Source: Isoetes taiwanensis (Eukaryota > Streptophyta > Lycopodiopsida > Isoetales > Isoetaceae). Taken from it: DNA of 64,000 nucleotides. The notes under the pieces are model-generated. The model saw nothing but the letters and a program-made list of their open reading frames with translations, had not been told where the DNA came from and did no database searches. Location of the stretch: NCBI GenBank assembly GCA_021234155.1, contig JAJEKV010000052.1, positions 4,569,606 to 4,633,605 of the forward strand. The letters run 5' to 3'. The translations under genes and the position numbers were made by a program. Shown piece by piece: positions 1 through 64,000 of this stretch (the first letter of the stretch is position 1; the number at the start of each line of letters is the position of its first letter).

Positions 1-1
1 C

Positions 2-690
2 CAGCAAGGCCCCAAAATGCTCTCAATTATCAGCCATACTCCTCAACCCCATGAGAAGGCAGAGTATATTGGCAAGATTTTGAGCTTCAACGATTCTAAA
101 CCTTTACTGCCAGAACAGAATTTCCTTCAAAAGGAAAACCCACTTTGGTCCTTGATCTGGATCACACGCTGGTTCAATCCGGATTCCAAGACATGGGCAG
201 CCACGATTCTGTTCTTGATGTGGTTCGAAATGGTTCAATGGCAAAAATTTACCTGTGCAAAAGGCCCGGGCTTGATCAGTTTTTGCAGTCTGCGGCTCAA
301 TACTATGAGCTGGTTGTGTTTACTGCTGCAGAACGGTATTATGCAGAGGCTGCAATCAATGAAATTGATCCTCTTGGTTTAATTTGTTACAGATTGTTCA
401 GGGATTCGTGCACAAACGGTTCTTCTGTCAAGGACCTGTCTAAACTTGGCCGAGATATGCAGAGGGTCCTCATTGTTGATGATAATCCTTGCTCCTTCAT
501 GCTCAATCCTTCCAATGGCCTGCAAATCAGTCCGTTTTATTCCGATGACAGGGACGAAGATCGAGAACTATTCCAGCTTTCTCAGCTTCTGTGTAGTGCT
601 GCAGTGTGTAGTGATGTTATTAGCGCCGTAACATTGTGGAATAACTCGGCCAGCATTCATAGCTTTGCATACAGAGGATTTGGCTTCTAG
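2..690 (+). pseudogene. SCP/FCP1-type CTD phosphatase-like gene, 3' part
   Basis: The region from 145 to the TAG at 688-690 encodes a whole NIF/FCP1-homology domain of the HAD phosphatase superfamily, which removes phosphate from serines of the RNA polymerase II tail or similar substrates. The nucleophile motif is DLDHT (usual DxDxT) at 154-168. The distal acid motif VLIVDDNP lies near 466-489, followed by the usual LNPSNG segment. The protein ends shortly after the domain. Upstream, a second frame is open from base 2 and reads toward the domain start (PEQNFLQK), but a one-base shift in the A-rich stretch 127-136 separates the two frames. Either this copy is a pseudogene or there is one sequence error. 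The gene's 5' part lies left of the window. A diverged copy of its first visible exon recurs at about 12.85 kb. The family assignment is firm; the exact subfamily is not. Confidence 0.7.
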
Positions 691-781
691 CTAGTAGCAC
701 ATTTTACAGAGGGCTTATTATAAACTGATCTACCTAGTTTTGACCCTTAACCCCCACAAACAGGACTGTATTTGACAATAT

Positions 782-885
782 GGGAATTGTGTATTGGCTA
801 AGAACTGCTGCATTGTTTAATGATACCAGACTGCGCTGGGAATTGTGTATTGGCTAAGAATTGCTGCATTGTTTAATGATACCAG
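782..885. repeat. Tandem duplication, 2 units of about 56 bp
   Basis: Units beginning GGGAATTGTGTATTGGC at 782 and 838 are nearly identical for about 48 bp. They lie in the 3' flank of the phosphatase gene. No coding content. Confidence 0.85.
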
Positions 886-951
886 GGACTACGCGGCTGT
901 CCAAGCTTTTGCATGAAATAATGCCATCCAGCAAATGTGATGATAAGGCTG

Positions 952-1089
952 GGTTCACATGCAACCATCGCCAGAGAGGGGCCCTGTTTTGCCCTGTGCT
1001 AATCGGCGATGGCGATGGCAGGCGATGGTCCATGTAAAAAGGTGAGCCTTTTTACATGATGGTGATGGCGCCTTCATTGCATGTGAACC
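952..1089. mobile_element. MITE-like foldback element
   Basis: Terminal inverted repeats read GGTTCACATGCAA at the left and the reverse complement TTGCATGTGAACC at the right. The centre (about 1030-1058) is a perfect palindrome built on CATGTAAAAAGG. The element is 138 bp and has no coding capacity. I could not define a target-site duplication, so the superfamily is open. Confidence 0.6.
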
Positions 1090-1880
1090 GGCTCTAAACA
1101 GTGTTTCTATCTCTTGGACTTGTTTATGGTGGATGGTGCAAGTTTTCTTGTAAACAATGGCTTCCAATTCTTCCATGATCTATGGTCTGTGGCTTACCTT
1201 TCAAATGCCTTCCAATGATACCAGCATTTTTATGCTCGACAAATTTAGAAAATCATTGTGAAAGATTGTTTTTATTTTCGAGAAAATAACACACTACTAC
1301 AGAAACATATGCAGTCATCGCACATTTTCACAAATTTGCCTTTTTTTTTTTGTTTGTTTACTACAAAAATATGCACATTGAAGTCTTAATGTCCATTCAT
1401 ACAGGCTGAGTCATTGTTGTCCATGGGTGTGAGTTTATAGTGGCTTGGGTCTCTGCAAAGAGGCTCAAATAACGGTTCCACCAATCCTTTAGAAGTGGAT
1501 TACACAACTTTGTCAATGTCATTCACGAATTTGCTATTTTATTGGTTTGGCATTGAAAAAAATGTCATTGCTTTGCAATAGAAGCCTGCATTATGGGAGA
1601 CTTGGTGTTTTATGGGTTTTGGCTAAGCCAATTAGCCAAAACCCCATAAAAATGAGAAGCACTATGTCAATCCAATTAGACACCGTTCTGCATTTTATTT
1701 GGAAGCACTATGTAAATCAAATTATTATGTATCTTATGTTACCAATGATCAAAATGGGTTATTTTATGATGTTATTGGAAACTTTCATGTATGGTATTAC
1801 TGTGAGTTCAATTCCCACATTAATAACCTCAATTGCAGCTAGTATCACAATTGGATTTCAAATAATTTGTATTTCTATCC

Positions 1881-3245
1881 CATACAGCCAGGAGTATGCA
1901 GCAGCATTTGGACGCTCTTAGTGGGTTCTGTGACACAACAGGAATGACGGTGAACCTGCAGAAAACTAAGCTCCTGGCAGTCCTCTCCTCGCAACATGAT
2001 ATCCCAGATCTCTATTACAGAGGACAGAAGGTGGATGTTGTAAGGACCTTCAAGTATCCGGGAATCGACTTTTTTGCTAGCATGTTATGGGATGACCGTG
2101 TGGAAAAAGACGGTCGGTAGCGGGATGGAAAACCAGCTATATGCTATCACGCGAATAGCCGCTATAGAATAGACCTATGTGATGGGCACGTAGAGCACAC
2201 ACTCGCTCGTTGAGCACTTTCGTTGAACCAAAGATTGTTGTATGGGTAGAGGTCCGGGGTCCAAAGAATTAGCAAGAACACACGGGATAAGCTAGAGAGG
2301 GTGCAAAAGGCCTTCTTAACATACAGTCTAGGTATCAAGGACACGGTGCCTTATCAGATTTTGCTATATGAGACTGGGTTCTGGCCCCTGCAACATTCCG
2401 CTATGCGCAGACATCTTGCATATTTCCACAAGGTCACCAGCATGGATGCACAACGTCTTCCCCCGAGGGCTTTGTTATTGGCACAAGAGCCACAACGACT
2501 GAAGAGGGTATGGCGGGAGGGACCGCCGTGGGGGTGGTTCGCGAACGTGGTCTATAGACTACCGGCCAGATTGTGGCTATGCGATGCCCGAGGACGGGCC
2601 GCACACGAATGAAGCTTTGCCACCACTCGTGGATGCAACCACTTTCGTGCAAAGCCTAAAACAGAGCACTACCACCGCGCAAGTTAATCCAACAACGGAA
2701 CATGGCCCACACCGGTGCCCGAAAGCGCGCTATATCTATGAAGAAACGGAGAGCTATTGCCTCCGTGAGGGCGGGTCCCATCATCTCGAGAATTGAAACA
2801 GTCGTTGGACTACGGATGAGGGGCGAGAAACACGGCATGAGAGAATATGCCGGTGTTGCCACATGCGGACGATAGAGGATGAGCACCATGCTCGCAAAGA
2901 GTGTCCCAGAGCATATCGCATATCCGAGCAACACATGCCGATCTTAGATCTTAGATGCTCGAGGCACCGCATCAATTCTTTGGCATCGCCAATGGTTGCA
3001 CGTCTCGCATCCTACATTTTGCAAGTCTCTACCGTTAGAGAATCCCTTACAGGACAAGGGATCTAAGAGCCTACTACCAGGGTTTTTCCTCCCATGTGGG
3101 GGTTTTTTCATCCCAGTAGTAGGGACACATTGTATAGTAGCATTTGTCTTTTTGGTGTGGTTTTATCTGCTTTGTGTACTGCATGTACCGTCTCATAGGT
3201 CAAGTTTGGCCTCCGCGGACGTTAAAATATACTTCCTTCCTTCCT
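1881..3245 (+). mobile_element. LINE (non-LTR) 3' fragment, degenerate
   Basis: The stretch 1896-2118 encodes the C-terminal part of a plant-type LINE reverse transcriptase (a segment like LDALSGFCDTTGMTVNLQKT followed by FKYPGIDF). The stretch 2301-2600 encodes the downstream linker (YETGFWPL). The stretch 2850-2935 encodes a cysteine/histidine cluster (CRCCHM ... EDEHH ... ECP) typical of the LINE C-terminal zinc-binding segment. Frames shift several times, so it is dead. The 3' end is a run of CTTC repeats at about 3232-3250. The palm motif and endonuclease are absent, as expected for a 5'-truncated insertion. The same 3' tail signature recurs at about 10390. Confidence 0.7.
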
Positions 3246-6200
3246 TCCTTCTATTTAGTTATTTTTTGAATTTGTATATTCCTTTGATTGGCCCAAACAA
3301 CCCAAATATTTTTAACCGGATAAGACAAATCATTTATTAAACAACTACTATACAATCCCCCATAAAACCCCTTTTTGTTTGGGTTCTTATTTACATGAGA
3401 GGTGCCTCAGAGCAGCAAGAGCCCCATCTTCACGTACAACACATGTATAAAAATATAACCATTATATATACAAGAAATTTATCGCGGCTGCCAAGGCCAT
3501 CGTGAACATTTCTCTTTCCAACTGACTTACTATTGTTTGAATTGTGGTAGTTAGGCCTAACATAAATATGGATGTTCGAAATCCATTTTAGTTTGAGCAA
3601 TTGCAAAAGAAGCCATTGACATTAATTAGATACTTTTAAATTAATCGTTCCTTATGTTAGCTAATTATGCTAGTTATCGGGGGCACGAGTTTGGGAGTAT
3701 GTTGTGCAAGACCATAGGTTGCCTCATCCATACATAGGTCAAAATGTAATGCCATCAAAAAGTTGTATCTCAAATTTATAGGTTCTATTTATTAGCACCT
3801 CATATGCTCCTAGAACTTCTCGGAGTGGTTTGGTCCTAGATTGAAGTTATCAAAGCTGCTACTCATTCAATAAAGAGGGGAATCAACTTCATCAATGATA
3901 ACCCAATCATTGATATATCTAGAAATAAAGCCATTCATGGAGATAATGTCCAAAGCAATCAAGTTGATGTTTCTATGGATCACTCTCCAAGTGAACAGAA
4001 TCCACAGCATGCCTTTATTCCAGGCATTTCAACCCTGTTCGACCACTGCCTTTATTCGACCACTGTCATGTTCGACCACTGCCTTTATTCCAGGCATTTC
4101 AACCCTGTGTTCCTCCATTAGACCCCCTGTGTTCCTCCATCAGACGGATAATACAACCCGGATTGCTGATGCGTAACATTATATGGACCGTTGTTGGTCT
4201 GCCCATATATTCGATTTGCCAAGTACTCATTTCTGGCCATATTTGCCCACCCAAATACTGGATGTGCCCATAATGCTTTAGGCATTAGCTTAAGCATATC
4301 AAGAAGGCTTCCTCCTGTAACTCCAACCGAACCAAACAAGATTAACAATGTCGAGACATACAAAATGTCAATTTATAATACCCACTAATTTATAACACCC
4401 ACTAACTAAGGCCATCGTCTAAAGCTATGATCAAAAGAACATTGAGGTTCCATACTTCCAAAGGCTGAAATATGCTCTGAAAACAAATTCGCGGTCGATG
4501 TGTGCTTGAAGCCCAAAAATATTTTGAAAAAGGATTTGAACTTCGTGATTCCATCTGTGAATGATTCAGAAAAATGCAAAAAAATCTTGAAAAGGGCAAA
4601 GAATCTGGCAGTCCTTAAGAACTGCCTAATTGCACGAATTGCTTTTGTGAACTGTTTTTGTGGATCACGAATGAAACTTTGCACAACTCCTGATCCCTTT
4701 TTACCTGCCACATTACCTGCCCTTCTGAAGAACCACAATCCTGCAACGAAGGCATAAATTTTCTTTGTAGTTCTACAAAGTCATAGGTTTGGCTTGCAGG
4801 AGATGTCGAGAATTAAATGGGTTCTTGTGTGGCCTAAAATGGCCTTTGCTTTCTGCATAGAGTTAAAGTGCCGTAGATTTATTGCCTCCATTAGGTTGGT
4901 AAAAGTGAAATGCCCATGCAAGAACAGAACAAAATTGGCACTAGTTAGATGCAACTGTGAGTAGCAAAACTAGCTTGTGGCTGCTGAATCAGTTCTCCAC
5001 AAACTGTCAACAAAATAAGCTACAGTGGCCGATTTTCAAAGGCTGCAAAGCATGGCATAGAGAAATCTAGTAACGAAAGCAATGGCGAAACCCTCGGAAT
5101 CAGAAGGGGCAGCTATGGCACATAAGGTCTTCCTTTATTGCTTTGCTGGCGCACCTGCAATTTTTACATCTTTTTTATTTTCTCCATTTTTTGCCCCCCA
5201 AAACACAGAATATGCCAAAGCATCTTGCCAATAAGAATTCATGAGTTAGATATACTTGAAATCTTAAGGTATGCAGCTATTTTAGATATATTATATACCC
5301 CAACTTGTAGGAGCATACCCCACAAATGAGGATCGTTATGCGCAGTTTGGATCTTGGCATAACTTGCGAATATGCCCATCTAACAGCTCTCGAGGCCCAG
5401 AGAAGCTCAGAGATAGGTTGCTATTTCTTTTGAAAATTTCAGCCCCTAACCTCTTCTCCAGTCAATGGTAGTTACTGGGTTTTGAGCTTGGATAGAGAAC
5501 GTCTTCATGATTTGGAATGCATTTTCATTAGTTTAGATGAATATAAATGCAACTTTATAAGCAATTTACCTCGTTTAACCAAATATGGTTGCAGATACAT
5601 CTCAAGGGCCAAAAACCGATGCCACATCAAAAAGCTCGCAGCCAATGGGGAGCCAAGCTTATACAAAGTTGTTTAATCGAGCCTCGAAATGCCTTTCCAG
5701 GTGTCATAGCACATAGCTTCGGTAATACCCATGCCTCCTGGTGTGGATGTTAGATTTTATAGAAGTAATAATGACCGTTGCTCCTGCCCTCAATTCCCGC
5801 CCAACTGTCTTCCTCAACAAAATTTGGACGAAGATCGATCTGCCACAGTTTCTTCATACTCGATACACAATGTATTCCACTGCTTCCACCAAGGCCTGGG
5901 CCCTTTGTTGTTCGAAGGTAGCACTCCAGTGCAGCTCAGAGAAAAGGGAGTGTGGTTCTAGAGGTTCCACGAAGCTCCAAGCTTATTGAGCTTCCATTGC
6001 CTACCATGTCCAAGCTATATTGCAGGCCTCTGGATGTCACTTTTGTTTTACTAGCACGGAGTAAGTTGTTGCAGGAAATGTTTACAGCATTGAAGGAGAT
6101 GGGAAGAGTTTATGGGTATATGAAGATTAATTTAGGATTTAATTTATTCTTTTGCATTGTTCAAGAGCGTCGATAATGTTAAGAAGGCCTTAAAGATGTT

Positions 6201-6550
6201 TATAGTTAAACAACATTAGGAAAAATAAGGGATCTCCAAAAGGCCCTAAGAAAATAGAGAAAATTACATCAGCTTTTTGCTCTAGCCAATCAAAGATGAG
6301 TGTCTTTGTTCTTAATCTATACATATCTGCCATGACATGTTAGCTTTGGTTAGTGATAAGCTCACAGGATAAGGTTTTGATGGATCTGGCCGCTCAAGTT
6401 TTTCCTAAAATTAACTTTTTTGTTCTTGTCCGTGTTCTTGCCATTCATGCAGTATAGGCAATCAATCTAAAGGAAGATCTGAAGCAAGAACAATAGTCCT
6501 CTATTGGCTGCTGGGTCACTCTTCGTCCTAGATCCACAGGTACTCATGCA
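3246..6550. other. Intergenic sequence with no clear gene
   Basis: Mostly AT-rich sequence with short ORFs only. Local direct repeats occur at 4020-4145 (units around TTCGACCACTGCC and TGTGTTCCTCCAT). On the minus strand two adjoining ORFs (4738-4406 and 4363-4118) look protein-like in composition, including a segment GRAGNVAGKKGSG-like start and a hydrophobic aromatic middle, but I do not recognise a family and would not call a gene. Confidence 0.5.
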
Positions 6551-7174
6551 GTGAAAAGAGCCAGACTAAAGGATGTGAATGCCCACTGGAAGGCCCCTGT
6601 AAAAAGAATTGTATTTGGTTCAGGAGGCACTAAGGTGAAGAAGGTGATTGTGGAGCATGGCTACATTAGCACTGATTTTGCCAATAAGAAAGTTTCTAGA
6701 AGCCAATCTTTTGAAGCCAATACCATTTGTTCTTCAGATTACACTGACAAAGTTTCTGCCTGCAGCATTACTAGTGTGCTTGAAGTGTATCATCACAAGC
6801 TTGGTCAATTGATATTTCCAGATTCTGCATTTACTTTGAGAGCTCGAAGTATTTTCTTTCACAAATATCATTATACGGTCTCTCCTACAGGCATTGGTAA
6901 GCTGGCCGAGATTGGAGAGCCAGATTTGAAGCAAATTAGTGCTGCTTTTTGTGACAGGAGCCTTCTAACAACATATCAAGAATGTATTGCTGAACTTTTT
7001 AGAACACTGATAGAAAGAGCTGGGGTGAGATGTGCATTCAAGGTATTTCTACCAATTGATGCCATTGCTTTCTTTTTCAAGCACGAGTCCATTAGTGTGG
7101 CACCAGTAAGATACAGGTCAACATATGTTTTATTTTTGGATGCATTTGTTCCTGTGGTTGGAGTGCATCTGTAG
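6551..7174 (+). CDS. Unrecognised ORF, possibly one exon
   Basis: An uninterrupted frame of 208 codons in AT-rich sequence ends at the TAG at 7172-7174. Its first codon is GTG, and the preceding bases (CATGCAG) look like a splice acceptor, so this may be an internal or terminal exon rather than a complete gene. The N-terminal third is basic (KRARLKDVNAHWKAPVKR). The middle contains GQLIFPDSAFTLRARS, and the end is hydrophobic. No known domain was recognised and no transmembrane topology is convincing. It stops about 180 bp before a solo LTR, which may have separated it from a promoter or from further exons. Confidence 0.35.
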   Translation: MKRARLKDVNAHWKAPVKRIVFGSGGTKVKKVIVEHGYISTDFANKKVSRSQSFEANTICSSDYTDKVSACSITSVLEVYHHKLGQLIFPDSAFTLRARSIFFHKYHYTVSPTGIGKLAEIGEPDLKQISAAFCDRSLLTTYQECIAELFRTLIERAGVRCAFKVFLPIDAIAFFFKHESISVAPVRYRSTYVLFLDAFVPVVGVHL

Positions 7175-7352
7175 ATGATTCATATGTGTGTGCATTTTTT
7201 ATATATATGTGCATTTTATGGGCATAGTTCTACATTCTCTCTCTGGATGTTTGGGTACATTTAGATACATTTTGATACATTTATGTATAGTGATGTACAT
7301 TTAGGTATATAAAATGTACTATAGTTGTAGGTGGATTGACCTCTTATGTATG

Positions 7353-9885
7353 TGTAACGAACCTAGTGACTTTGGGGGTATGATTTTTAGCAAGCTTATC
7401 TTATCTAAATATTCTGTAGTCCTATATTAGCATTTCGAATTTGGTGAGCACCATAAAAGCGGGGCTACCAAAATCATAGCAGGTGCTGCGAATATCTGCA
7501 CATCCCAATTTGCCTGATTAAGGGAAGCCGTGCAAAATCCGGCACCCTAGCATGCCGAATGGGCATCTGGCGGGATGCTCTGGCAGCAGGATAGTTGCCA
7601 GGTGGAGATTTGATCTTATATAAGAGGAGGAAGAGCTGGGCCAATTGCGGGGAGGAATAGAGAAGAGAATCGGAAGCCGGATGCAAAGCGGCATAGATGG
7701 ATTTGAAGCGAAAGCGAAAGGCTGAGAAGGAAGCTTGAAGCAAGGAGATGATGATCAAATCGATTGTGCGTAAGCCATCCGAAAAACTAAGGTGGGGATC
7801 TAATTGTGCATGGGGATCCGATGCGTGCTTGGGGATTTCTTGTGTTTATGTCTTGGGCCTTATGAAGAGGAACCCGTGGTTATAGTATTTGGCTTTCGTG
7901 TTCATCCTTGTATTTTATTGTAGAGGCCAAGCCCAATTTTTGATATCCCTTGAAGCCCAAAATTGCCATGATCTAATCCGATTACGATTTTGTGATCCTC
8001 TCTCGGCATTGGATGAATCGATTCTTGCTTTGAATTTTGTCTCTATGATTTCTCGAGAGGTAGAATCTAGCGGTATTGGCAAGCGCCAGAGTCTCGGAAC
8101 CCAAAGATAGCTCCGGATCTGGCGGGGCCGATCCGCTGAATCGTGGCTTTTGTTGGACTTTTAATGGGGATACCAGGGTCCCAGTATCCCCATGCATTGA
8201 TATTATTGATATTAGCTATTATCTAAGGTTTCAACCATACAATAATATATCTTCAGGTCTTAGAATCTTTGACAATGCTTCACTAGGACAATAGAGTCCA
8301 TTTTAAGAGATTTAGTCTTGCATGCCCCGCTAGGGGGATGAGAATCTAAGGCCATGCTTGAATATATATATGAGTTCCAAAGTATTGACCTATACTTGTT
8401 GGTGGCGGAAGTTATAAAACCATGCATAAGAAATATGATCTTCTAGAGTGGGTCATGATTAGACTGTGCCAATCCTTAGTTTAGATCACAATATGGAATC
8501 AATAGTTAGGGGTATAAATGATAAAACATCAAGTGTGTAATGCTGAAGGAGGAGAAGCGCTTGCGGGCGTTATAGGTACTCCTGGACATAGTTCGGCCAT
8601 GGGGTCATGTGTGTCCATGTGCATTATAGTGAGCCTAGATGGCTAGTATTGGAGTTGCATATTGTGAACCTCTTAAATAGTATGATTATAAGTTGGGACC
8701 ATAACTTCATAAACTGGTATGTGGCCTATTTATTGGGACCTTTAAAGAATAAAGAAGAGTTTGATAACCATACCATAGAAGGTATACCTTGTTAGAGTAG
8801 CATGTGGATTCTATGATGCTAGAATAGATGGCGCATGTTGTGATCTCTTTTGCTATGGATATGGTAAGGACCATCTTGTGGTATTAGATGTCATGATGAC
8901 TTAGAATGAATGTCATTATCTCTAGATGTTAGTTTGACTAAGATATTACATGAACGTTATGGCTGCTTAGATGTTAAGGGAGTTCCTGTTCTTGCTTTGA
9001 GATATGCGATGATGTGTTGTCACTTGGATATGAAATATCTTGGTATGAACCTTATTGTGTTGCATTGCTCTATGGTTGTTCTTGGAAGTAAGATGCATGA
9101 GGATTCTATGATATCTCGTATTGTATCAACCTGTAAGGTTATTGGTGATATTCTATCTTGTAAGGTCATGATGGATGATGTTGCATCTTGCATTGCAAAC
9201 GGACCATCTTCGGAGGGGTGGAATGGCCGTGAGACTCCGCATCCGTTCTAGATGGCTAGACGGATGGCATGTTGCATTTGCGGCCCACCTTCGGAGGGGT
9301 GGGGTGGCCGTGTAGACTCCGCATCCGGCCTGATGGCCTGTTGGATGAGTTTAGCCCTGTACGTACAGATGGAGAGAGTGGTCTCCTTGGGGTCGCAACC
9401 CAAGGATTACGCTTGGCATATGTGCATACATATAGATTGATGTGAATGTAAACATGCTTGTAGCCTGAGTTCTAACTAATGCAGGGGCGTAGTGGAGCAG
9501 GTAAAATTGTTGTTGTTCTTATATTTGATGGTTATGGTAGATTACCTGGTGGTTGATGTTGTGTATGCTCCCGAAATGTTCCCTCCCCACTTAGTCCTTG
9601 TGGACTAACCCCTTTATGTTGTTTGTGTATGTTTAAGACGGTCCAGTGATGGGGTTGCTGTGGAGAAGGTTTTCTTATTCATCTCGATGACCTTGGTGGA
9701 GGAGACGTCGGATCGACTAGTGGTGCTAGTGGAAGCTATTGGGTAGATGAGCTTGGGCTCGTATGTAAATACCCGATTTAAGGAAGCATAGACATTTAAC
9801 AAGTATATATAAGTCTTATGAATATTTAACTTTGATGTTAACGTGTTGGTGCAACGGCCTAGGCCAAGGGGCTAGGTCCGTTTCA
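7353..9885 (+). mobile_element. Solo LTR, 2.53 kb, with 5-bp target duplication
   Basis: The element starts TGTAACGAACCTAG and ends CTAGGTCCGTTTCA, which are imperfect inverted ends. It is flanked by the direct repeat GTATG at 7348-7352 and 9886-9890. There is no primer-binding site after the right end and no internal domain, so it is a solo LTR left by LTR-LTR recombination. A TATA box lies at 7617-7623. Inside, a unit around CTTCGGAGGGGTGG is duplicated at about 9205-9345. Length, ends and an inner segment (CCCCACTTAGTCC near 9588) match the chromovirus LTR at 26911-29447, so both belong to one family. Confidence 0.85.
7617..7623 (+). promoter_or_regulatory. TATA box in solo LTR
   Basis: TATATAA about 265 bp inside the solo LTR, the expected place for a U3 promoter. 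Transcription would run toward 9.9 kb. Confidence 0.5.
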
Positions 9886-9890
9886 GTATG

Positions 9891-12851
9891 TTTTATATAT
9901 TTTGTGCACATTTGATGCAGATGAATAGAAAATCTCCAGGTAAACCTGTGCTACTGCTAATAAGCATTGACACAACCTCCGTTATATCTCTGTTAAATCC
10001 AATCTCTTAAGGATTTCTTGTTTACTTTCCCCTCAAGCCCAAGTCTACTTCAGACAAAAGAAAAATGGTCAATTTAGAGATGGCAAGCCATCCTCTAATA
10101 ACATAATGAATTTACAATATTAGGGACTTCCTCTTAGTAAAGTTGTGGGATTCATGCACTCACTTACATGATGAAGAGCATCACATAATATGCAGATCAT
10201 AAACTTTGTTGCCAACATTTGGTAAGTAATTTGGCAATAGGGCAATTCTTAATGGCATGCAATTTATTAACAACTTTTTACCTCAAATTCCTTGAGGAAC
10301 GTTTGTGATAAAAAAATGCAAATCGTACCACGGGAGAAAACGAATATGCCATTAACAAAATTGTATGCACAACTTTTTCCTAGCAAGTGACTCTTGTCCT
10401 ATAGGCCAATTGGCCTCCGTGGATGATAAAAAATCTATTCTATTCTATTCTTCACAATATACAATATCACAAACTTTCAATCAATTTGAATATCCCGGCT
10501 GAAACTGTACCTCTTAAAGATATTGATAATGCCCATGTAGCCATATTCATCAAGTGCAAGCTTGCCTTGGAGAAGAAAAATTGTATCACAAATGAAAAAA
10601 TGTAAAGGATTTTGCATCAAAACCAAGGCAAGAAGCAGAATGAATTATTATCTATGGTGGATTTGATGCCCGAAGAGTTTCTACTTTGTGTCTTTAAGCA
10701 ATGTAAGCAACATCTCTAGAGCATCAACTTTGACTAGGAGAAGACCCTATAATTGACCTGCTACAACATGAGATGTAAAAAAACATGGAAAAAATGTGGT
10801 AAAAATACTATGAAAAATAGACTAGAGAAAGGAAGAGAGAAAGGAGCTCATCTAGATGCTTGGCAATGGCAACACAACATTGCATATATGTGGATGCAAG
10901 ACTTTATGGGTAGGCCTCTGTTGCACCATGGTGGCAGCATTGCTTATTCCTTGTTTTAGATCATGCTAAAATATCAAATAAGCAAAGTAGGAAACATGAT
11001 CATTGGGCTATACGTTTAGGTGCCCTAATCAAATTGCACCCATAAAACGAACAATGGAGCCTGGAAGTTTAGAGAAATAGGGAAAAAAATGACACGACTT
11101 GTATGGGGGGATGGAAGCTGGGAAGCTGATTCCAGGGGTCCTGCGACCGGCGGGAGCCGGGATCGGGTCCTGGGATCAGCGACCCAGCTTCATCCCCCCA
11201 CAACATGGCAACTGGAGAGAAGGGATTTAGCGGCTGATTACCTGTTCATGACCTGCTGAGCGGAATTGGAGCGTCGTTTTCCATTTCAGAGACGGAATGA
11301 GCTCCCCAGTTGCCATGTTGTGCTTGTGCCTAGGTCGTAATCAATCCATTTCTATAGCCAAATCCGCGGCCCTTTTTCCCTCATATTTCTCCATATGCCC
11401 TTTCTTTCCTCGCCCACCTTTGGAGCGCACACGCCGCATGCACAACTTTCTCATTGCCTTTTTCCAATTATCAGATAATTGAAAAATCATGGTGATGATA
11501 CTTTTTCATAATTAGTTGACACATCAAATTGACATCAAAAAAACTTACAATGCGATCAAGATAGTGTCCAAGACATGCCATGAGATTCGTTTATTCATAA
11601 TAATATAAGAAAATGGAAAGAGTTTATTTAGACATATTTCGCAATGTGATAAAGATAGTATCAAGACATGTTTCACTTGATGACATAAAGAAGGACACTA
11701 GGTGGTCACTAAGCAACTTTAAAAACTAACTTCTTATTGGCATCATCCTAGTTGGTGATCAACAAGCAACTTCAAAAACTAATTCTATTCTAACCATTTG
11801 AGTATGATATAGAATACAAGACACAAGCAATATAACAAATGTCGGTGCCTCAATTACATGGACTTCAGATATTTCTTTCACTAAAATCCCCTCATATTCC
11901 ATCGTACAGATTCACACTACGTAGAAATTTAATGGCATCTCATGTTTCTTGACAAATAATGGACACCATTGCTATTTTGTACATGAATGTAAATGGTACA
12001 CCTAGTTCACATAATTCATAAAATATGAGGAGATGAGAAAAGACTACCATTTACATTTGTTAGACACGTTTCTCTGGATGGTATAAAGTAATAAAAGAAA
12101 AAAACTAAGTTTGTATTGTCTTCTTCTGGACATTAATGTTCCATCACCATCGCCATCATTAAATTGTAATAGGTGGTCCATCTTCTACTCTATTCTAATA
12201 TTATGACAAATAACAAATAAAACACATGCAACATATCGAATAGTCGGTACCTCAATCACATACTGAAATGAAGCACGATGGCTCTTTATTAAAAACAAGT
12301 AGGCAACGGAACAAGTAGGCAACGGAAGAAGAAGTTAGGATTTCTAGGTGGGCTCTTTATTAAAAACAAGTAGGCAACAGAAGAAGTTTAGATTTCTAGG
12401 TGACTGAGTTGGCCAAGTCAACTACTGGGCCACCCATTAGAGGAACATGCCAACCTATAGAGCAGTGTAAAATCGTGTGGTCTATCATCTAGGACATTCT
12501 AGAATGAGCGGCGTATATTTTGGCCATGGTCATGATTGAATCATTGGATATTCACAACATATCCATGGGCATATCCATGATTTATTCGATGTCATGTTTG
12601 AACCACAAAAAATACACCGCGTTTTTCACAGACAATCATTTGTTTCACTTTTTGTATGGTTCAATCATGATGATGGCCAATATTTACATGGTTTGCATTA
12701 TGGAATAAACGTGGAGACCACTCTGGCATATGCTAATGGTGTTTGCAAAATCTAAAATCTAATAGGGCCCCCAATTCCATAGGTACCACATATTTCTATT
12801 GTATAACACACGAGGGTATGTATAAAGGCTACAAGTGGGAGCATATTTTAG
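9891..12851. other. Intergenic sequence with small repeats
   Basis: No gene recognised. About 10385-10445 carries a LINE 3'-tail signature (GGCCTCCGTGGATGATAAAA followed by CTATT repeats) related to the tail at 3200-3250. About 11196-11325 contains inverted repeats of CAACATGGCAACTGG, which would fold into a hairpin. About 12282-12402 contains a duplicated unit beginning GGCTCTTTATTAAAAACAAG. Confidence 0.5.
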
Positions 12852-12905
12852 ATCCAGCAAGATCCCAAAATGCTCTCAATTCTCATTCATGGTCCTCAAC
12901 AGGTG
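12852..12905 (+). pseudogene. Duplicated exon of the SCP-type phosphatase gene
   Basis: The sequence matches the first 50 bp of the window with few changes. In the shared frame both encode a segment of the form QQxPKMLSI followed by PQ. A splice acceptor-like TTTTAG precedes it and a donor-like CAG|GTGAAA follows. Nothing of the phosphatase domain follows in this copy, so it is an exon-sized duplication and probably non-functional. Confidence 0.6.
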
Positions 12906-13310
12906 AAAATAGAGTTATCCTGGTTTTGGTGATGCGCAGTCATGCTGACTACGCCAAACCCTTAGCCATTTTTTCCCTCAGATTTTTTAGCATGGAGATC
13001 TCAGTCGATCTAGCTCCAAAAGTGACTTTGATCATGATCGGAATGAGAGGGATTAAAGGAGTTGATACCTGCAAATTAAAAATCTCCTTCAATGCCTCCG
13101 GATTCAACTAGTTCAAAGAGGGCAAAAAACTATCCTCAAAATGCGCAGTAACTGTGTTATTGTGCCCGTTGGACGGAATCTTTCTTTTTTTTATTCTGTC
13201 GAATTGAATACCCTGCAAGGGCGTTTTCATATGACTATCTTATTTTTAGAAGTTTTTAGAAGTGTCCACTAGGAGGATGCCATTTAAGCGGAAGAGGGTG
13301 AAGTTATTTT

Positions 13311-13445
13311 CACACTATATAAAATAAGACAAGTCTTATTTAGGGTCAGATAGGTTTAGATAGGGGACTTCCCCCCCATAAAATAAGATGCTAATTATTG
13401 ACCAATTATATCCAAAATAGTAAGTTGTCTTATTTTGTGAGGTTT
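13311..13445. mobile_element. Short inverted-repeat (MITE-like) element
   Basis: AAAATAAGACAAG near 13320 is mirrored by TTGTCTTATTTTG near 13426-13438, which gives a hairpin-capable unit of about 135 bp just before the H3 element LTR. It has no coding content, and no target duplication was resolved. Confidence 0.4.
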
Positions 13446-13457
13446 TCATACTAGTGT

Positions 13458-15050
13458 TGTGACGTTTCAACATAATATACGATCCGAATACGTATATTAT
13501 ACTACCACGTCACACGTACGTGTCATAAATGACATGTACTTGGAAGCCGTAAAGGGTTGCACCTAGGGGGCAAGAGTTGCACATAGGGCGGGCAACCTCG
13601 AATGTTGTGCATGTTTAATAAACATACACAACTATAAACCCCATGGACCCCATTGCCAAATGGCTAAACCCCATTTGGCCAATGTCTAACCTAACCCTAA
13701 GGGTTTCTATATAAGGGCTTTCCCCTTAAACCCTAAACCTTTCTTCTTTGCATTTAGGGTTTTCCTTGAGCTCCTTTCCTTTTCTCGCATTTAGAGTTCT
13801 CTTGAGCCATTTCGGCCAAGCCAAGACCCCAATTCGCATTGCCAGGCTCTGAAAATCCGCCTTTGCACAACAGATCTTCGAGTAGCAGCAGTCTTCAACA
13901 GGATCAGAGGCATGGATGCATTCCGAGGATCTGGAGCAGGTCAAGTACCAGGTAATTAGTCATTCTGTTGTGCAAAGCCGCCTTTTGGCTAGGCAATAAG
14001 CTCGTTTAGCATGTTAATTCAGCCTTGGAGGCCTTACAGATCCCGAGATCATAAGCCCTAACAAAGGAACCTAATTCTGGATGTTTAGGTAGATAGATTA
14101 GATGTTATTCTTCATTTCAGTTCTATGATGATGTTGGTATATTTCACTCTGTGACCTCCATGTATTGGGAAGGGGGGTAGAGGCCTAAAGCCTGTGTAGC
14201 AGATGATCCTAGATAGCCTACTAGTTCCCAATTATATGCGGCCCGTGCACAGGATCCCGCCTGGTTGTGGGTGGCGGGGCTAGACCGGTTGACAAGGAGG
14301 AACTTGTCCTATCACGGATTGACCCCTCTGGTGTGTAAAGCCTACCGGGGGTCTATGCGGGCTAGGCTTAATGGCTTGTCACTGAGTGTGGGCAAGGCAT
14401 GAGCTCGACGCCTCTTGGGTGATGCGTCACCTTCAATGAGGTTCAAGTCGAATACGGGGAGTGGCCCTCTAGCCGCCTGTGATGGGCATGGATGCCTCTG
14501 GAGGGGAGGTGACTCTTCTCCTGCCTCCGCGGGACTGGGGAGATGCAACCCAGCAGTAGCCCCCGACAGGCTACGGTCAGGTCCCAATACCTTTCAACCT
14601 ACTCTGTAAAGTGTGCACGGGAGGGGCAGATGGAGTGGACTACCCTCAGCCATGTTCTTAAATGCCAGCCAAATCCATTTGCCATGAATTCTGTCTGCAA
14701 TGACTTCTGGAGGCCCAATCTGTCAGTCAACCCCCTTGAGTCTGAGCCCTGGGTAGGATTCTGCTTTGTTGTTATTGTTCATATTGATGTTGTTGTATAT
14801 GTGATGATTATGATGTGTTCACTCTTCGAGGTGATTGTATTGATGTATTGTTATTATGTGCTCATGTTTAGCTTCCGCAGCTAGGTCGACCCGAAGGGAG
14901 ACGGGTGAATGACACATCCACTCTTCCCTTGCTGGCTCATTCCACTGGGAGTGGAGTCAGGTGGATGGCCCCTGCCAGTTTGGCTGTCAGGGGGAATGTT
15001 CCGCCTTCTGATACGATGTGTGCATCATATAAGAAGTAGGGGACGTCACA
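13458..15050 (+). repeat. 5' LTR of the H3 element, Ty3/gypsy type, 1593 bp
   Basis: The left end TGTGACGT and right end ACGTCACA are perfect inverted 8-mers with the canonical TG...CA termini. The primer-binding site begins two bases after the right end. A TATA box lies at 13708-13714, followed by a pyrimidine-rich leader (CCCTTAAACCCTAAACC). No second copy was found downstream of the pol region, so the 3' LTR is deleted or was lost with the element's 3' end. Hence LTR-LTR dating is not possible from this window. Confidence 0.85.
13708..13714 (+). promoter_or_regulatory. LTR TATA box
   Basis: TATATAA in the sequence TTTCTATATAAGGG. It should drive the genomic RNA of the H3 element. Confidence 0.6.
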
Positions 15051-15051
15051 G

Positions 15052-15063
15052 TGGTATCAGAGC
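15052..15063 (+). promoter_or_regulatory. Primer-binding site (initiator Met tRNA)
   Basis: TGGTATCAGAGC is the plant-standard minus-strand primer site. It sits one base after the LTR end and fixes element orientation as plus. Confidence 0.9.
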
Positions 15064-15259
15064 ATGATCTTGGTAGACCAACATCGAGCACTGACCATTT
15101 CCCGTAAGACTAACAATAGACTTCCAGTCTTGGGAATAAGCACCCAAGCATGAACCTCGAAAATTGGAGAAAATTTTTTCCAATCTCTAGTGCCGCAATA
15201 GGTTAATGCTAAGTTAATAGTAAGTTTTAGCAAAAACCCAACCAAATTTGGCCAAAAAG

Positions 15260-15549
15260 AGGTGACCCCTCATAGAGTGCGCCCAGACCAAATCCGCTAG
15301 TCTCGGATTTGCTCCCCGCGCACTGTGTGAGTGGTGGACCCATGTTGACCTAGATAGATGCACAAATTAGGTAATCTAATAGTGCAGTTAAACTTATCCC
15401 TTAGATTTCAGCTAGTTTTGCATGTTAAAACGCTAAGAAACTCTTTATAAATTGAAAATTGGACCCAAAAAGAGGTGACTCCTCACAGAGTGCGCCCAGA
15501 CCAAATCCGCCATTCTCGGATTGGCCTCTCGCGCACTGTGTGAGTGGTG
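15260..15549 (+). repeat. Spacer repeat array A: two hairpin units
   Basis: Two copies of a module at about 15266-15334 and 15477-15549, about 208 bp apart. Each begins CTCACAGAGTGCGC and ends GCGCACTGTGTGAG, with AAATCCG and CGGATTT as inner arms, so each can fold into a long hairpin. The same module recurs three times between ORF1 and ORF2. The array sits between the primer-binding site and ORF1. Confidence 0.85.
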
Positions 15550-15659
15550 GATGCTTTTTGGCTAAACCAACCTAATGTATTCATCATAATTACACTAATA
15601 TCTTCTAGAATGGCATAATATGGAATTGCAGCCTGTCCAAACCCTAAAATCCCCCTACC

Positions 15660-15667
15660 TATAAGTA
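15660..15667 (+). promoter_or_regulatory. Candidate internal promoter of ORF1
   Basis: CTATAAGTAG at 15659-15668 lies 112 bp before the ORF1 ATG. It is followed by TTAGGGTTCCTCATTT. The layout matches the sequence before ORF2 (CTATAAATAG, then a CCTCATTTGC segment, ATG 119 bp on). The parallel placement supports a promoter rather than chance AT content. Confidence 0.5.
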
Positions 15668-15771
15668 GACAATTAGGGTTCCTCATTTACACTTACCTGC
15701 TCCAGCAAACAGCTCCTCGTCCCAGAAGACGATTTTTAGGCGCCAAGAAGCCGATTCCCTCGATTCAAAAC

Positions 15772-17549
15772 ATGGCCCAAACCAAACAGACCGCCGGAAT
15801 CATAGTGCCTGAAGATTACGTCAGCGCCCAGAGCGAGCCGCCCAATAGAAGGCGAGACAGGCTCAGGAGCGAGCCAGGCGGGAATAGGACGTAGAAGCCA
15901 ATCCAGATGCCCAAGAGGAGATCCGGGAGCATCAGGAGGAGGAGCGCCCTCAAAACACTGAGCAACAAGAGGATCCTGGGAGCCAGAGCGAGCCAGGCCA
16001 CGAAGAAGAGGGAGCTGAAGAGGAACTGCAGAGGGAGCTGAAGTGGGAGCTGAAGAGGTTGGAGAAGAAGGAGCTGAAAAGGAAAAGGAATGAAGAACAA
16101 TTGGAGGGCAAGAAGACGAAGGAGGAGCGCAGGAGAGAAAAAGAGGAGCGCAGAAAGCAGAAGGAGGAGCGTAGAAAGAAAAAGGAGGAGCGCAGGAAAC
16201 GAAAAGAGGAGCGCCGGAAGAGAAAGGAGGACAAGGGGAAAGACCCCGAGTTGCCAAAGGAGACCCGGCGCAAGTTGAAGACGACGCCGGCAAAAGGAGT
16301 CGTCATATGGGAGCAGGAGCCTGACAAGCCGCCCTCCTCCTCTGACACTGAGTCAGATGAGGAGATAAGGGTCCCTATCCCAGCTGAAGGCTCGGGACCC
16401 TCGAATGCAGGTAACTTAGAGGAGGAGCCTACAGCAGAGGTACCCCCATACCCAAGATGGCCTTCACCCAAGCACCCGACAACAGATAAGAAGAAGCCGA
16501 AGCCTGCGCGAGAGTCGTATCATTAGGGTTTTTTTGAGATTAAAAAGGGGCCTTTAAAACATGCCAACTAAGCCAAATGAAGATAAATGAACTACCAATC
16601 AGAAATCAAAGCCTCCCCAGTCAGCAAAACTGTTATAACTAACTCACTGGATCACATTTTCTAGCATAACTATTGATAGAAAAGTCCAAATGAGCTCTCG
16701 TTTAGTGCAGTGGATAGATCTCGTTGAGATCTTTCCAAACTTAGGTGCTTTGCATATATTTTAACCACTTATGATTGTCAAAACTCCAAAAAATATGGTT
16801 TTTACCATTTTTTACTATCCTACGGGGCTAAAAAATATGCAAAACTATCCAAGGTTGGAAAGATCTCAATGAGATCTATCTATTGCACCAAACAAGAGCT
16901 CATTTGGACTTTTCTATCAACACTTATGCTAGAAAATGTAATCCAGTGAGTGAGTTATAACTGTTTTGCTGACTGGATTACCAGTTCTGTTTTCTGATTG
17001 GTAGTTCATATAGCTTAGTCAGCAGTTCTTAGAAGGCCCTTTTATGATCTCAAAAAATCCCTAATGGTACTCAAGCACGAGCTTGAGTACAGGAAGAAGT
17101 TAAAAGAGTACAACCAGTACATGAAGATGTACGAGGAGGACTCGAAATACTAGGAGGAGCACAGGGTCGCGTATGTAGAAGGAGGCAGGCCAACTAAGAA
17201 GAATACTTTGAGGCCGCCCCTGGAAAGACCAGCACCTCCAAGGAAGCCTATCAGGAGAAAGGCGGACAGGTATTTTGCCAGAGCTGCTCGGGAGATCCGG
17301 CACTTCCAGATGAGCTATGGATTGATGATCCCAAGAGCCGCTTTCGCGAGACTCACTCGCAAAATTTTGCAGGAATTCGACAATACCAAGAGAGTAACAG
17401 ACGACATGTTACTCGCGCTACAGGAGGCGGCCGAGCAGAAGATAGTCCAGCATTCTGAAGACTCTATAGCATGTGCCCTACATGCAAAAAGAGTAACATG
17501 CATGCCTAAGGATATGAAGCTGGCCAAATATATTAAGAAGGAAGACTAA
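15772..17549 (+). pseudogene. H3 element ORF1: histone H3-fold fusion protein
   Basis: The protein of about 411 residues would be encoded from the ATG at 15772 to the TAA at 17547. Residues 1-9 read MAQTKQTAG, matching the canonical H3 start except Arg2 to Gln and Arg8 to Gly. Residues about 41-250 are a charged region with KEERRK repeats and likely coiled coil, then a proline- and acid-rich stretch. The last 85 codons (17289-17543) form a full H3 fold: REIR of the N helix, helix 1, loop 1, helix 2 with ALQEA, then CALHAKRVTCMPKDM. By hand it aligns to canonical H3 without gaps, with about 41 of 85 identities. Residues equal to Arg83, Cys110, His113, Arg116, Lys122 and Asp123 are kept; Lys56 is Met and Lys79 is Asp. 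Loop 1 is not lengthened as in many CENH3s. This copy is broken by a frameshift between 15840 and 15888, a TAG at 17151 and a foldback insertion at 16521-17066. Confidence 0.85.
16521..17066. mobile_element. 546-bp foldback (MITE) insertion in ORF1
   Basis: The ends are CATTAGGG and CCCTAATG, and the inverted repeats extend inward over about 240 bp on each side (for example GAGCTC blocks near 16693 and 16901 mirror one another) with a short AT-rich loop near 16780-16860. It has no coding capacity. It lies exactly between two codons of ORF1 and its length is a multiple of three. The flanks GTAT and GTAC may be a degenerate target duplication. Removing it joins the ORF1 frame without a gap. Confidence 0.85.
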
Positions 17550-17687
17550 TAGTCTATTGGAAATAATTTTTGTAAACATAAATTTATGTTTTTGCCATGT
17601 TAATATGTGAAATCATAGTTATCTAGGTTGTATTAATAACTTCTGCAATTGGAATCACCAAATTTGGAGCAAAACTCAGTGTTTTTG

Positions 17688-18168
17688 GCCCCACCCCTTA
17701 CAGAGTGCGCCCAGACCAAATCCGCCATTTTCGGATTTGCTCCTCGCGCACTGTGCGAGTGGTCGAGCACTGATCTTTGCCAATACTTGGCCAAATGAAG
17801 AAAGTAAGGGCACCATCCAACTTAACTCATTGTGATTAGTAGGATTTGACCCTTAGATTGTAGAAATTGGCCAATCTAGACCCAAACAGAGCCCCGCCCC
17901 TCACAGAGCCCAGACCAAATCCGCCATTCTCGGATTTGCTCCTCGCGCACTGTGTGAGTGGTCGACCCCTAATCTATACCAAAACTTGTCTAAATGAAGA
18001 AAGTAAGGGCACAATCCGACCTATCTCGATGAGATGAGTAGGATTTCACCTTTACTTTGCATGTTTGGCATCATCCTCGACCCAAACAAGGCCCCACCCC
18101 TCACAGAGTGCGCCCAGACCAAATCCGTCATTCTCGGATTTGCTCCTCGCGCACTGTGTGAGTGGTCA
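17688..18168 (+). repeat. Spacer repeat array B: three hairpin units
   Basis: Three modules at about 17690-17766, 17889-17963 and 18098-18168, about 205 bp apart. All carry the same hairpin arms as array A, and the middle one lacks four bases in the left arm. The unit between hairpins is also repeated (AAATGAAGAAAGTAAGGGCA near 17793 and 17992). It fills the ORF1-ORF2 spacer. Confidence 0.85.
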
Positions 18169-18327
18169 CACCATATTTGTCCTAACTTTCTCCAAATTAG
18201 ATGAAATTTGTTGCAATAGGATCCTTAGAATGCACTCTTTAACCTAGTTTGCCTATGAATTGCATAGCAGCACCTTAGAATCATAGGGATTCCCCAACTT
18301 TGAAATTTCTAAAATTAGGGTTTTGTC

Positions 18328-18335
18328 TATAAATA
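18328..18335 (+). promoter_or_regulatory. Candidate internal promoter of ORF2
   Basis: CTATAAATAG at 18327-18336, preceded by AAAATTAGGGTTTTG, lies 119 bp before the ORF2 ATG. The consensus match is excellent, and its placement mirrors that before ORF1. Confidence 0.55.
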
Positions 18336-18446
18336 GGACCACAATCCTCATTTGCACCCTACTCATTTGCTCCTCACTCCAAGGCAATTTTCCAGCTCCC
18401 AAAGGCGCTTCCCCATCTGTTTGACATCCCCAGCTGCTCAAGCATC

Positions 18447-19961
18447 ATGGCAACCTCTGCATTTAGGCGATGGTACAGCGCCACAGCTCATGTGGCCGAG
18501 GCAGACATCAACTCCATCTTTGCCGTCTTCTAGAAGGAGGTTGATGTGGAGGCTACCATCAATGCCACCCCTTTCTACCAAGACATCATGACTGAGTTCC
18601 ATGCTAAGATAGAACCTTTTCTAGTAGAGCTCCCACCTTGCATAGGATACTTTGCTCCAAGCATGGCCCTCAAGACAGCCCTGCAAGACATCCCCAACAT
18701 AGACAAGTACCTAGAAAACAAGGCTAGCCGCTTGCCTAACTACACGTCCATATCTGTGAATAGGAGGAGATATTCCTCTTACACAGCAGCCGTAGCCATT
18801 TTCCTATCTCATCGAGCCCAAACCCAGATAGGAGAACCATCTATGCAACCCTTACACGTCGAACCTATGGCCATGGCAGCAGCTGAAGAAGAGCAGATGC
18901 GCCTTGCATACGAGGAGGCAGAGGAAGAAGAAGAGGAAGGACGCGAGTCAGACACAGAAGACATCACCGACATAGACCGGGTACAAGAAAGGTAGCAAGC
19001 AGAGCAGCAGCTCCAGAGCTTCGAAGAAGGGCTGAGAGCCACAAGAACAGCCCCACCACTTGGGCAAGGCATCACAAGCTTGACCCCGGTAATTATCCAA
19101 GGATAGGCGTACTTAAGCCTCCACGACATCAAGAACCTCCCAGAGTGCAGAGACAGGGGCTATAGAATATATGAACTTCTGCATCTCCTGCGGCAACAAC
19201 CGGACCTCGATGACTTCATCGATCGGGAAACACAGGACTTTCCCATTAGCATAAGGGAAGCCCGGACATACATTGGTCAAACATCAACGGGCATAGAAGC
19301 CTACACCGGCATCAGGCAAATGATGGCTGAGCAGGAGTTGCCCTCAGAAGAGGAGTTCTTAGCAATTCAGGAGCACATGGGAATCAGAGGGAAATCAACG
19401 ACCGCGCTCCTACCCAGCACCTCGGCATCAGCCCCAGCACTAGTTGAAGGCAGCATCAACCTAGCATCTTCCATGTCCCGTGATTACAGAGAGATAGTAG
19501 AAGTACCAGTTGACGAGTACTCCGGAAGACATAGAGCAGCATTCAGATCCAGCGAAGAGGCAGGGCATGACAAAGCCCTTAGGTTCTACCTCCCCTTGCT
19601 CATTGATGGAAGGATAGCGGTTATACACCGCCAATTTAGCCTACGTAGTGAAGGAGTTTTCATGCTCATTGCTCTCTCAGGATTCAGAAGTCATGCTCAT
19701 ATGGCCCCAAACATCGATCATGTCATCCTTGTCAAGAGAACAATAGCATTAAGCATCTTCGACTTCGCGGTCCCCTATAGAAGACAGGGCAAATTGGCAG
19801 TCACTGCAGCCTATACATCAGAGAGGAGGATTGAAGACTTGGTGACCGCACTTCAAGGAGGCATGGCCACAAATATCTTGAGGAACTTAGGGCGAACAAT
19901 CGGCACGGCCCAAGTGAAGAACTTTTTGGAGGACAACCCGGATTACATGAAAAGATTCTAA
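18447..19961 (+). pseudogene. H3 element ORF2, unrecognised protein with acidic tract
   Basis: From ATG 18447 to TAA 19959-19961 one frame runs for 505 codons, interrupted only by three in-frame TAG codons (18531, 18993, 19104). The N-terminal part begins MATSAFRRWYSATAH. Residues about 140-175 form a strongly acidic tract rich in Glu. The C-terminal third is hydrophobic and ordered in appearance (ALRFYLPLLIDGRIAVIHRQ ... VPYRRQGKLAVTAAYTSE) and may be a globular domain. I recognise no family. It is not gag, which follows separately. Pairing of an acidic-tract protein with an H3-like protein recalls histone chaperones, but that is only inference. The three TAGs make this copy non-functional unless read through. 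Confidence 0.6.
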
Positions 19962-20008
19962 GAATAGAATTAAAAATGTGTCAATTTCCATGACTAATAT
20001 CTTGAATG

Positions 20009-20017
20009 TATAAATAG
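20009..20017 (+). promoter_or_regulatory. TATA-like site before gag
   Basis: TATAAATAG, in the 390-bp spacer between ORF2 and the gag frame. It is a third occurrence of the same core seen before ORF1 and ORF2, but there is no hairpin unit here and the surrounding AT content makes chance more likely. Confidence 0.35.
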
Positions 20018-20354
20018 TATTATATCCATGAATATAAACAATGATCTTAAGTATGTTTTCTTGACATATAATTTGCCCCCACAATTGCATCATCAAACAA
20101 ACCAGTGCAACAACCGAAACAAGGAACTAATCATCAGAGTTCAATCTAATATGCAGCTAGAGTACCTAAGAACATTGAGGAACAAGGACAATGTGAGCAA
20201 GAGCGCACTCCACCAAGGCAATTCCGACCAAGAAATCTGTACCAAGAGTTTGATGCACCAACACCAGAAGAGGAGCTATCCCAGATTAAGTCAGACATTC
20301 ATGAGATAAGAGCATTACTGGCAAGAGCAAGCAACAGGAGGACAGGACCAGAAT

Positions 20355-21935
20355 GTGCAACTGCCAGAAACCCAAGGCGACCGAACAGTTCATCCAAGGA
20401 AGAGAAGCCGGAGAAGGAGATCACCTAGCACGGAGTCCTCCGACTCTAGTTCAGACTCTGATTCCGGATCGGAAGAGCAGGAGGAAGAGAGACAGGACTG
20501 CCAGGAGGGTCCAAACCGTGATAGAGGCAGGACACAATCTGACTATCAGAAGAAGGTCGACTCGGCGCTCAGCAATGTATGGAAAGCAAGAAAGCTGGAG
20601 CAATTTTCAGGGGATAGCAGGTCCGGAGTGGAAGCAGAAGCATGGTTGGACGAAATGAGGGAGTATGGAAATGCCTATGGCATGAAGGAGAAGGACAACG
20701 GTAGAGTAGCGACAGCCAACCTGAAGGGAGCAGCCAGGATTTGGTGGAAAGGCTACGCCAAAGTACATGGACTAAGCAGGGACAGTTGCAGGTTCAAGAA
20801 GTTTGCTAGGGCATTCAAGCGTCATTATGTGCCAAGAGAATACAAGTGTCACATGATGCAGCAGTTTTACAGGTTGCAGCAGGGCAATAAATCAGTTCAG
20901 AAGTACACGGAAGAATTCATGAGACTAAGGCTCTATGTGCCGAAGTTGAGTGAAAGGCACACAGTAGAGGGTTACATTGAAGGATTGAACAAGGAGATCT
21001 GGAAGCTAGTAAGAGCAATAAACCCTAGGATGGTGTCAGAAGCAGAATCCAAAGCAGTCAGCCTGCAAGGAACCGGACCCCAAGAATATGGACCAAGACA
21101 GTAGTATTACCAGGATAAGGGAAAGGGCACAGGAAGTTATAGCCCAAGAGCAGCAAGCCCAGCAGCTAGCAGGCCTCAATACAACGCTAATTATGGGAAG
21201 CAGGGCAATGCAAACAGTGGCAAGCAAGATAAGAAGCGGGTGACCTTCAAAGAGCAAGGAGGGGGTTCCAACTACTCAAAGGCAGTGAAACAGTTTTTGC
21301 AATTCATTCTCAAAGAGAAGAAGCAGGAATGCATAGAAAAGCATTTCCAGCCAGGGCATAGGACAAACAGCTACCCCTTGGTGATGAACGCGGCATTAGC
21401 GGAGATGGGATGGGAGACACCCACGGACGTTGACGAGGACGAGGCCACAGACTACATCCAGGGTGAGTGCCACGTCTTTGCTGCCATTGACACCGAGAAC
21501 GCTGAGAGTCAGTATCAAGTTATTTCAACAACCGGGAAGGCTAAATCCAAGTCTTTCATAGTGTTGATAGATACGGGAAGCACCCATAATTTTGCTTCGC
21601 CAAGGATGGTACAGATGTTGAAGCTGAAGCCTTTGAAGTCCAAGCCTAGGCCAGTTGTCTTGGCTAGTGGAGCAGTCCGACACACAGCAGGGAAGAGGAT
21701 CAATTTCAACGTAGACTTGCCAGGTATCAATGTTGCATTGGGAGCTGAAGTGATGAACATCGGCAAGTACGACTTGATCATAGGCATGGAATACCTTGGA
21801 CCAGCGAGAGCCGTAATTGATTGTGGGAAGCGGAAAGTAACCTTAACAACGCCAGAGAGCAAGGTCATTGAGATAACAGGGAAAGAAGTCACCCCAATCA
21901 TGCAATGCATGTCTAGTGAGAAGTTACTTAAATGC
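20355..21935 (+). pseudogene. H3 element gag-protease, split by copia
   Basis: One frame runs from 20355 into the copia insertion, with a single TAG at 21102 between gag and protease. Gag (to about 21100) has an Arg/Ser-rich start, then the Retrotrans_gag core (WLDEMREY ... ARIWWKGYA ... FKRHYVP ... EEFMRLRLYVP). The frame probably began further upstream, since gag-like text (LYQEFDAPTPEEELSQIK) occurs in the next frame at about 20220-20300, implying a frameshift. The zinc knuckle is reduced to a PGH remnant near 21350. The protease centre is VLIDTGSTHNF (21564-21596), an aspartic protease active site with DTG, followed by the usual IIGMEYL flap-distal segment. Normal pol continues at 51704 after the copia element. 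Confidence 0.8.
21931..21935. repeat. Target-site duplication, left (copia)
   Basis: AATGC, repeated at 51704-51708 immediately outside the other copia LTR. It shows that all sequence between is one insertion unit plus later nested insertions. Confidence 0.9.
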
Positions 21936-22768
21936 TGATGAATTTAGAGGCAAAGAGTATGATTTTGCAAGTGTAATAACAAAATGCCTAGCAAGATTTT
22001 CAAAATTCAAGATCTACATAAACACATGTAGTACAAGTGAGGATTTAGTGGAGAGCCACAATATGGTCTCTCATCTCCACTATTGTAAACTCAATAATAT
22101 GGGAAACAAGTTTTAATGGTCAATAAACCATTAGCCTTAAATCTTCACAAAGATATAATGAGTTTACTGTTCATCGGGCATTGACTCGATTACTGTAGCT
22201 CAATTGACTTGAGCATTTCACGTTCTACTCAGCCGGATCTGCTTCATAACTCCGTCCGTCCATATGTTCTCACAGGTTCCATATTCATAGTTGTAAATCC
22301 GGCGGTTAAGGGACAGCTCCACTTTCCTATCTGGGTCTATCTCCATGTCTGCATATATCCCACAGGATAAACGTAAGGAAAAAGGCTGGTTCACAATATC
22401 CCACATGAACGTTGATAAAAATCGGCCTTGGAACCATTGAGGCTTATTCTTCGAATTAATTTGCTTTCTTCTTCAACCTTAACCATGGTTGCACTATTTG
22501 GTTCTCAACCTCCAATGAACAATTTTGCTAGCACTTAACAGAGAATTTATCATCACTGCTGTACCCTAGGTAATTAGATAATTCTCAAGTTTTTTCTGGC
22601 CCACTGCCACTGCTTCTCATGGGCAGACACATTGAATTGTTTAAGTCTTCATGCAGTATAGGTCACAACATTCTGCAACATTCTGCAACTTGTGAGTTCA
22701 CTTGGATCACTGACTGCTCACTTGCATTCTAAAAGCAATCACTGCCACTGCTTCTCATGATTGCAATA
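21936..22768 (-). repeat. Copia 3' LTR, main part
   Basis: In plus coordinates the LTR begins TGATGAATTTAGAGGC. It continues at 42293-42319 (ending AACTTATCA) beyond the Helitron, for a total of about 860 bp. It is nearly identical to the LTR at 50865-51703; the differences are a few substitutions and two short indels (near 22275 and 22535), which suggests a young copia insertion. Confidence 0.9.
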
Positions 22769-23517
22769 TCTTTCTTTATACTAAAGGGATTTTGAGTGTT
22801 TGTCATCAATTTTCATTTTGAGCCGTCTGATTTTTTTTTAAGATCGAAGGGCTAGGATTCCATATTGGGCAGGGCGCCCAATCAACAATTGCTTTTGGGA
22901 AAGTTTTTCATCGTACATTTTGTTTTGTTTGGGAGCCATTCTGTGCAGTCTTTTCTCCATCTCTGCCGTTCGAGATGCGTGTTTTGCTTAAGCTTGTCTA
23001 GAGGACGTTCCCTTGTTAACCTGTTTGGTGATCTTTCACAGCAATCCTGAGTGCTTGGGAATCCCCTTATCAATCGGTTGAGGCCCAGAGCATAATAACT
23101 TAAATTACATGTGTTTGGGGATAAATTCTGCTACCTATGCCCTTTTGCTCAGGAACTGTGGCAACGAACATGAGCTACTTGAGGGTACATGCCCGAATAC
23201 TAACAGATGGTTTTGGAGAAGAGCGGTATCTGCCCTGGGGAATCTGCTTATTGAAATGTTATGCTCTGATCTGATCTATAAAAAAAAGAAAGAGGAAGGG
23301 GAGGGATTTTTTTGCCGGATTGGAGCAGAGGGGGTCAGAAATTTTTTCACGAATAAGGTGAGGGTTTTTTAATCTTCTATTTTTCTCATGCTTTTGTTCT
23401 TACCATTTTGTGCTCCAGTTATTTCTGCTTTCGACTCCATCTGTGCTTGAACCATCTATTAGCTTCTTAGATCAACATTCTTTTTCTTTTTTTCTTCTGA
23501 CTTTTCTGACCTGCAGC

Positions 23518-23688
23518 CACCGGATTTCTCAGTTCTTAAGCAAAATATTTTGCACAAGCGGCCAATATTTTGATGAAGTGCATATGTGTCTCCTCCTCTG
23601 GAATTGGGACGGTTTAGGTGAGATGAGACCACAAGTGATTGAGTCTATAATGCCGCGTCTCATCTCTCTGATTGCATGGCTGAAACGT
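23518..23688 (+). pseudogene. Exon-like captured fragment, unrecognised
   Basis: A polypyrimidine tract and CAG acceptor (ending 23517) precede it and a GTAAGC donor follows near 23689. One frame is open and ends with EMRPQVIESIMPRLISLIAW-like text. The family is unknown. Splice-like borders inside a Helitron suggest captured genomic exon sequence. Confidence 0.35.
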
Positions 23689-23782
23689 AAGCATCCTTTT
23701 TCTTCTTTCTTTCTTTTTTGTATTTGCATGTCTACAAATTTTTAGTTCTGAGAGCTCAATTGTTCATCTGCCCCAGATCTTG

Positions 23783-23907
23783 ATGGGCTCTCAAACTTGC
23801 AAGCATTCTGTTGATAACGAAGAAGCTGGTATTAGGTCTGTTTTGCAGAAACCAGACAGAGTCACGGTGAACCCATCCAATGTTATTCAATTCTCATGGA
23901 AGCCTAG
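23783..23907 (+). pseudogene. Captured first exon, prolyl 4-hydroxylase-like
   Basis: An open segment from the ATG at 23783 ends at a clean donor AG|GTAATG (23907/23908), with an acceptor-like CCAG at 23773-23776. The end encodes DRVTVNPSNVIQFSWKPR, which resembles the segment just before the catalytic domain of plant prolyl 4-hydroxylases (usually ...LSWxPR followed by a FLYKGFLS-like segment). The catalytic domain was not found, so this is a captured fragment only. The match is short, so the family call is tentative. Confidence 0.45.
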
Positions 23908-25631
23908 GTAATGTTCTTTGGATGTTGGATATTTACTAATCTATATACAATATACAAGCCTTATTTTGTGGGCGGGCAGAGACAGACAGGGATGTGGATG
24001 TGCACATAGATGTTTAACAAACCTGCCTACAGATCTCACCCCGTCCCTGCAAAGGTACAAATCCTGGCAACTGCAAATGTTTTAGAACCTTCATTATCCT
24101 TGTTGTTTGTTCACCCAATTATCATTCTGCTTCTGTATATTCAATACCATTGCTAAAGCTGTTACATATTTCTTCACTGAGTTGTTCAGAATCTCTAAAG
24201 ATCCAATGCCCCTGGAAACAATGCTATTTCTACAATATACAGTGTCCAGGTAAGTCTAAATGTGACACAAAGTTATGCCATTGGGAAGAGACAATGTAGG
24301 CCGATAGATAGCAATGTTCAAATAGGATATGGTCTTTGTATGATTGGTAATGAATTGGTTAAAGCCAGGTTGCCTGGAAAAGAATCAGGTCAAAATACCA
24401 GAAAAGGCAATTGGAAGGGTCTTCACTCTGTTTCTCTATGGAGGACTTGAAACCTGTAAAAAAGGGAGAATAGGACTTGATCCCATGTTACATTTGTTTA
24501 CAGCAGCTAATCGATTTCTAATTGAGTTCTCTGAATATTTGTGCACGCTGCTGAAGTTTCAATAATCTAGCTAAAATTCTGGCCTTCATCCTTTACGCGA
24601 TAGGCACTTGCCGATTTGGCACATGCCTCCTTGAGAATTACAGCATTTCTGTGTACGGCCGCACCATAAGTAGCATGAATCCCAATTTGCTTATTCTTCT
24701 ATCTCAAGTTGTGTCAGTTGGCCCCATGCTATGTCTTTATGTTTGGCCCCATGCTCATAATTATGGCTTTAATTTGCTAGGTGCAGGTGGACATTAGATG
24801 TGGTTTAGCTATTGATGTGCTAACTGGCCTATTGGAAAATGGAGAACTAGGACGTTAATTCTTTGTCCTGTTTAATTGGCTAAGTCGTTAAGACTCAAAC
24901 ATGTAAACATTATGTTTGCTATTTGCTTTGCAGTTCAGTGTATACAAGCAAATAAGAAACTATATGCAGTCACAGTCACAGAGGAAGATTGAAAAAGAGG
25001 AAGATTGAAAAACTGACGTAAGTAACATATGTCTCTTATCTTTTATGGAAATTTATCAAAATTGGACAATGTAGTATGATATAGCAATTCCACCATTTTG
25101 TTAATATTGACCTGACTTAGGCATGAGATTTATCATGTCACGATTCAGAGCAGCTAAGGGGAAAAGACATCCCAATGCTAATAGCAAGAAGATCAGTTTA
25201 TTTTATGTTCCACCTTGACTTTTACATCCATGGTCTTCTTTTTGATCCATTTAATGTTAATGCATTTTTTTTTTACCTCTTGATGGGTCTTGATATCTTG
25301 CAACTATATGTTAATTTGTATTATAATGTCGTTATTGTAGTGCTTTTGCTTCCTATGAGGAGTTATTTGACACGTTGCTGCTTTGTGTGGATGCCTTGCA
25401 AATTCTTCGAACTCTCAGCAAGTTCTCCTGCATTTAGGACTGTTAATTGGGTCATCTCCTACACAAAAGAAAGACCATGATCTGCTTTAGCTTCTCAATT
25501 ACTGGATTGCGACAAAAGTTAAAGGAGTATTCTACTATATTTCAGTCGGTGCTAATGTGATATTAAAGTGTCTTTGGTTATTATCTTCCAATTGTCTGCT
25601 CTATCTAGCTCTATCTAACAGATGTACATGG

Positions 25632-25775
25632 ACCAAAATGATCCAAAGGCCAAGTCATAAATTTTAGCAAAGAAACTCTGAGTTCCCTTACCATCAAAGG
25701 TTTGAGCAACATTATCGAACCCAAAATGATCCAAAGGCCAAGTCATAAATTTTAGCAAAGAAACTCTGAGTTCCC
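25632..25775. repeat. Direct repeat, 57-bp unit twice
   Basis: CCAAAATGATCCAAAGGCC begins units at 25632 and 25721, both running to GAGTTCCC(T). The second unit ends exactly where the first chromovirus LTR fragment starts. Confidence 0.8.
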
Positions 25776-25895
25776 TGTAACGGACCTAGGATTTTGAGGT
25801 ATATTGTGGAATTATTTTATTAAAGGATGCAAAGGAATAATAATCGAAATATTATGCATGCATAGTATATATATTGTATATGTGGTTTTTAATAC

Positions 25896-26907
25896 TGTAA
25901 CGGACCTAGGATTTTGAGGTATATTGTGGAATTATTTTATTAAAGGATGCAAAGGAATAATAATCGAAATATTATGCATGCAGAGTATATATATCGTATA
26001 TGTAGAGATTATACGGATAAATATACTAGTGATTAATAATAAATACAAGTACATCATGAAGTATTGGGAAGGTGATAGATTGCGATCAATTCTTGTCAAG
26101 GAGGTGGTGTGAGCAATACTTGGGGGCGTGTTGAGTTACCCTCACACTTGAAAGTACATAACGTTTTCCATGTGAGTAACTTGAGGAAGTATGTTTTTGA
26201 TCCTTCCCATATCTTTGGGGGACGATGATTTAGTAAGCGAGGGAGAATTTTACATACCCCACCGCAACGTATTTTTTGCGAGAGGAAACCCGTCGCTTAA
26301 GGAGGCGAACAATACGGAGATTTTTGGTTCAATGGGCGGGTTGTCCTGAGGAAGATGCCACATGGGAAGATGCCAATTGGATTCTTCGTGAGTTTCCGGA
26401 GATGCGCCCATGAGGACATGGGTTGAATTTTTGGAGGAGAGACCGAACGGACCTAGGATTTTTGAGGTATATTGTGGAATTATTTTATTAAAGGATGCAA
26501 AGGAATAATAATCGAAATATTATGCATCACGTATATATATATCGTATATGTAAAGATTATACGGATAAATATACTAGTGATTAATAATAAATACAAGTAC
26601 ATCATGAAGTATTGGGAAGGTGATAGATTGCAGTCGAATTGCTGAAGGAGCAGGGTGTGAGCAATACTTGGGAGCGTGTTGGAGTGCAGAGGGAGCAAGC
26701 GGGATTCCAGGTGGGGATCAAGACTTACACCTGGGGTTTTCTAGTGTAGCATTTATGTGCTTGTTTAATTTGTGGTTATGCATCTAGGATGGGAATAGAA
26801 TTGGATTGTATGAGCATGGTTGTTAACATGAACGCACAGCATGAATAGTGTTTCTTTAATAATGAAATAACTGGGTTTGCATGGCTGGCAACGAACTTAA
26901 TATTTTA
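25896..26907 (+). repeat. Left 1.0-kb inverted arm
   Basis: The arm contains an LTR start fragment, the pol C-terminus with chromodomain (about 26125-26412), a purine-rich tract (TTGGAGGAGAGAC) and a second LTR start that stops at AACTTAATATTTTA. Its reverse complement is at 33518-34527 with the same internal junctions and nearly equal length (1012 and 1010 bp). Several frame-breaking changes in the chromodomain show that this arm is decayed. Confidence 0.85.
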
Positions 26908-26910
26908 TCA

Positions 26911-29447
26911 TGTGACGGGCCTGGCCAGTTAACCTCTCGGTAACTGGAGATCCCATCGATCTCTATCGTTGGATCTACTTAACCTTAGGAACTCAAGAAT
27001 TGATACATGCATATCTAGGTAAAGAATTTAATCTTTATGCTCTAAGGTCCCAAATAAATTTATTATTGCCATTACTCAGCAAAACTTCACACAACTCCCA
27101 AAGCTTTAAAATAATATCACTTCAATCCATATATAATAACAATAATAGTCAAGTTAATTGAACAACAATCCACACGCATCTACCCTCGCTTTTACGAGCT
27201 TGGCTACTCTGAGGCGTCTTTAGCCCTCCGCTACACCATTAACCACGGGGTTAGTCACACGGACTAAGTGGGGATCGGGAATCTAGGTCATATCTAGCAT
27301 TAATCATCACAAAGCATCAACTTTAAACAATAACGTAGCCTTACCATAACCTCGCCCCTGCAATCCAAGTAATTAATCCAACAAGCACAACACATAATTA
27401 TGCCAAACATAGCCATTGCAACTTGATTCCAACATTAAAAACCACATATACAAAAGCCAAGCAACCAAAGCATCAACATTGCAACCAATATTCCTCTGGG
27501 TCTGAGCAAGGTCAACTTCGCCGTCGAGGCCCGGTTGACATAGAGGGGGTAACCACGTGTGTACACACCCATCCACGCAAGGTCCAAAGATTGGAGGACC
27601 ACTTAACTGTGCACGACGTTGTACCATACGGTATCAACGCCCGATGTTCAAATAGTAACATTAACATTTTTACTGTGCAAAAACCGCGAGTCTAGACCAT
27701 CGCACCTAGACTCCGGCCCCAGAGGTCTATATCAAAGAATTACATCACAGATAATTACGTAATTCACCATCATTATGACCCATGCCTTAACAAGCTTACA
27801 TCAAGTTAATTCCATACACACTCTATGTAACAAGGACCATGACTCAATAATTATGATAACCTCAATAATGCAAAATAAAAGATAAACGTCTACATTTTTC
27901 CAAGATTCACTAACAACAAGATTACTATCTACATTTAAGACTTTAATAATGTTTAACCTATAGCATTCAATTGTCGTCATGTTTCTATTAAAACTACTAT
28001 CTATCTATCTATCTATTACCAACTTCCTCCATACATAACACTTGTACCTTGTTTTTTTCCTCTCTTCATTTAATTAATTCCAAAGGTTAAATATATAGCT
28101 AGCTAACTTGTAAGACTACTCATGTCGTAAATTACGTATATCCATTAGCATTAACTCCTCCTTACTTAGGCCTCAATCTCACACAAATTCCTCACCCAAC
28201 TCATGGTTCCAGCTAACCCTTGCCATATTAAATTAACCTATGACCTTAGCTTAAATTATTAACCTCACTTTATTATTATCTTAGCCTACCAAAAACTAAC
28301 TATTAACATCTTTGTTGGTTTATTTTTTTTGAACCTAACGTGCGTTTAACAGGAAACGCACTCTCGGACTGCAGCTCGTGGATCCGGCCTCCAGGCCATC
28401 GGACCCAGCCCAAACCCGCTTGGATGCAGCCGATTCTGGCTCCTACAAGGATTTCCATGCCAAATTGTAATGCTTGTTTGTGGCGAACAAGATGATTCTA
28501 ACCGATTTACTTCACGCCGAGGAAATCCGACCGGCGGTTTCGGACCTGGCATCCGGGCCATCAATTCGGCTTGGAAAAAGCATGAAGCTTTTCGATTTTG
28601 CCGGCAAAGAGGCTTCCAAGCCATTTCGGCCGGTTCGCCCTAATCCGGCGATTTCAATCAATTTTGGGCACCAAGACCCGGATTTTTACAGGCAAATTCA
28701 ACTCCAATCATCCTAATTCTGTGTTATCTCTCCATTTCGGCCTCCTTAAGGCCCAAATCGCCCATTCCAGGGCGATTCACATGCTTTTTGCAAAGATGCC
28801 AAATCGGCAAAAGATCATCCGACGCCTTTTGCCTTTGCATGCAAGGAAACTTGCTGGTTCTTGCTTCATCAATTTAGATTTCAATCCATTCTTCCAAATT
28901 CTAACCAATCTAAACCATTCCAGCTTCTTCTATCATAGATTACACTCACACCTCTTACTATTACCATGATGGAAATTTCATAAAAATATTAAGTTCGTTG
29001 CCAGCCATGCAAACCCAGTTATTTCATTATTAAAGAAACACTATTCATGCTGTGCGTTCATGTTAACAACCATGCTCATACAATCCAATTCTATTCCCAT
29101 CCTAGATGCATAACCACAAATTAAACAAGCACATAAATGCTACACTAGAAAACCCCAGGTGTAAGTCTTGATCCCCACCTGGAATCCCGCTTGCTCCCTC
29201 TGCACTCCAACACGCTCCCAAGTATTGCTCACACCCTGCTCCTTGACGAGAATTCGAACGCAATCTATCACCTTCCCAATACTTCATGATGTACTTGTAT
29301 TTATTATTAATCACTAGTATATTTATCCGTATAATCTTTACATATACGATATATATACTCTGCATGTATAATATTTCGATTATTATTCCTTTGCATCCTT
29401 TAATAAAATAATTCCACAATATACCTCAAAATCCTAGGTCCGTTACA
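26911..29447 (-). repeat. Full-length chromovirus LTR, 2.54 kb
   Basis: Read on the minus strand it begins TGTAACGGACCTAGG at 29447 and ends GGCCAGGCCCGTCACA at 26911. A purine tract and chromodomain precede it in minus orientation, so it is a 3' LTR. It is related in length, ends and internal sequence to the solo LTR at 7353-9885. Confidence 0.75.
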
Positions 29448-30812
29448 GTCTCTCCTCCAAAAATTCAACCCATGTCCTCATGGGCGCATCTCCGGAAACT
29501 CACGAAGAATCCAATTGGCATCTTCCCATGTGGCATCTTCCTCAGGACAACCCGCCCATTGAACCAAAAATCTCCGTATTGTTAAGCCTCCTTAGCGGGG
29601 GTTTCCTCTCTCGCAAAATACGTTAAATGGGGGTACAGAAAATTCTCCCTTCCTACTAAATCATCGTCCCCGGCATATGGGAAGGATCAAAAACATACTT
29701 CCTCAAGTTACTCACATGGAAAACGTTATGTACTTTTCAAGTGTGAGGGTAACTCAACACAGTAAGCCACCTTGCCAATACGTTCCAAAATCTCATACGG
29801 ACCCGCATACCTAGGGGCCCCATTTACCGCACTTTTTAAATGCCGATGAACTCTGCTTGGGATTAATCCTCAAAACACATAATCCCTTTTTGAAATTCAA
29901 GTGGTCTACGTCTCTTATTTGCATACGTTTCTTTTTCTATTTTGTGCCATAAATTCCAAGGCGAAGTCTCCTTAGTTGAGCATCCATGTCCTCCGCTACT
30001 TCATTAGTCGCTTCAACATTGCATTGAGGATCTCTCAATTAAGAGGACAACGGCACTCCTTACCATACATTGCTTCAAAAGGACTCATTTTGATGGAATC
30101 TTGATAAGTGTTGTTGTATGCAAACTCGGCCAAGTACAAGTAAGAATCCCATACCTTTGGTTGACTAGGCACATACATTCTGAGCATATCCTCCAAGACT
30201 TGATTAACTCGCTCCACTTGGCCATCGGCTTGAGGACGATAAGATGTACTGGCATATAACTTAGTCCCAATATTTTGAAACAACCCTTGCCAAAATTGGC
30301 TCATAAACTTTGTATCCCGATCTGATGAAATAGTGGCTGGCATCCCATGCAACCTAAAAATCTCCTTAACGAATAACTTAGCAATATCCATTGCCGTAGC
30401 AGTAGTCTTCGTAGGCATAAAATGGGCCTGCTTGGTTAGTCGGTCAACCACAACATAGATTGCATCATAACCCAACGTGTCCCGGAAGCTCAACAATGAA
30501 GTCCATGGAAATACTCTCCCACTTAGAAGATGGAATTACCAAAGGTTGTAATTCTCCAGGCTCCCTAAACCTTGATGCTTTTACCTTTTGACAAGATAAA
30601 CACCTAGCCACATACTCCTTAACCATCTTCTTCTGTCCGGGCCAAAAGAAATTCTGGCGCATTTTCCTCAAAGTCTTATGTACCCCTGGGTGGCCCGCTA
30701 AAGGACTATCATGTGCTTCATATAACAACCTCAATCTCAACTCCTGATCATTAGGAATACACATACGGCCATTATAATAACCCACAGGTCCCAAGATCGA
30801 AACTTGACTCTA
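29448..30812 (-). pseudogene. Chromovirus integrase and chromodomain part
   Basis: On the minus strand, 30794-30465 encodes the zinc-binding HHCC region (LLYEAHDSPLAGHPGVHKT ... CLSCQKVK) and the start of the integrase core (SMDFIVELPG). The stretch 30496-30035 continues the core, with SDRDTKFM and ADGQVERVN supplying the second Asp and the Glu of the DDE triad. A frameshift separates the two near 30480. Further decayed sequence leads to a chromodomain at about 29760-29470, then a purine-rich tract and the LTR. RNase H and everything upstream are missing at the junction at 30812/30813. Confidence 0.8.
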
Positions 30813-30836
30813 GGTTAACTGGCCAGGCCCGTCACA
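30813..30836 (+). repeat. LTR terminal fragment, 24 bp, inverted copy of 26911-26934
   Basis: The last 24 bp of the LTR on the plus strand are the exact reverse complement of 26911-26934. The fragment adjoins the minus-strand pol on its left and a primer site on its right. Confidence 0.85.
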
Positions 30837-30838
30837 GT

Positions 30839-30850
30839 TGGTATCAGAGC
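30839..30850 (+). promoter_or_regulatory. Primer-binding site of the plus-strand chromovirus half
   Basis: TGGTATCAGAGC two bases after the LTR end CCGTCACA. It proves that the 5' half of this element runs on the plus strand. Confidence 0.85.
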
Positions 30851-30923
30851 AAGGTTCTGGTTAGTGGATTGTGAGATTTTTTATTATTGATGATATTTGC
30901 TATGATTTCAGATTCTTGTAGAG

Positions 30924-31923
30924 ATGAGTTCCCCAGGAGGATCCCCAAGAGGAGTTGAACAGGCTGGTGGAGCTGGGCCTAGTGGAACCCCTGATGTAGC
31001 CGGTATCTTGCGCCTATTCGAAAGTGTTGCGGCCAGAGGCGTCGCAACAAAAAGACAAAGCAAACAAAGGCGGTGGAGAAAGGTGCTGAAGGACACTAAG
31101 AGAGAAGTATTTACTGGAGAAAATGTTACAGGGGATGATGCGGATTCATGGCTTCGTGGGGTTGAGTTTTATTTTAAACTCATCAATCTTCAAGACTTCT
31201 GTTAAAGCTGTATTGGCTCAGGCAATGTTGGGTGGATTTGCTAGAGTATGGTGGGAGAATTATTTGCGGGACATAAATAAGGTTGCAGGGCAGGCAACTT
31301 GGCAAGAGTTTAAGACTGCTTTTGAAGGACACTTTATGCCTCCCGGATACAAAGTAGACAAGATGAATGAGTTCTTGGACCTGACACAGAAAGGGACGGT
31401 GGCTGAATATAACGAGAAGTTCAGAAGGTTGCAGTATCATTGTCCTTTTGAGGATAAGGAGAAGCTTTGCGCTCGATTTGTGAAGGGTTTGCAGGTTGAT
31501 ATTAAGAGCACAATGTCAGGTGTGTCCTATAAGGATTTGGAGGAGGTATTCCGGATTGCTAAGAATCGTGAAGCTGATCTAGTGGAGAAGGCAACCTTGG
31601 AGAATGCTAAGAAGAGACAAGCTCCTTCCACATGGCAGACTGGTGGATCTACGAGTAGAGGTAGATTCCCTAGCAGGGGTGGCATGGCTGCACAGGCTGT
31701 TAGTATGCAGGAGGGTGGTCAAAGCCGAGGATCTCGACCTATGTATGCACCTTTGAATGATGAAACCAGGGAAAAGTGTATTAATGAGAATCGATGCTTC
31801 AGGTGCAGAGAAGTTGGTCATTATGGACGAGATTGTCCGAGAAGGTGGATGGATAGCACCGCCGCCGTCACGCATGTTCTCAACGTGGAGGGCAAACAAA
31901 ACCGATGGTCCGTCGAACTCTAG
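30924..31923 (+). pseudogene. Chromovirus gag
   Basis: ATG 30924 opens a frame with the gag start (MSSPGGSPRG ... VFTGENV ... DADSWLRGVEFYF). A frameshift near 31195-31205 moves the reading to the next frame, which carries the core (ARVWWENYL ... GHFMPPGYK ... EYNEKFRRLQ) and one zinc knuckle, CFRCREVGHYGRDCP, at about 31798-31842. The frame ends at a TAG at 31921-31923. Apart from the frameshift it is well preserved. Confidence 0.85.
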
Positions 31924-33440
31924 TGATACTTATGGGACCGGGGCCAAGGCAGAGGAAATGGAGGCCGAGGTAACCGTGGTGGTCGTGGAGGTTTTTGGGA
32001 TAATAATAGGGGTGGCAGAGGACAAGCTAGGGGAGATAACAGGATTATAGCACAAGCTAACCCTGCAGTTGAGGTTAGGGCTGCTAGAATCATGGACCCT
32101 CCCCGTGGAAAGAATGTGCATGTATCTTTGCAGCGGGACCAGGGTCGTGTAGATAATCAAGTTTGTGGTCATCGAGTTCCGTGTATTATTCATGGAGTTC
32201 TGTTCTCTTTCTTATTGATTGTGGTAGTACACATTGCTTTATTTCCCCAAGGCTGGCAAAGAAATTAGATTTGAATATGATTAGTCGGGACCCTAGATAT
32301 GTGGAGTTGGCTGATGGCAAAATTAAGACTTCCTATGCTAAGGTAGACAATCTTGAATTCCAAGTAGGAGATCTTGAGTCCCATACTAGTTTTGAAGTAT
32401 TGAGCCTAGGGAAGTATGATGCTATTCTAGGAATGTCATGGTTAAGGCCACATAAAGCTTGCATTGATTGCGGAAAGCAAACAGTTACATGCCAAAGTCC
32501 TAATGGAGATAAGTTTGTGCTGGAAGGATTGCCTTCGTCATTAGTGGTTACACCTTTGTCCCGGAAAAGTTTTAAGAAGCAGATTAAGAATGGTTGCATA
32601 AGAATGGGATGTGCATTGTTGTTAGATTCATTCTTGGATGCTAGAGTTACTGAGAACAACCTATTGCCCCCGAGATCCGTAAAGTGTTGGATGAGTTTTT
32701 ACGATGTGTTTCCTAAAGAATTAACGGAATTGCCTCCACATAGAATGGTAGATCATGAGATAGAACTTGTTCCTGGGGCTGAACCCACATCAAGGCCACC
32801 ATACAGATTTCACGCATTAGAGATGGCTGAATTGAAGAAACAGTTAGCGGAATTATTGGAACAAGGGTTTATACGGCCGAGTGTTTCTCCATTTGGTGCG
32901 CCAGTTTTGTTTGTTAAAAAGAAGGATGGGACATTAAGGTTGTGTATTGATTACCGCATGCTTAACCAGATTACAGTGAAGAATAGATATGCATTGCCTA
33001 GGGTTGATGAGCTATTTGACCAGTTGGGACAAGCTAAGTACTTCACAAAAATTGATCTACGATCTGGATATCATCAGATCCGGATCAAGGACACAGATAT
33101 TTATAAGACTGCATTTAGGACACGCTACGGACATTACGAGTTTGTTGTAATGCCCTTTGGGTTGACAAATGCTCCCGCCACCTTTATGCGTCTAATGAAT
33201 GAGATATTCCGATCTTTCTTGGATAAGTTTATATTGGTTTTCTTTGATGATATTTTGGTATATTCCAGGACATTAGAGGAGCATGTGGAACATGTAAAGC
33301 AGACATTAGCTATTTTGCGGCAAGAAAGGTTGTATGGTAAGCTATCTAAGTGTTCTTTTGCACAAACTAGATTGGTATACCTTGGGCATGTTATTTCAGA
33401 GAAGGGATTGGAGCCAGATCCGACAGCAGCAAGCCGTGTT
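31924..33440 (+). pseudogene. Chromovirus protease and RT, truncated
   Basis: The best frame begins about 32163. The protease centre is [10 protein letters not shown] (about 32215), where the usual DTG or DSG is DCG. RT follows with [22 protein letters not shown] and the catalytic FFDD at about 33242-33253, then [10 protein letters not shown]. Coding similarity stops near 33425, in the connection before RNase H, where normal elements continue. About 80 bp of unassigned sequence separates it from the right inverted arm. The missing RNase H matches the part that is also absent from the minus-strand half. Confidence 0.85.
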
Positions 33441-33517
33441 TGCATTCTCTGTAAATGCACGTTCAGGGTTAGGTTAGGAAATATAAAAAGCTAACATTTG
33501 TTAGTAGGTTAGTTAAT

Positions 33518-34527
33518 AAAATATTAAGTTCGTTGCCAGCCATGCAAACCCAGTTATTTCATTATTAAAGAAACACTATTCATGCTGTGCGTTCATGTTA
33601 ACAACCATGCTCATACAATCCAATTCTATTCCCATCCTAGATGCATAACCACAAATTAAACAAGCACATAAATGCTACACTAGAAAACCCCAGGTGTAAG
33701 TCTTGATCCCCACCTGGAATCCCGCTTGCTCCCTCTGCACTCCAACACGCTCCCAAGTATTGCTCACACCCTGCTCCTTCAGCAATTCGACTGCAATCTA
33801 TCACCTTCCCAATACTTCATGATGTACTTGTATTTATTATTAATCACTAGTATATTTATCCGTATAATCTTTACATATACGATATATATACTCTGCATGC
33901 ATAATATTTCGATTATTATTCCTTTGCATCCTTTAATAAAATAATTCCACAATATACCTCAAAATCCTAGGTCCGTTACAGTCTCTCCTCCAAAAATTCA
34001 ACCCATGTCCTCATGGGCGCATCTCCGGAAACTCACGAAGAATCCAATTGGCATCTTCCCATGTGGCATCTTCCTCAGGACAACCCGCCCATTGAACCAA
34101 AAATCTCCGTATTGTTCGCCTCCTTAAGCGACGGGTTTCCTCTCGCAAAATACGTTCTGGTCGGGGGTACAGAAAATTCTCCCTGCTTACTAAATCATCG
34201 TCCCCCAGCATATGGGAAGGATCAAAAACATACTTCCTCAAGTTACTCACATGGAAAACGTTATGTACTTTCAAGTGTGAGGGTAACTCCAACACGCTCC
34301 CAAGTATTGCTCACACCCTGCTCCTTCAGCAATTCGACTGCAATCTATCACCTTCCCAATACTTCATGATGTACTTGTATTTATTATTAATCACTAGTAT
34401 ATTTATCCGTATAATCTTTACATATACGATATATATACTCTGCATGCATAATATTTCGATTATTATTCCTTTGCATCCTTTAATAAAATAATTCCACAAT
34501 ATACCTCAAAATCCTAGGTCCGTTACA
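33518..34527 (-). repeat. Right 1.0-kb inverted arm
   Basis: Reverse complement of the left arm, with LTR starts at 33980 and 34527 (read on minus) and, between them, a clean chromodomain frame (34295-34011: LPSHLKVHNVFHVSNLRKY ... FLVQWAGCPEEDATWE). The junction where an LTR fragment meets the chromodomain (TGTTGGAGTTACCC) is the same as in the left arm. The chromodomain frame is intact here, so this arm is the better preserved of the two. Confidence 0.85.
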
Positions 34528-37210
34528 AAAGGGGGTTTAAGGGGGATTTTAATTTAAATAATGGTTGTGTTAATTAATGTCAATGGTAAGTTATGTGTTA
34601 GTTATTAATGTCAATGGTTGTTATGTGTTGGGGGATTTAATTTTTATATGTTGGATGTTAATGGTTTGTGTTGCAAAGAATTTTTTTTGGCCCCTTCGGG
34701 GCCTTAGGGACATCACCTCCCCCCCCGGTGTGACAAAAATTTTAAAATTCAAACCAGAAAAAAACTAGAATTAATTTGAGGCTTTCATCACCTGTAGCTT
34801 TTGAATTTCACCATAATAAAACAAATAGACATAAGTAAAAGTTACCATAAAGATAGAGCAGATTGATCCCATTATTCTGAAAGTCATAAAGTTTGCAACA
34901 CAAAGAAAACCCCCCTGTTATTATGCTAAATATTGTTACTTCCGCTACAACTATTTCTCTTTCACAGTGACACCATTGTTTATCAATCCATATGATTTTG
35001 GATGCTCCATCTCTAGCTTAAAGGTAATGCATGATTGACCTTATGGTTTGATTAAAGTTCCAAACATACAATATTAATGCATTCTTGTGGCCACTGTTTG
35101 ACTGATCTGCATGACATGGAAAAGGGCGTGGAATAATTCGCATCTTGTGTGCATAAGAATCCGTTTGTTGATTGAAGCTAAAGGCTGGCTGCTATGAACA
35201 ATCCAGCAGCCAGGAATATCCAAGAGTTGGAAGCAAACAGAGGGCCTAAACTTGAATCTGCAGCAAATCTTAGGAAGGAAACAAAGGGGGTTTTGCAGCA
35301 CTACATTGTAGAATCAGGAAACCAATACCTTGTAAAAAAAAACATTATACTAACTGAAGAAACATTAAAAAACGAATACCTTTGTAAGTGTGAGCAAAAA
35401 ATCCATCTCGTGGTAGTAAAATCCACTCCGGCAATAAGAATCCAAGAGGGCAAGTACACATGCATATACACACATGCACACACATGCACACATGCACTTG
35501 CACTTGCACTTGCACTTGCAGATGCATCTACATGCACATGCACATGCACATGAACATGCACATGCACATGCACGTGCACATGCACATGCATACACATGCG
35601 CAGTGTTCATGCACAAACACATGCAGAGAAAGACAACAACCCTCGGATTGTTCCAACCAACGAAAATCAACGGCCCATAAAGGGTGCACTCTAGAAATAC
35701 TATTTAGTACACCTCAACGAATACAACAACGAAATCATAGAAAGCCATATGAAAAAACGTATAAAAATCTAAAAGTAACCCCCTGTTATTGTGCTACATA
35801 TTCGTCTAAATGGTGAGCATGCAAGGTTCAAACCTTCATCACTAAAAATTTGCATTAAATAATTTTGTGATTTTATAATGAAAGTACAAAAGTACATGCA
35901 TATGCCAAGACTTCAACTCAACTTGCAATCAAGCAGTAAGCTTGTCGGCCCTAGGCTTCGGTCGGGGTTCATGGAGGCTTGCTGCATTACATACAGTTTG
36001 GCTGCATTCATGCAATGTTGGCATCATTGACAACTTGATTATGTCTTTTGCATTATGGCAGTATGAAATTCTAAGGCTGGTGTGCTTTTTGCACTATGAT
36101 GTCCATCTGAAGGATGAAGTTCTAAGGTTGGTGTACATTAGGATGCAAAATTTCTAGATAGTTATTTGATATATGGTGAGCATGCAAGGTTCAATCACTA
36201 AAAATTTGCATTAAATAATTTTGTGATTTTATAACGAAAGTACAAAAGTACATGCATATGCCAAGACTTCAACTCAACTTGCAATCAAGCAGTAAGCTTG
36301 TCGGCCCTAGGCTTCGGTCGGGGTTCATGGAGGCTTGCTGCATTACATACAGTTTGGCTGCATTGCCCTTAGCAAAATTCAAATTATGTTGACCTAGAGT
36401 CCATAGTTTGGTGGCTAGGGGTATGTAGCCATTCTGTCAAATTGAATTTTGGATACGCTTTTGGAACCCTCATCACTAAAAGTTTACATTAAATAATTTT
36501 GTGATTTTATAATGCAAGTACAGACATATGCCAAGACTTCATCTCAACTTGCAATCAAGCAGTAAGCTTGTTGACCCTAGGCTTCGGTTGGGGTTAATGG
36601 AGGCTTGTTGTGTTACATACAGTTTGGCTGCATTGCTCTTATCAAATTCAAACTGTATTGACCTACGGTCCATAGTTTCGTGCTGCTGGGGGCATGTAGC
36701 CATTTTGTCAGATTGCTTTGAATTTTGAATACACTTTTGGAGAGTTGAAGTGGTTATTCCCTCAAAAGTTGACGGTGCTTGCTTCTATAAGGTCTCTTGC
36801 AAGTTTTGTGAAGAAGGAATTACAATAACTTTAACTTTTCCATTGTCAAAAGCTTTAGGGACTTCTAGGAATTAAGTTAGCAGTGCCCATGTATCGCTCA
36901 AATGAATTGTATTTTCTAACTTATAAATTGATCTTATAGATTGAATTCTATCTTCATTGTGCCACAATGTACTTTTTTTATTGTGATTCTCTATTGTAGT
37001 TAAGTTCAATGTGTATTTTTTCATTCAAATTCTTAACCAACTTATAAACTGAAATCTATCTTCATTGTGCCAAAATGTACTGTTTTTTGTTGTAATTCTC
37101 TATTGTAGTTAAGGTCCATGTGCATTTTTTTATACAAATGCATTGTGGTGTTGTAGATCGACAAAGGTCAATCCATTCAATAACAACTCCAACATGAACG
37201 ACTACATTGA
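34528..37210 (+). other. Helitron non-coding segment with repeats
   Basis: No gene recognised. It holds a CATGCA/TGCACA microsatellite (35455-35610) and three diverged copies of a block of at least 170 bp containing CCTAGGCTTCGGTNGGGGTT (starting near 35811, 36174 and 36470). It also holds two copies of a unit of about 105 bp containing ATCTTCATTGTGCCA (near 36928-37030 and 37040-37135). CACAAAGAAAACCCCC near 34905 recurs elsewhere in the window. Confidence 0.65.
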
Positions 37211-39956
37211 GTGATAAATTGCATTATATATATCCATCCAATGGGAGCTGCACATGATGACAGATTAATTCGAAATAGGGAATCTCAGAGGAGACATAGA
37301 CAAAATGAGGATGATGAGCATCATCAAGCTAGGTTGACATATATGAGAAATTATATGCAACAACATAGGGGAAGTGAATCAGAAGATGAAAGGGAACACC
37401 GCCTCTTTTGTAGAAGAGAATCACAAAGGCGATATAGAACAGACAGAATTCCAAGCACACGAGGTTTGGCAACATGTAGATTGGCCCAAATAGAGCCGCA
37501 TTATTGTGGTCCATTACAATTGTCATGTAATTTTTGTGGAGCCATGGGATTCGTCCAAATGAAAGAAAATGTTCAATGTTGTTCTAAGGGTAAGGTGCAG
37601 TTGCCAGAGCTTATGGAAATGCCTGTATTGATTAGGCAACTACTCACACGGCAACATAATAAAAGCAAGGATTTCCATTCAAACATAAGAAATTACAATA
37701 GCGCGCTAGCATTTGCATCACTCGGTGCAAATATCGAGCAATTCCATGGACAAGGACCATATTGCTTCAAGATCCATGGACAAGGACCATATTGCTTCAA
37801 GATCCATGGACAAATTTACCCTTGAGGGAAACCCTTCAACTTATGCCCAATTATATATCATGGACTCCGACTCTGCAATGGCAGATAGGCAAGAGAACCC
37901 TCAAAATGCACAATGTGACTTCCAACTAATGTCTGAATTAGACAGAATCATAAGAGAAGTCAATCCATACGCACAAGCATATAAGATGCTGGGTGAGGTG
38001 TATCAAGAAGCAGAATTAGCTAACCGGCAGGCTGACGTGAGAATGTACATACACACAGATAGAACACAAGATAACCGAAGGTACAATGCTGCACGTAGCA
38101 ACGAAGTTGCACTTATCTTCGCAGACCCGAATGAGGAACCTCCAACCGACAGGGATATATGCATTCATGCTAGAACTGGTAGCTTGCAACATATACAGGT
38201 CACTAGCCCTAATTGTGACCCAATGACGTATCCATTGTTGTTTCCTCTTGGAGAACAAGGCTGGAGTCTAGTGCTCGAGACGGAAAATCCATCAACAAGC
38301 AGAAGAACAAGAATCACATTGTTGCAATTTTATGCATATAGGCTTGCAATTCGTCTAGACCGAAGGAACAATAGTATCCAATTCAATCCCCTACTATGTG
38401 CTGGTAAATTGACGCAACAATACATTGTGGATGCGTATGCAAAGGTGGAAGGAAACAACTTGAAGTGGATTAGGCATAATCAGAAGAATCTAAGAGTGGA
38501 ATTGTACCAAGGGCTAATAGAATATATAAGTCAAAGATCTTTAGAGCAAGGCATTCCCTCTGGTAAGATGGTGGTACTGCCTTCAAGTTTTCAAGGATCT
38601 ATACGAGCCTTGCAACAGAACTATCAAGATGCAATGGCATTAGTCAGATGTCATGGTAAACCCGACTTATTCATCACGTATACATGCAATCCAGGATGGG
38701 CCGAAATCCAAATGAACCTATGTCCCCACCAAACAGCAAGCGATAGGCCTGACCTTGTCGCTAGAGTTTTCCATCTAAAGCTAAGGGACTTCTTAAAAGA
38801 TATAACTGAAAAACAAGTGTTTGGAAAAGCTAAGGCATGGACATACACTATTGAATTTCAAAAAAGGGGTTTGCCACATTGCCACATGTTGCTCATACTC
38901 GATGAGAAAATTCAGACAATTGAGCAAATAGATCAAACAATTAGTGCAGAAATACCAGATCCTGCATCCAATCCATATCTACATGAGCTTGTCATGAACC
39001 ACGTGATACATGGGCCTTGTGGACAAGACAGATTAAATATGCCGTGTATGCAAATGCTATCAGGTTCAGAAAGTGCTAAATGCACAAAATCCTTTCCAAA
39101 AGATTTCAACGAGGAAACAAGTCTTAATGAGAATGGATATCCACAATATAAGAGGAGGTACACAGGCATAAGTTACACCCATCCCAAACGTCCAAACATT
39201 AGTGTGGACAATAGTTGGGTAGTTCCTCATAATCCTTACCTCCTTGCAAAGTACGGAGCTCACATAAACGTAGAGAACTGCCAAGGAATTAGCAACATAA
39301 AATATATATACAAATATATACACAAGGGTTATGATTGTGCAAGTATTGGCCTAACACCCACAGATGACAGATCATTAGATTGGGATGAGGTCCAGACGTA
39401 CTTGGATAGTAGATACATATCAGCACCTGAAGGAATATGGAGGTTGAACAAGTACGAGATGCATGCAAACTCACACACAATCATACGCCTTCCAGTGCAT
39501 TTGCCATTTCAACAACGCTTGCAATACATGGCAGGACAAGAACACCAGGCTATCCAACAGGCAACAAGAGAGGGAACAATGTTGACTACATGGTTTAAAC
39601 TTAATGCAGAAAAAGAACATGCAAGATCATACACATATGCAGAAATACCCTACCATTATAAATATGAAAAAGAGAGAGGTGATAACATCAAGAAGTGGAT
39701 ACCTAGACAAAATACAACAAAGATCGTGACTAGGATGTACAATGTCAAGCCTCAGGAGGGAGAAAGATTCTACCTTCGACTATTGTTACTCCATGCAAAA
39801 GGGGCGACAAGCTATGGGGACTTATTGTATGTCAACGGAAAACAATGCACAACGTTCAAAGAAGCTGCAAAAGAAGCTGGCCTGCTCCTTGATGACCGTG
39901 AATGGGAACTAGGGCTTGAGGAGGCAGCTAGCTACCAAATGCCATCACAGCTCTGA
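37211..39956 (+). pseudogene. Helitron Rep (Helitron_like_N) part
   Basis: The protein starts at about 37241 (MGAAHDDRLI) with a basic, Arg-rich N-terminus and a CxxC segment (CNFCGAMGF). A 30-bp tandem duplication at about 37745-37805 repeats HGQGPYCFKI. Just after it, near 37815, a frameshift moves the reading into the long frame 37713-39956. That frame holds the replication initiator: the HUH motif PHCHM at about 38874-38888 and the tyrosine motif YIYKYIHKGYD at about 39304-39336. Such Rep domains nick the origin strand for rolling-circle transposition. A TGA at 39954 replaces an Arg codon (probably CGA) between Rep and helicase, so the copy cannot make full-length protein. Confidence 0.85.
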
Positions 39957-41629
39957 CAGATGTTTGCATTCATATGTGTATACAATGAGCCCTATGATCC
40001 ATTAGCACTATGGCAAAAATTCAAGCAAGATCTATGTGAGGATTACATTAGACAAATGCCACAAATATTAGCAGAAAATAAAGCACTTGCTGACATCAAC
40101 CAGATTTTAGAAGCAAATAACATGTCTTGTCAAAACATTGGTCTACCAACTCCTGATCCTTGTTTAGAATTCTTTGATGATGCTATGACAATTGACATTG
40201 AGCAAGAGCATATTGAAGCAACAGAGCAATACAAAAAGCTAAACAGTGAGCAACTACAAATTGTAAACACCATCGTACAACTTGTACAGAACCCTGCCAC
40301 AGCATCGATGGACCAGGTGGTACAGGAAAAACTTTCTCCTTGAACACGCTCATAAGCATACTGAGGTCGATGAACCAAGGAGTTGTCACAGTAGCTTGGA
40401 CAGGCATAGCAAGCCTCTTATTAAAGGGTGCACGAACTGTGCACTCAACTTTTAAATTGCCTCTTAGTCTCCACCCAGAATCAACATCCGCTTTGCGACC
40501 AGTTAGCCGAGAAGCAGACTTGCTTCGTAAAGCAAAAGTTCTAATATGGGATGAAATAGGAATGACTCATACAGATGCTTTTACAGCAGTGGACAAAGTT
40601 TTGAAGGAGATAAGGCAAAATGAGGAGCCATTTGGTGGAATCATAGTGGTTGCTGCAGAAGACTTTAGGCAATTGCTACCTGTTGTCAAGAGAGCAAGCA
40701 AAGCACAGATAATTTCAAAGTGTGTGAAGAAGAACCCCTTATGGATGCAATTTACTTTCCACAAGCTCATACAAAACATGCATGTAGCACCACATGAAAG
40801 GAGCTGGTCATCGTACCTATTGCGTCTAGGAAATGGCGAGATCATGAATGATGACGGCCTTGCAAATAATATAGTACATATTCCACGTGGTTGTATCGCT
40901 CAAAATGATATCATTGATGAAATATATGGTACATACATATCACAAGAACAATTTCCAATTATGCACAAAAAGGCAATACTCTGCCCAAAAAATGATGACA
41001 CATTGCGAATTAACGACATCGTCATCGAGCGCATGGAAGGAGAAAAAGTTATCTACACAAGCATTGATGCTTTCAATTTGGATGATGACCGTGATGAGTT
41101 AAGGGACTTTCCCATTGAATGCCTACACAAGCTTACGGAGTCTGGCATGCCTCCTCACGAGCTAAACATAAAAAAAGGAGCAATCATCATGTTGTTGCGC
41201 AACTTGTCCCCAAAGGATGGCCTGTGCAATGGAACGAGATTGCAAGTTGATAATGCTTTAACACACTCCATATATGAACATATAATTACAGGAAGTCATA
41301 AAGGGAAACAAGTATTTTTGCCAAGGATAAACTTGACACCATCAGATACGCAAATACCATACACAAGGCGTCAGTTCCCTATTAGAGTTGCATTTTCAAT
41401 GACAATTTCGAAGTCGCAAGGGCAATCGTTAGATCGCGTCGGAATCTACTTATGCATGCCAGTCTTTTCACACGGGCAACTATATGTCGCACTATCCAGG
41501 TGCACATCCGAGAGCGGCATTAGAATGTGTGTAGAAAATACAAGCAAGCAAGGGAAATTGACTGGAAATGAAGAGACCTACACCCTAAACACTGTCTATA
41601 AGGAGGTGCTTCAAGATGAGATTGCATAG
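39957..41629 (+). pseudogene. Helitron Pif1-type helicase part
   Basis: It continues from the TGA with the linker (FICVYNEPYDPLALWQKF), then LNSEQLQIVNTIV. A frameshift near 40300 precedes the Walker A motif GPGGTGKT (40310-40333). Walker B is LIWDEIGM at about 40539-40562. Later motifs (RQFPIRVAFSMTISKSQGQS and FSHGQLYVALSR, 41369-41500) are intact to the TAG at 41627-41629. The normal protein is one Rep-helicase polypeptide; here at least two frameshifts and one stop break it. Confidence 0.85.
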
Positions 41630-42264
41630 CTTGAAAGAGTAAGCACTATCTACCAACTTAACATTGTTTATTTGATTTACTAAATGATTATGAAAATGAC
41701 ACAGGTACATATGGACTCTCATCTAGAAGCATCAAGCTCTAAAAATATTGAACGAAACGACGACTCACCATCAGTAAGCACCTAACCAACAATCAAATAA
41801 ACAACTTATAAATATGCAGGAACCATTGTAAATGTCATTTTGATAAATACGCACGAACCATTGCAAATGTCATTTTGTAGGAACATGTGGTTGTCAAAAT
41901 ACCGACCTGTACAAAATCTTCGACAATAATTGTTAGTACTGATCATAGTTAAAAGTATGCAACATGCTATAACAAGGTTCCGACAGAAGCTACACTCTCC
42001 AAAGAGTTGAACTAACGATACGCAAAGTTAAAGAATTCCAAAGAGAAGTAGATATGTCATCCTTACACAAGAGCATGTAAAATTTATGACGAAATCCAAT
42101 GTGGTTATGAATGACATACAATTGCTACAAATATTTGCATTCATTCCAAATTTTACTTTATGAAATCATCATTTCATACATATGTTTCTCTTAGCAAATG
42201 GATAAGACTAAATTTTACAGCATATCATGACAAAGATGCCTTGTAGACAAACAATTCCCTTATC

Positions 42265-42292
42265 GCCCAGCAACGCTGGGCACTTTTTCTAT
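42265..42292 (+). other. Helitron 3' hairpin and terminus
   Basis: A perfect 7-bp stem with an AAC loop, then ACTTTTTCTAT. The expected CTRR is CTAT here; the host LTR resumes with TAGAC. Confidence 0.8.
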
Positions 42293-42319
42293 TAGACTTA
42301 TAAAGCTGAAAACTTATCA
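42293..42319 (-). repeat. Copia 3' LTR, remaining 27 bp
   Basis: TAGACTTATAAAGC to AACTTATCA, identical to the end of the right LTR (51677-51703). Confidence 0.9.
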
Positions 42320-44590
42320 CTCCTCCTTCAGCTTATAAGTCTGTAAATTAGACACATTCAATTCACCCTTAAAGTACACATATTTATTTTCTGGCAGTGC
42401 CTTAGTAAAAATGTCTGCAACCTGTTTATTGGTTTCAATATACTTCATATTGATTATCTTCTTGTCAGCAAGATCACGTATGAAATGCATGCTCAATTCT
42501 ATATGTTTGGTCCTGTCATGATGCACAGGGTTCTTCACAATTGCTATGCAGCTCTGACTATCTGTCCATATGTCAGTAGGCTCCATTTGTTCACAATACA
42601 ATTCATTTAGTAATCTTCTTAGCCATACCACCTCTTTGGACACCAATGCAGCTGCTGCATATTCTGCTTCAGCTGAACTCATGGCTACTGCAGCTTGTCT
42701 TTTGCATCTCCAAGACACTCCTCCTCCTCCAAGAAATATTGCATACCCTGAAGTAGATCTTCTTGTATGCAAGTCACCTCCCCAATCTGCATCACTATAA
42801 CATTTCATAATTAGATTTTCTGAGTTAAAGCAAATACCATGTGCTTGAGTGCCTTTGAGATATTTCAAGACTCGTTTGGCTGCCTCCCAGTGTTCTCTGG
42901 TTGCATTGTGATTTCTCCTGCTCAGTATATTGACTGCATAAGCTATGTCAGGTCGAGTATTATTTGCTAAGTATAGTAAACATCCAATTAATGCTCTGTA
43001 AGGAATGTTTTCCATATCTGCAATATCTTCTTCAGTTTGATTTTGTATTTGAGTTAACCTGTGTCCTGGAGTCATTGGAATTTTTGTTGGCTTAGCTTCT
43101 GACAGGTTGAATCTATTTAGCATATTCTGTATATGATTCTCTTGATGCAGCCTTAGCCATTTTTGCTCTCTATTTCTCACCACCTCTATACCTAGGAATT
43201 TTTTTAGTTCACCTAGGTCTGTCATTTGAAACCTTGACTTTAGAGTATTCTTGCATAAGTTTAAGATTTTGGTTGAGCTAGCCACCATAATGCAATCATC
43301 CACATATAATGCAATTATGCAGTATTCTTCTCCTTGCTTAAATCTATACAAGTTGCCATCATTCTGCAACTTCTCAAATTCCTGTTCTTGCAAGAATTGG
43401 TTCATACAGAGATACCATTCTCTTGGTGATTGCTTTAATCCATATACAGCCCTATGTAATTTCCATATCATGTTTTTCCCTTGCTCAAAACCAGGTGCTT
43501 GTTTCATAAATGCCTCCTCCTCAAGTGTTGCATTTAAAAATGCTGTTTTGACATCCATATGGTGCAATTCTAAATTTAGAGCATTTGCCATGGCCAATAA
43601 AATTCTGATACTTGTGAGCTTTACAATGGGTGAGTAGGTTTTATCATAATCTCTGCCTTTTTTCTGAGTGAATCCTTGAGCTACTAATCTTGCCTTGTAT
43701 TTCTTGCTCCCATCTGGATTACTCTTAATTTTGTAAAGCCATTTACTCCCTATGATATTCTGCTTTCCATCAGATTTTACTAATTCATATGTTTTGGTGT
43801 CCTCAAATGATTTAAGTTCATCTCTCATAGCAGCCATCCATTTTTCTTTGTCTGTACTCTCCAAGACCTCTTCAAAAGTTTGTGGTATAACTTCATCTTC
43901 TAGAATTGCCAGAATTTGTTCATGCTCTACTGCTTCAATACGTCTGCTTTTGCCTTGTTCAGTTCTGCCATAAGGTTTATCCTCTAACTTTGCTTCTTCA
44001 ATTAATTTTTCTGCTTGTGTTTTCCTTTTCCTTCTCATCTTGATTGGCTCATGCATTTCTTGTCTTGGTTCCTGTATTACCTCAGGGACTTGGTGTTCAA
44101 CTTCTGCTGCAGGTACTTGAATCTCTTCTTCCATTGTCTTTTCCAGTGTATGATGCTCATTTTCTTCATTATGAACAGCCTGCTCAATCTCTTCTGAATC
44201 TTCTAGCTCATCAGTTTCAAATTTAGCCATTTGCTCAGTAATTTTGGGTACAATTTTAATCCCTTTTCTGTACCTGTGCTTATACAATACAACCTCATTG
44301 AAAAGAACATCTCGACTAATTATTATAGTCTTTGTTTCTGGATTATATACTCTATATCCCTTAGCTTCATTGTCATAACCCACCAGGAAACCAATCTCAG
44401 CTCTATTGTCCAATTTTTTCCTTAATTCTGAAGGGACATGAGTATATACCAAACAATCATAGACTTTATATTTCAAGTAGTCTATTTTTCCTTTAGCATT
44501 CCATACTATGTTTGGTATATTTCCATGAAGAGTGGAGGTGGGCAGTATGTTCTGAATTTCTATGGCAGTTTGCAAAGCTTCCACCCAAAG
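42317..44590 (-). pseudogene. Copia pol: integrase end, RT, RNase H
   Basis: On the minus strand the reading starts at the CACTA junction with WVEALQTAIEIQN (integrase C-terminal side) and runs uninterrupted. It includes KTIIISRDVLFNE, the RT core (ARLVAQGFTQKKGRDYDKTY, HHMDVKTAFLN, and YVDD at about 43297-43308) and RNase H (YSDADWGGD, SSAEAEYAA, IWTDSQSC). It ends with QTYKLKEE. The stop codon TGA is the first three bases of the 3' LTR, and the codons before it form the purine-rich tract. No stops or frameshifts were seen, so the copia gene was intact until the CACTA element entered. Confidence 0.9.
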
Positions 44591-47500
44591 ATGGAAAAAT
44601 GAGGATAGATGGAGAAATGAGGATGCCCGCAGATGGAGAGTCTTGGAAGAATGTCGAAGAAAAGTGGCCACAATTTAAAACAGAGCTTCGCAACATTAGG
44701 CTTGGGCTAGGGCTTGATGGAATATGTCCATGGGGAACTATGTCATCATCACATAGCGTATGGCCGATAGTTGTTGTAAACTACAATATTTCACCATGGA
44801 TGGCTATCAAACCTGGTCATATCATGTTGACATTAATTGTTCCAGGTAATTATGTTATGGTCATATCTTGCTGTATGAACATGTAACAAAGTGGAAAAAC
44901 GTTTCTTGCAGGAAAATACCAAGTAAAAAATATGGATGTTTACATGGAAACTTTGGTAGAGGAACTAGAAATATTGTGGAAGGGGATTCACATGTATGAC
45001 ATTGCAAGAGAGCCACATGATTTCACACTACATGGGATGCTATGTTTCACAATTCATGATTATCCAGGCTTTTCTGTGGGATCAGGCAAGTATATCACTA
45101 CAAAATTATATAAGCTAAAAATTCTAGTTGCTTGTAAACCATGATCCTAAAATCAAGTGCTTACTTTGTGATGTAACAGGTCTACAGACAAGTGGAGCAT
45201 ATGGATGTCCCTCATGCGGAACTAGCCTAACATCATACAGATCCAAACATCTCAAGAAGCAAATTTACATTAGCCACAAAAAATATCTGCCTGAAGGGCA
45301 CCATGCACGTGGGCGTGAGGTGACAAACCCACCAAAGCGATGGACAACTAGGGATTGGCTCTATGCATGGAAAGATGCAAATCCAAATTTGGATTACTTG
45401 GCTAATATTGGAGAAGGCAATAGCACACTCCCCCCTGGTATGAAACGTTTATCTATATTTTATAGATTGGAGTACTGGGTAGACTTGGAAGTCGTACACT
45501 TGCTTGATCCAATGCATATGTTCAAAAATATTGCACATTCTTTATGGAAGCATTTAACTGGTGAGTGGGAGATATTAGGAGCCCGAGAAGACCTTAAAGA
45601 AAGAAAAATAAAAAGAGAATATTGGCCAATTGAGAGGGCTGGAAGACTCAAATGGAAAAAGGGTCCTTGGGTGTTAGAGAAACAACAGCTTGCCACAGTG
45701 CATAGGAGAATACAAAATATTCGCACACCGACTGGACATGGTGCTTCTCTACAAAAAGCATTTACAAAAGATGGAAAACTCAGTGGTCTCAAGACACATG
45801 ACTGGCATAAGTTTCTGCAGGTATTTTATCATGAGTTTTGTTGCATGACTATTGAAAATATTTTCATGTATTAAACCGTTGTTTATTGTGGATGTAGCAT
45901 GTGCTTCCTTGTGCCATTGGAAGCTATCTGACACCAGCTATAAGAATATTACATATCGTTTAGGCAAATTTGTGAGATGGGTGTCTTTGAAGGAAATTGA
46001 TATCTCTGACATTCCAAAGATGGAGGAGGAGGCCATTTTACTATTATGTGATATTGAGAAAGAGTTTCCTACGAGCTTCTTAGATTTACAAGTATTATAT
46101 TGTCCTTTCCTTAAATCTTTCTCACTATGATTCTTTTTCTTATATTATGTATAGATCTGATGATATTAATGCAATGATATTATTGGCATAGGTGCACCTA
46201 TTAATTCATATTCCAAATGAGATCAAATTAGCAGGTCCTGCTCCTGCACGATGGATGTTCTTTCTCGAGCGATATATGAAAGTGCTCAAGGGATTTGTCC
46301 GCCAAATGGCTAGGCCAGAAGGGTGTATAGCAGAGGGCCATCTCATACAAGAAACACTTTATTTCCTGAATGATGTGACGATTGCATGCAATCCAGATGG
46401 CCTTAAAATGTGGGAGGAAAAAGAGCCCGATGAGATTATATCAGAAGTTCTACAAAGCAAAGGTGTGGAAAGGAATCTAAATGATGAGATGTTTCGTGCC
46501 ATAAATACATTTGTCTTGAATAATACAACGAGTCTGCAATCTTGGCGAGACATGTATGAAATTGCAAAGGAAGAAGCACGAAGAAATAGCTCACATAGGC
46601 GTGGTTCAATAATTGAAGAATGCACCTTGCCAGACACAATGAGCAATGATTGGTTATTAGCTCGTATGGATGAAGCAAGAGATGGTGGACAAACTGTTCC
46701 AGATGATGATTATGAGCTTGCCATTGGATGCAATAGAAAGGTATGTAATTTAAATGTTTTTATCCAATAAACTATATAATTCACTAAAATGCTTTCATAT
46801 TAGGCACGATTTCATACATCCATGTGGGCATATAGGCAACACTTTCGTATTAGTAAGGTTGATAAATGGAGAATCACCTTTGACTCTGGAATCATGGCAC
46901 AATTTGAACAAAGGAGTCAAGCAAGCAGTAGGGATCGTAACCCCATTGATGGTGAATTATATTATGTTGGAACTATATCAGATATCATTGAGTTAAACTA
47001 TCGAACCTTTTGTGTAAATGTATTGAAAGCACAGTGGTTCAAGGTTGTGTACAGAGGTCGGGGAAAAACAATTAGGACACATGCTTCTAGATTTGTGGAG
47101 ATTGATTCCACAAAAGTGCTACCCGACATGGACGAGCCATTTATTTTCCCAAATCAGGTTGAGCAAGTCTTTTTTCATCCAAATCATGACAACAATAATT
47201 GGTGGATTGTGATACATTCCCACCCTAGGTCGCGTCATGTGATTGGAATTCCCACATCTGCAAACAATATCGAGCCAATATCTGATGAGGATGATGGACA
47301 ATCAAGTCATGTAGCAGAAGATGTCATGTCTGCAGCAGAACATGAACTTGATGTGCTAGATACTGATACTATGGAAGGTGATGTCACATTTACAGGAGAT
47401 GGTGAGGAGACAGATAATGAGTTACCTCAGGCATCTTATTTCCATGAAAACATCGATGATGAAGATGCTAGCTTCATTTTGCGATCTCCAATGATCTCCC

Positions 47501-47700
47501 CTCCACGAGAAGAGGTTAGAAATATTGTGCAAATAAGTCACGGTGGCATTGATGATGAGGACTATATTGAGGATGAAGAACTTTCAAGTATTGATTCACA
47601 TTTTCATCCAGACAGGAGTTTACATCTACATCTGGATGATGATGAGTTAGACGACATTGAGCATGACATCAATGACCAATCTAATCTTAATGCTTTGTAA
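44591..47700 (+). pseudogene. CACTA transposase (TNP2/Transposase_21, DUF4218, DUF4216)
   Basis: Exons inferred from splice signals: 44591-44845, 44912-45085, 45180-45820, 45897-46091, 46192-46740, 46804-47700. Exons 1-3 give the Transposase_21 core (DGEMRMPADGESWKN, LRNIRLGLGLDGICPWG, YNISPWM, YGCPSCG). Exons 3-5 give DUF4218 (LKTHDWHKFLQ, ERYMKVLKGFVRQM, RPEGCIAEGH). Exon 6 gives DUF4216 (GELYYVGTISDIIELNYR, FPNQVEQVFF) and a long acidic tail. The intron at 45086-45179 is GC-AG. In exon 4 a one-base shift near 45942 separates VLPCAIGSYLTPA from NITYRLGKFVRW. The N-terminal coding part is missing. The protein would cut and join the CACTA ends. Confidence 0.85.
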
Positions 47701-47739
47701 AAATTGGTTTTAGATATTTTATGAATAGCTTGACATGTA

Positions 47740-47885
47740 TGTTGAATGATGACTATATTGAAGACGAAGAAGTTCCAAGAATTGCCTCACGTTTTAATTT
47801 GCGTACAAATTTGTGCTTGCATTTGGATGATGATGAGTTGGACGATATTGAGCATGATATTGAAGACCAGTTCAACGCTTTATGA
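47740..47885 (+). repeat. Partial duplication of the transposase 3' end
   Basis: The sequence from GATGACTATATTGA to the TATGA near 47885 repeats the last part of exon 6 (about 47560-47699), including the acidic DDDELDDIEHDI-like segment, with many substitutions. An old local duplication of the gene's tail and stop. Confidence 0.75.
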
Positions 47886-48129
47886 CATTATGTTGAATAT
47901 TATGTAAAAGTCTGCTCTAAATTGCTTTTCTTGTAGTTTATTTAGTTGTATCACACCTAAGAATACATATGCATATGTGTATAATTTGGGATCTTGTAAA
48001 TGATAGGCCAGCAATGCTCCTAAGTCGGAAGGTGTCCCTACTTATCTTCTTGAACTGCCCTTTTAAGACGAGATGCTTTTCATTTTCCAAAGCTTCTGCA
48101 AGATCATTCGTAGAATGCACTAATAGTTT

Positions 48130-48799
48130 GTAATAAGGTGTGCATAGTATGGTGTGCATTGAGGTTGAAGTCAAGGTCTAATAGGGTATGCATAGTATGG
48201 TGTGCCAGTCTAATTGAATACTATAAAATGTTTATTTGCAATGTTGTTTTCCTCATACTAGCTAGTGGCACATTTGTGTCAGACTTAGCCCCTTTTGCGT
48301 CAAGGTGTCTATGCATTTCTAATTCACAATGTCACTATATTGACACTTCTTTGATGCACGTAAATGCCACAATATATAATAGAAAATTGATATAAAATTG
48401 CCGATGTGTCTGACACTATAAAATGACACAAACGTTTTACAAAAGGTGACAAGAAGCTATCATAAAATGTGACACAAAAACATTACAAAATTGACTCAAA
48501 ACTTTAGAACTAGCGATGTTATAGTGGACATAAACTTATTGTTATTCTTGACTTAAATTATGTCACAATCCTTTCACAATACATGATGTAATCGTCATTG
48601 CAAATGCTAACGAAAAATTAATAAAATTTTGACACAAATATGTGACAAAAATGATGTTGTTGTTGACACAACTATACTGACACAAGTATTGACGCAATCA
48701 AATTAATTTGTGTCACTTTCAAGCTTCTGACACAAATCTGACGAACCTTAAAATGTAGTGACGCAGGGCTTGACACAAAAAGCCTATCCTCTTGTAGTG
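48130..48799. repeat. CACTA subterminal repeats and terminal repeat
   Basis: At least eight occurrences of TGACACAA or close variants in both orientations lead to the 48791-48799 terminus. In CACTA elements such motifs bind the TnpA-type protein. A small direct repeat around GCATAGTATGGTGTGC (48145 and 48190) lies at the left edge. Confidence 0.65.
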
Positions 48800-48802
48800 T
48801 TT

Positions 48803-50841
48803 GGTAAGCCACTTTCCTTCAACATGGACCTAATTGCATCCATAATTGTTCTGTTTTTCCTTTCTGACACCCCATTTTGTTGAGGAGTGTATCTGCATGT
48901 TAATTGCCTTTTAATGCCATGTGTAATGCAATAGGTTCTGAATTTTATTGACAAATACTCTCCACCACGGTCTGATCTAATGCATTTTAGCTTGTGGCCT
49001 GTTTCCCTTTCCATTTCTGCCACATATTGCTTGAATGCATTTAAGGCTTGTGATTTCTTTTCTAAACAATATGCCTTACACTTTCTACTGTAGTCATCAG
49101 TAAAGGTTATGAAATACCTTTTGTTACCTCTTCCTCTCACATTTAATGGGCCACATAAGTCTGAGTGCACTAATTCCAATGTTTGCTGAGTTTTAGATTG
49201 TCTTTTAGCAAATGGCAGCCTGTGGAATTTTCCTAGAGCACATCCTTCACAGATGTGATTAACTTCGCTGTCACAATAATCAATGAGGCCTTGTTTATGC
49301 AGACTTTCTAGTTTCTTGTAATCTGTGTGTGCTAATCTATTGTGCCATAATTCTGCACCAACTTCAGAAATTGCATTTACATCATAATGCACAAGATTAC
49401 TTAGTTCAAATAAGTTGCCAACTCTTTTAGCATAAAACTTCAATTCATTTTTGAGAAAGACATTACATTGTTCAGCCTCAAATGTCACCCTATATCCCAA
49501 ATCACATAACTGGCTTACTGAAATCAAGTTTTTGATTATTGCTGGAACACACAATACATCTTCAATATTTACAATATTTCCATTTAAGTCTTTTAACTGC
49601 AAAAGTCCACTTCCTTGAATATCTTGCAATGCCCCATTTCCAACTTGTATTTTTCTTGATTTTGCAGTGGAGAATTTCTTCAAAATTTCAGCATCCTTAA
49701 CTACTGATCTTTCAGCTCCAGAATCAACTATCAAATGATCAGCATTATTAGCACATGAATTTTCATTGATAACTGCAAAATTACTTAATACCTCATCTTC
49801 ATCTTGTGTTTCAGTCTTAGCCTTAACCTCTTGTTCTTCTTGTGCAATGTATGCTTTCTCATAGCCTCCACCCCTACCTCTGCCTGCTCTTCCTCTGCTG
49901 GAATCACCCCTTCCTCTGAAGGATTTACCATAATTTTTCGGTGTGGGGCACTTGGAGGCTGCATGTCCTCTTTCCCCACAATTGTAGCAATTAAAATCTT
50001 TCTTTAATTTAGGGCATTCACTTTTATAGTGCCCTGCCTCATGACAGTGATAGCAAATTATTTTGCCTTTCCTTTTCATTACTAATATTTCAGGTGTTTC
50101 TTCATTTTGGCTTTGTCTCAATACTTTCTTTTGCTCCCATTCAGTTCTAAGCATGACTTCTGCCTCCTCCCTACTTTTGCTTGTATTTCTAATAAACAAT
50201 GCCAATGTTTCATTCTCTCCTATTGCTCTTGAAATTTGTAACACCTGACTTCTTTCAGATATTACAACCCCAGCCCCTTCTAGGTCAGCAATTAAGTTAT
50301 CAAACTTATTGAAAAACTCAGATACATCTTCATCTTCACTAAGATTTAGATTTCTTAGTTCATTTTCCAATAAATCTATTTGAGATGATGTTTTCTCCTC
50401 ATAGTGCTTAAGGAGAAATTTCCACATCTCCCTAGGACTGAGAAACCTTAATTTCAAACGTATAGCAGGACTTACCTTGCAAGTTATGATTCCTTGTGCT
50501 TCCTTGACTTTAGCCTGCAGTGATTTGCCTCCTCCTGTACTGGTAACTCCTCCAGTACGTGCAGCACTGGTGCTTGAGCCTGCACCTGCAGCTCCAGAAC
50601 TTGCACCAGCAGCTCCAGTGCTTGCCCCTGCAGATTGACCACCTGCAGCTCCAGTAACTGAACCTGTGGAGGCTGTTCTAGTTAGCACTTCTGCTGCCAC
50701 TGAGCTATTAGGATCAACTACCTCCCAAAGCTCCTCCACATCCAGTACATGCATTATGGCATCCTTCCATATTTGGAATCCTGGACCACCTTTGTATACA
50801 TCTATGGTGTTGAGCAAACTTGCTCCAAATCTGCTAGACAT
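48803..50841 (-). pseudogene. Copia gag, protease, integrase
   Basis: Minus-strand ATG at 50841 (MSSRFGASLLNTIDVYKGG), a UBN2-type gag with a Gly/Ala/Ser-rich insert, and two zinc knuckles, CYHCHEAGHYKSECP and CYNCGERGHAASKCP. Then the protease centre LIVDSGAERS (about 49740-49711), the pre-integrase HHCC segment (LWHNRLAH ... HICEGCALGK) and the integrase core with HSDLCGP, RSDRGGEY and GVSERKNR (the DDE triad). The frame is open until SGLPN at the CACTA border. Pol continues at 44590. Single polyprotein layout, typical Ty1/copia order. Confidence 0.9.
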
Positions 50842-50851
50842 GATTGAGATG

Positions 50852-50863
50852 GCTCTGATACCA
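50852..50863 (-). promoter_or_regulatory. Copia primer-binding site
   Basis: Reverse complement reads TGGTATCAGAGC, one base from the 5' LTR end. It fixes the copia orientation as minus. Confidence 0.9.
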
Positions 50864-50864
50864 C

Positions 50865-51703
50865 TGATGAATTTAGAGGCAAAGAGTATGATTTTGCAAG
50901 TGTAATAACAAAATGCCTAGCAAGATTTTCAAAATTCAAGATCTACATAAACACATGTAGTACAAGTGAAGATTTAGTGGAGAGCCACAATATGGTCTCT
51001 CATCTCCACTATTGTAAACTCAATAATATGGGAAACAAGTTTTAATGGTCAATAAACCATTAGCCTTAAATCTTCACAAAGATATAATGAGTTTACTGTT
51101 CATCGGGCATTGACCCGATTACTGTAGCTCAATTGACTTGAGCATTTCACGTTCTACTCAGCCGGATCTGCTTCATAACTCCGTCCGTCCATATGTTCTC
51201 ACAAGTTGTAAATCCGGCGGTTAAGGGACAGCTCCACTTTCCTATCTGGGTCTATCTCCATGTCTGCATATATCCCACAGGATAAACGTAAGGAAAAAGG
51301 CTGGTTCACAATATCCCACAGGAACGTTGATAAAAATCGGCCTTGGACCCATTGAGGCTTATTCTTCGAATTAATTTGCTTTCTTCTTCAACCTTAACCA
51401 TGGTTGCACTATTTGGTTCTCAACCTCCAATGAACAATTTTGCTAGCCGAGAATTTATCATCACTGCTGTACCCTAGGTAATTAGATAATTCTCAAGTTT
51501 TTTCTGGTCCACTGCCACTGCTTCTCATGGGCAGACACATTGAATTGTTTAAGTCTTCATGCAGTATAGGTCACAACATTCTGCAACATTCTGCAACTTG
51601 TGAGTTCACTTGGATCACTGACTGCTCACTTGCATTCTAAAAGCAATCACTGCCACTGCTTCTCATGATTGCAATATAGACTTATAAAGCTGAAAACTTA
51701 TCA
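50865..51703 (-). repeat. Copia 5' LTR, 839 bp
   Basis: Runs TGATGAATTT to AACTTATCA in plus coordinates, with the 5-bp target duplication AATGC outside it. Nearly identical to the interrupted left LTR. Confidence 0.9.
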
Positions 51704-54340
51704 AATGCATAAGGAAGGAGCAAGTGGCCTATCTCCTTAAACTTGAGGTTGACGACCAAGAGACAGAAGAAGAGAAAGAGGCCAAAGCATTGAGCAAACT
51801 CCCAAAGCCTATAGCAAAGTTGGTGAAGTAATTTCATGACTTGTTTCCCGATGAGATTAAGCAACTTCCACCTTACAGAGGAGCCAAGTGTGAAATAGCA
51901 CTTGAGCCAGGGACTAAGCCAACAAGCAAGGCGCCCTACAGAATGTCGACCCAAGAGTTGATGGAATTGAAGAAGCAACTGCAAGAATTGCTAGACCTAG
52001 GGTTCATAAGACCTAGTGTCTCTCCTTTTGGATACCATAAAAAACAAGTATGCTTTGCCTAGATCAGATGATCTAATGGACCAATTGCAAGGGGTGAAGA
52101 TTTTTTCCAAGATAGATTTGAGATCAGGTTATCACCAGATCAGAATCAAAGAAGAGGACATCCATAAGACTGCATTCAGAATGAGATATGGTCACTACGA
52201 ATTCACAGTGCTCCAGCAGCTTTCATGAGGCTCATGAACGATGTTTTCCGTGAATTCCTAGACTCTTTCATCATAGTTTTCTTTGATGATATTCTAGTTT
52301 ACAGCAAGTCCCTAGAGAAGCATGTCCAGCACTTAAGAAAGGTGCTTGAAAAGCTAAGAAGGCATCAACTCTTTGCGAAGCTATCCAAGTGCCACTTCGC
52401 AACAGAAAGGGTGGAGTACTTGGAGCATGTGATCATAGCAGAAGGGATTTTTACGGACCCTGCGAAGATCGAAGTAGTCATTGATTGGCCGCCACCGAAG
52501 AACACCCATGAAGTGAGAAGCTTCCTCGGCCTAGCAGGATATTACAGGAAATTCGTAAAGAACTTTGCAAAAGTAGCAGCGCCGCTGACGAACCTCACCA
52601 AAGCGGGAAAGATAAAGGATTGGGCAAGTCATTGGCAAAAGAAGGCCCATACAGCATTTGAGACCTTGAAAAAAGCTTTGACAACAGCGCCAGTCCTAGT
52701 CTTGCCAGATCCATCCAAAGATAAGCTTGTGGCGACAGACGCTAGCAGGATAGCAACAGGTGTGGTGCTACCCGACGCATGATCAGGAGCTTCTGGCTAT
52801 AGTAAGAGCTTTAAGAATTTGGAGGCACTATCGGTTGGGAAGAAAGTTCCAGCTGGATACGGCTCATCAAAGCCTCCAATACATTTTTACACAACCACTC
52901 CTCAATTTGAGACAAAGGAGGTGGATGGAATTCCTCGAAGAATATGACTTCGAGATAATCTATAAGCCAAACAAGCTCAACGTAGTCGCAGATGCGCTTT
53001 CTAGAAAGCCATTGAAGACAAGGACGCATTGTAATGCCATATCAACGCTCACAAATGAGTATGGCAAGAAGATCGAAGAAACCTTGCCAACAGATCCCGA
53101 CTGTAAAGAAGTTTGGGCAAGTCTTTGTAAGGAGGCCAGGACTGATAAGGAAAGGGAGATATTCAGGCACTATAAGAAAGAGGGTAACTTGCTATACCAC
53201 AAGAACAAGTTATGTGTACCAGAATCTTCAGGAGTAAGGAAGCTAATCCTCCATGATACACACAATAGTCCCATAGCAGGGCATGCAGGGTTTATGAAGA
53301 CATATTTCAAGATTAGAAGCAGCTACTTCTGGCCCGGCATGAAGAAGCAGATAGCAAGGTACATTCGTGAGTTCCAGATATGCCAGCAAACAAAGGCGGA
53401 GCAACTCCGAATCCCAGGAGCCTTGGTGTCGTTGCCAGTGCCAAATGCTAAGTGGGAAGTCATAAGCATGGACTTCATTACAGGGCTCCCAAGAACAGCA
53501 AGAGGCAAGGATGCCCTGATGGTGGTGGTCGATAAGTTGTCAAAGATGGCACACTTTGTGCCGTGCAGGACAACTGACACAGCATTGGATACTGCCGTCA
53601 TATTTACTAAGGAGATTTTTAGACTCCACGGCATGCCGAGGGAGATAATCTCGGATAGGGACTCTAAATTCATGAGTGCTTTTTGGCAGGACCTATTTAC
53701 CACCATCCAGATGAAGCTCTCCATGAGCACGGCATACCACCCGCAGACGGATGGTCAGACGGAGCGAACCAATAGGATCATTGAAGATATGTTAAGAAGC
53801 TATGTTTGGAACAAGCAATCTAAGTGGGATGATTTCATCCATTTAGTAGAGTTCGCCTACAACAGTACCAAGCAGGAGTCATCGCAGATGTCTCCTTTTA
53901 TCATCAATTATGGGTATCAGTATCTTACCCCAGATACTTGGCACAATCCAGTGTCCAAGGTAGAAGTCTCCCAGCAAGTGCTTTCGGATATGCCGCAGTT
54001 GGTGGAGGAGGTGAGAGGATACCTCCTAGCAGCAAGAAGTAGGCAGAAAAGCATCGCCAACAAGCACAGGACAGTAAGGGAATTTCAGGTGGGAGACAAT
54101 ATATGGTTGAAGATCAAGGTGAAGCAGGCCAAGCTCTGCATCGGCAATTGCAAGAAGCTTGCTCCAAGATGGGCTGGACCTTTCAGGATAAGCAAAAGAG
54201 TAGGTACCCAATCCTACAAGTTGGACCTGCCAGCACATCTAAAAATCCATATGGTCTTCCATGTAAGTCTCCTAAAGAGGCACACTCCTAATGCAGAGGA
54301 AGTATTGGAGACAACTGAGTTATTGGAAATGACGGACGAC
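51704..54340 (+). pseudogene. H3 element pol: RT, RNase H, integrase
   Basis: The gypsy frame interrupted at 21935 resumes here. It first shows the protease-RT linker with a TAA at 51829, then [38 protein letters not shown] (about 52279-52305). RNase H follows with TDASRIATG and DALSRKP, then integrase with a zinc region (HDTHNSPIAGHAG; the first Cys of the pair is Phe, leaving ICQQTK) and the DDE core (SMDFITGL, SDRDSKFMSAFW, QTERTNR). Three internal deletions remove the KKKDG-LCIDYR block (about 52032), the PFGLTNA block (about 52209) and the first half of RNase H (about 52780), two of them shifting the frame. Catalytic Asp residues of RT and the integrase triad remain. Confidence 0.9.
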
Positions 54341-54571
54341 TAGCTTGAAATCGTCCCAGAGGTTCTTCTTGACAGGGCTTATAAGAAGACAAGAAGATCC
54401 CAATTTCTCCAATACCTAGTGAAATGGATGCACTTACCTGTGGAAGACGCTACGTGGGTACTACAATCAGATTTGGAGAAGCAGTACCCCCAATTCATGG
54501 AGCAATGCAAGGGTCGGCTCATCACCGAAGTAGTCGACATCGACTCGATAGGTGAGTGGAAGGTAGATTAA
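54341..54571 (+). pseudogene. Chromodomain tail of H3 element pol, after a TAG
   Basis: The integrase frame continues through the TAG at 54341 for 76 codons without other stops, giving LEIVPEVLLD, QFLQYLVKWMHLPVEDATWV and a helix: a chromodomain, as in the chromovirus clade, ending at a TAA (54569). Chromodomains bind modified histone H3 tails and steer integration. In this element it coexists with an encoded H3-like protein. Confidence 0.75.
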
Positions 54572-56237
54572 AAAGTCTACTTCCGGCCCACGGAAGTAGA
54601 CGACCTTGAGAGATAAGAGGTCATTCAGGTATGCATTGATAGGAAAGCACCTCTAGTCAATGCCTACTACGCGGAGGACTCTATCCTTCACGCCCAAATA
54701 CGAGAAGAACACTATCCTCCACGCCAAAGGCAACTAAAGGTGTAGGCATGAGTGAGCATCCTAGGCATGATAGGGCGCTGTCTCCACGGCACCGATGGAA
54801 GAAACATAATCTTCCTACGCTGGGAGATATGCCTTGTATTCATGTAATTGTATTTAATGGGTGGTTCCCTAACAACCAACCCTTATAATAATTAAACGTA
54901 TACTGACGTAGTGTTGAACCTGCAGGCCAGTAGAAGAGTCGAGCGGCAGGGAGATCGCACTATGAAGACTCGCAACACATAATTTTGTCATAATGTGTTG
55001 TGAGGATACGATAAGGAGCATTAATTAGGGAAATTTTGAACTATAATAATGGTATAAGTCGTAAAATTTTGTGAATATGTAGCATTATAACAGGGGGTTT
55101 TCTTTGTGATTTTATACGCTTTTTGGCATGGTTTCATATGATTTCATGGGCGTATTGCACCAGGCATACTAATTAGTACATCTAGAGTGCGCATTATATT
55201 TGCATACGCTTGAATTAATTTTGATGCCTATTTTCAATAGTCTAGACCCATATATATGATATATTTTTCTATTATGTTCTATTTTTCTTATTACATTTTA
55301 TTTTGCTCGACATGCAAAGCTCGAGCAGCTCATTTTAGGGTTCCTATTTCCTCAAAAAAATTTTAGCACACCAGCCCTACCGGGCCTACAGCCTTTCCTC
55401 AAATTCTAGCCTATCCACGTGTAATTTCCATGTCAGCAAAATCTGGTGTGGCTTATTTTGCATCATCGGATCTCTGCTTTCTCAAATCTAAGGCCACGGA
55501 AATTAGAAAATCGGAAAAAAATTGGATACGGAGATGGAAAGGGTCAAAGAATAACTTCTTGTTGCATCGGGCTTGTGCTCTTCCTTTGTTGTGCCCTGCA
55601 TCGAACTTTGTGAAGGAGACGACCGAGGTGCCGTTACAGGTGAAGTAGACTCCGGATGAAATTCGATCTTGCTTTTGTTGGATTTTTTCCATGATACCCT
55701 AATGCAGGAGTTCTTCTCTGTGCAGTCAATGGAGCTTACAACTTTGTAGAACCGGCAAGCGCATCAGGCAAATATCTTACCTTTCAGGCAAATATCAACC
55801 TTTCTTCGACTTAGACACAGGTATTCTGTATGAGGTTTTCTGAGATGCATAGAAGAAAACTCCGGATGAAATTCTATCTTGCCTTTGTTGAATTTTTTCC
55901 ATGATCCAGCGCCTCCTTGTGCTTAACACTGCTCTAGACGTTACAAATGTGCATATTTGCTATATATCCGTTCTGCCATTTTCTTCGCAGTTAGAAATCT
56001 ATCAAAGCTCTTTTGACATTATTTCAACCTTTCTTCGATTCATACTTTTTTCTGCCATGATTTTTCCGAAGAATCTGCAGTGTAGCACATTCTGCTCTAA
56101 GAAGTACATGACTAATCAGAGAACAGAGAATGCGATGTGAGATGTAGCAAGTTTACCTGATTCACAATAGCTTAACACATTGATGTGAAGATGCAAAGGC
56201 AGCTTGTAAAGGCATTGCATCCGCATCAAACAAACAA
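54572..56237. other. H3 element 3' remnant and intergenic sequence
   Basis: Up to about 54900 the sequence is GC-richer and probably the 3' untranslated part of the H3 element. No second LTR or polypurine tract was found. The stretch 54980-55160 contains a motif shared with the Helitron interior. The stretch 55430-56130 has short ORFs only, with a repeated phrase ACTCCGGATGAAATTC at 55650 and 55860. Confidence 0.5.
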
Positions 56238-56766
56238 CGTTCTGAATGCTCTTAGCATGCCTTGTCAACATCAAATTATAGCAGACATCCAATATGACAC
56301 CTTATAAAACCACGTCGTATATGTGAACAACTGCCTCGTATACGTGAACAACTGCCTCGCATAGCAAGGAAAGATCGTATGTTGGAGAATCTATATGCAG
56401 ATGGATATCTCATTGTTTTTTTTTTTTGAAAATATGCTGCTCCTTAATAAGGTTCATGTTATCAGAGACTCTAGCTGGTTACCTTCTTTGAGAAAAACGG
56501 GCGTCATGTGGACCCTGAGAAGTAGAAAGTTGAATGCAACTTATATCAGAATCTGTTCATAGAATGCGCTTGAAGGCAGCTAGTCCAACTACACCAAGAC
56601 TTAGTCTTGTATTTCCACAATGAACAGTGTTCAGTTTTAAACGGCAAAGCACACACTCAACCAGCAAGTGTTATTAGGCCTTAGCTTCTATATTAGAATT
56701 TTCCTGGAAATTGTTGCTTATATGTGCCATATTGTCAGCCCTCGTGCCATGAGATCATTTATGCCA
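56238..56766. repeat. Direct repeat copy 1, about 0.53 kb
   Basis: Begins CGTTCTGAATGCTCTTAG and ends at ATCATTTATGCCA. Copy 2 is at 57343-57843. An extra 21-bp tandem unit (TCGTATACGTGAACAACTGCC) and a longer T-run distinguish this copy. Confidence 0.9.
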
Positions 56767-57342
56767 GCCAAGGTTGGCATGGCTATCACACGATAATTGG
56801 TTCGACATGTCAGATAAGCCTGCTTCTTGTATACTGCTTCATCAATGAAGTAGATAACGTATATAGCTGGCTGAATATTCTGATCTGCGCGTGTGCTTTT
56901 GTTGGACAGTGTATATAAATTGCAAAATTCTAGAATACAAGATACTAAAGCATGGGATTGATATTATTATCTCATATTCTGAAATTGCTTTTGTGCAACA
57001 GTAGAGGATCTTGATTGACGAGGTGTGGACACCATGGGCGTCATTTTGTTGCATTGAGCAAGCATCTTTGTGGGCCTGCAACAGGTATTTTGTTCTACGT
57101 TTTCTTTGCTTTACTAGCACTTCATTTAATTGGTCACTATGCGAGTTGTTATAGGACAAACATTCTTCCATCTTCTTTTAATTCCTCTAAAATGTATCCT
57201 TTTGTATCTCTAAATCTTGTGTGCTAAAAACATTTCACCTAACCATGTTTCCCTTGACACAGTTTTCCATGTTTTTCTTGCCACAGTTTTGGCCACGGAT
57301 CATTTGGATTTGCCCTTATTTCTATTTTGCACTCCCGTTTTC

Positions 57343-57843
57343 CGTTCTGAATGCTCTTAGCATGCCTTGTCAACATCAAATTATAGCAGACATCCAATAG
57401 GACACCTTATAAAACCACGTCGTATATGTGAACAACTGCCTCGCATAGCAAGGAAAGATCGTATGTTGGAGAATCTATATGCAGGTGGACATCTCATTGT
57501 TTTTTTTGAAAATATACTGCTCCTTAATAAGGTTCATGTTATCAGAGACTCTAGCTGGTTACCTTCTCTGAGAAAAACAGGCGTCATGTGGACCCTGAGA
57601 AGTAGAAAGTTGAATGCAACTTATATCAGAATCTGTTCATAGAATGCGCTTGAAGGCAGCTAGTCCAACTACACCAAGACTTAGTCTTGTATTTCCACAA
57701 TGAACAGTATTCAGTTTTAAACGGCAAAGCACACACTCAACCAACAAGTGTTATTAGGCCTTAGCTTCTATATTAGAATTTTCCTGGAAATTGTTGCTTA
57801 TATGTGCCATATTGTCAGCCCTCGTGCCAGATCATTTATGCCA
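57343..57843. repeat. Direct repeat copy 2, abutting the PAP pseudogene
   Basis: More than 90 percent identical by eye to 56238-56766. It ends exactly where recognisable purple acid phosphatase coding starts, so the gene's 5' end is presumably displaced. The 576-bp spacer between copies has no recognised content. Confidence 0.9.
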
Positions 57844-59438
57844 TATTGAACCATCTGTTGATCTTCCACCTGATAGTGAATATTTATGGATTCCTCCAGG
57901 TTATAATGCAACTCAACAGGTGAGGAAACAATTATTTTATTATGCTCGCATCACTTGATATTTTGAATAGGATTAAATGTTGACATTTCAGGTGCATCTC
58001 ACACAAGGAAACTATGAAGGCGACTCAGTTATTGTGTCATGGGTTATTACTGCCAAGGCTGGAAGTAGCGAGGTCTATTATGGACAAGTGCAAGGCCAAC
58101 ACGATTTTGTCTCAAATGGCTCAGTCATAACCTACAATTTTTATAATTATACATCAGGGTTCCTTCACCATTGCTTAATTCATGATCTTAAGGCACGTTG
58201 TTCATCTGCTGCTTTTATGTAGATGTTCTTTTTTATGCACCCATGTAATTTTTAATAGTCTCTGCTTTCTTTGTGTCTTTTTCATTCATCTACTAATGAT
58301 AGTCTTTACTTCTCAAGCTTGCATTTTCGAAGTACTGTTCCTATTATTTGAATTTTTTTCTGCGTGTGCCTCTGGGATGAATTTAAAAAAATGCAAGTAC
58401 TTAAATATCCTTCAACAGAGCCTGCTTTGAAAGCTCGTGAATCTAATCTGAACTTAATTTCTTTGCAATATGAGACAAAATATTATTACAAGCTTGGCTT
58501 TGGAGAATATGCTCGTGAGTTTTGGATTTTTAATCCACCAAAAGTAGGCCCAGATTTTGCATATATATTTGGCATCATTGGTAAGAACATTTGCCACATG
58601 TTTGGATCTAGCTATTTCTAGAAAACGCATTCATGATGTCTTGATATACAAACTATATATGGAACGGATAAAAAAATTGATATGATGCAGGAGACCACGG
58701 GCAAACATATGACTCAATGAAAACATTACAGCATTATCTGAGGAGCAATGGTCAGGCTGTGCTATTTGTTGGTGACCTATCCTATGTAGACCATTATCCA
58801 TTTGACAACAATGAAAGATGGGACACATGGGGACGATTTATTGAATCAAGTGCAGCTTATCAATCTTGGTTGTGGACTAGTAATCATGAACTTGATTATC
58901 GGCTTGATATTGTAAGTAGATATTTGAGGTACCTTCTTAGAGACATGTTTGATGTGTCCATTCAATCAAGGAGAAACAATTCCATTCAAACCATATATGC
59001 ACAAATATCACACGCTATGTAATGATTCAGGGAGTACATCACCTCTTTGGTATTCAATCCATAGAGCATCAGCACATGTTATCATACTATCATCATCTTT
59101 GCTTTTGGTAAGTAAAAGTTTTTGTGTAGCATTTTCTTAAAAAGCACAAATTTGTTACACAAATCCCAATGGCACTATCCATGCCTATATCCTAACAGAT
59201 TTATGGCTCTTTTGCAGAAAAATATTCACCCCAGTGGAGATGGTTATATAATGATCTTAAAATGGTCAACAGGAGAAAAACAACATGGTTGATAGTACTC
59301 ATGTCGCATGGTACAATAGTAATAATTACCACTATATGGAAGGGGCGCCAGTGTGCTTACAATTTGAACGTTGATTTATGCAATTTAAAGTGGGCATTGT
59401 CTTTACTGGCCATGTCCATGCTTATGAAAGAATTGTAA
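57843..59438 (+). pseudogene. Purple acid phosphatase (PAP) pseudogene
   Basis: Plant PAPs are secreted dimetal phosphatases of phosphate nutrition. Exon-like blocks: 57843-57919 (DLPPDSEYLWIPPGYNATQQ), 57992-58199 (VIVSWVITAKAG, YNYTSGFLHHC), 58469-58580 (YETKYYYKLGFGEY), 58691-58911 (metal motifs [20 protein letters not shown], then NHELDY), 58971-59107 ([16 protein letters not shown]) and 59199-59438 (KYSPQWRWLYNDL, GHVHAYER). Defects: the signal peptide and 5' exon are missing; exon 2 ends at GC rather than GT; the acceptor before exon 3 reads TTTGCAA instead of TTTGCAG; the Gly of the GNHE motif is deleted; the last block has a frameshift near 59306 and a TGA near 59374. The 3' end is not found. 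Confidence 0.85.
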
Positions 59439-59590
59439 GTTTTGTTCTCCTTGCTTAGCTTTTAGAACAATTAATTTCGTTCATTTTGAAAAGGATATTG
59501 AAGGCCAATGCATATACTATTAAACCAAGAAATATTGCTTCCTTAGATCAAACACGAAGGAAAAAGCACAAAATACAGAGTTAATCTTCA

Positions 59591-59745
59591 ATATACAAAA
59601 AGCACTGTCGACATTCCTACAGATTGTGAATCATGATGGGCACTTCATTTCTTAGCACCACACTTATCATTGTACTTGATCACATTCTAGTGGTTTAATA
59701 TATTCCTATATTCTTCAAAAAAAAAAAAAATATACAAAAAGCACT
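59591..59745 (+). mobile_element. Short retroposed insertion with 16-bp target duplication
   Basis: ATATACAAAAAGCACT occurs at 59591-59606 and 59730-59745. Between them lie 123 bp ending in a run of about 13 A residues. This is the signature of LINE-machinery retroposition of a short polyadenylated RNA, either a SINE or a truncated mRNA 3' end. I do not recognise the source. Confidence 0.8.
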
Positions 59746-60107
59746 ATGCCAAACACCATTATCTAATAACCCCAATCCTAAATTCCTAACAAATTTGGTC
59801 TGGAAATAACTTTATACTTGAGATATTTCAAATGCAGTCCAAAATTAAAGAATATCATAGAAAGATAGAACAAACCATCAACAATATTCAAAAAATAATA
59901 TCCAAGCATATGCTAATATGTGACAACTATTAGGTACCACGTCTCACTAAGATAATTAATCACAATCTAAAATTCTTTCATAAAATATTGATACTCACAA
60001 TTTCAAAGCTTATTGCTTGATATTATATTATTATTATCTTGTTTATATGTGTACCCTCAACTTGCTACTACGCCTTACCTTGCTAAAGCCTTCTGGTGTG
60101 CCTTTTG

Positions 60108-60770
60108 CTAGTTTTTTTTTTTTTTTGATTGCAAGACTAAGTTTATATTAAAATAAGCATAAAATATTTACAATGGGAAGGGAAAGGGGCCCCCTTAGGG
60201 GCATGAGCAAAATGCTCTATTACTGAGCCATCCTTAGCTCTCTTACATGCTATTCGAGTGACGGCATCTTATGCTATTGTTCAACTGTCGGTATCATTTC
60301 CCCACGAGACCTTGAAATAGAGGAGGAACCCTTCAACATAACCAATCCTGTCAAAGGATTTGTCATATGCTGAACCCATCTTCCTGGCCATTAGTGCCAC
60401 GGCTTGATTAAAGGAATTCTGAATTTTGGCTATTGAGATTCCTTGGCCTCCATAAGGCAACACATATGAGAGAGTAGCCAACTGTGTCGTGCTGCAGCAT
60501 GCCAATTCCTGGCCATTGGAGTTCAGTCTGATCAAGGTGTAGAATTGGGGCAGCCCAATCCCAGAAGCCTCTGATCTTAGGACAGAAGAACATGTGGCTG
60601 ACGGTTTCCATGCCGCCGCATTGAAGGGGGCAGCTAGTACCTTGTGCAATCTTCCTCTGTAACAGCCAAGTCATGGTGGCCAGCCCATTTCGCCAACAAA
60701 GCCACATAAAGATCTGTATTTTCTTTGTGCAGTAGGAAGACCAACATCGTTTGAGCTGCATAGCAAGGTC
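60108..60770 (-). mobile_element. LINE 3' fragment with zf-RVT, minus strand
   Basis: Minus-strand 60761-60408 encodes the zinc-binding zf-RVT region of plant L1-type LINEs (KIQIFMWLCWRNGLATMTWL ... CPLQCGGMETVSHMFFCP ... FWDWAAP). The sequence continues in other frames to a poly(T) run at about 60110-60126, the poly(A) tail on the minus strand. The RT is missing, so it is a 5'-truncated insertion. It lies between the PAP and GH127 remnants. Confidence 0.75.
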
Positions 60771-60875
60771 AAAAATTAGTTCTCTGGCTTATGGTTTCTG
60801 CTGTAAGGGATCTCGATTGTTGGTTCCAGAAGCATTTCGAAAATCAATTGGCTTCCCTGATTAATCCGTTGAAAC

Positions 60876-60958
60876 ATACATTTGCCATGACAGAAAAACT
60901 GCCGGAATGGATTTGCATACATTTGCCGTCACAGAAAAGCTGCCGGAATGGATTTGTT
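60876..60958 (+). repeat. Tandem duplication, 41-bp unit
   Basis: CATACATTTGCC(A/G)T(G/C)ACAG followed by CTGCCGGAATGG occurs twice, at 60878 and 60918, with a few differences. Confidence 0.8.
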
Positions 60959-60997
60959 GTTTGCAACCTTTTGTGCAGACCAGGTAATACTCATCTT

Positions 60998-61345
60998 TTT
61001 TGTTGATGAAGTTGGATCATGCTTTGGCAGATGCCCTTAACCGAGGGATTCCTGAACTGCAAAGAGAAGATTTTTTGAGCAGCTCTCAGGTTGAAAACGT
61101 TATAAGGAACTACACTATAGAACGGCATTGGCTGTCTCTTAATGAAGAAACAGGAGGCATGAATGACATTTTATATCGCCTGTATGCTATTACAGTATGT
61201 TATTCTGAAGGATTTTTCTGTTTAGTTAGGACACACTTGAGAAATATGTTCAGGGATCCTGTTTTACCATCAGGGGAATGCTGGACATTTAAAGTTGGCA
61301 CATCTTTTTGATAAACCGTGCTTTCTTGGCCCGTTAGCTGTTCAG
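60998..61345 (+). pseudogene. GH127 (DUF1680) beta-L-arabinofuranosidase-like fragment
   Basis: The first block, about 61009-61194, encodes ALADALNRG ... VENVIRNYTIERHWLSLN then EETGGMNDILYRLYAIT, a hallmark segment of plant GH127 proteins, ending at a GTATGT donor. The second block, about 61254-61345, encodes LAHLFDKPCFLGPLAVQ and ends at CAG|GTACTT. An insertion of about 25 bp near 61259-61284 puts the block start out of frame. These enzymes release arabinose from cell-wall glycoproteins. The N-terminal half and the C-terminal catalytic remainder are not found, so this is a relic or a gene with very distant exons. Confidence 0.8.
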
Positions 61346-62280
61346 GTACTTATAACTGGATTTCCTTGGTATTTCATATGTATCAACTTGCATATAGCAA
61401 CTGTGGTTGGATTGAGCCTTACATGTGGCTCGACTACTCTTTGGTACAGGGATTTCCTTCTTTATTTGTCTTGCCTCTGTGTCTAATGGATTACTTGCCC
61501 CATTTTAAGTGCTTTTAGAGACCCCTCAAACAGATTTGACCCTGGTGAGGTTTGGGGGAGGCTTTGGGCAGTACACATAAACTTGCTCTTCCTGCTTAAT
61601 GGCAGCCTGACAATTATATGGCATCACATGATGAAATAAATTGATGCTAAAAGATCAAACAAGGCACGGTCTTATGTTATGTTTGGGCAAGCCTGATAAG
61701 CAACATAATAGTGTGATTTATATCTGGCTGAGAGCTACACATAAAAGATAGCACAGTTAGATCAGTGTCATGTAGCTACCCTTCTCACTTTCTTTGACAT
61801 TTTTAAACAGAGTTAGGGGACGGCATGTAGTTTACCACAGTGAAAAAGTTTTTAAGCAGCAAATTTGTTCCACAACCATGGATGTCATAGAGTGTTGTTC
61901 TTTGATAATCCACTTTTTGCTTGACATTGGCCTTTATGTTACATACTTGGGGCATGTAGTCTTTCACATCCTTGGCCTTAGAGGCCTATGAAAACTTAGC
62001 CCTTTGGTCTAGGTGCTTATTAAATGGCTTTATTCAATTCAATAATACAGCTGCTCTTAATTATCACATTTTAGATTTAGGGGACAGTGTATCTCTGAGC
62101 ATAGGACACCATTTATGATTATGGGTGGAAAATGCATTAATTATTTTATCCTGAGCGGGAAGATCGAGAAAATTTGGAAGAATACGTACTGTTTAGCTTT
62201 CTCTCAAGAAAATTTACTGCACAAGAAAATCGAAACACCCGGGACATTTGTTACTGTAGTCCGCCTCATTTGACCTTGTA
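61346..62280. other. Intron-like or intergenic sequence
   Basis: Follows the GH127 donor. Short ORFs only, with no further GH127 coding recognised. Confidence 0.5.
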
Positions 62281-62551
62281 TGATCATGGCACCAAAATGA
62301 GGTCCTGGGCGCCCTCCTGGTTCCAGAAATATACGGGGAAGGGGCTCACCTTTTGCACCAAGACGAATGCCTCAATCTGGCCAGACCAGGAATTCACAGG
62401 CTGCAAATATTATCAAAAGATGCTTGTTACGAAATGCCACAATGCATGATATGAATGTGGAAAATGCTGAGCCGATCTATGACAATCCGGCCATAGTAAG
62501 AGTGAATGCAGGTCCTGAGGATACGAATAACCCAGGAGGCGATCTAAATGA
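62281..62551 (+). pseudogene. Possible AT-hook protein exon
   Basis: In one frame from 62287 the reading is MAPK, a TGA, then GPGRPPGSRNIRGRGSP, which is an AT-hook-like GRP core. It continues open through RNSQAANIIKRCLLRN and DNPAIVRVNAGPEDTNNPGG to a splice-like AG|GT at about 62551. If the TGA was CGA, the hook would read RGPGRPPGSR. AT-hooks bind the minor groove of AT-rich DNA. The family is unclear and the evidence is one motif. Confidence 0.35.
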
Positions 62552-63764
62552 GGTCATTTTTCATTTATGGCTGTTAAATTCGTTTTGTGGGCATCCAGTT
62601 TATAGCCAAATGGACAGAAAACCCTGAGTACAGCTTGTTTTAAAGCATAAAATAGGTTTTCATTTCCCTAGTTAAGCCAACTTGATGAAGACATTCGCTG
62701 AAAGGCTTCGAACTATATCATACTTATAGGCTTCTTTATGATAAAGGTTTTGGCAGCTTGATGGTATGACTTTACAAACCTCATTTATCAGTTTTACAGT
62801 TTGAATATGTAGTCCTTCTGCCTATAAACACCAAGGTAAACGACCACTCCTGGTTTATGTAGTTATCAGGCTAAAATTGATGGATCACAACTAATGCCAC
62901 TGGATATCATGGCAATGACGCTGATTTCAGTATCTCCACTCCCATTTGATACCTGCAAAATGGTTTTTAAAAGGATGTGGCTGGAAAACTTACTTGTTTT
63001 ATTACTTTTTATCGTTTTACTGCTCTAAACTCTTAGGAAACGGATAAAAACATGGTTTGTCTTCGCTTACCTGCTAGCTGCTTCATGCTTACCCTGTTTA
63101 GGCTAACGTGTGATTGGTTTGGCTGCAGGTAACACGGCAAACCTACCTTTGTTGTTTTTGGGCTCTACAAATTGGTGGAATTTTTCTGAAAAATGGAGCA
63201 GATCGGATTTTCTGCACCTCTAAACTCTTTATTAAGTTGCTGTTTACTGTAAACTCTTTCCTCTTCATAGTATAGTAGTCTGGCTTTTTGGAATACTTTA
63301 AAATCACATTGTTCCAGGCTTTTATACTTGGCCAGTATGTCTTGTATGTGGCTGAACCATCTAGACTACTATATGTGTCTAGTAGGACTATGGAATGTAT
63401 CAAAAAAATAAAAAAAAAGCTAAAAACATTTTTGAAAAACATTGTCTCAATTTGAAATAGGCATGGCTGTCATACTAATGTAAGTTCACAATACACTATT
63501 TCATATTTCTAGCATATACAACTAATTCTTAATATTGTCTCTTTAAAATACTAGCATTTGCTACCCTTTACTCCTGTTCAAACAGGATTTGGCCAGGCCA
63601 GAACTGAGTACACCACATATGCATGATATGGACGATTGTACTTAGGCTTTTGCTTTGCTAAATTAAGATCTTAATTTTTTCCTTTTCATGGTTGCAATCT
63701 TTTGAGGCTGCTTGTACAGTTTATGTTCTCTCATATCTATACATGGTATGTTTTATTGCTGGGG
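62552..63764. other. Non-coding sequence
   Basis: No gene, transposon end or notable repeat recognised. Confidence 0.4.
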
Positions 63765-64000
63765 TATTTTCTACAGACAAAGTAGTACAACTATACAAAG
63801 GGAACATTTACTTTGAGGTTTGATTTTTCAACCTCCTTGTCAGTGGTACCATTGTACGTTGTACTTGGTTCCTTTTTATCTACGGAATATTCATAGACAG
63901 GATAATACAACTCTACAGAGGGGACATGTACTTTGAGGTTTGAATTCTCAACCTCCTTGTTTATGGTACCAATGTTGGTTGTACATTAATCCACAGAGTC
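63765..64000. repeat. Tandem repeat, about 120-bp unit, two copies
   Basis: Both units share TACTTTGAGGTTTGA and TCAACCTCCTTGT, about 120 bp apart. The second unit runs to the window edge and more copies may follow. Confidence 0.8.

Follow-up and report, generated by a model that had tools for sequence, protein, structure and literature searches.

Chromovirus-type LTR retrotransposons of Isoetes taiwanensis carry a histone H3 gene as their first open reading frame

Introduction

Plant LTR retrotransposons are known to carry open reading frames (ORFs) in addition to gag and pol (PMC7264820), and the word 'histone' does not occur in the accessible portion of that account. The closest described relatives of the element reported here are the Ty3/gypsy chromoviruses of non-seed plants, Tcn1, Galahad, Mordred and others, which share with it the LTRs, gag, protease (PR), reverse transcriptase (RT), RNase H and an integrase with a C-terminal chromodomain (PMC2864245, PMC3350952). 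The Selaginella element SM-Tcn1, however, consists of gag and pol only and spans 5.7 kb, whereas the present element has two ORFs ahead of gag, one of them encoding histone H3, and reaches 13.4 kb; a histone ORF is not mentioned in the accessible parts of these two sources (PMC2864245, PMC3350952). Captured domains are represented in plant LTR elements by the m6A demethylase (AlkB) of Phalaenopsis Gypsy elements, and a screen of 121 angiosperm genomes recovered 15 unusual domains in such elements, histone not being among the nine that we counted as named in the accessible part of the source (PMC9289625). The AlkB elements resemble our case in that a host-derived domain, proposed to counter host control, became fixed in a Gypsy lineage; they are angiosperm elements, whereas here the captured protein is a core histone and the genome that of a lycophyte (PMC9289625).

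Among cellular proteins, the centromeric CENH3 and other H3 variants likewise combine an H3 fold with an altered tail; the protein described here differs in being encoded by a high-copy transposable element, and the family to which our starting copy belongs (family A) is without the CENH3-type insertion in loop 1. Viruses, including giant viruses and bracoviruses, encode histones and histone mimics, and these are comparable in that a parasite supplies a histone-like protein acting on host chromatin or on its own. Known examples belong to DNA viruses or are short tail mimics, whereas here a retroelement encodes an H3 tip and an H3 fold with a long insertion.

Silencing of retrotransposons by their hosts works through marks on the histone H3 bound to the element DNA. 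We know of no retroelement that carries an H3 gene, and one that does would be the first known to bring along the very protein targeted by silencing. With such an element one can test whether a retrotransposon is able to replace the chromatin of its host along its copies, and selection by a parasite here provides a natural series of H3 variants in which some parts are conserved and others change freely. No earlier description of a histone-encoding retroelement was found in the literature searched, a scope outside which bioRxiv and most subscription papers fell, and 'histone' has no occurrence in the main text of the genome papers of Isoetes taiwanensis (PMC8566536) and I. sinensis (PMC10541799). 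On the basis of the literature searched, a chromovirus with a captured H3 is new.

Organization of the element

The window, a stretch of 64,000 nucleotides from a contig of I. taiwanensis, contains a Ty3/gypsy chromovirus in a decayed state; a histone H3 fold forms the C-terminal end of its first ORF. All parts of the element given below, the nested insertions apart, lie on the plus strand. It opens with a 5' LTR (13458..15050; ends TGTGACGT...ACGTCACA), which shares 88% identity over its length with the 3' LTR in locus L041 and 89% with the 5' LTR in L043 (1,585 columns). It is followed by a primer-binding site (PBS) identified by motif match (15052..15063), TGGTATCAGAGC, which we take to be of the initiator tRNA-Met type; this motif has three matches in the window, compared with a mean of 0.00 in 100 shuffles. 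A search of the window for a second LTR found none, and the 5' LTR is the only one that this copy shows.

The H3 ORF follows the leader in several pieces. Its start, comprising the tip MAQTKQTAG and the residues up to an in-frame stop, was located from the translation and from other copies (15772..15894). A charged spacer, open for 212 residues in another frame, was recognised by its translation and by its composition in four other proteins (15888..16526). The frame is then broken by a MITE-like insert (16525..17063; inverted arms 16617-16751 and 16842-16976), which is missing from the copies whose ORF spans that site. The C-terminal part, consisting of a linker and the H3 fold, aligns without gaps to H3 from R49 at 17289 (17064..17549). 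The first-pass annotation had read 15772-17549 as one ORF, which does not hold here: a stop closes the first frame after 40 codons, the insert intervenes at about 16525-17063, and a TAG stands in frame at 17151. Within the insert, positions 16690-16905 resemble Rfam MIR8007 at 57 bits, far under the cut-off of 195.

Downstream lies a second extra ORF (ORF2; 18447..19961), broken in the window, with its start set by eye and from copy c1, and then gag (20310..21104; Retrotrans_gag, Pfam E 1.6e-16) and a protease region (21105..21938; RVP_2, E 9e-13). Nested insertions of about 30 kb split the element at this point (21939..51690), the alignment to other copies stopping at 21935 and resuming at 51691. 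The remainder comprises a decayed RT with the start of RNase H (51691..52779; RVT_1, E 5e-16), RNase H and integrase (52754..54340; Integrase_H2C2, rve, SH3_Tf2-1) and a chromodomain (54356..54502; Pfam Chromo E 5.1e-9, above the cut-off). The order gag, PR, RT, RNase H and integrase is that of Ty3/gypsy chromoviruses, and the L041 copy holds protease to integrase in one stretch. The chromodomain sits at the integrase C-terminus; a TAG precedes it in the window, and L041 has the same residues without this stop. Together with the loss of frame and the insert and stop in the H3 ORF, this TAG marks the window copy as decayed. Compared by eye with HP1, the chromodomain keeps one of the three cage aromatics, and reading of H3K9 methylation by this domain is doubtful for that reason.

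Copies across the genome

The genome (1,658,258,908 bases in 1,110 contigs) was searched with the H3 part. The best 150 of 9,163 first-look candidates all match at E <3e-60, the window included, and by our count the matched stretch is free of stops in 113 of these 150 and interrupted in the other 37; the copy numbers given here are lower bounds. One complete copy, locus L028 with its flanks L042 and L041, spans 13,434 bases (C1045:4981314-4994747). Its LTRs share 95.0% identity in an aligned stretch of 1,330 columns and 95.7% in another of 301; the 5' LTR has some 240 extra bases. A PBS follows the first LTR, a purine tract (PPT) precedes the second, and the 5-bp target duplication ATGAG stands on either side. 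Between the LTRs lie the H3 ORF, gag-pol and the chromodomain. The L042/L041 copy thus shows the paired LTRs, PBS, PPT and 4-6 bp duplication expected of a Ty3/gypsy chromovirus, and the H3 ORF is a conserved frame beside gag-pol common to many copies.

The arrangement recurs elsewhere. Gag, protease or RT was found at the expected place downstream of H3 in six of eight family-A copies (c1, c2, L002, L021, L014 and L028, with gag only on the downstream side of c2), and neither gag nor pol was seen downstream of the other two, c3 and L010. Among the matches listed, 13 of 126 integrase matches have an H3 match 4-14 kb upstream on the same strand, and none has H3 in the wrong order or on the wrong strand. 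Because the remaining 113 of the 126, again among the matches listed, have no H3 in that interval, chromovirus elements without H3 may also exist.

The first-pass annotation had placed an H3-fold ORF between the PBS/5' LTR and gag and had proposed that the element captured a host H3 gene. Both statements are borne out: an LTR end and PBS stand before the fold and Retrotrans_gag after it, the H3 ORF lies between LTR and gag in other copies too, and H3 is found within a complete element whose LTRs match and which has a 5-bp target duplication, so that H3 is not a host gene beside an LTR element. The accompanying suggestions that the protein might enter nucleosomes, mark new copies or guide integration are conjectural. 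We are practically certain that an H3 gene was acquired by a lineage of chromovirus-type LTR retrotransposons, in which it persists as the first ORF.

Gene transduction by plant LTR elements is on record (PMC7264820), and the H3 sequence could in principle be a captured host fragment that brings the element nothing, or an H3 gene of the host with an LTR insertion next to it. This is highly improbable given that all 150 best matches agree, that a second family exists, that dN/dS lies far below 1 and that H3 sits inside a complete element with a target duplication; the passenger reading is already refuted unless the selection estimates given below are an artefact of scoring the most similar copies. 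Its variant with a host gene beside the insertion was itself considered and ruled out by the 150 matches and the complete element.

The H3 protein of family A

When translated, 17154-17546 gives a Pfam Histone match of E 2.1e-20 (73.6 bits; cut-off 26.4), the outcome of a comparison proposed at first reading, and matches solved H3 chains of the PDB at E 4e-20. Against H3.3, the ungapped alignment from R49 to the C-terminus has 43 of 86 identical residues, close to the earlier hand count of about 41 over 85. Arg83, Cys110, His113, Arg116, Lys122 and Asp123, said at first reading to be retained, are indeed each kept, together with T118, in 27-30 of 30 family-A copies; presumably these are H3-H3 and DNA contact residues. 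Other positions have changed: R63 is replaced by Pro in 28 of the 30 copies and K79 by Asp in all 30, and the RPG ahead of the N helix is not kept. The predicted structure has helices at 39-54, 61-74, 83-115 and 118-127 (mean pLDDT 71, pTM 0.41), and its top Foldseek matches are nucleosome entries (E 3e-5), whose chains we took as H3 and onto which it superposes poorly (rmsd 10-21). Sequence and predicted structure thus both point to an H3-type histone fold.

The ORF also begins as H3. Its opening MAQTKQTAG, overlooked in the first reading, is a decayed form of the canonical tip MARTKQTAR, intact in other copies. At least six of the nine places match this tip in 28 of 32 family-A copies (30 loci and two longer stretches). 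Among these 28, K4 is kept in 28, T3, Q5 and T6 in 27, A1 in 26, A7 in 23, R2 in 21 and R8 in 20, counts that the six-of-nine rule itself favours; position 9 holds Ile in 21 of them and Lys in one (copy c1). Past the tip, four family-A proteins depart from H3 over a spacer of 256-290 residues in which Lys, Arg, Asp and Glu abound and which includes a lysine- and arginine-rich segment, and then pass through a linker into the fold. The canonical N-terminal tail is hence present for residues 1-8 only, the remainder being replaced by the spacer. A fusion of H3 to a charged coiled coil had been suggested; the charged stretch does exist, but it lies inside H3, between tip and fold. As read from its translation, the family-A protein is an H3 with 256-290 charged residues in place of most of its tail, since the ORF also starts with the H3 tail tip. 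The ARK[ST] motif of K9 and K27 is absent from all four family-A proteins.

The Lys/Arg-rich segment of the spacer and the position of the ORF ahead of gag might suggest that the protein compacts the cDNA or RNA of the element in the virus-like particle or pre-integration complex. Simple nucleic-acid binding, however, needs neither the H3 dimer-interface residues nor the tail tip, and we consider such a packaging role the least probable of the functional readings discussed here.

Selection on the H3 domain

Over 30 copies, the median pairwise dN/dS of the family-A H3 part is 0.065 (426 of 435 pairs used; median dS 0.96) and that of the fold alone 0.062 (391 pairs), values to be read with the caveats that ranking matches by protein similarity favours conserved copies, that pairs are not independent and that dS is near saturation. 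In seven copies, H3 gives 0.082 (15 finite of 21 pairs, the six pairs with c1 being saturated), and the protease in six of those seven gives 0.104 (15 pairs; single close pairs up to 0.47). The family-A H3 domain is under purifying selection, and such values, the caveats notwithstanding, are not expected of a neutral passenger.

A second family

A canonical H3.3 query retrieved 15 host genes at 97-99% identity and at least 135 further matches at 72-87%. The 15 host canonical H3 genes are full-length and stop-free and each is matched in one piece (L044-L055 and three more places); L044, one of five that were read, is of the H3.3 type by residues 31, 87 and 90.

Twelve of the 135 further matches were read, and all 12 are H3 folds close to the canonical form and H3.3-like. 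We refer to them as family B. Eight of the 12 have open frames of 420-567 residues, a PBS lies upstream in 10, and a stretch like the core of the window LTR is also found in 10. The eight proteins begin with MAITK, MANTK, MANIK or MTNTK, and L059 with MARTKGTK; the chosen start is the first Met of the open frame in seven of the eight. The Lys at residue 4 is not independent evidence, because the pattern used to choose the start codons contains it. Conservation of the tip is incomplete, with ARTK present in one of the eight. By eye, the N-terminal region of about 300 residues is unlike the family-A spacer, and it has no Pfam family above the cut-off in L056-L067. The ARK[ST] motif is absent from six of the eight proteins, and the other two have ARK[ST]G in the linker. 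Within family B, dN/dS is 0.027 for the H3 part (23 of 28 pairs) against 0.138 for the N-terminal part (22 of 28 pairs). In the one 1.5-kb stretch read behind a family-B H3, no ORF was recognised by eye as gag. Among the matches listed, none of the 135 family-B matches adjoins any of the 126 integrase matches, a comparison that took 51 matches on the same strand and downstream and the other 84 on either strand within 40 kb.

These patterns bear on the possibility that the protein acts as a mimic or decoy, its free H3 tip and fold occupying H3K4 readers, methyltransferases or H3 chaperones outside nucleosomes and so blunting host chromatin control. Family A does keep both tip and fold, and the charged spacer could keep the protein soluble. 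A mimic of the tip alone, however, needs no whole fold with H3-H3 contacts held at dN/dS of about 0.06, and in family B the tip decays, yet the fold is held at 0.027. We regard the decoy role as unlikely.

A possible role in chromatin

The reading we prefer, although we hold it tentatively and at well under even confidence, is that the element supplies an H3 variant that may join nucleosomes, without the K9 and K27 silencing sites and with K4 kept. As the first ORF after the leader, the variant would be made early from genomic RNA. It would pair with host H4 and, with the help of host chaperones, be deposited on newly made element DNA or on integrated copies, taking the place of host H3 there. 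Because the tail past residue 8 is replaced, such nucleosomes would present no H3K9 or H3K27 ARKS site to silencing methyltransferases, while K4, whose mark is that of active chromatin, would stay available on the retained tip. The element could in this manner provide its own silencing-resistant chromatin.

Consistent with a nucleosomal variant are the H3 fold seen by sequence and structure, the contact residues kept in 27-30 of 30 copies, the presence of K4 in all 28 tip-matching copies and the absence of ARK[ST] from four of four family-A and six of eight family-B proteins. The low dN/dS (0.065-0.082 in family A, 0.027 for the H3 part of family B) points the same way, as do the complete element with H3 inside and the order relative to integrase, right in 13 of 126 and wrong in none among the matches listed. 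Several observations pull against it. In family A, the Pro at R63, the Asp at K79 and the lost RPG could weaken DNA wrapping, and copy c1 has a Lys at position 9. In family B, two of eight proteins have ARK[ST]G in the linker, and the tip is partly kept, with ARTK in one of eight. The tail without K9 and K27 could also be a by-product of the insertion.

Origin of the H3 genes

Family A holds together as one clade (100/100), set off by a branch 1.3 to 3.5 changes per column long, and its placement shifts with sampling. A 30-row tree places it with plant CENH3 (94/90, not starred); a 79-row tree, in which long branches are numerous, does not recover this grouping. The canonical tip and the H3-length loop 1 favour an H3 source, the one-residue loop-1 insertion of plant CENH3s being absent from family A in alignment with canonical-type H3; the RHFQ and LLIP stretches favour CENH3, and family A shares some CENH3-like residues by eye. 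A host CENH3 could not be picked out among the best 150 matches. Family B nests within plant H3 beside host H3.3 (group 99/99, with H3.3 91/91), and in the 79-row tree it stands at 96/94 with canonical H3 and 99/65 with H3.3. Holding the two families as one clade is weakly rejected (p-AU 0.022, with long branches in play), and the H3 gene may have been captured once, in an ancestor common to A and B, or twice.

These affinities might suggest that the variant is loaded at a particular class of chromatin, replicating, H3.3-type or centromeric, and that site choice by the integrase relies on it, either directly or by way of the chromodomain. The presence of a chromodomain on the integrase, the grouping of family A with plant CENH3 in the 30-row tree along with its CENH3-like residues, and the nesting of family B beside host H3.3 all fit such targeting. 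The CENH3 grouping, however, is gone in the 79-row tree, the loop-1 insertion is absent, and the chromodomain keeps one of three cage aromatics by eye; we judge site choice through the variant improbable, about as much so as the decoy role. Returning to the nucleosomal reading, its broadest form is more tentative still: at least two retrotransposon families would build their own nucleosomes on element DNA with an H3 that can be methylated at K4 and cannot be marked at K9 or K27, that of family A perhaps being derived from centromeric H3.

A search of 5.8 billion protein sequences with the H3 part yielded 66 matches of 105 candidates at lengths 72-229, and 8 of 398 over a longer length range. 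By their names, their Pfam labels and the 14 sequences read, the matches elsewhere are H3 or CENH3-type proteins, and the family-A spacer is absent from all 14 outside H3 sequences read. A scan for relatives in viral contigs found none. The eight longer matches (P0067-P0074; 306-472 residues), mostly metagenomic, have an H3 fold at the end and long, partly acidic N-terminal parts, as in P0073 (412 residues).

Other features of the element and the window

ORF2, of more than 400 residues between H3 and gag, is also present at L031:2435-3697 on the minus strand. The window version has no Pfam match, and the c1 version has no homologue at E<=1e-3 among 5,434 candidates. Between the families, ORF2 scores 28.1 bits by blastp against a maximum of 26.2 in 60 shuffles, and two hhalign runs were not significant; homology of ORF2 between families A and B is only suggested, because blastp is just above the shuffles and hhalign is not significant.

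Five strongly folding hairpin repeats occur around the H3 ORF, two of them 5' and three 3' of it, with a spacing of 199-213 nt within each group and at positions similar in many of the loci read. The leader holds repeat 1 (15260..15345; fold -40.9 kcal/mol, z -6.0), found at a similar position in other copies, and repeat 2 (15473..15558; z -3.2), whose position also recurs. Repeat 3 (17688..17773; z -5.5) lies 3' of the H3 ORF, followed by repeats 4 (17887..17972; z -2.1) and 5 (18092..18177; z -7.3). An alignment of the hairpins gives 26 pairs with 93.7% of cells paired, as high as in 3 of 500 shuffles. An RNA structure is not proven, because covariation does not exceed that of shuffles and RNAalifold gives a consensus of 4 pairs.

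Among the nested insertions at 21939-51690 are further LTR elements. PBS motifs occur there at 30839 (+) and 50852 (-), an ORF resembling gag (31123-31923) and one resembling integrase (30035-30418, minus strand) were noted by eye, and a repeat cluster lies at 25775-34630. Beyond the element, an exon-like ORF at 58681-59019 contains GDLSY and NHELDY, presumably motifs of a purple acid phosphatase, and is possibly part of a host gene.
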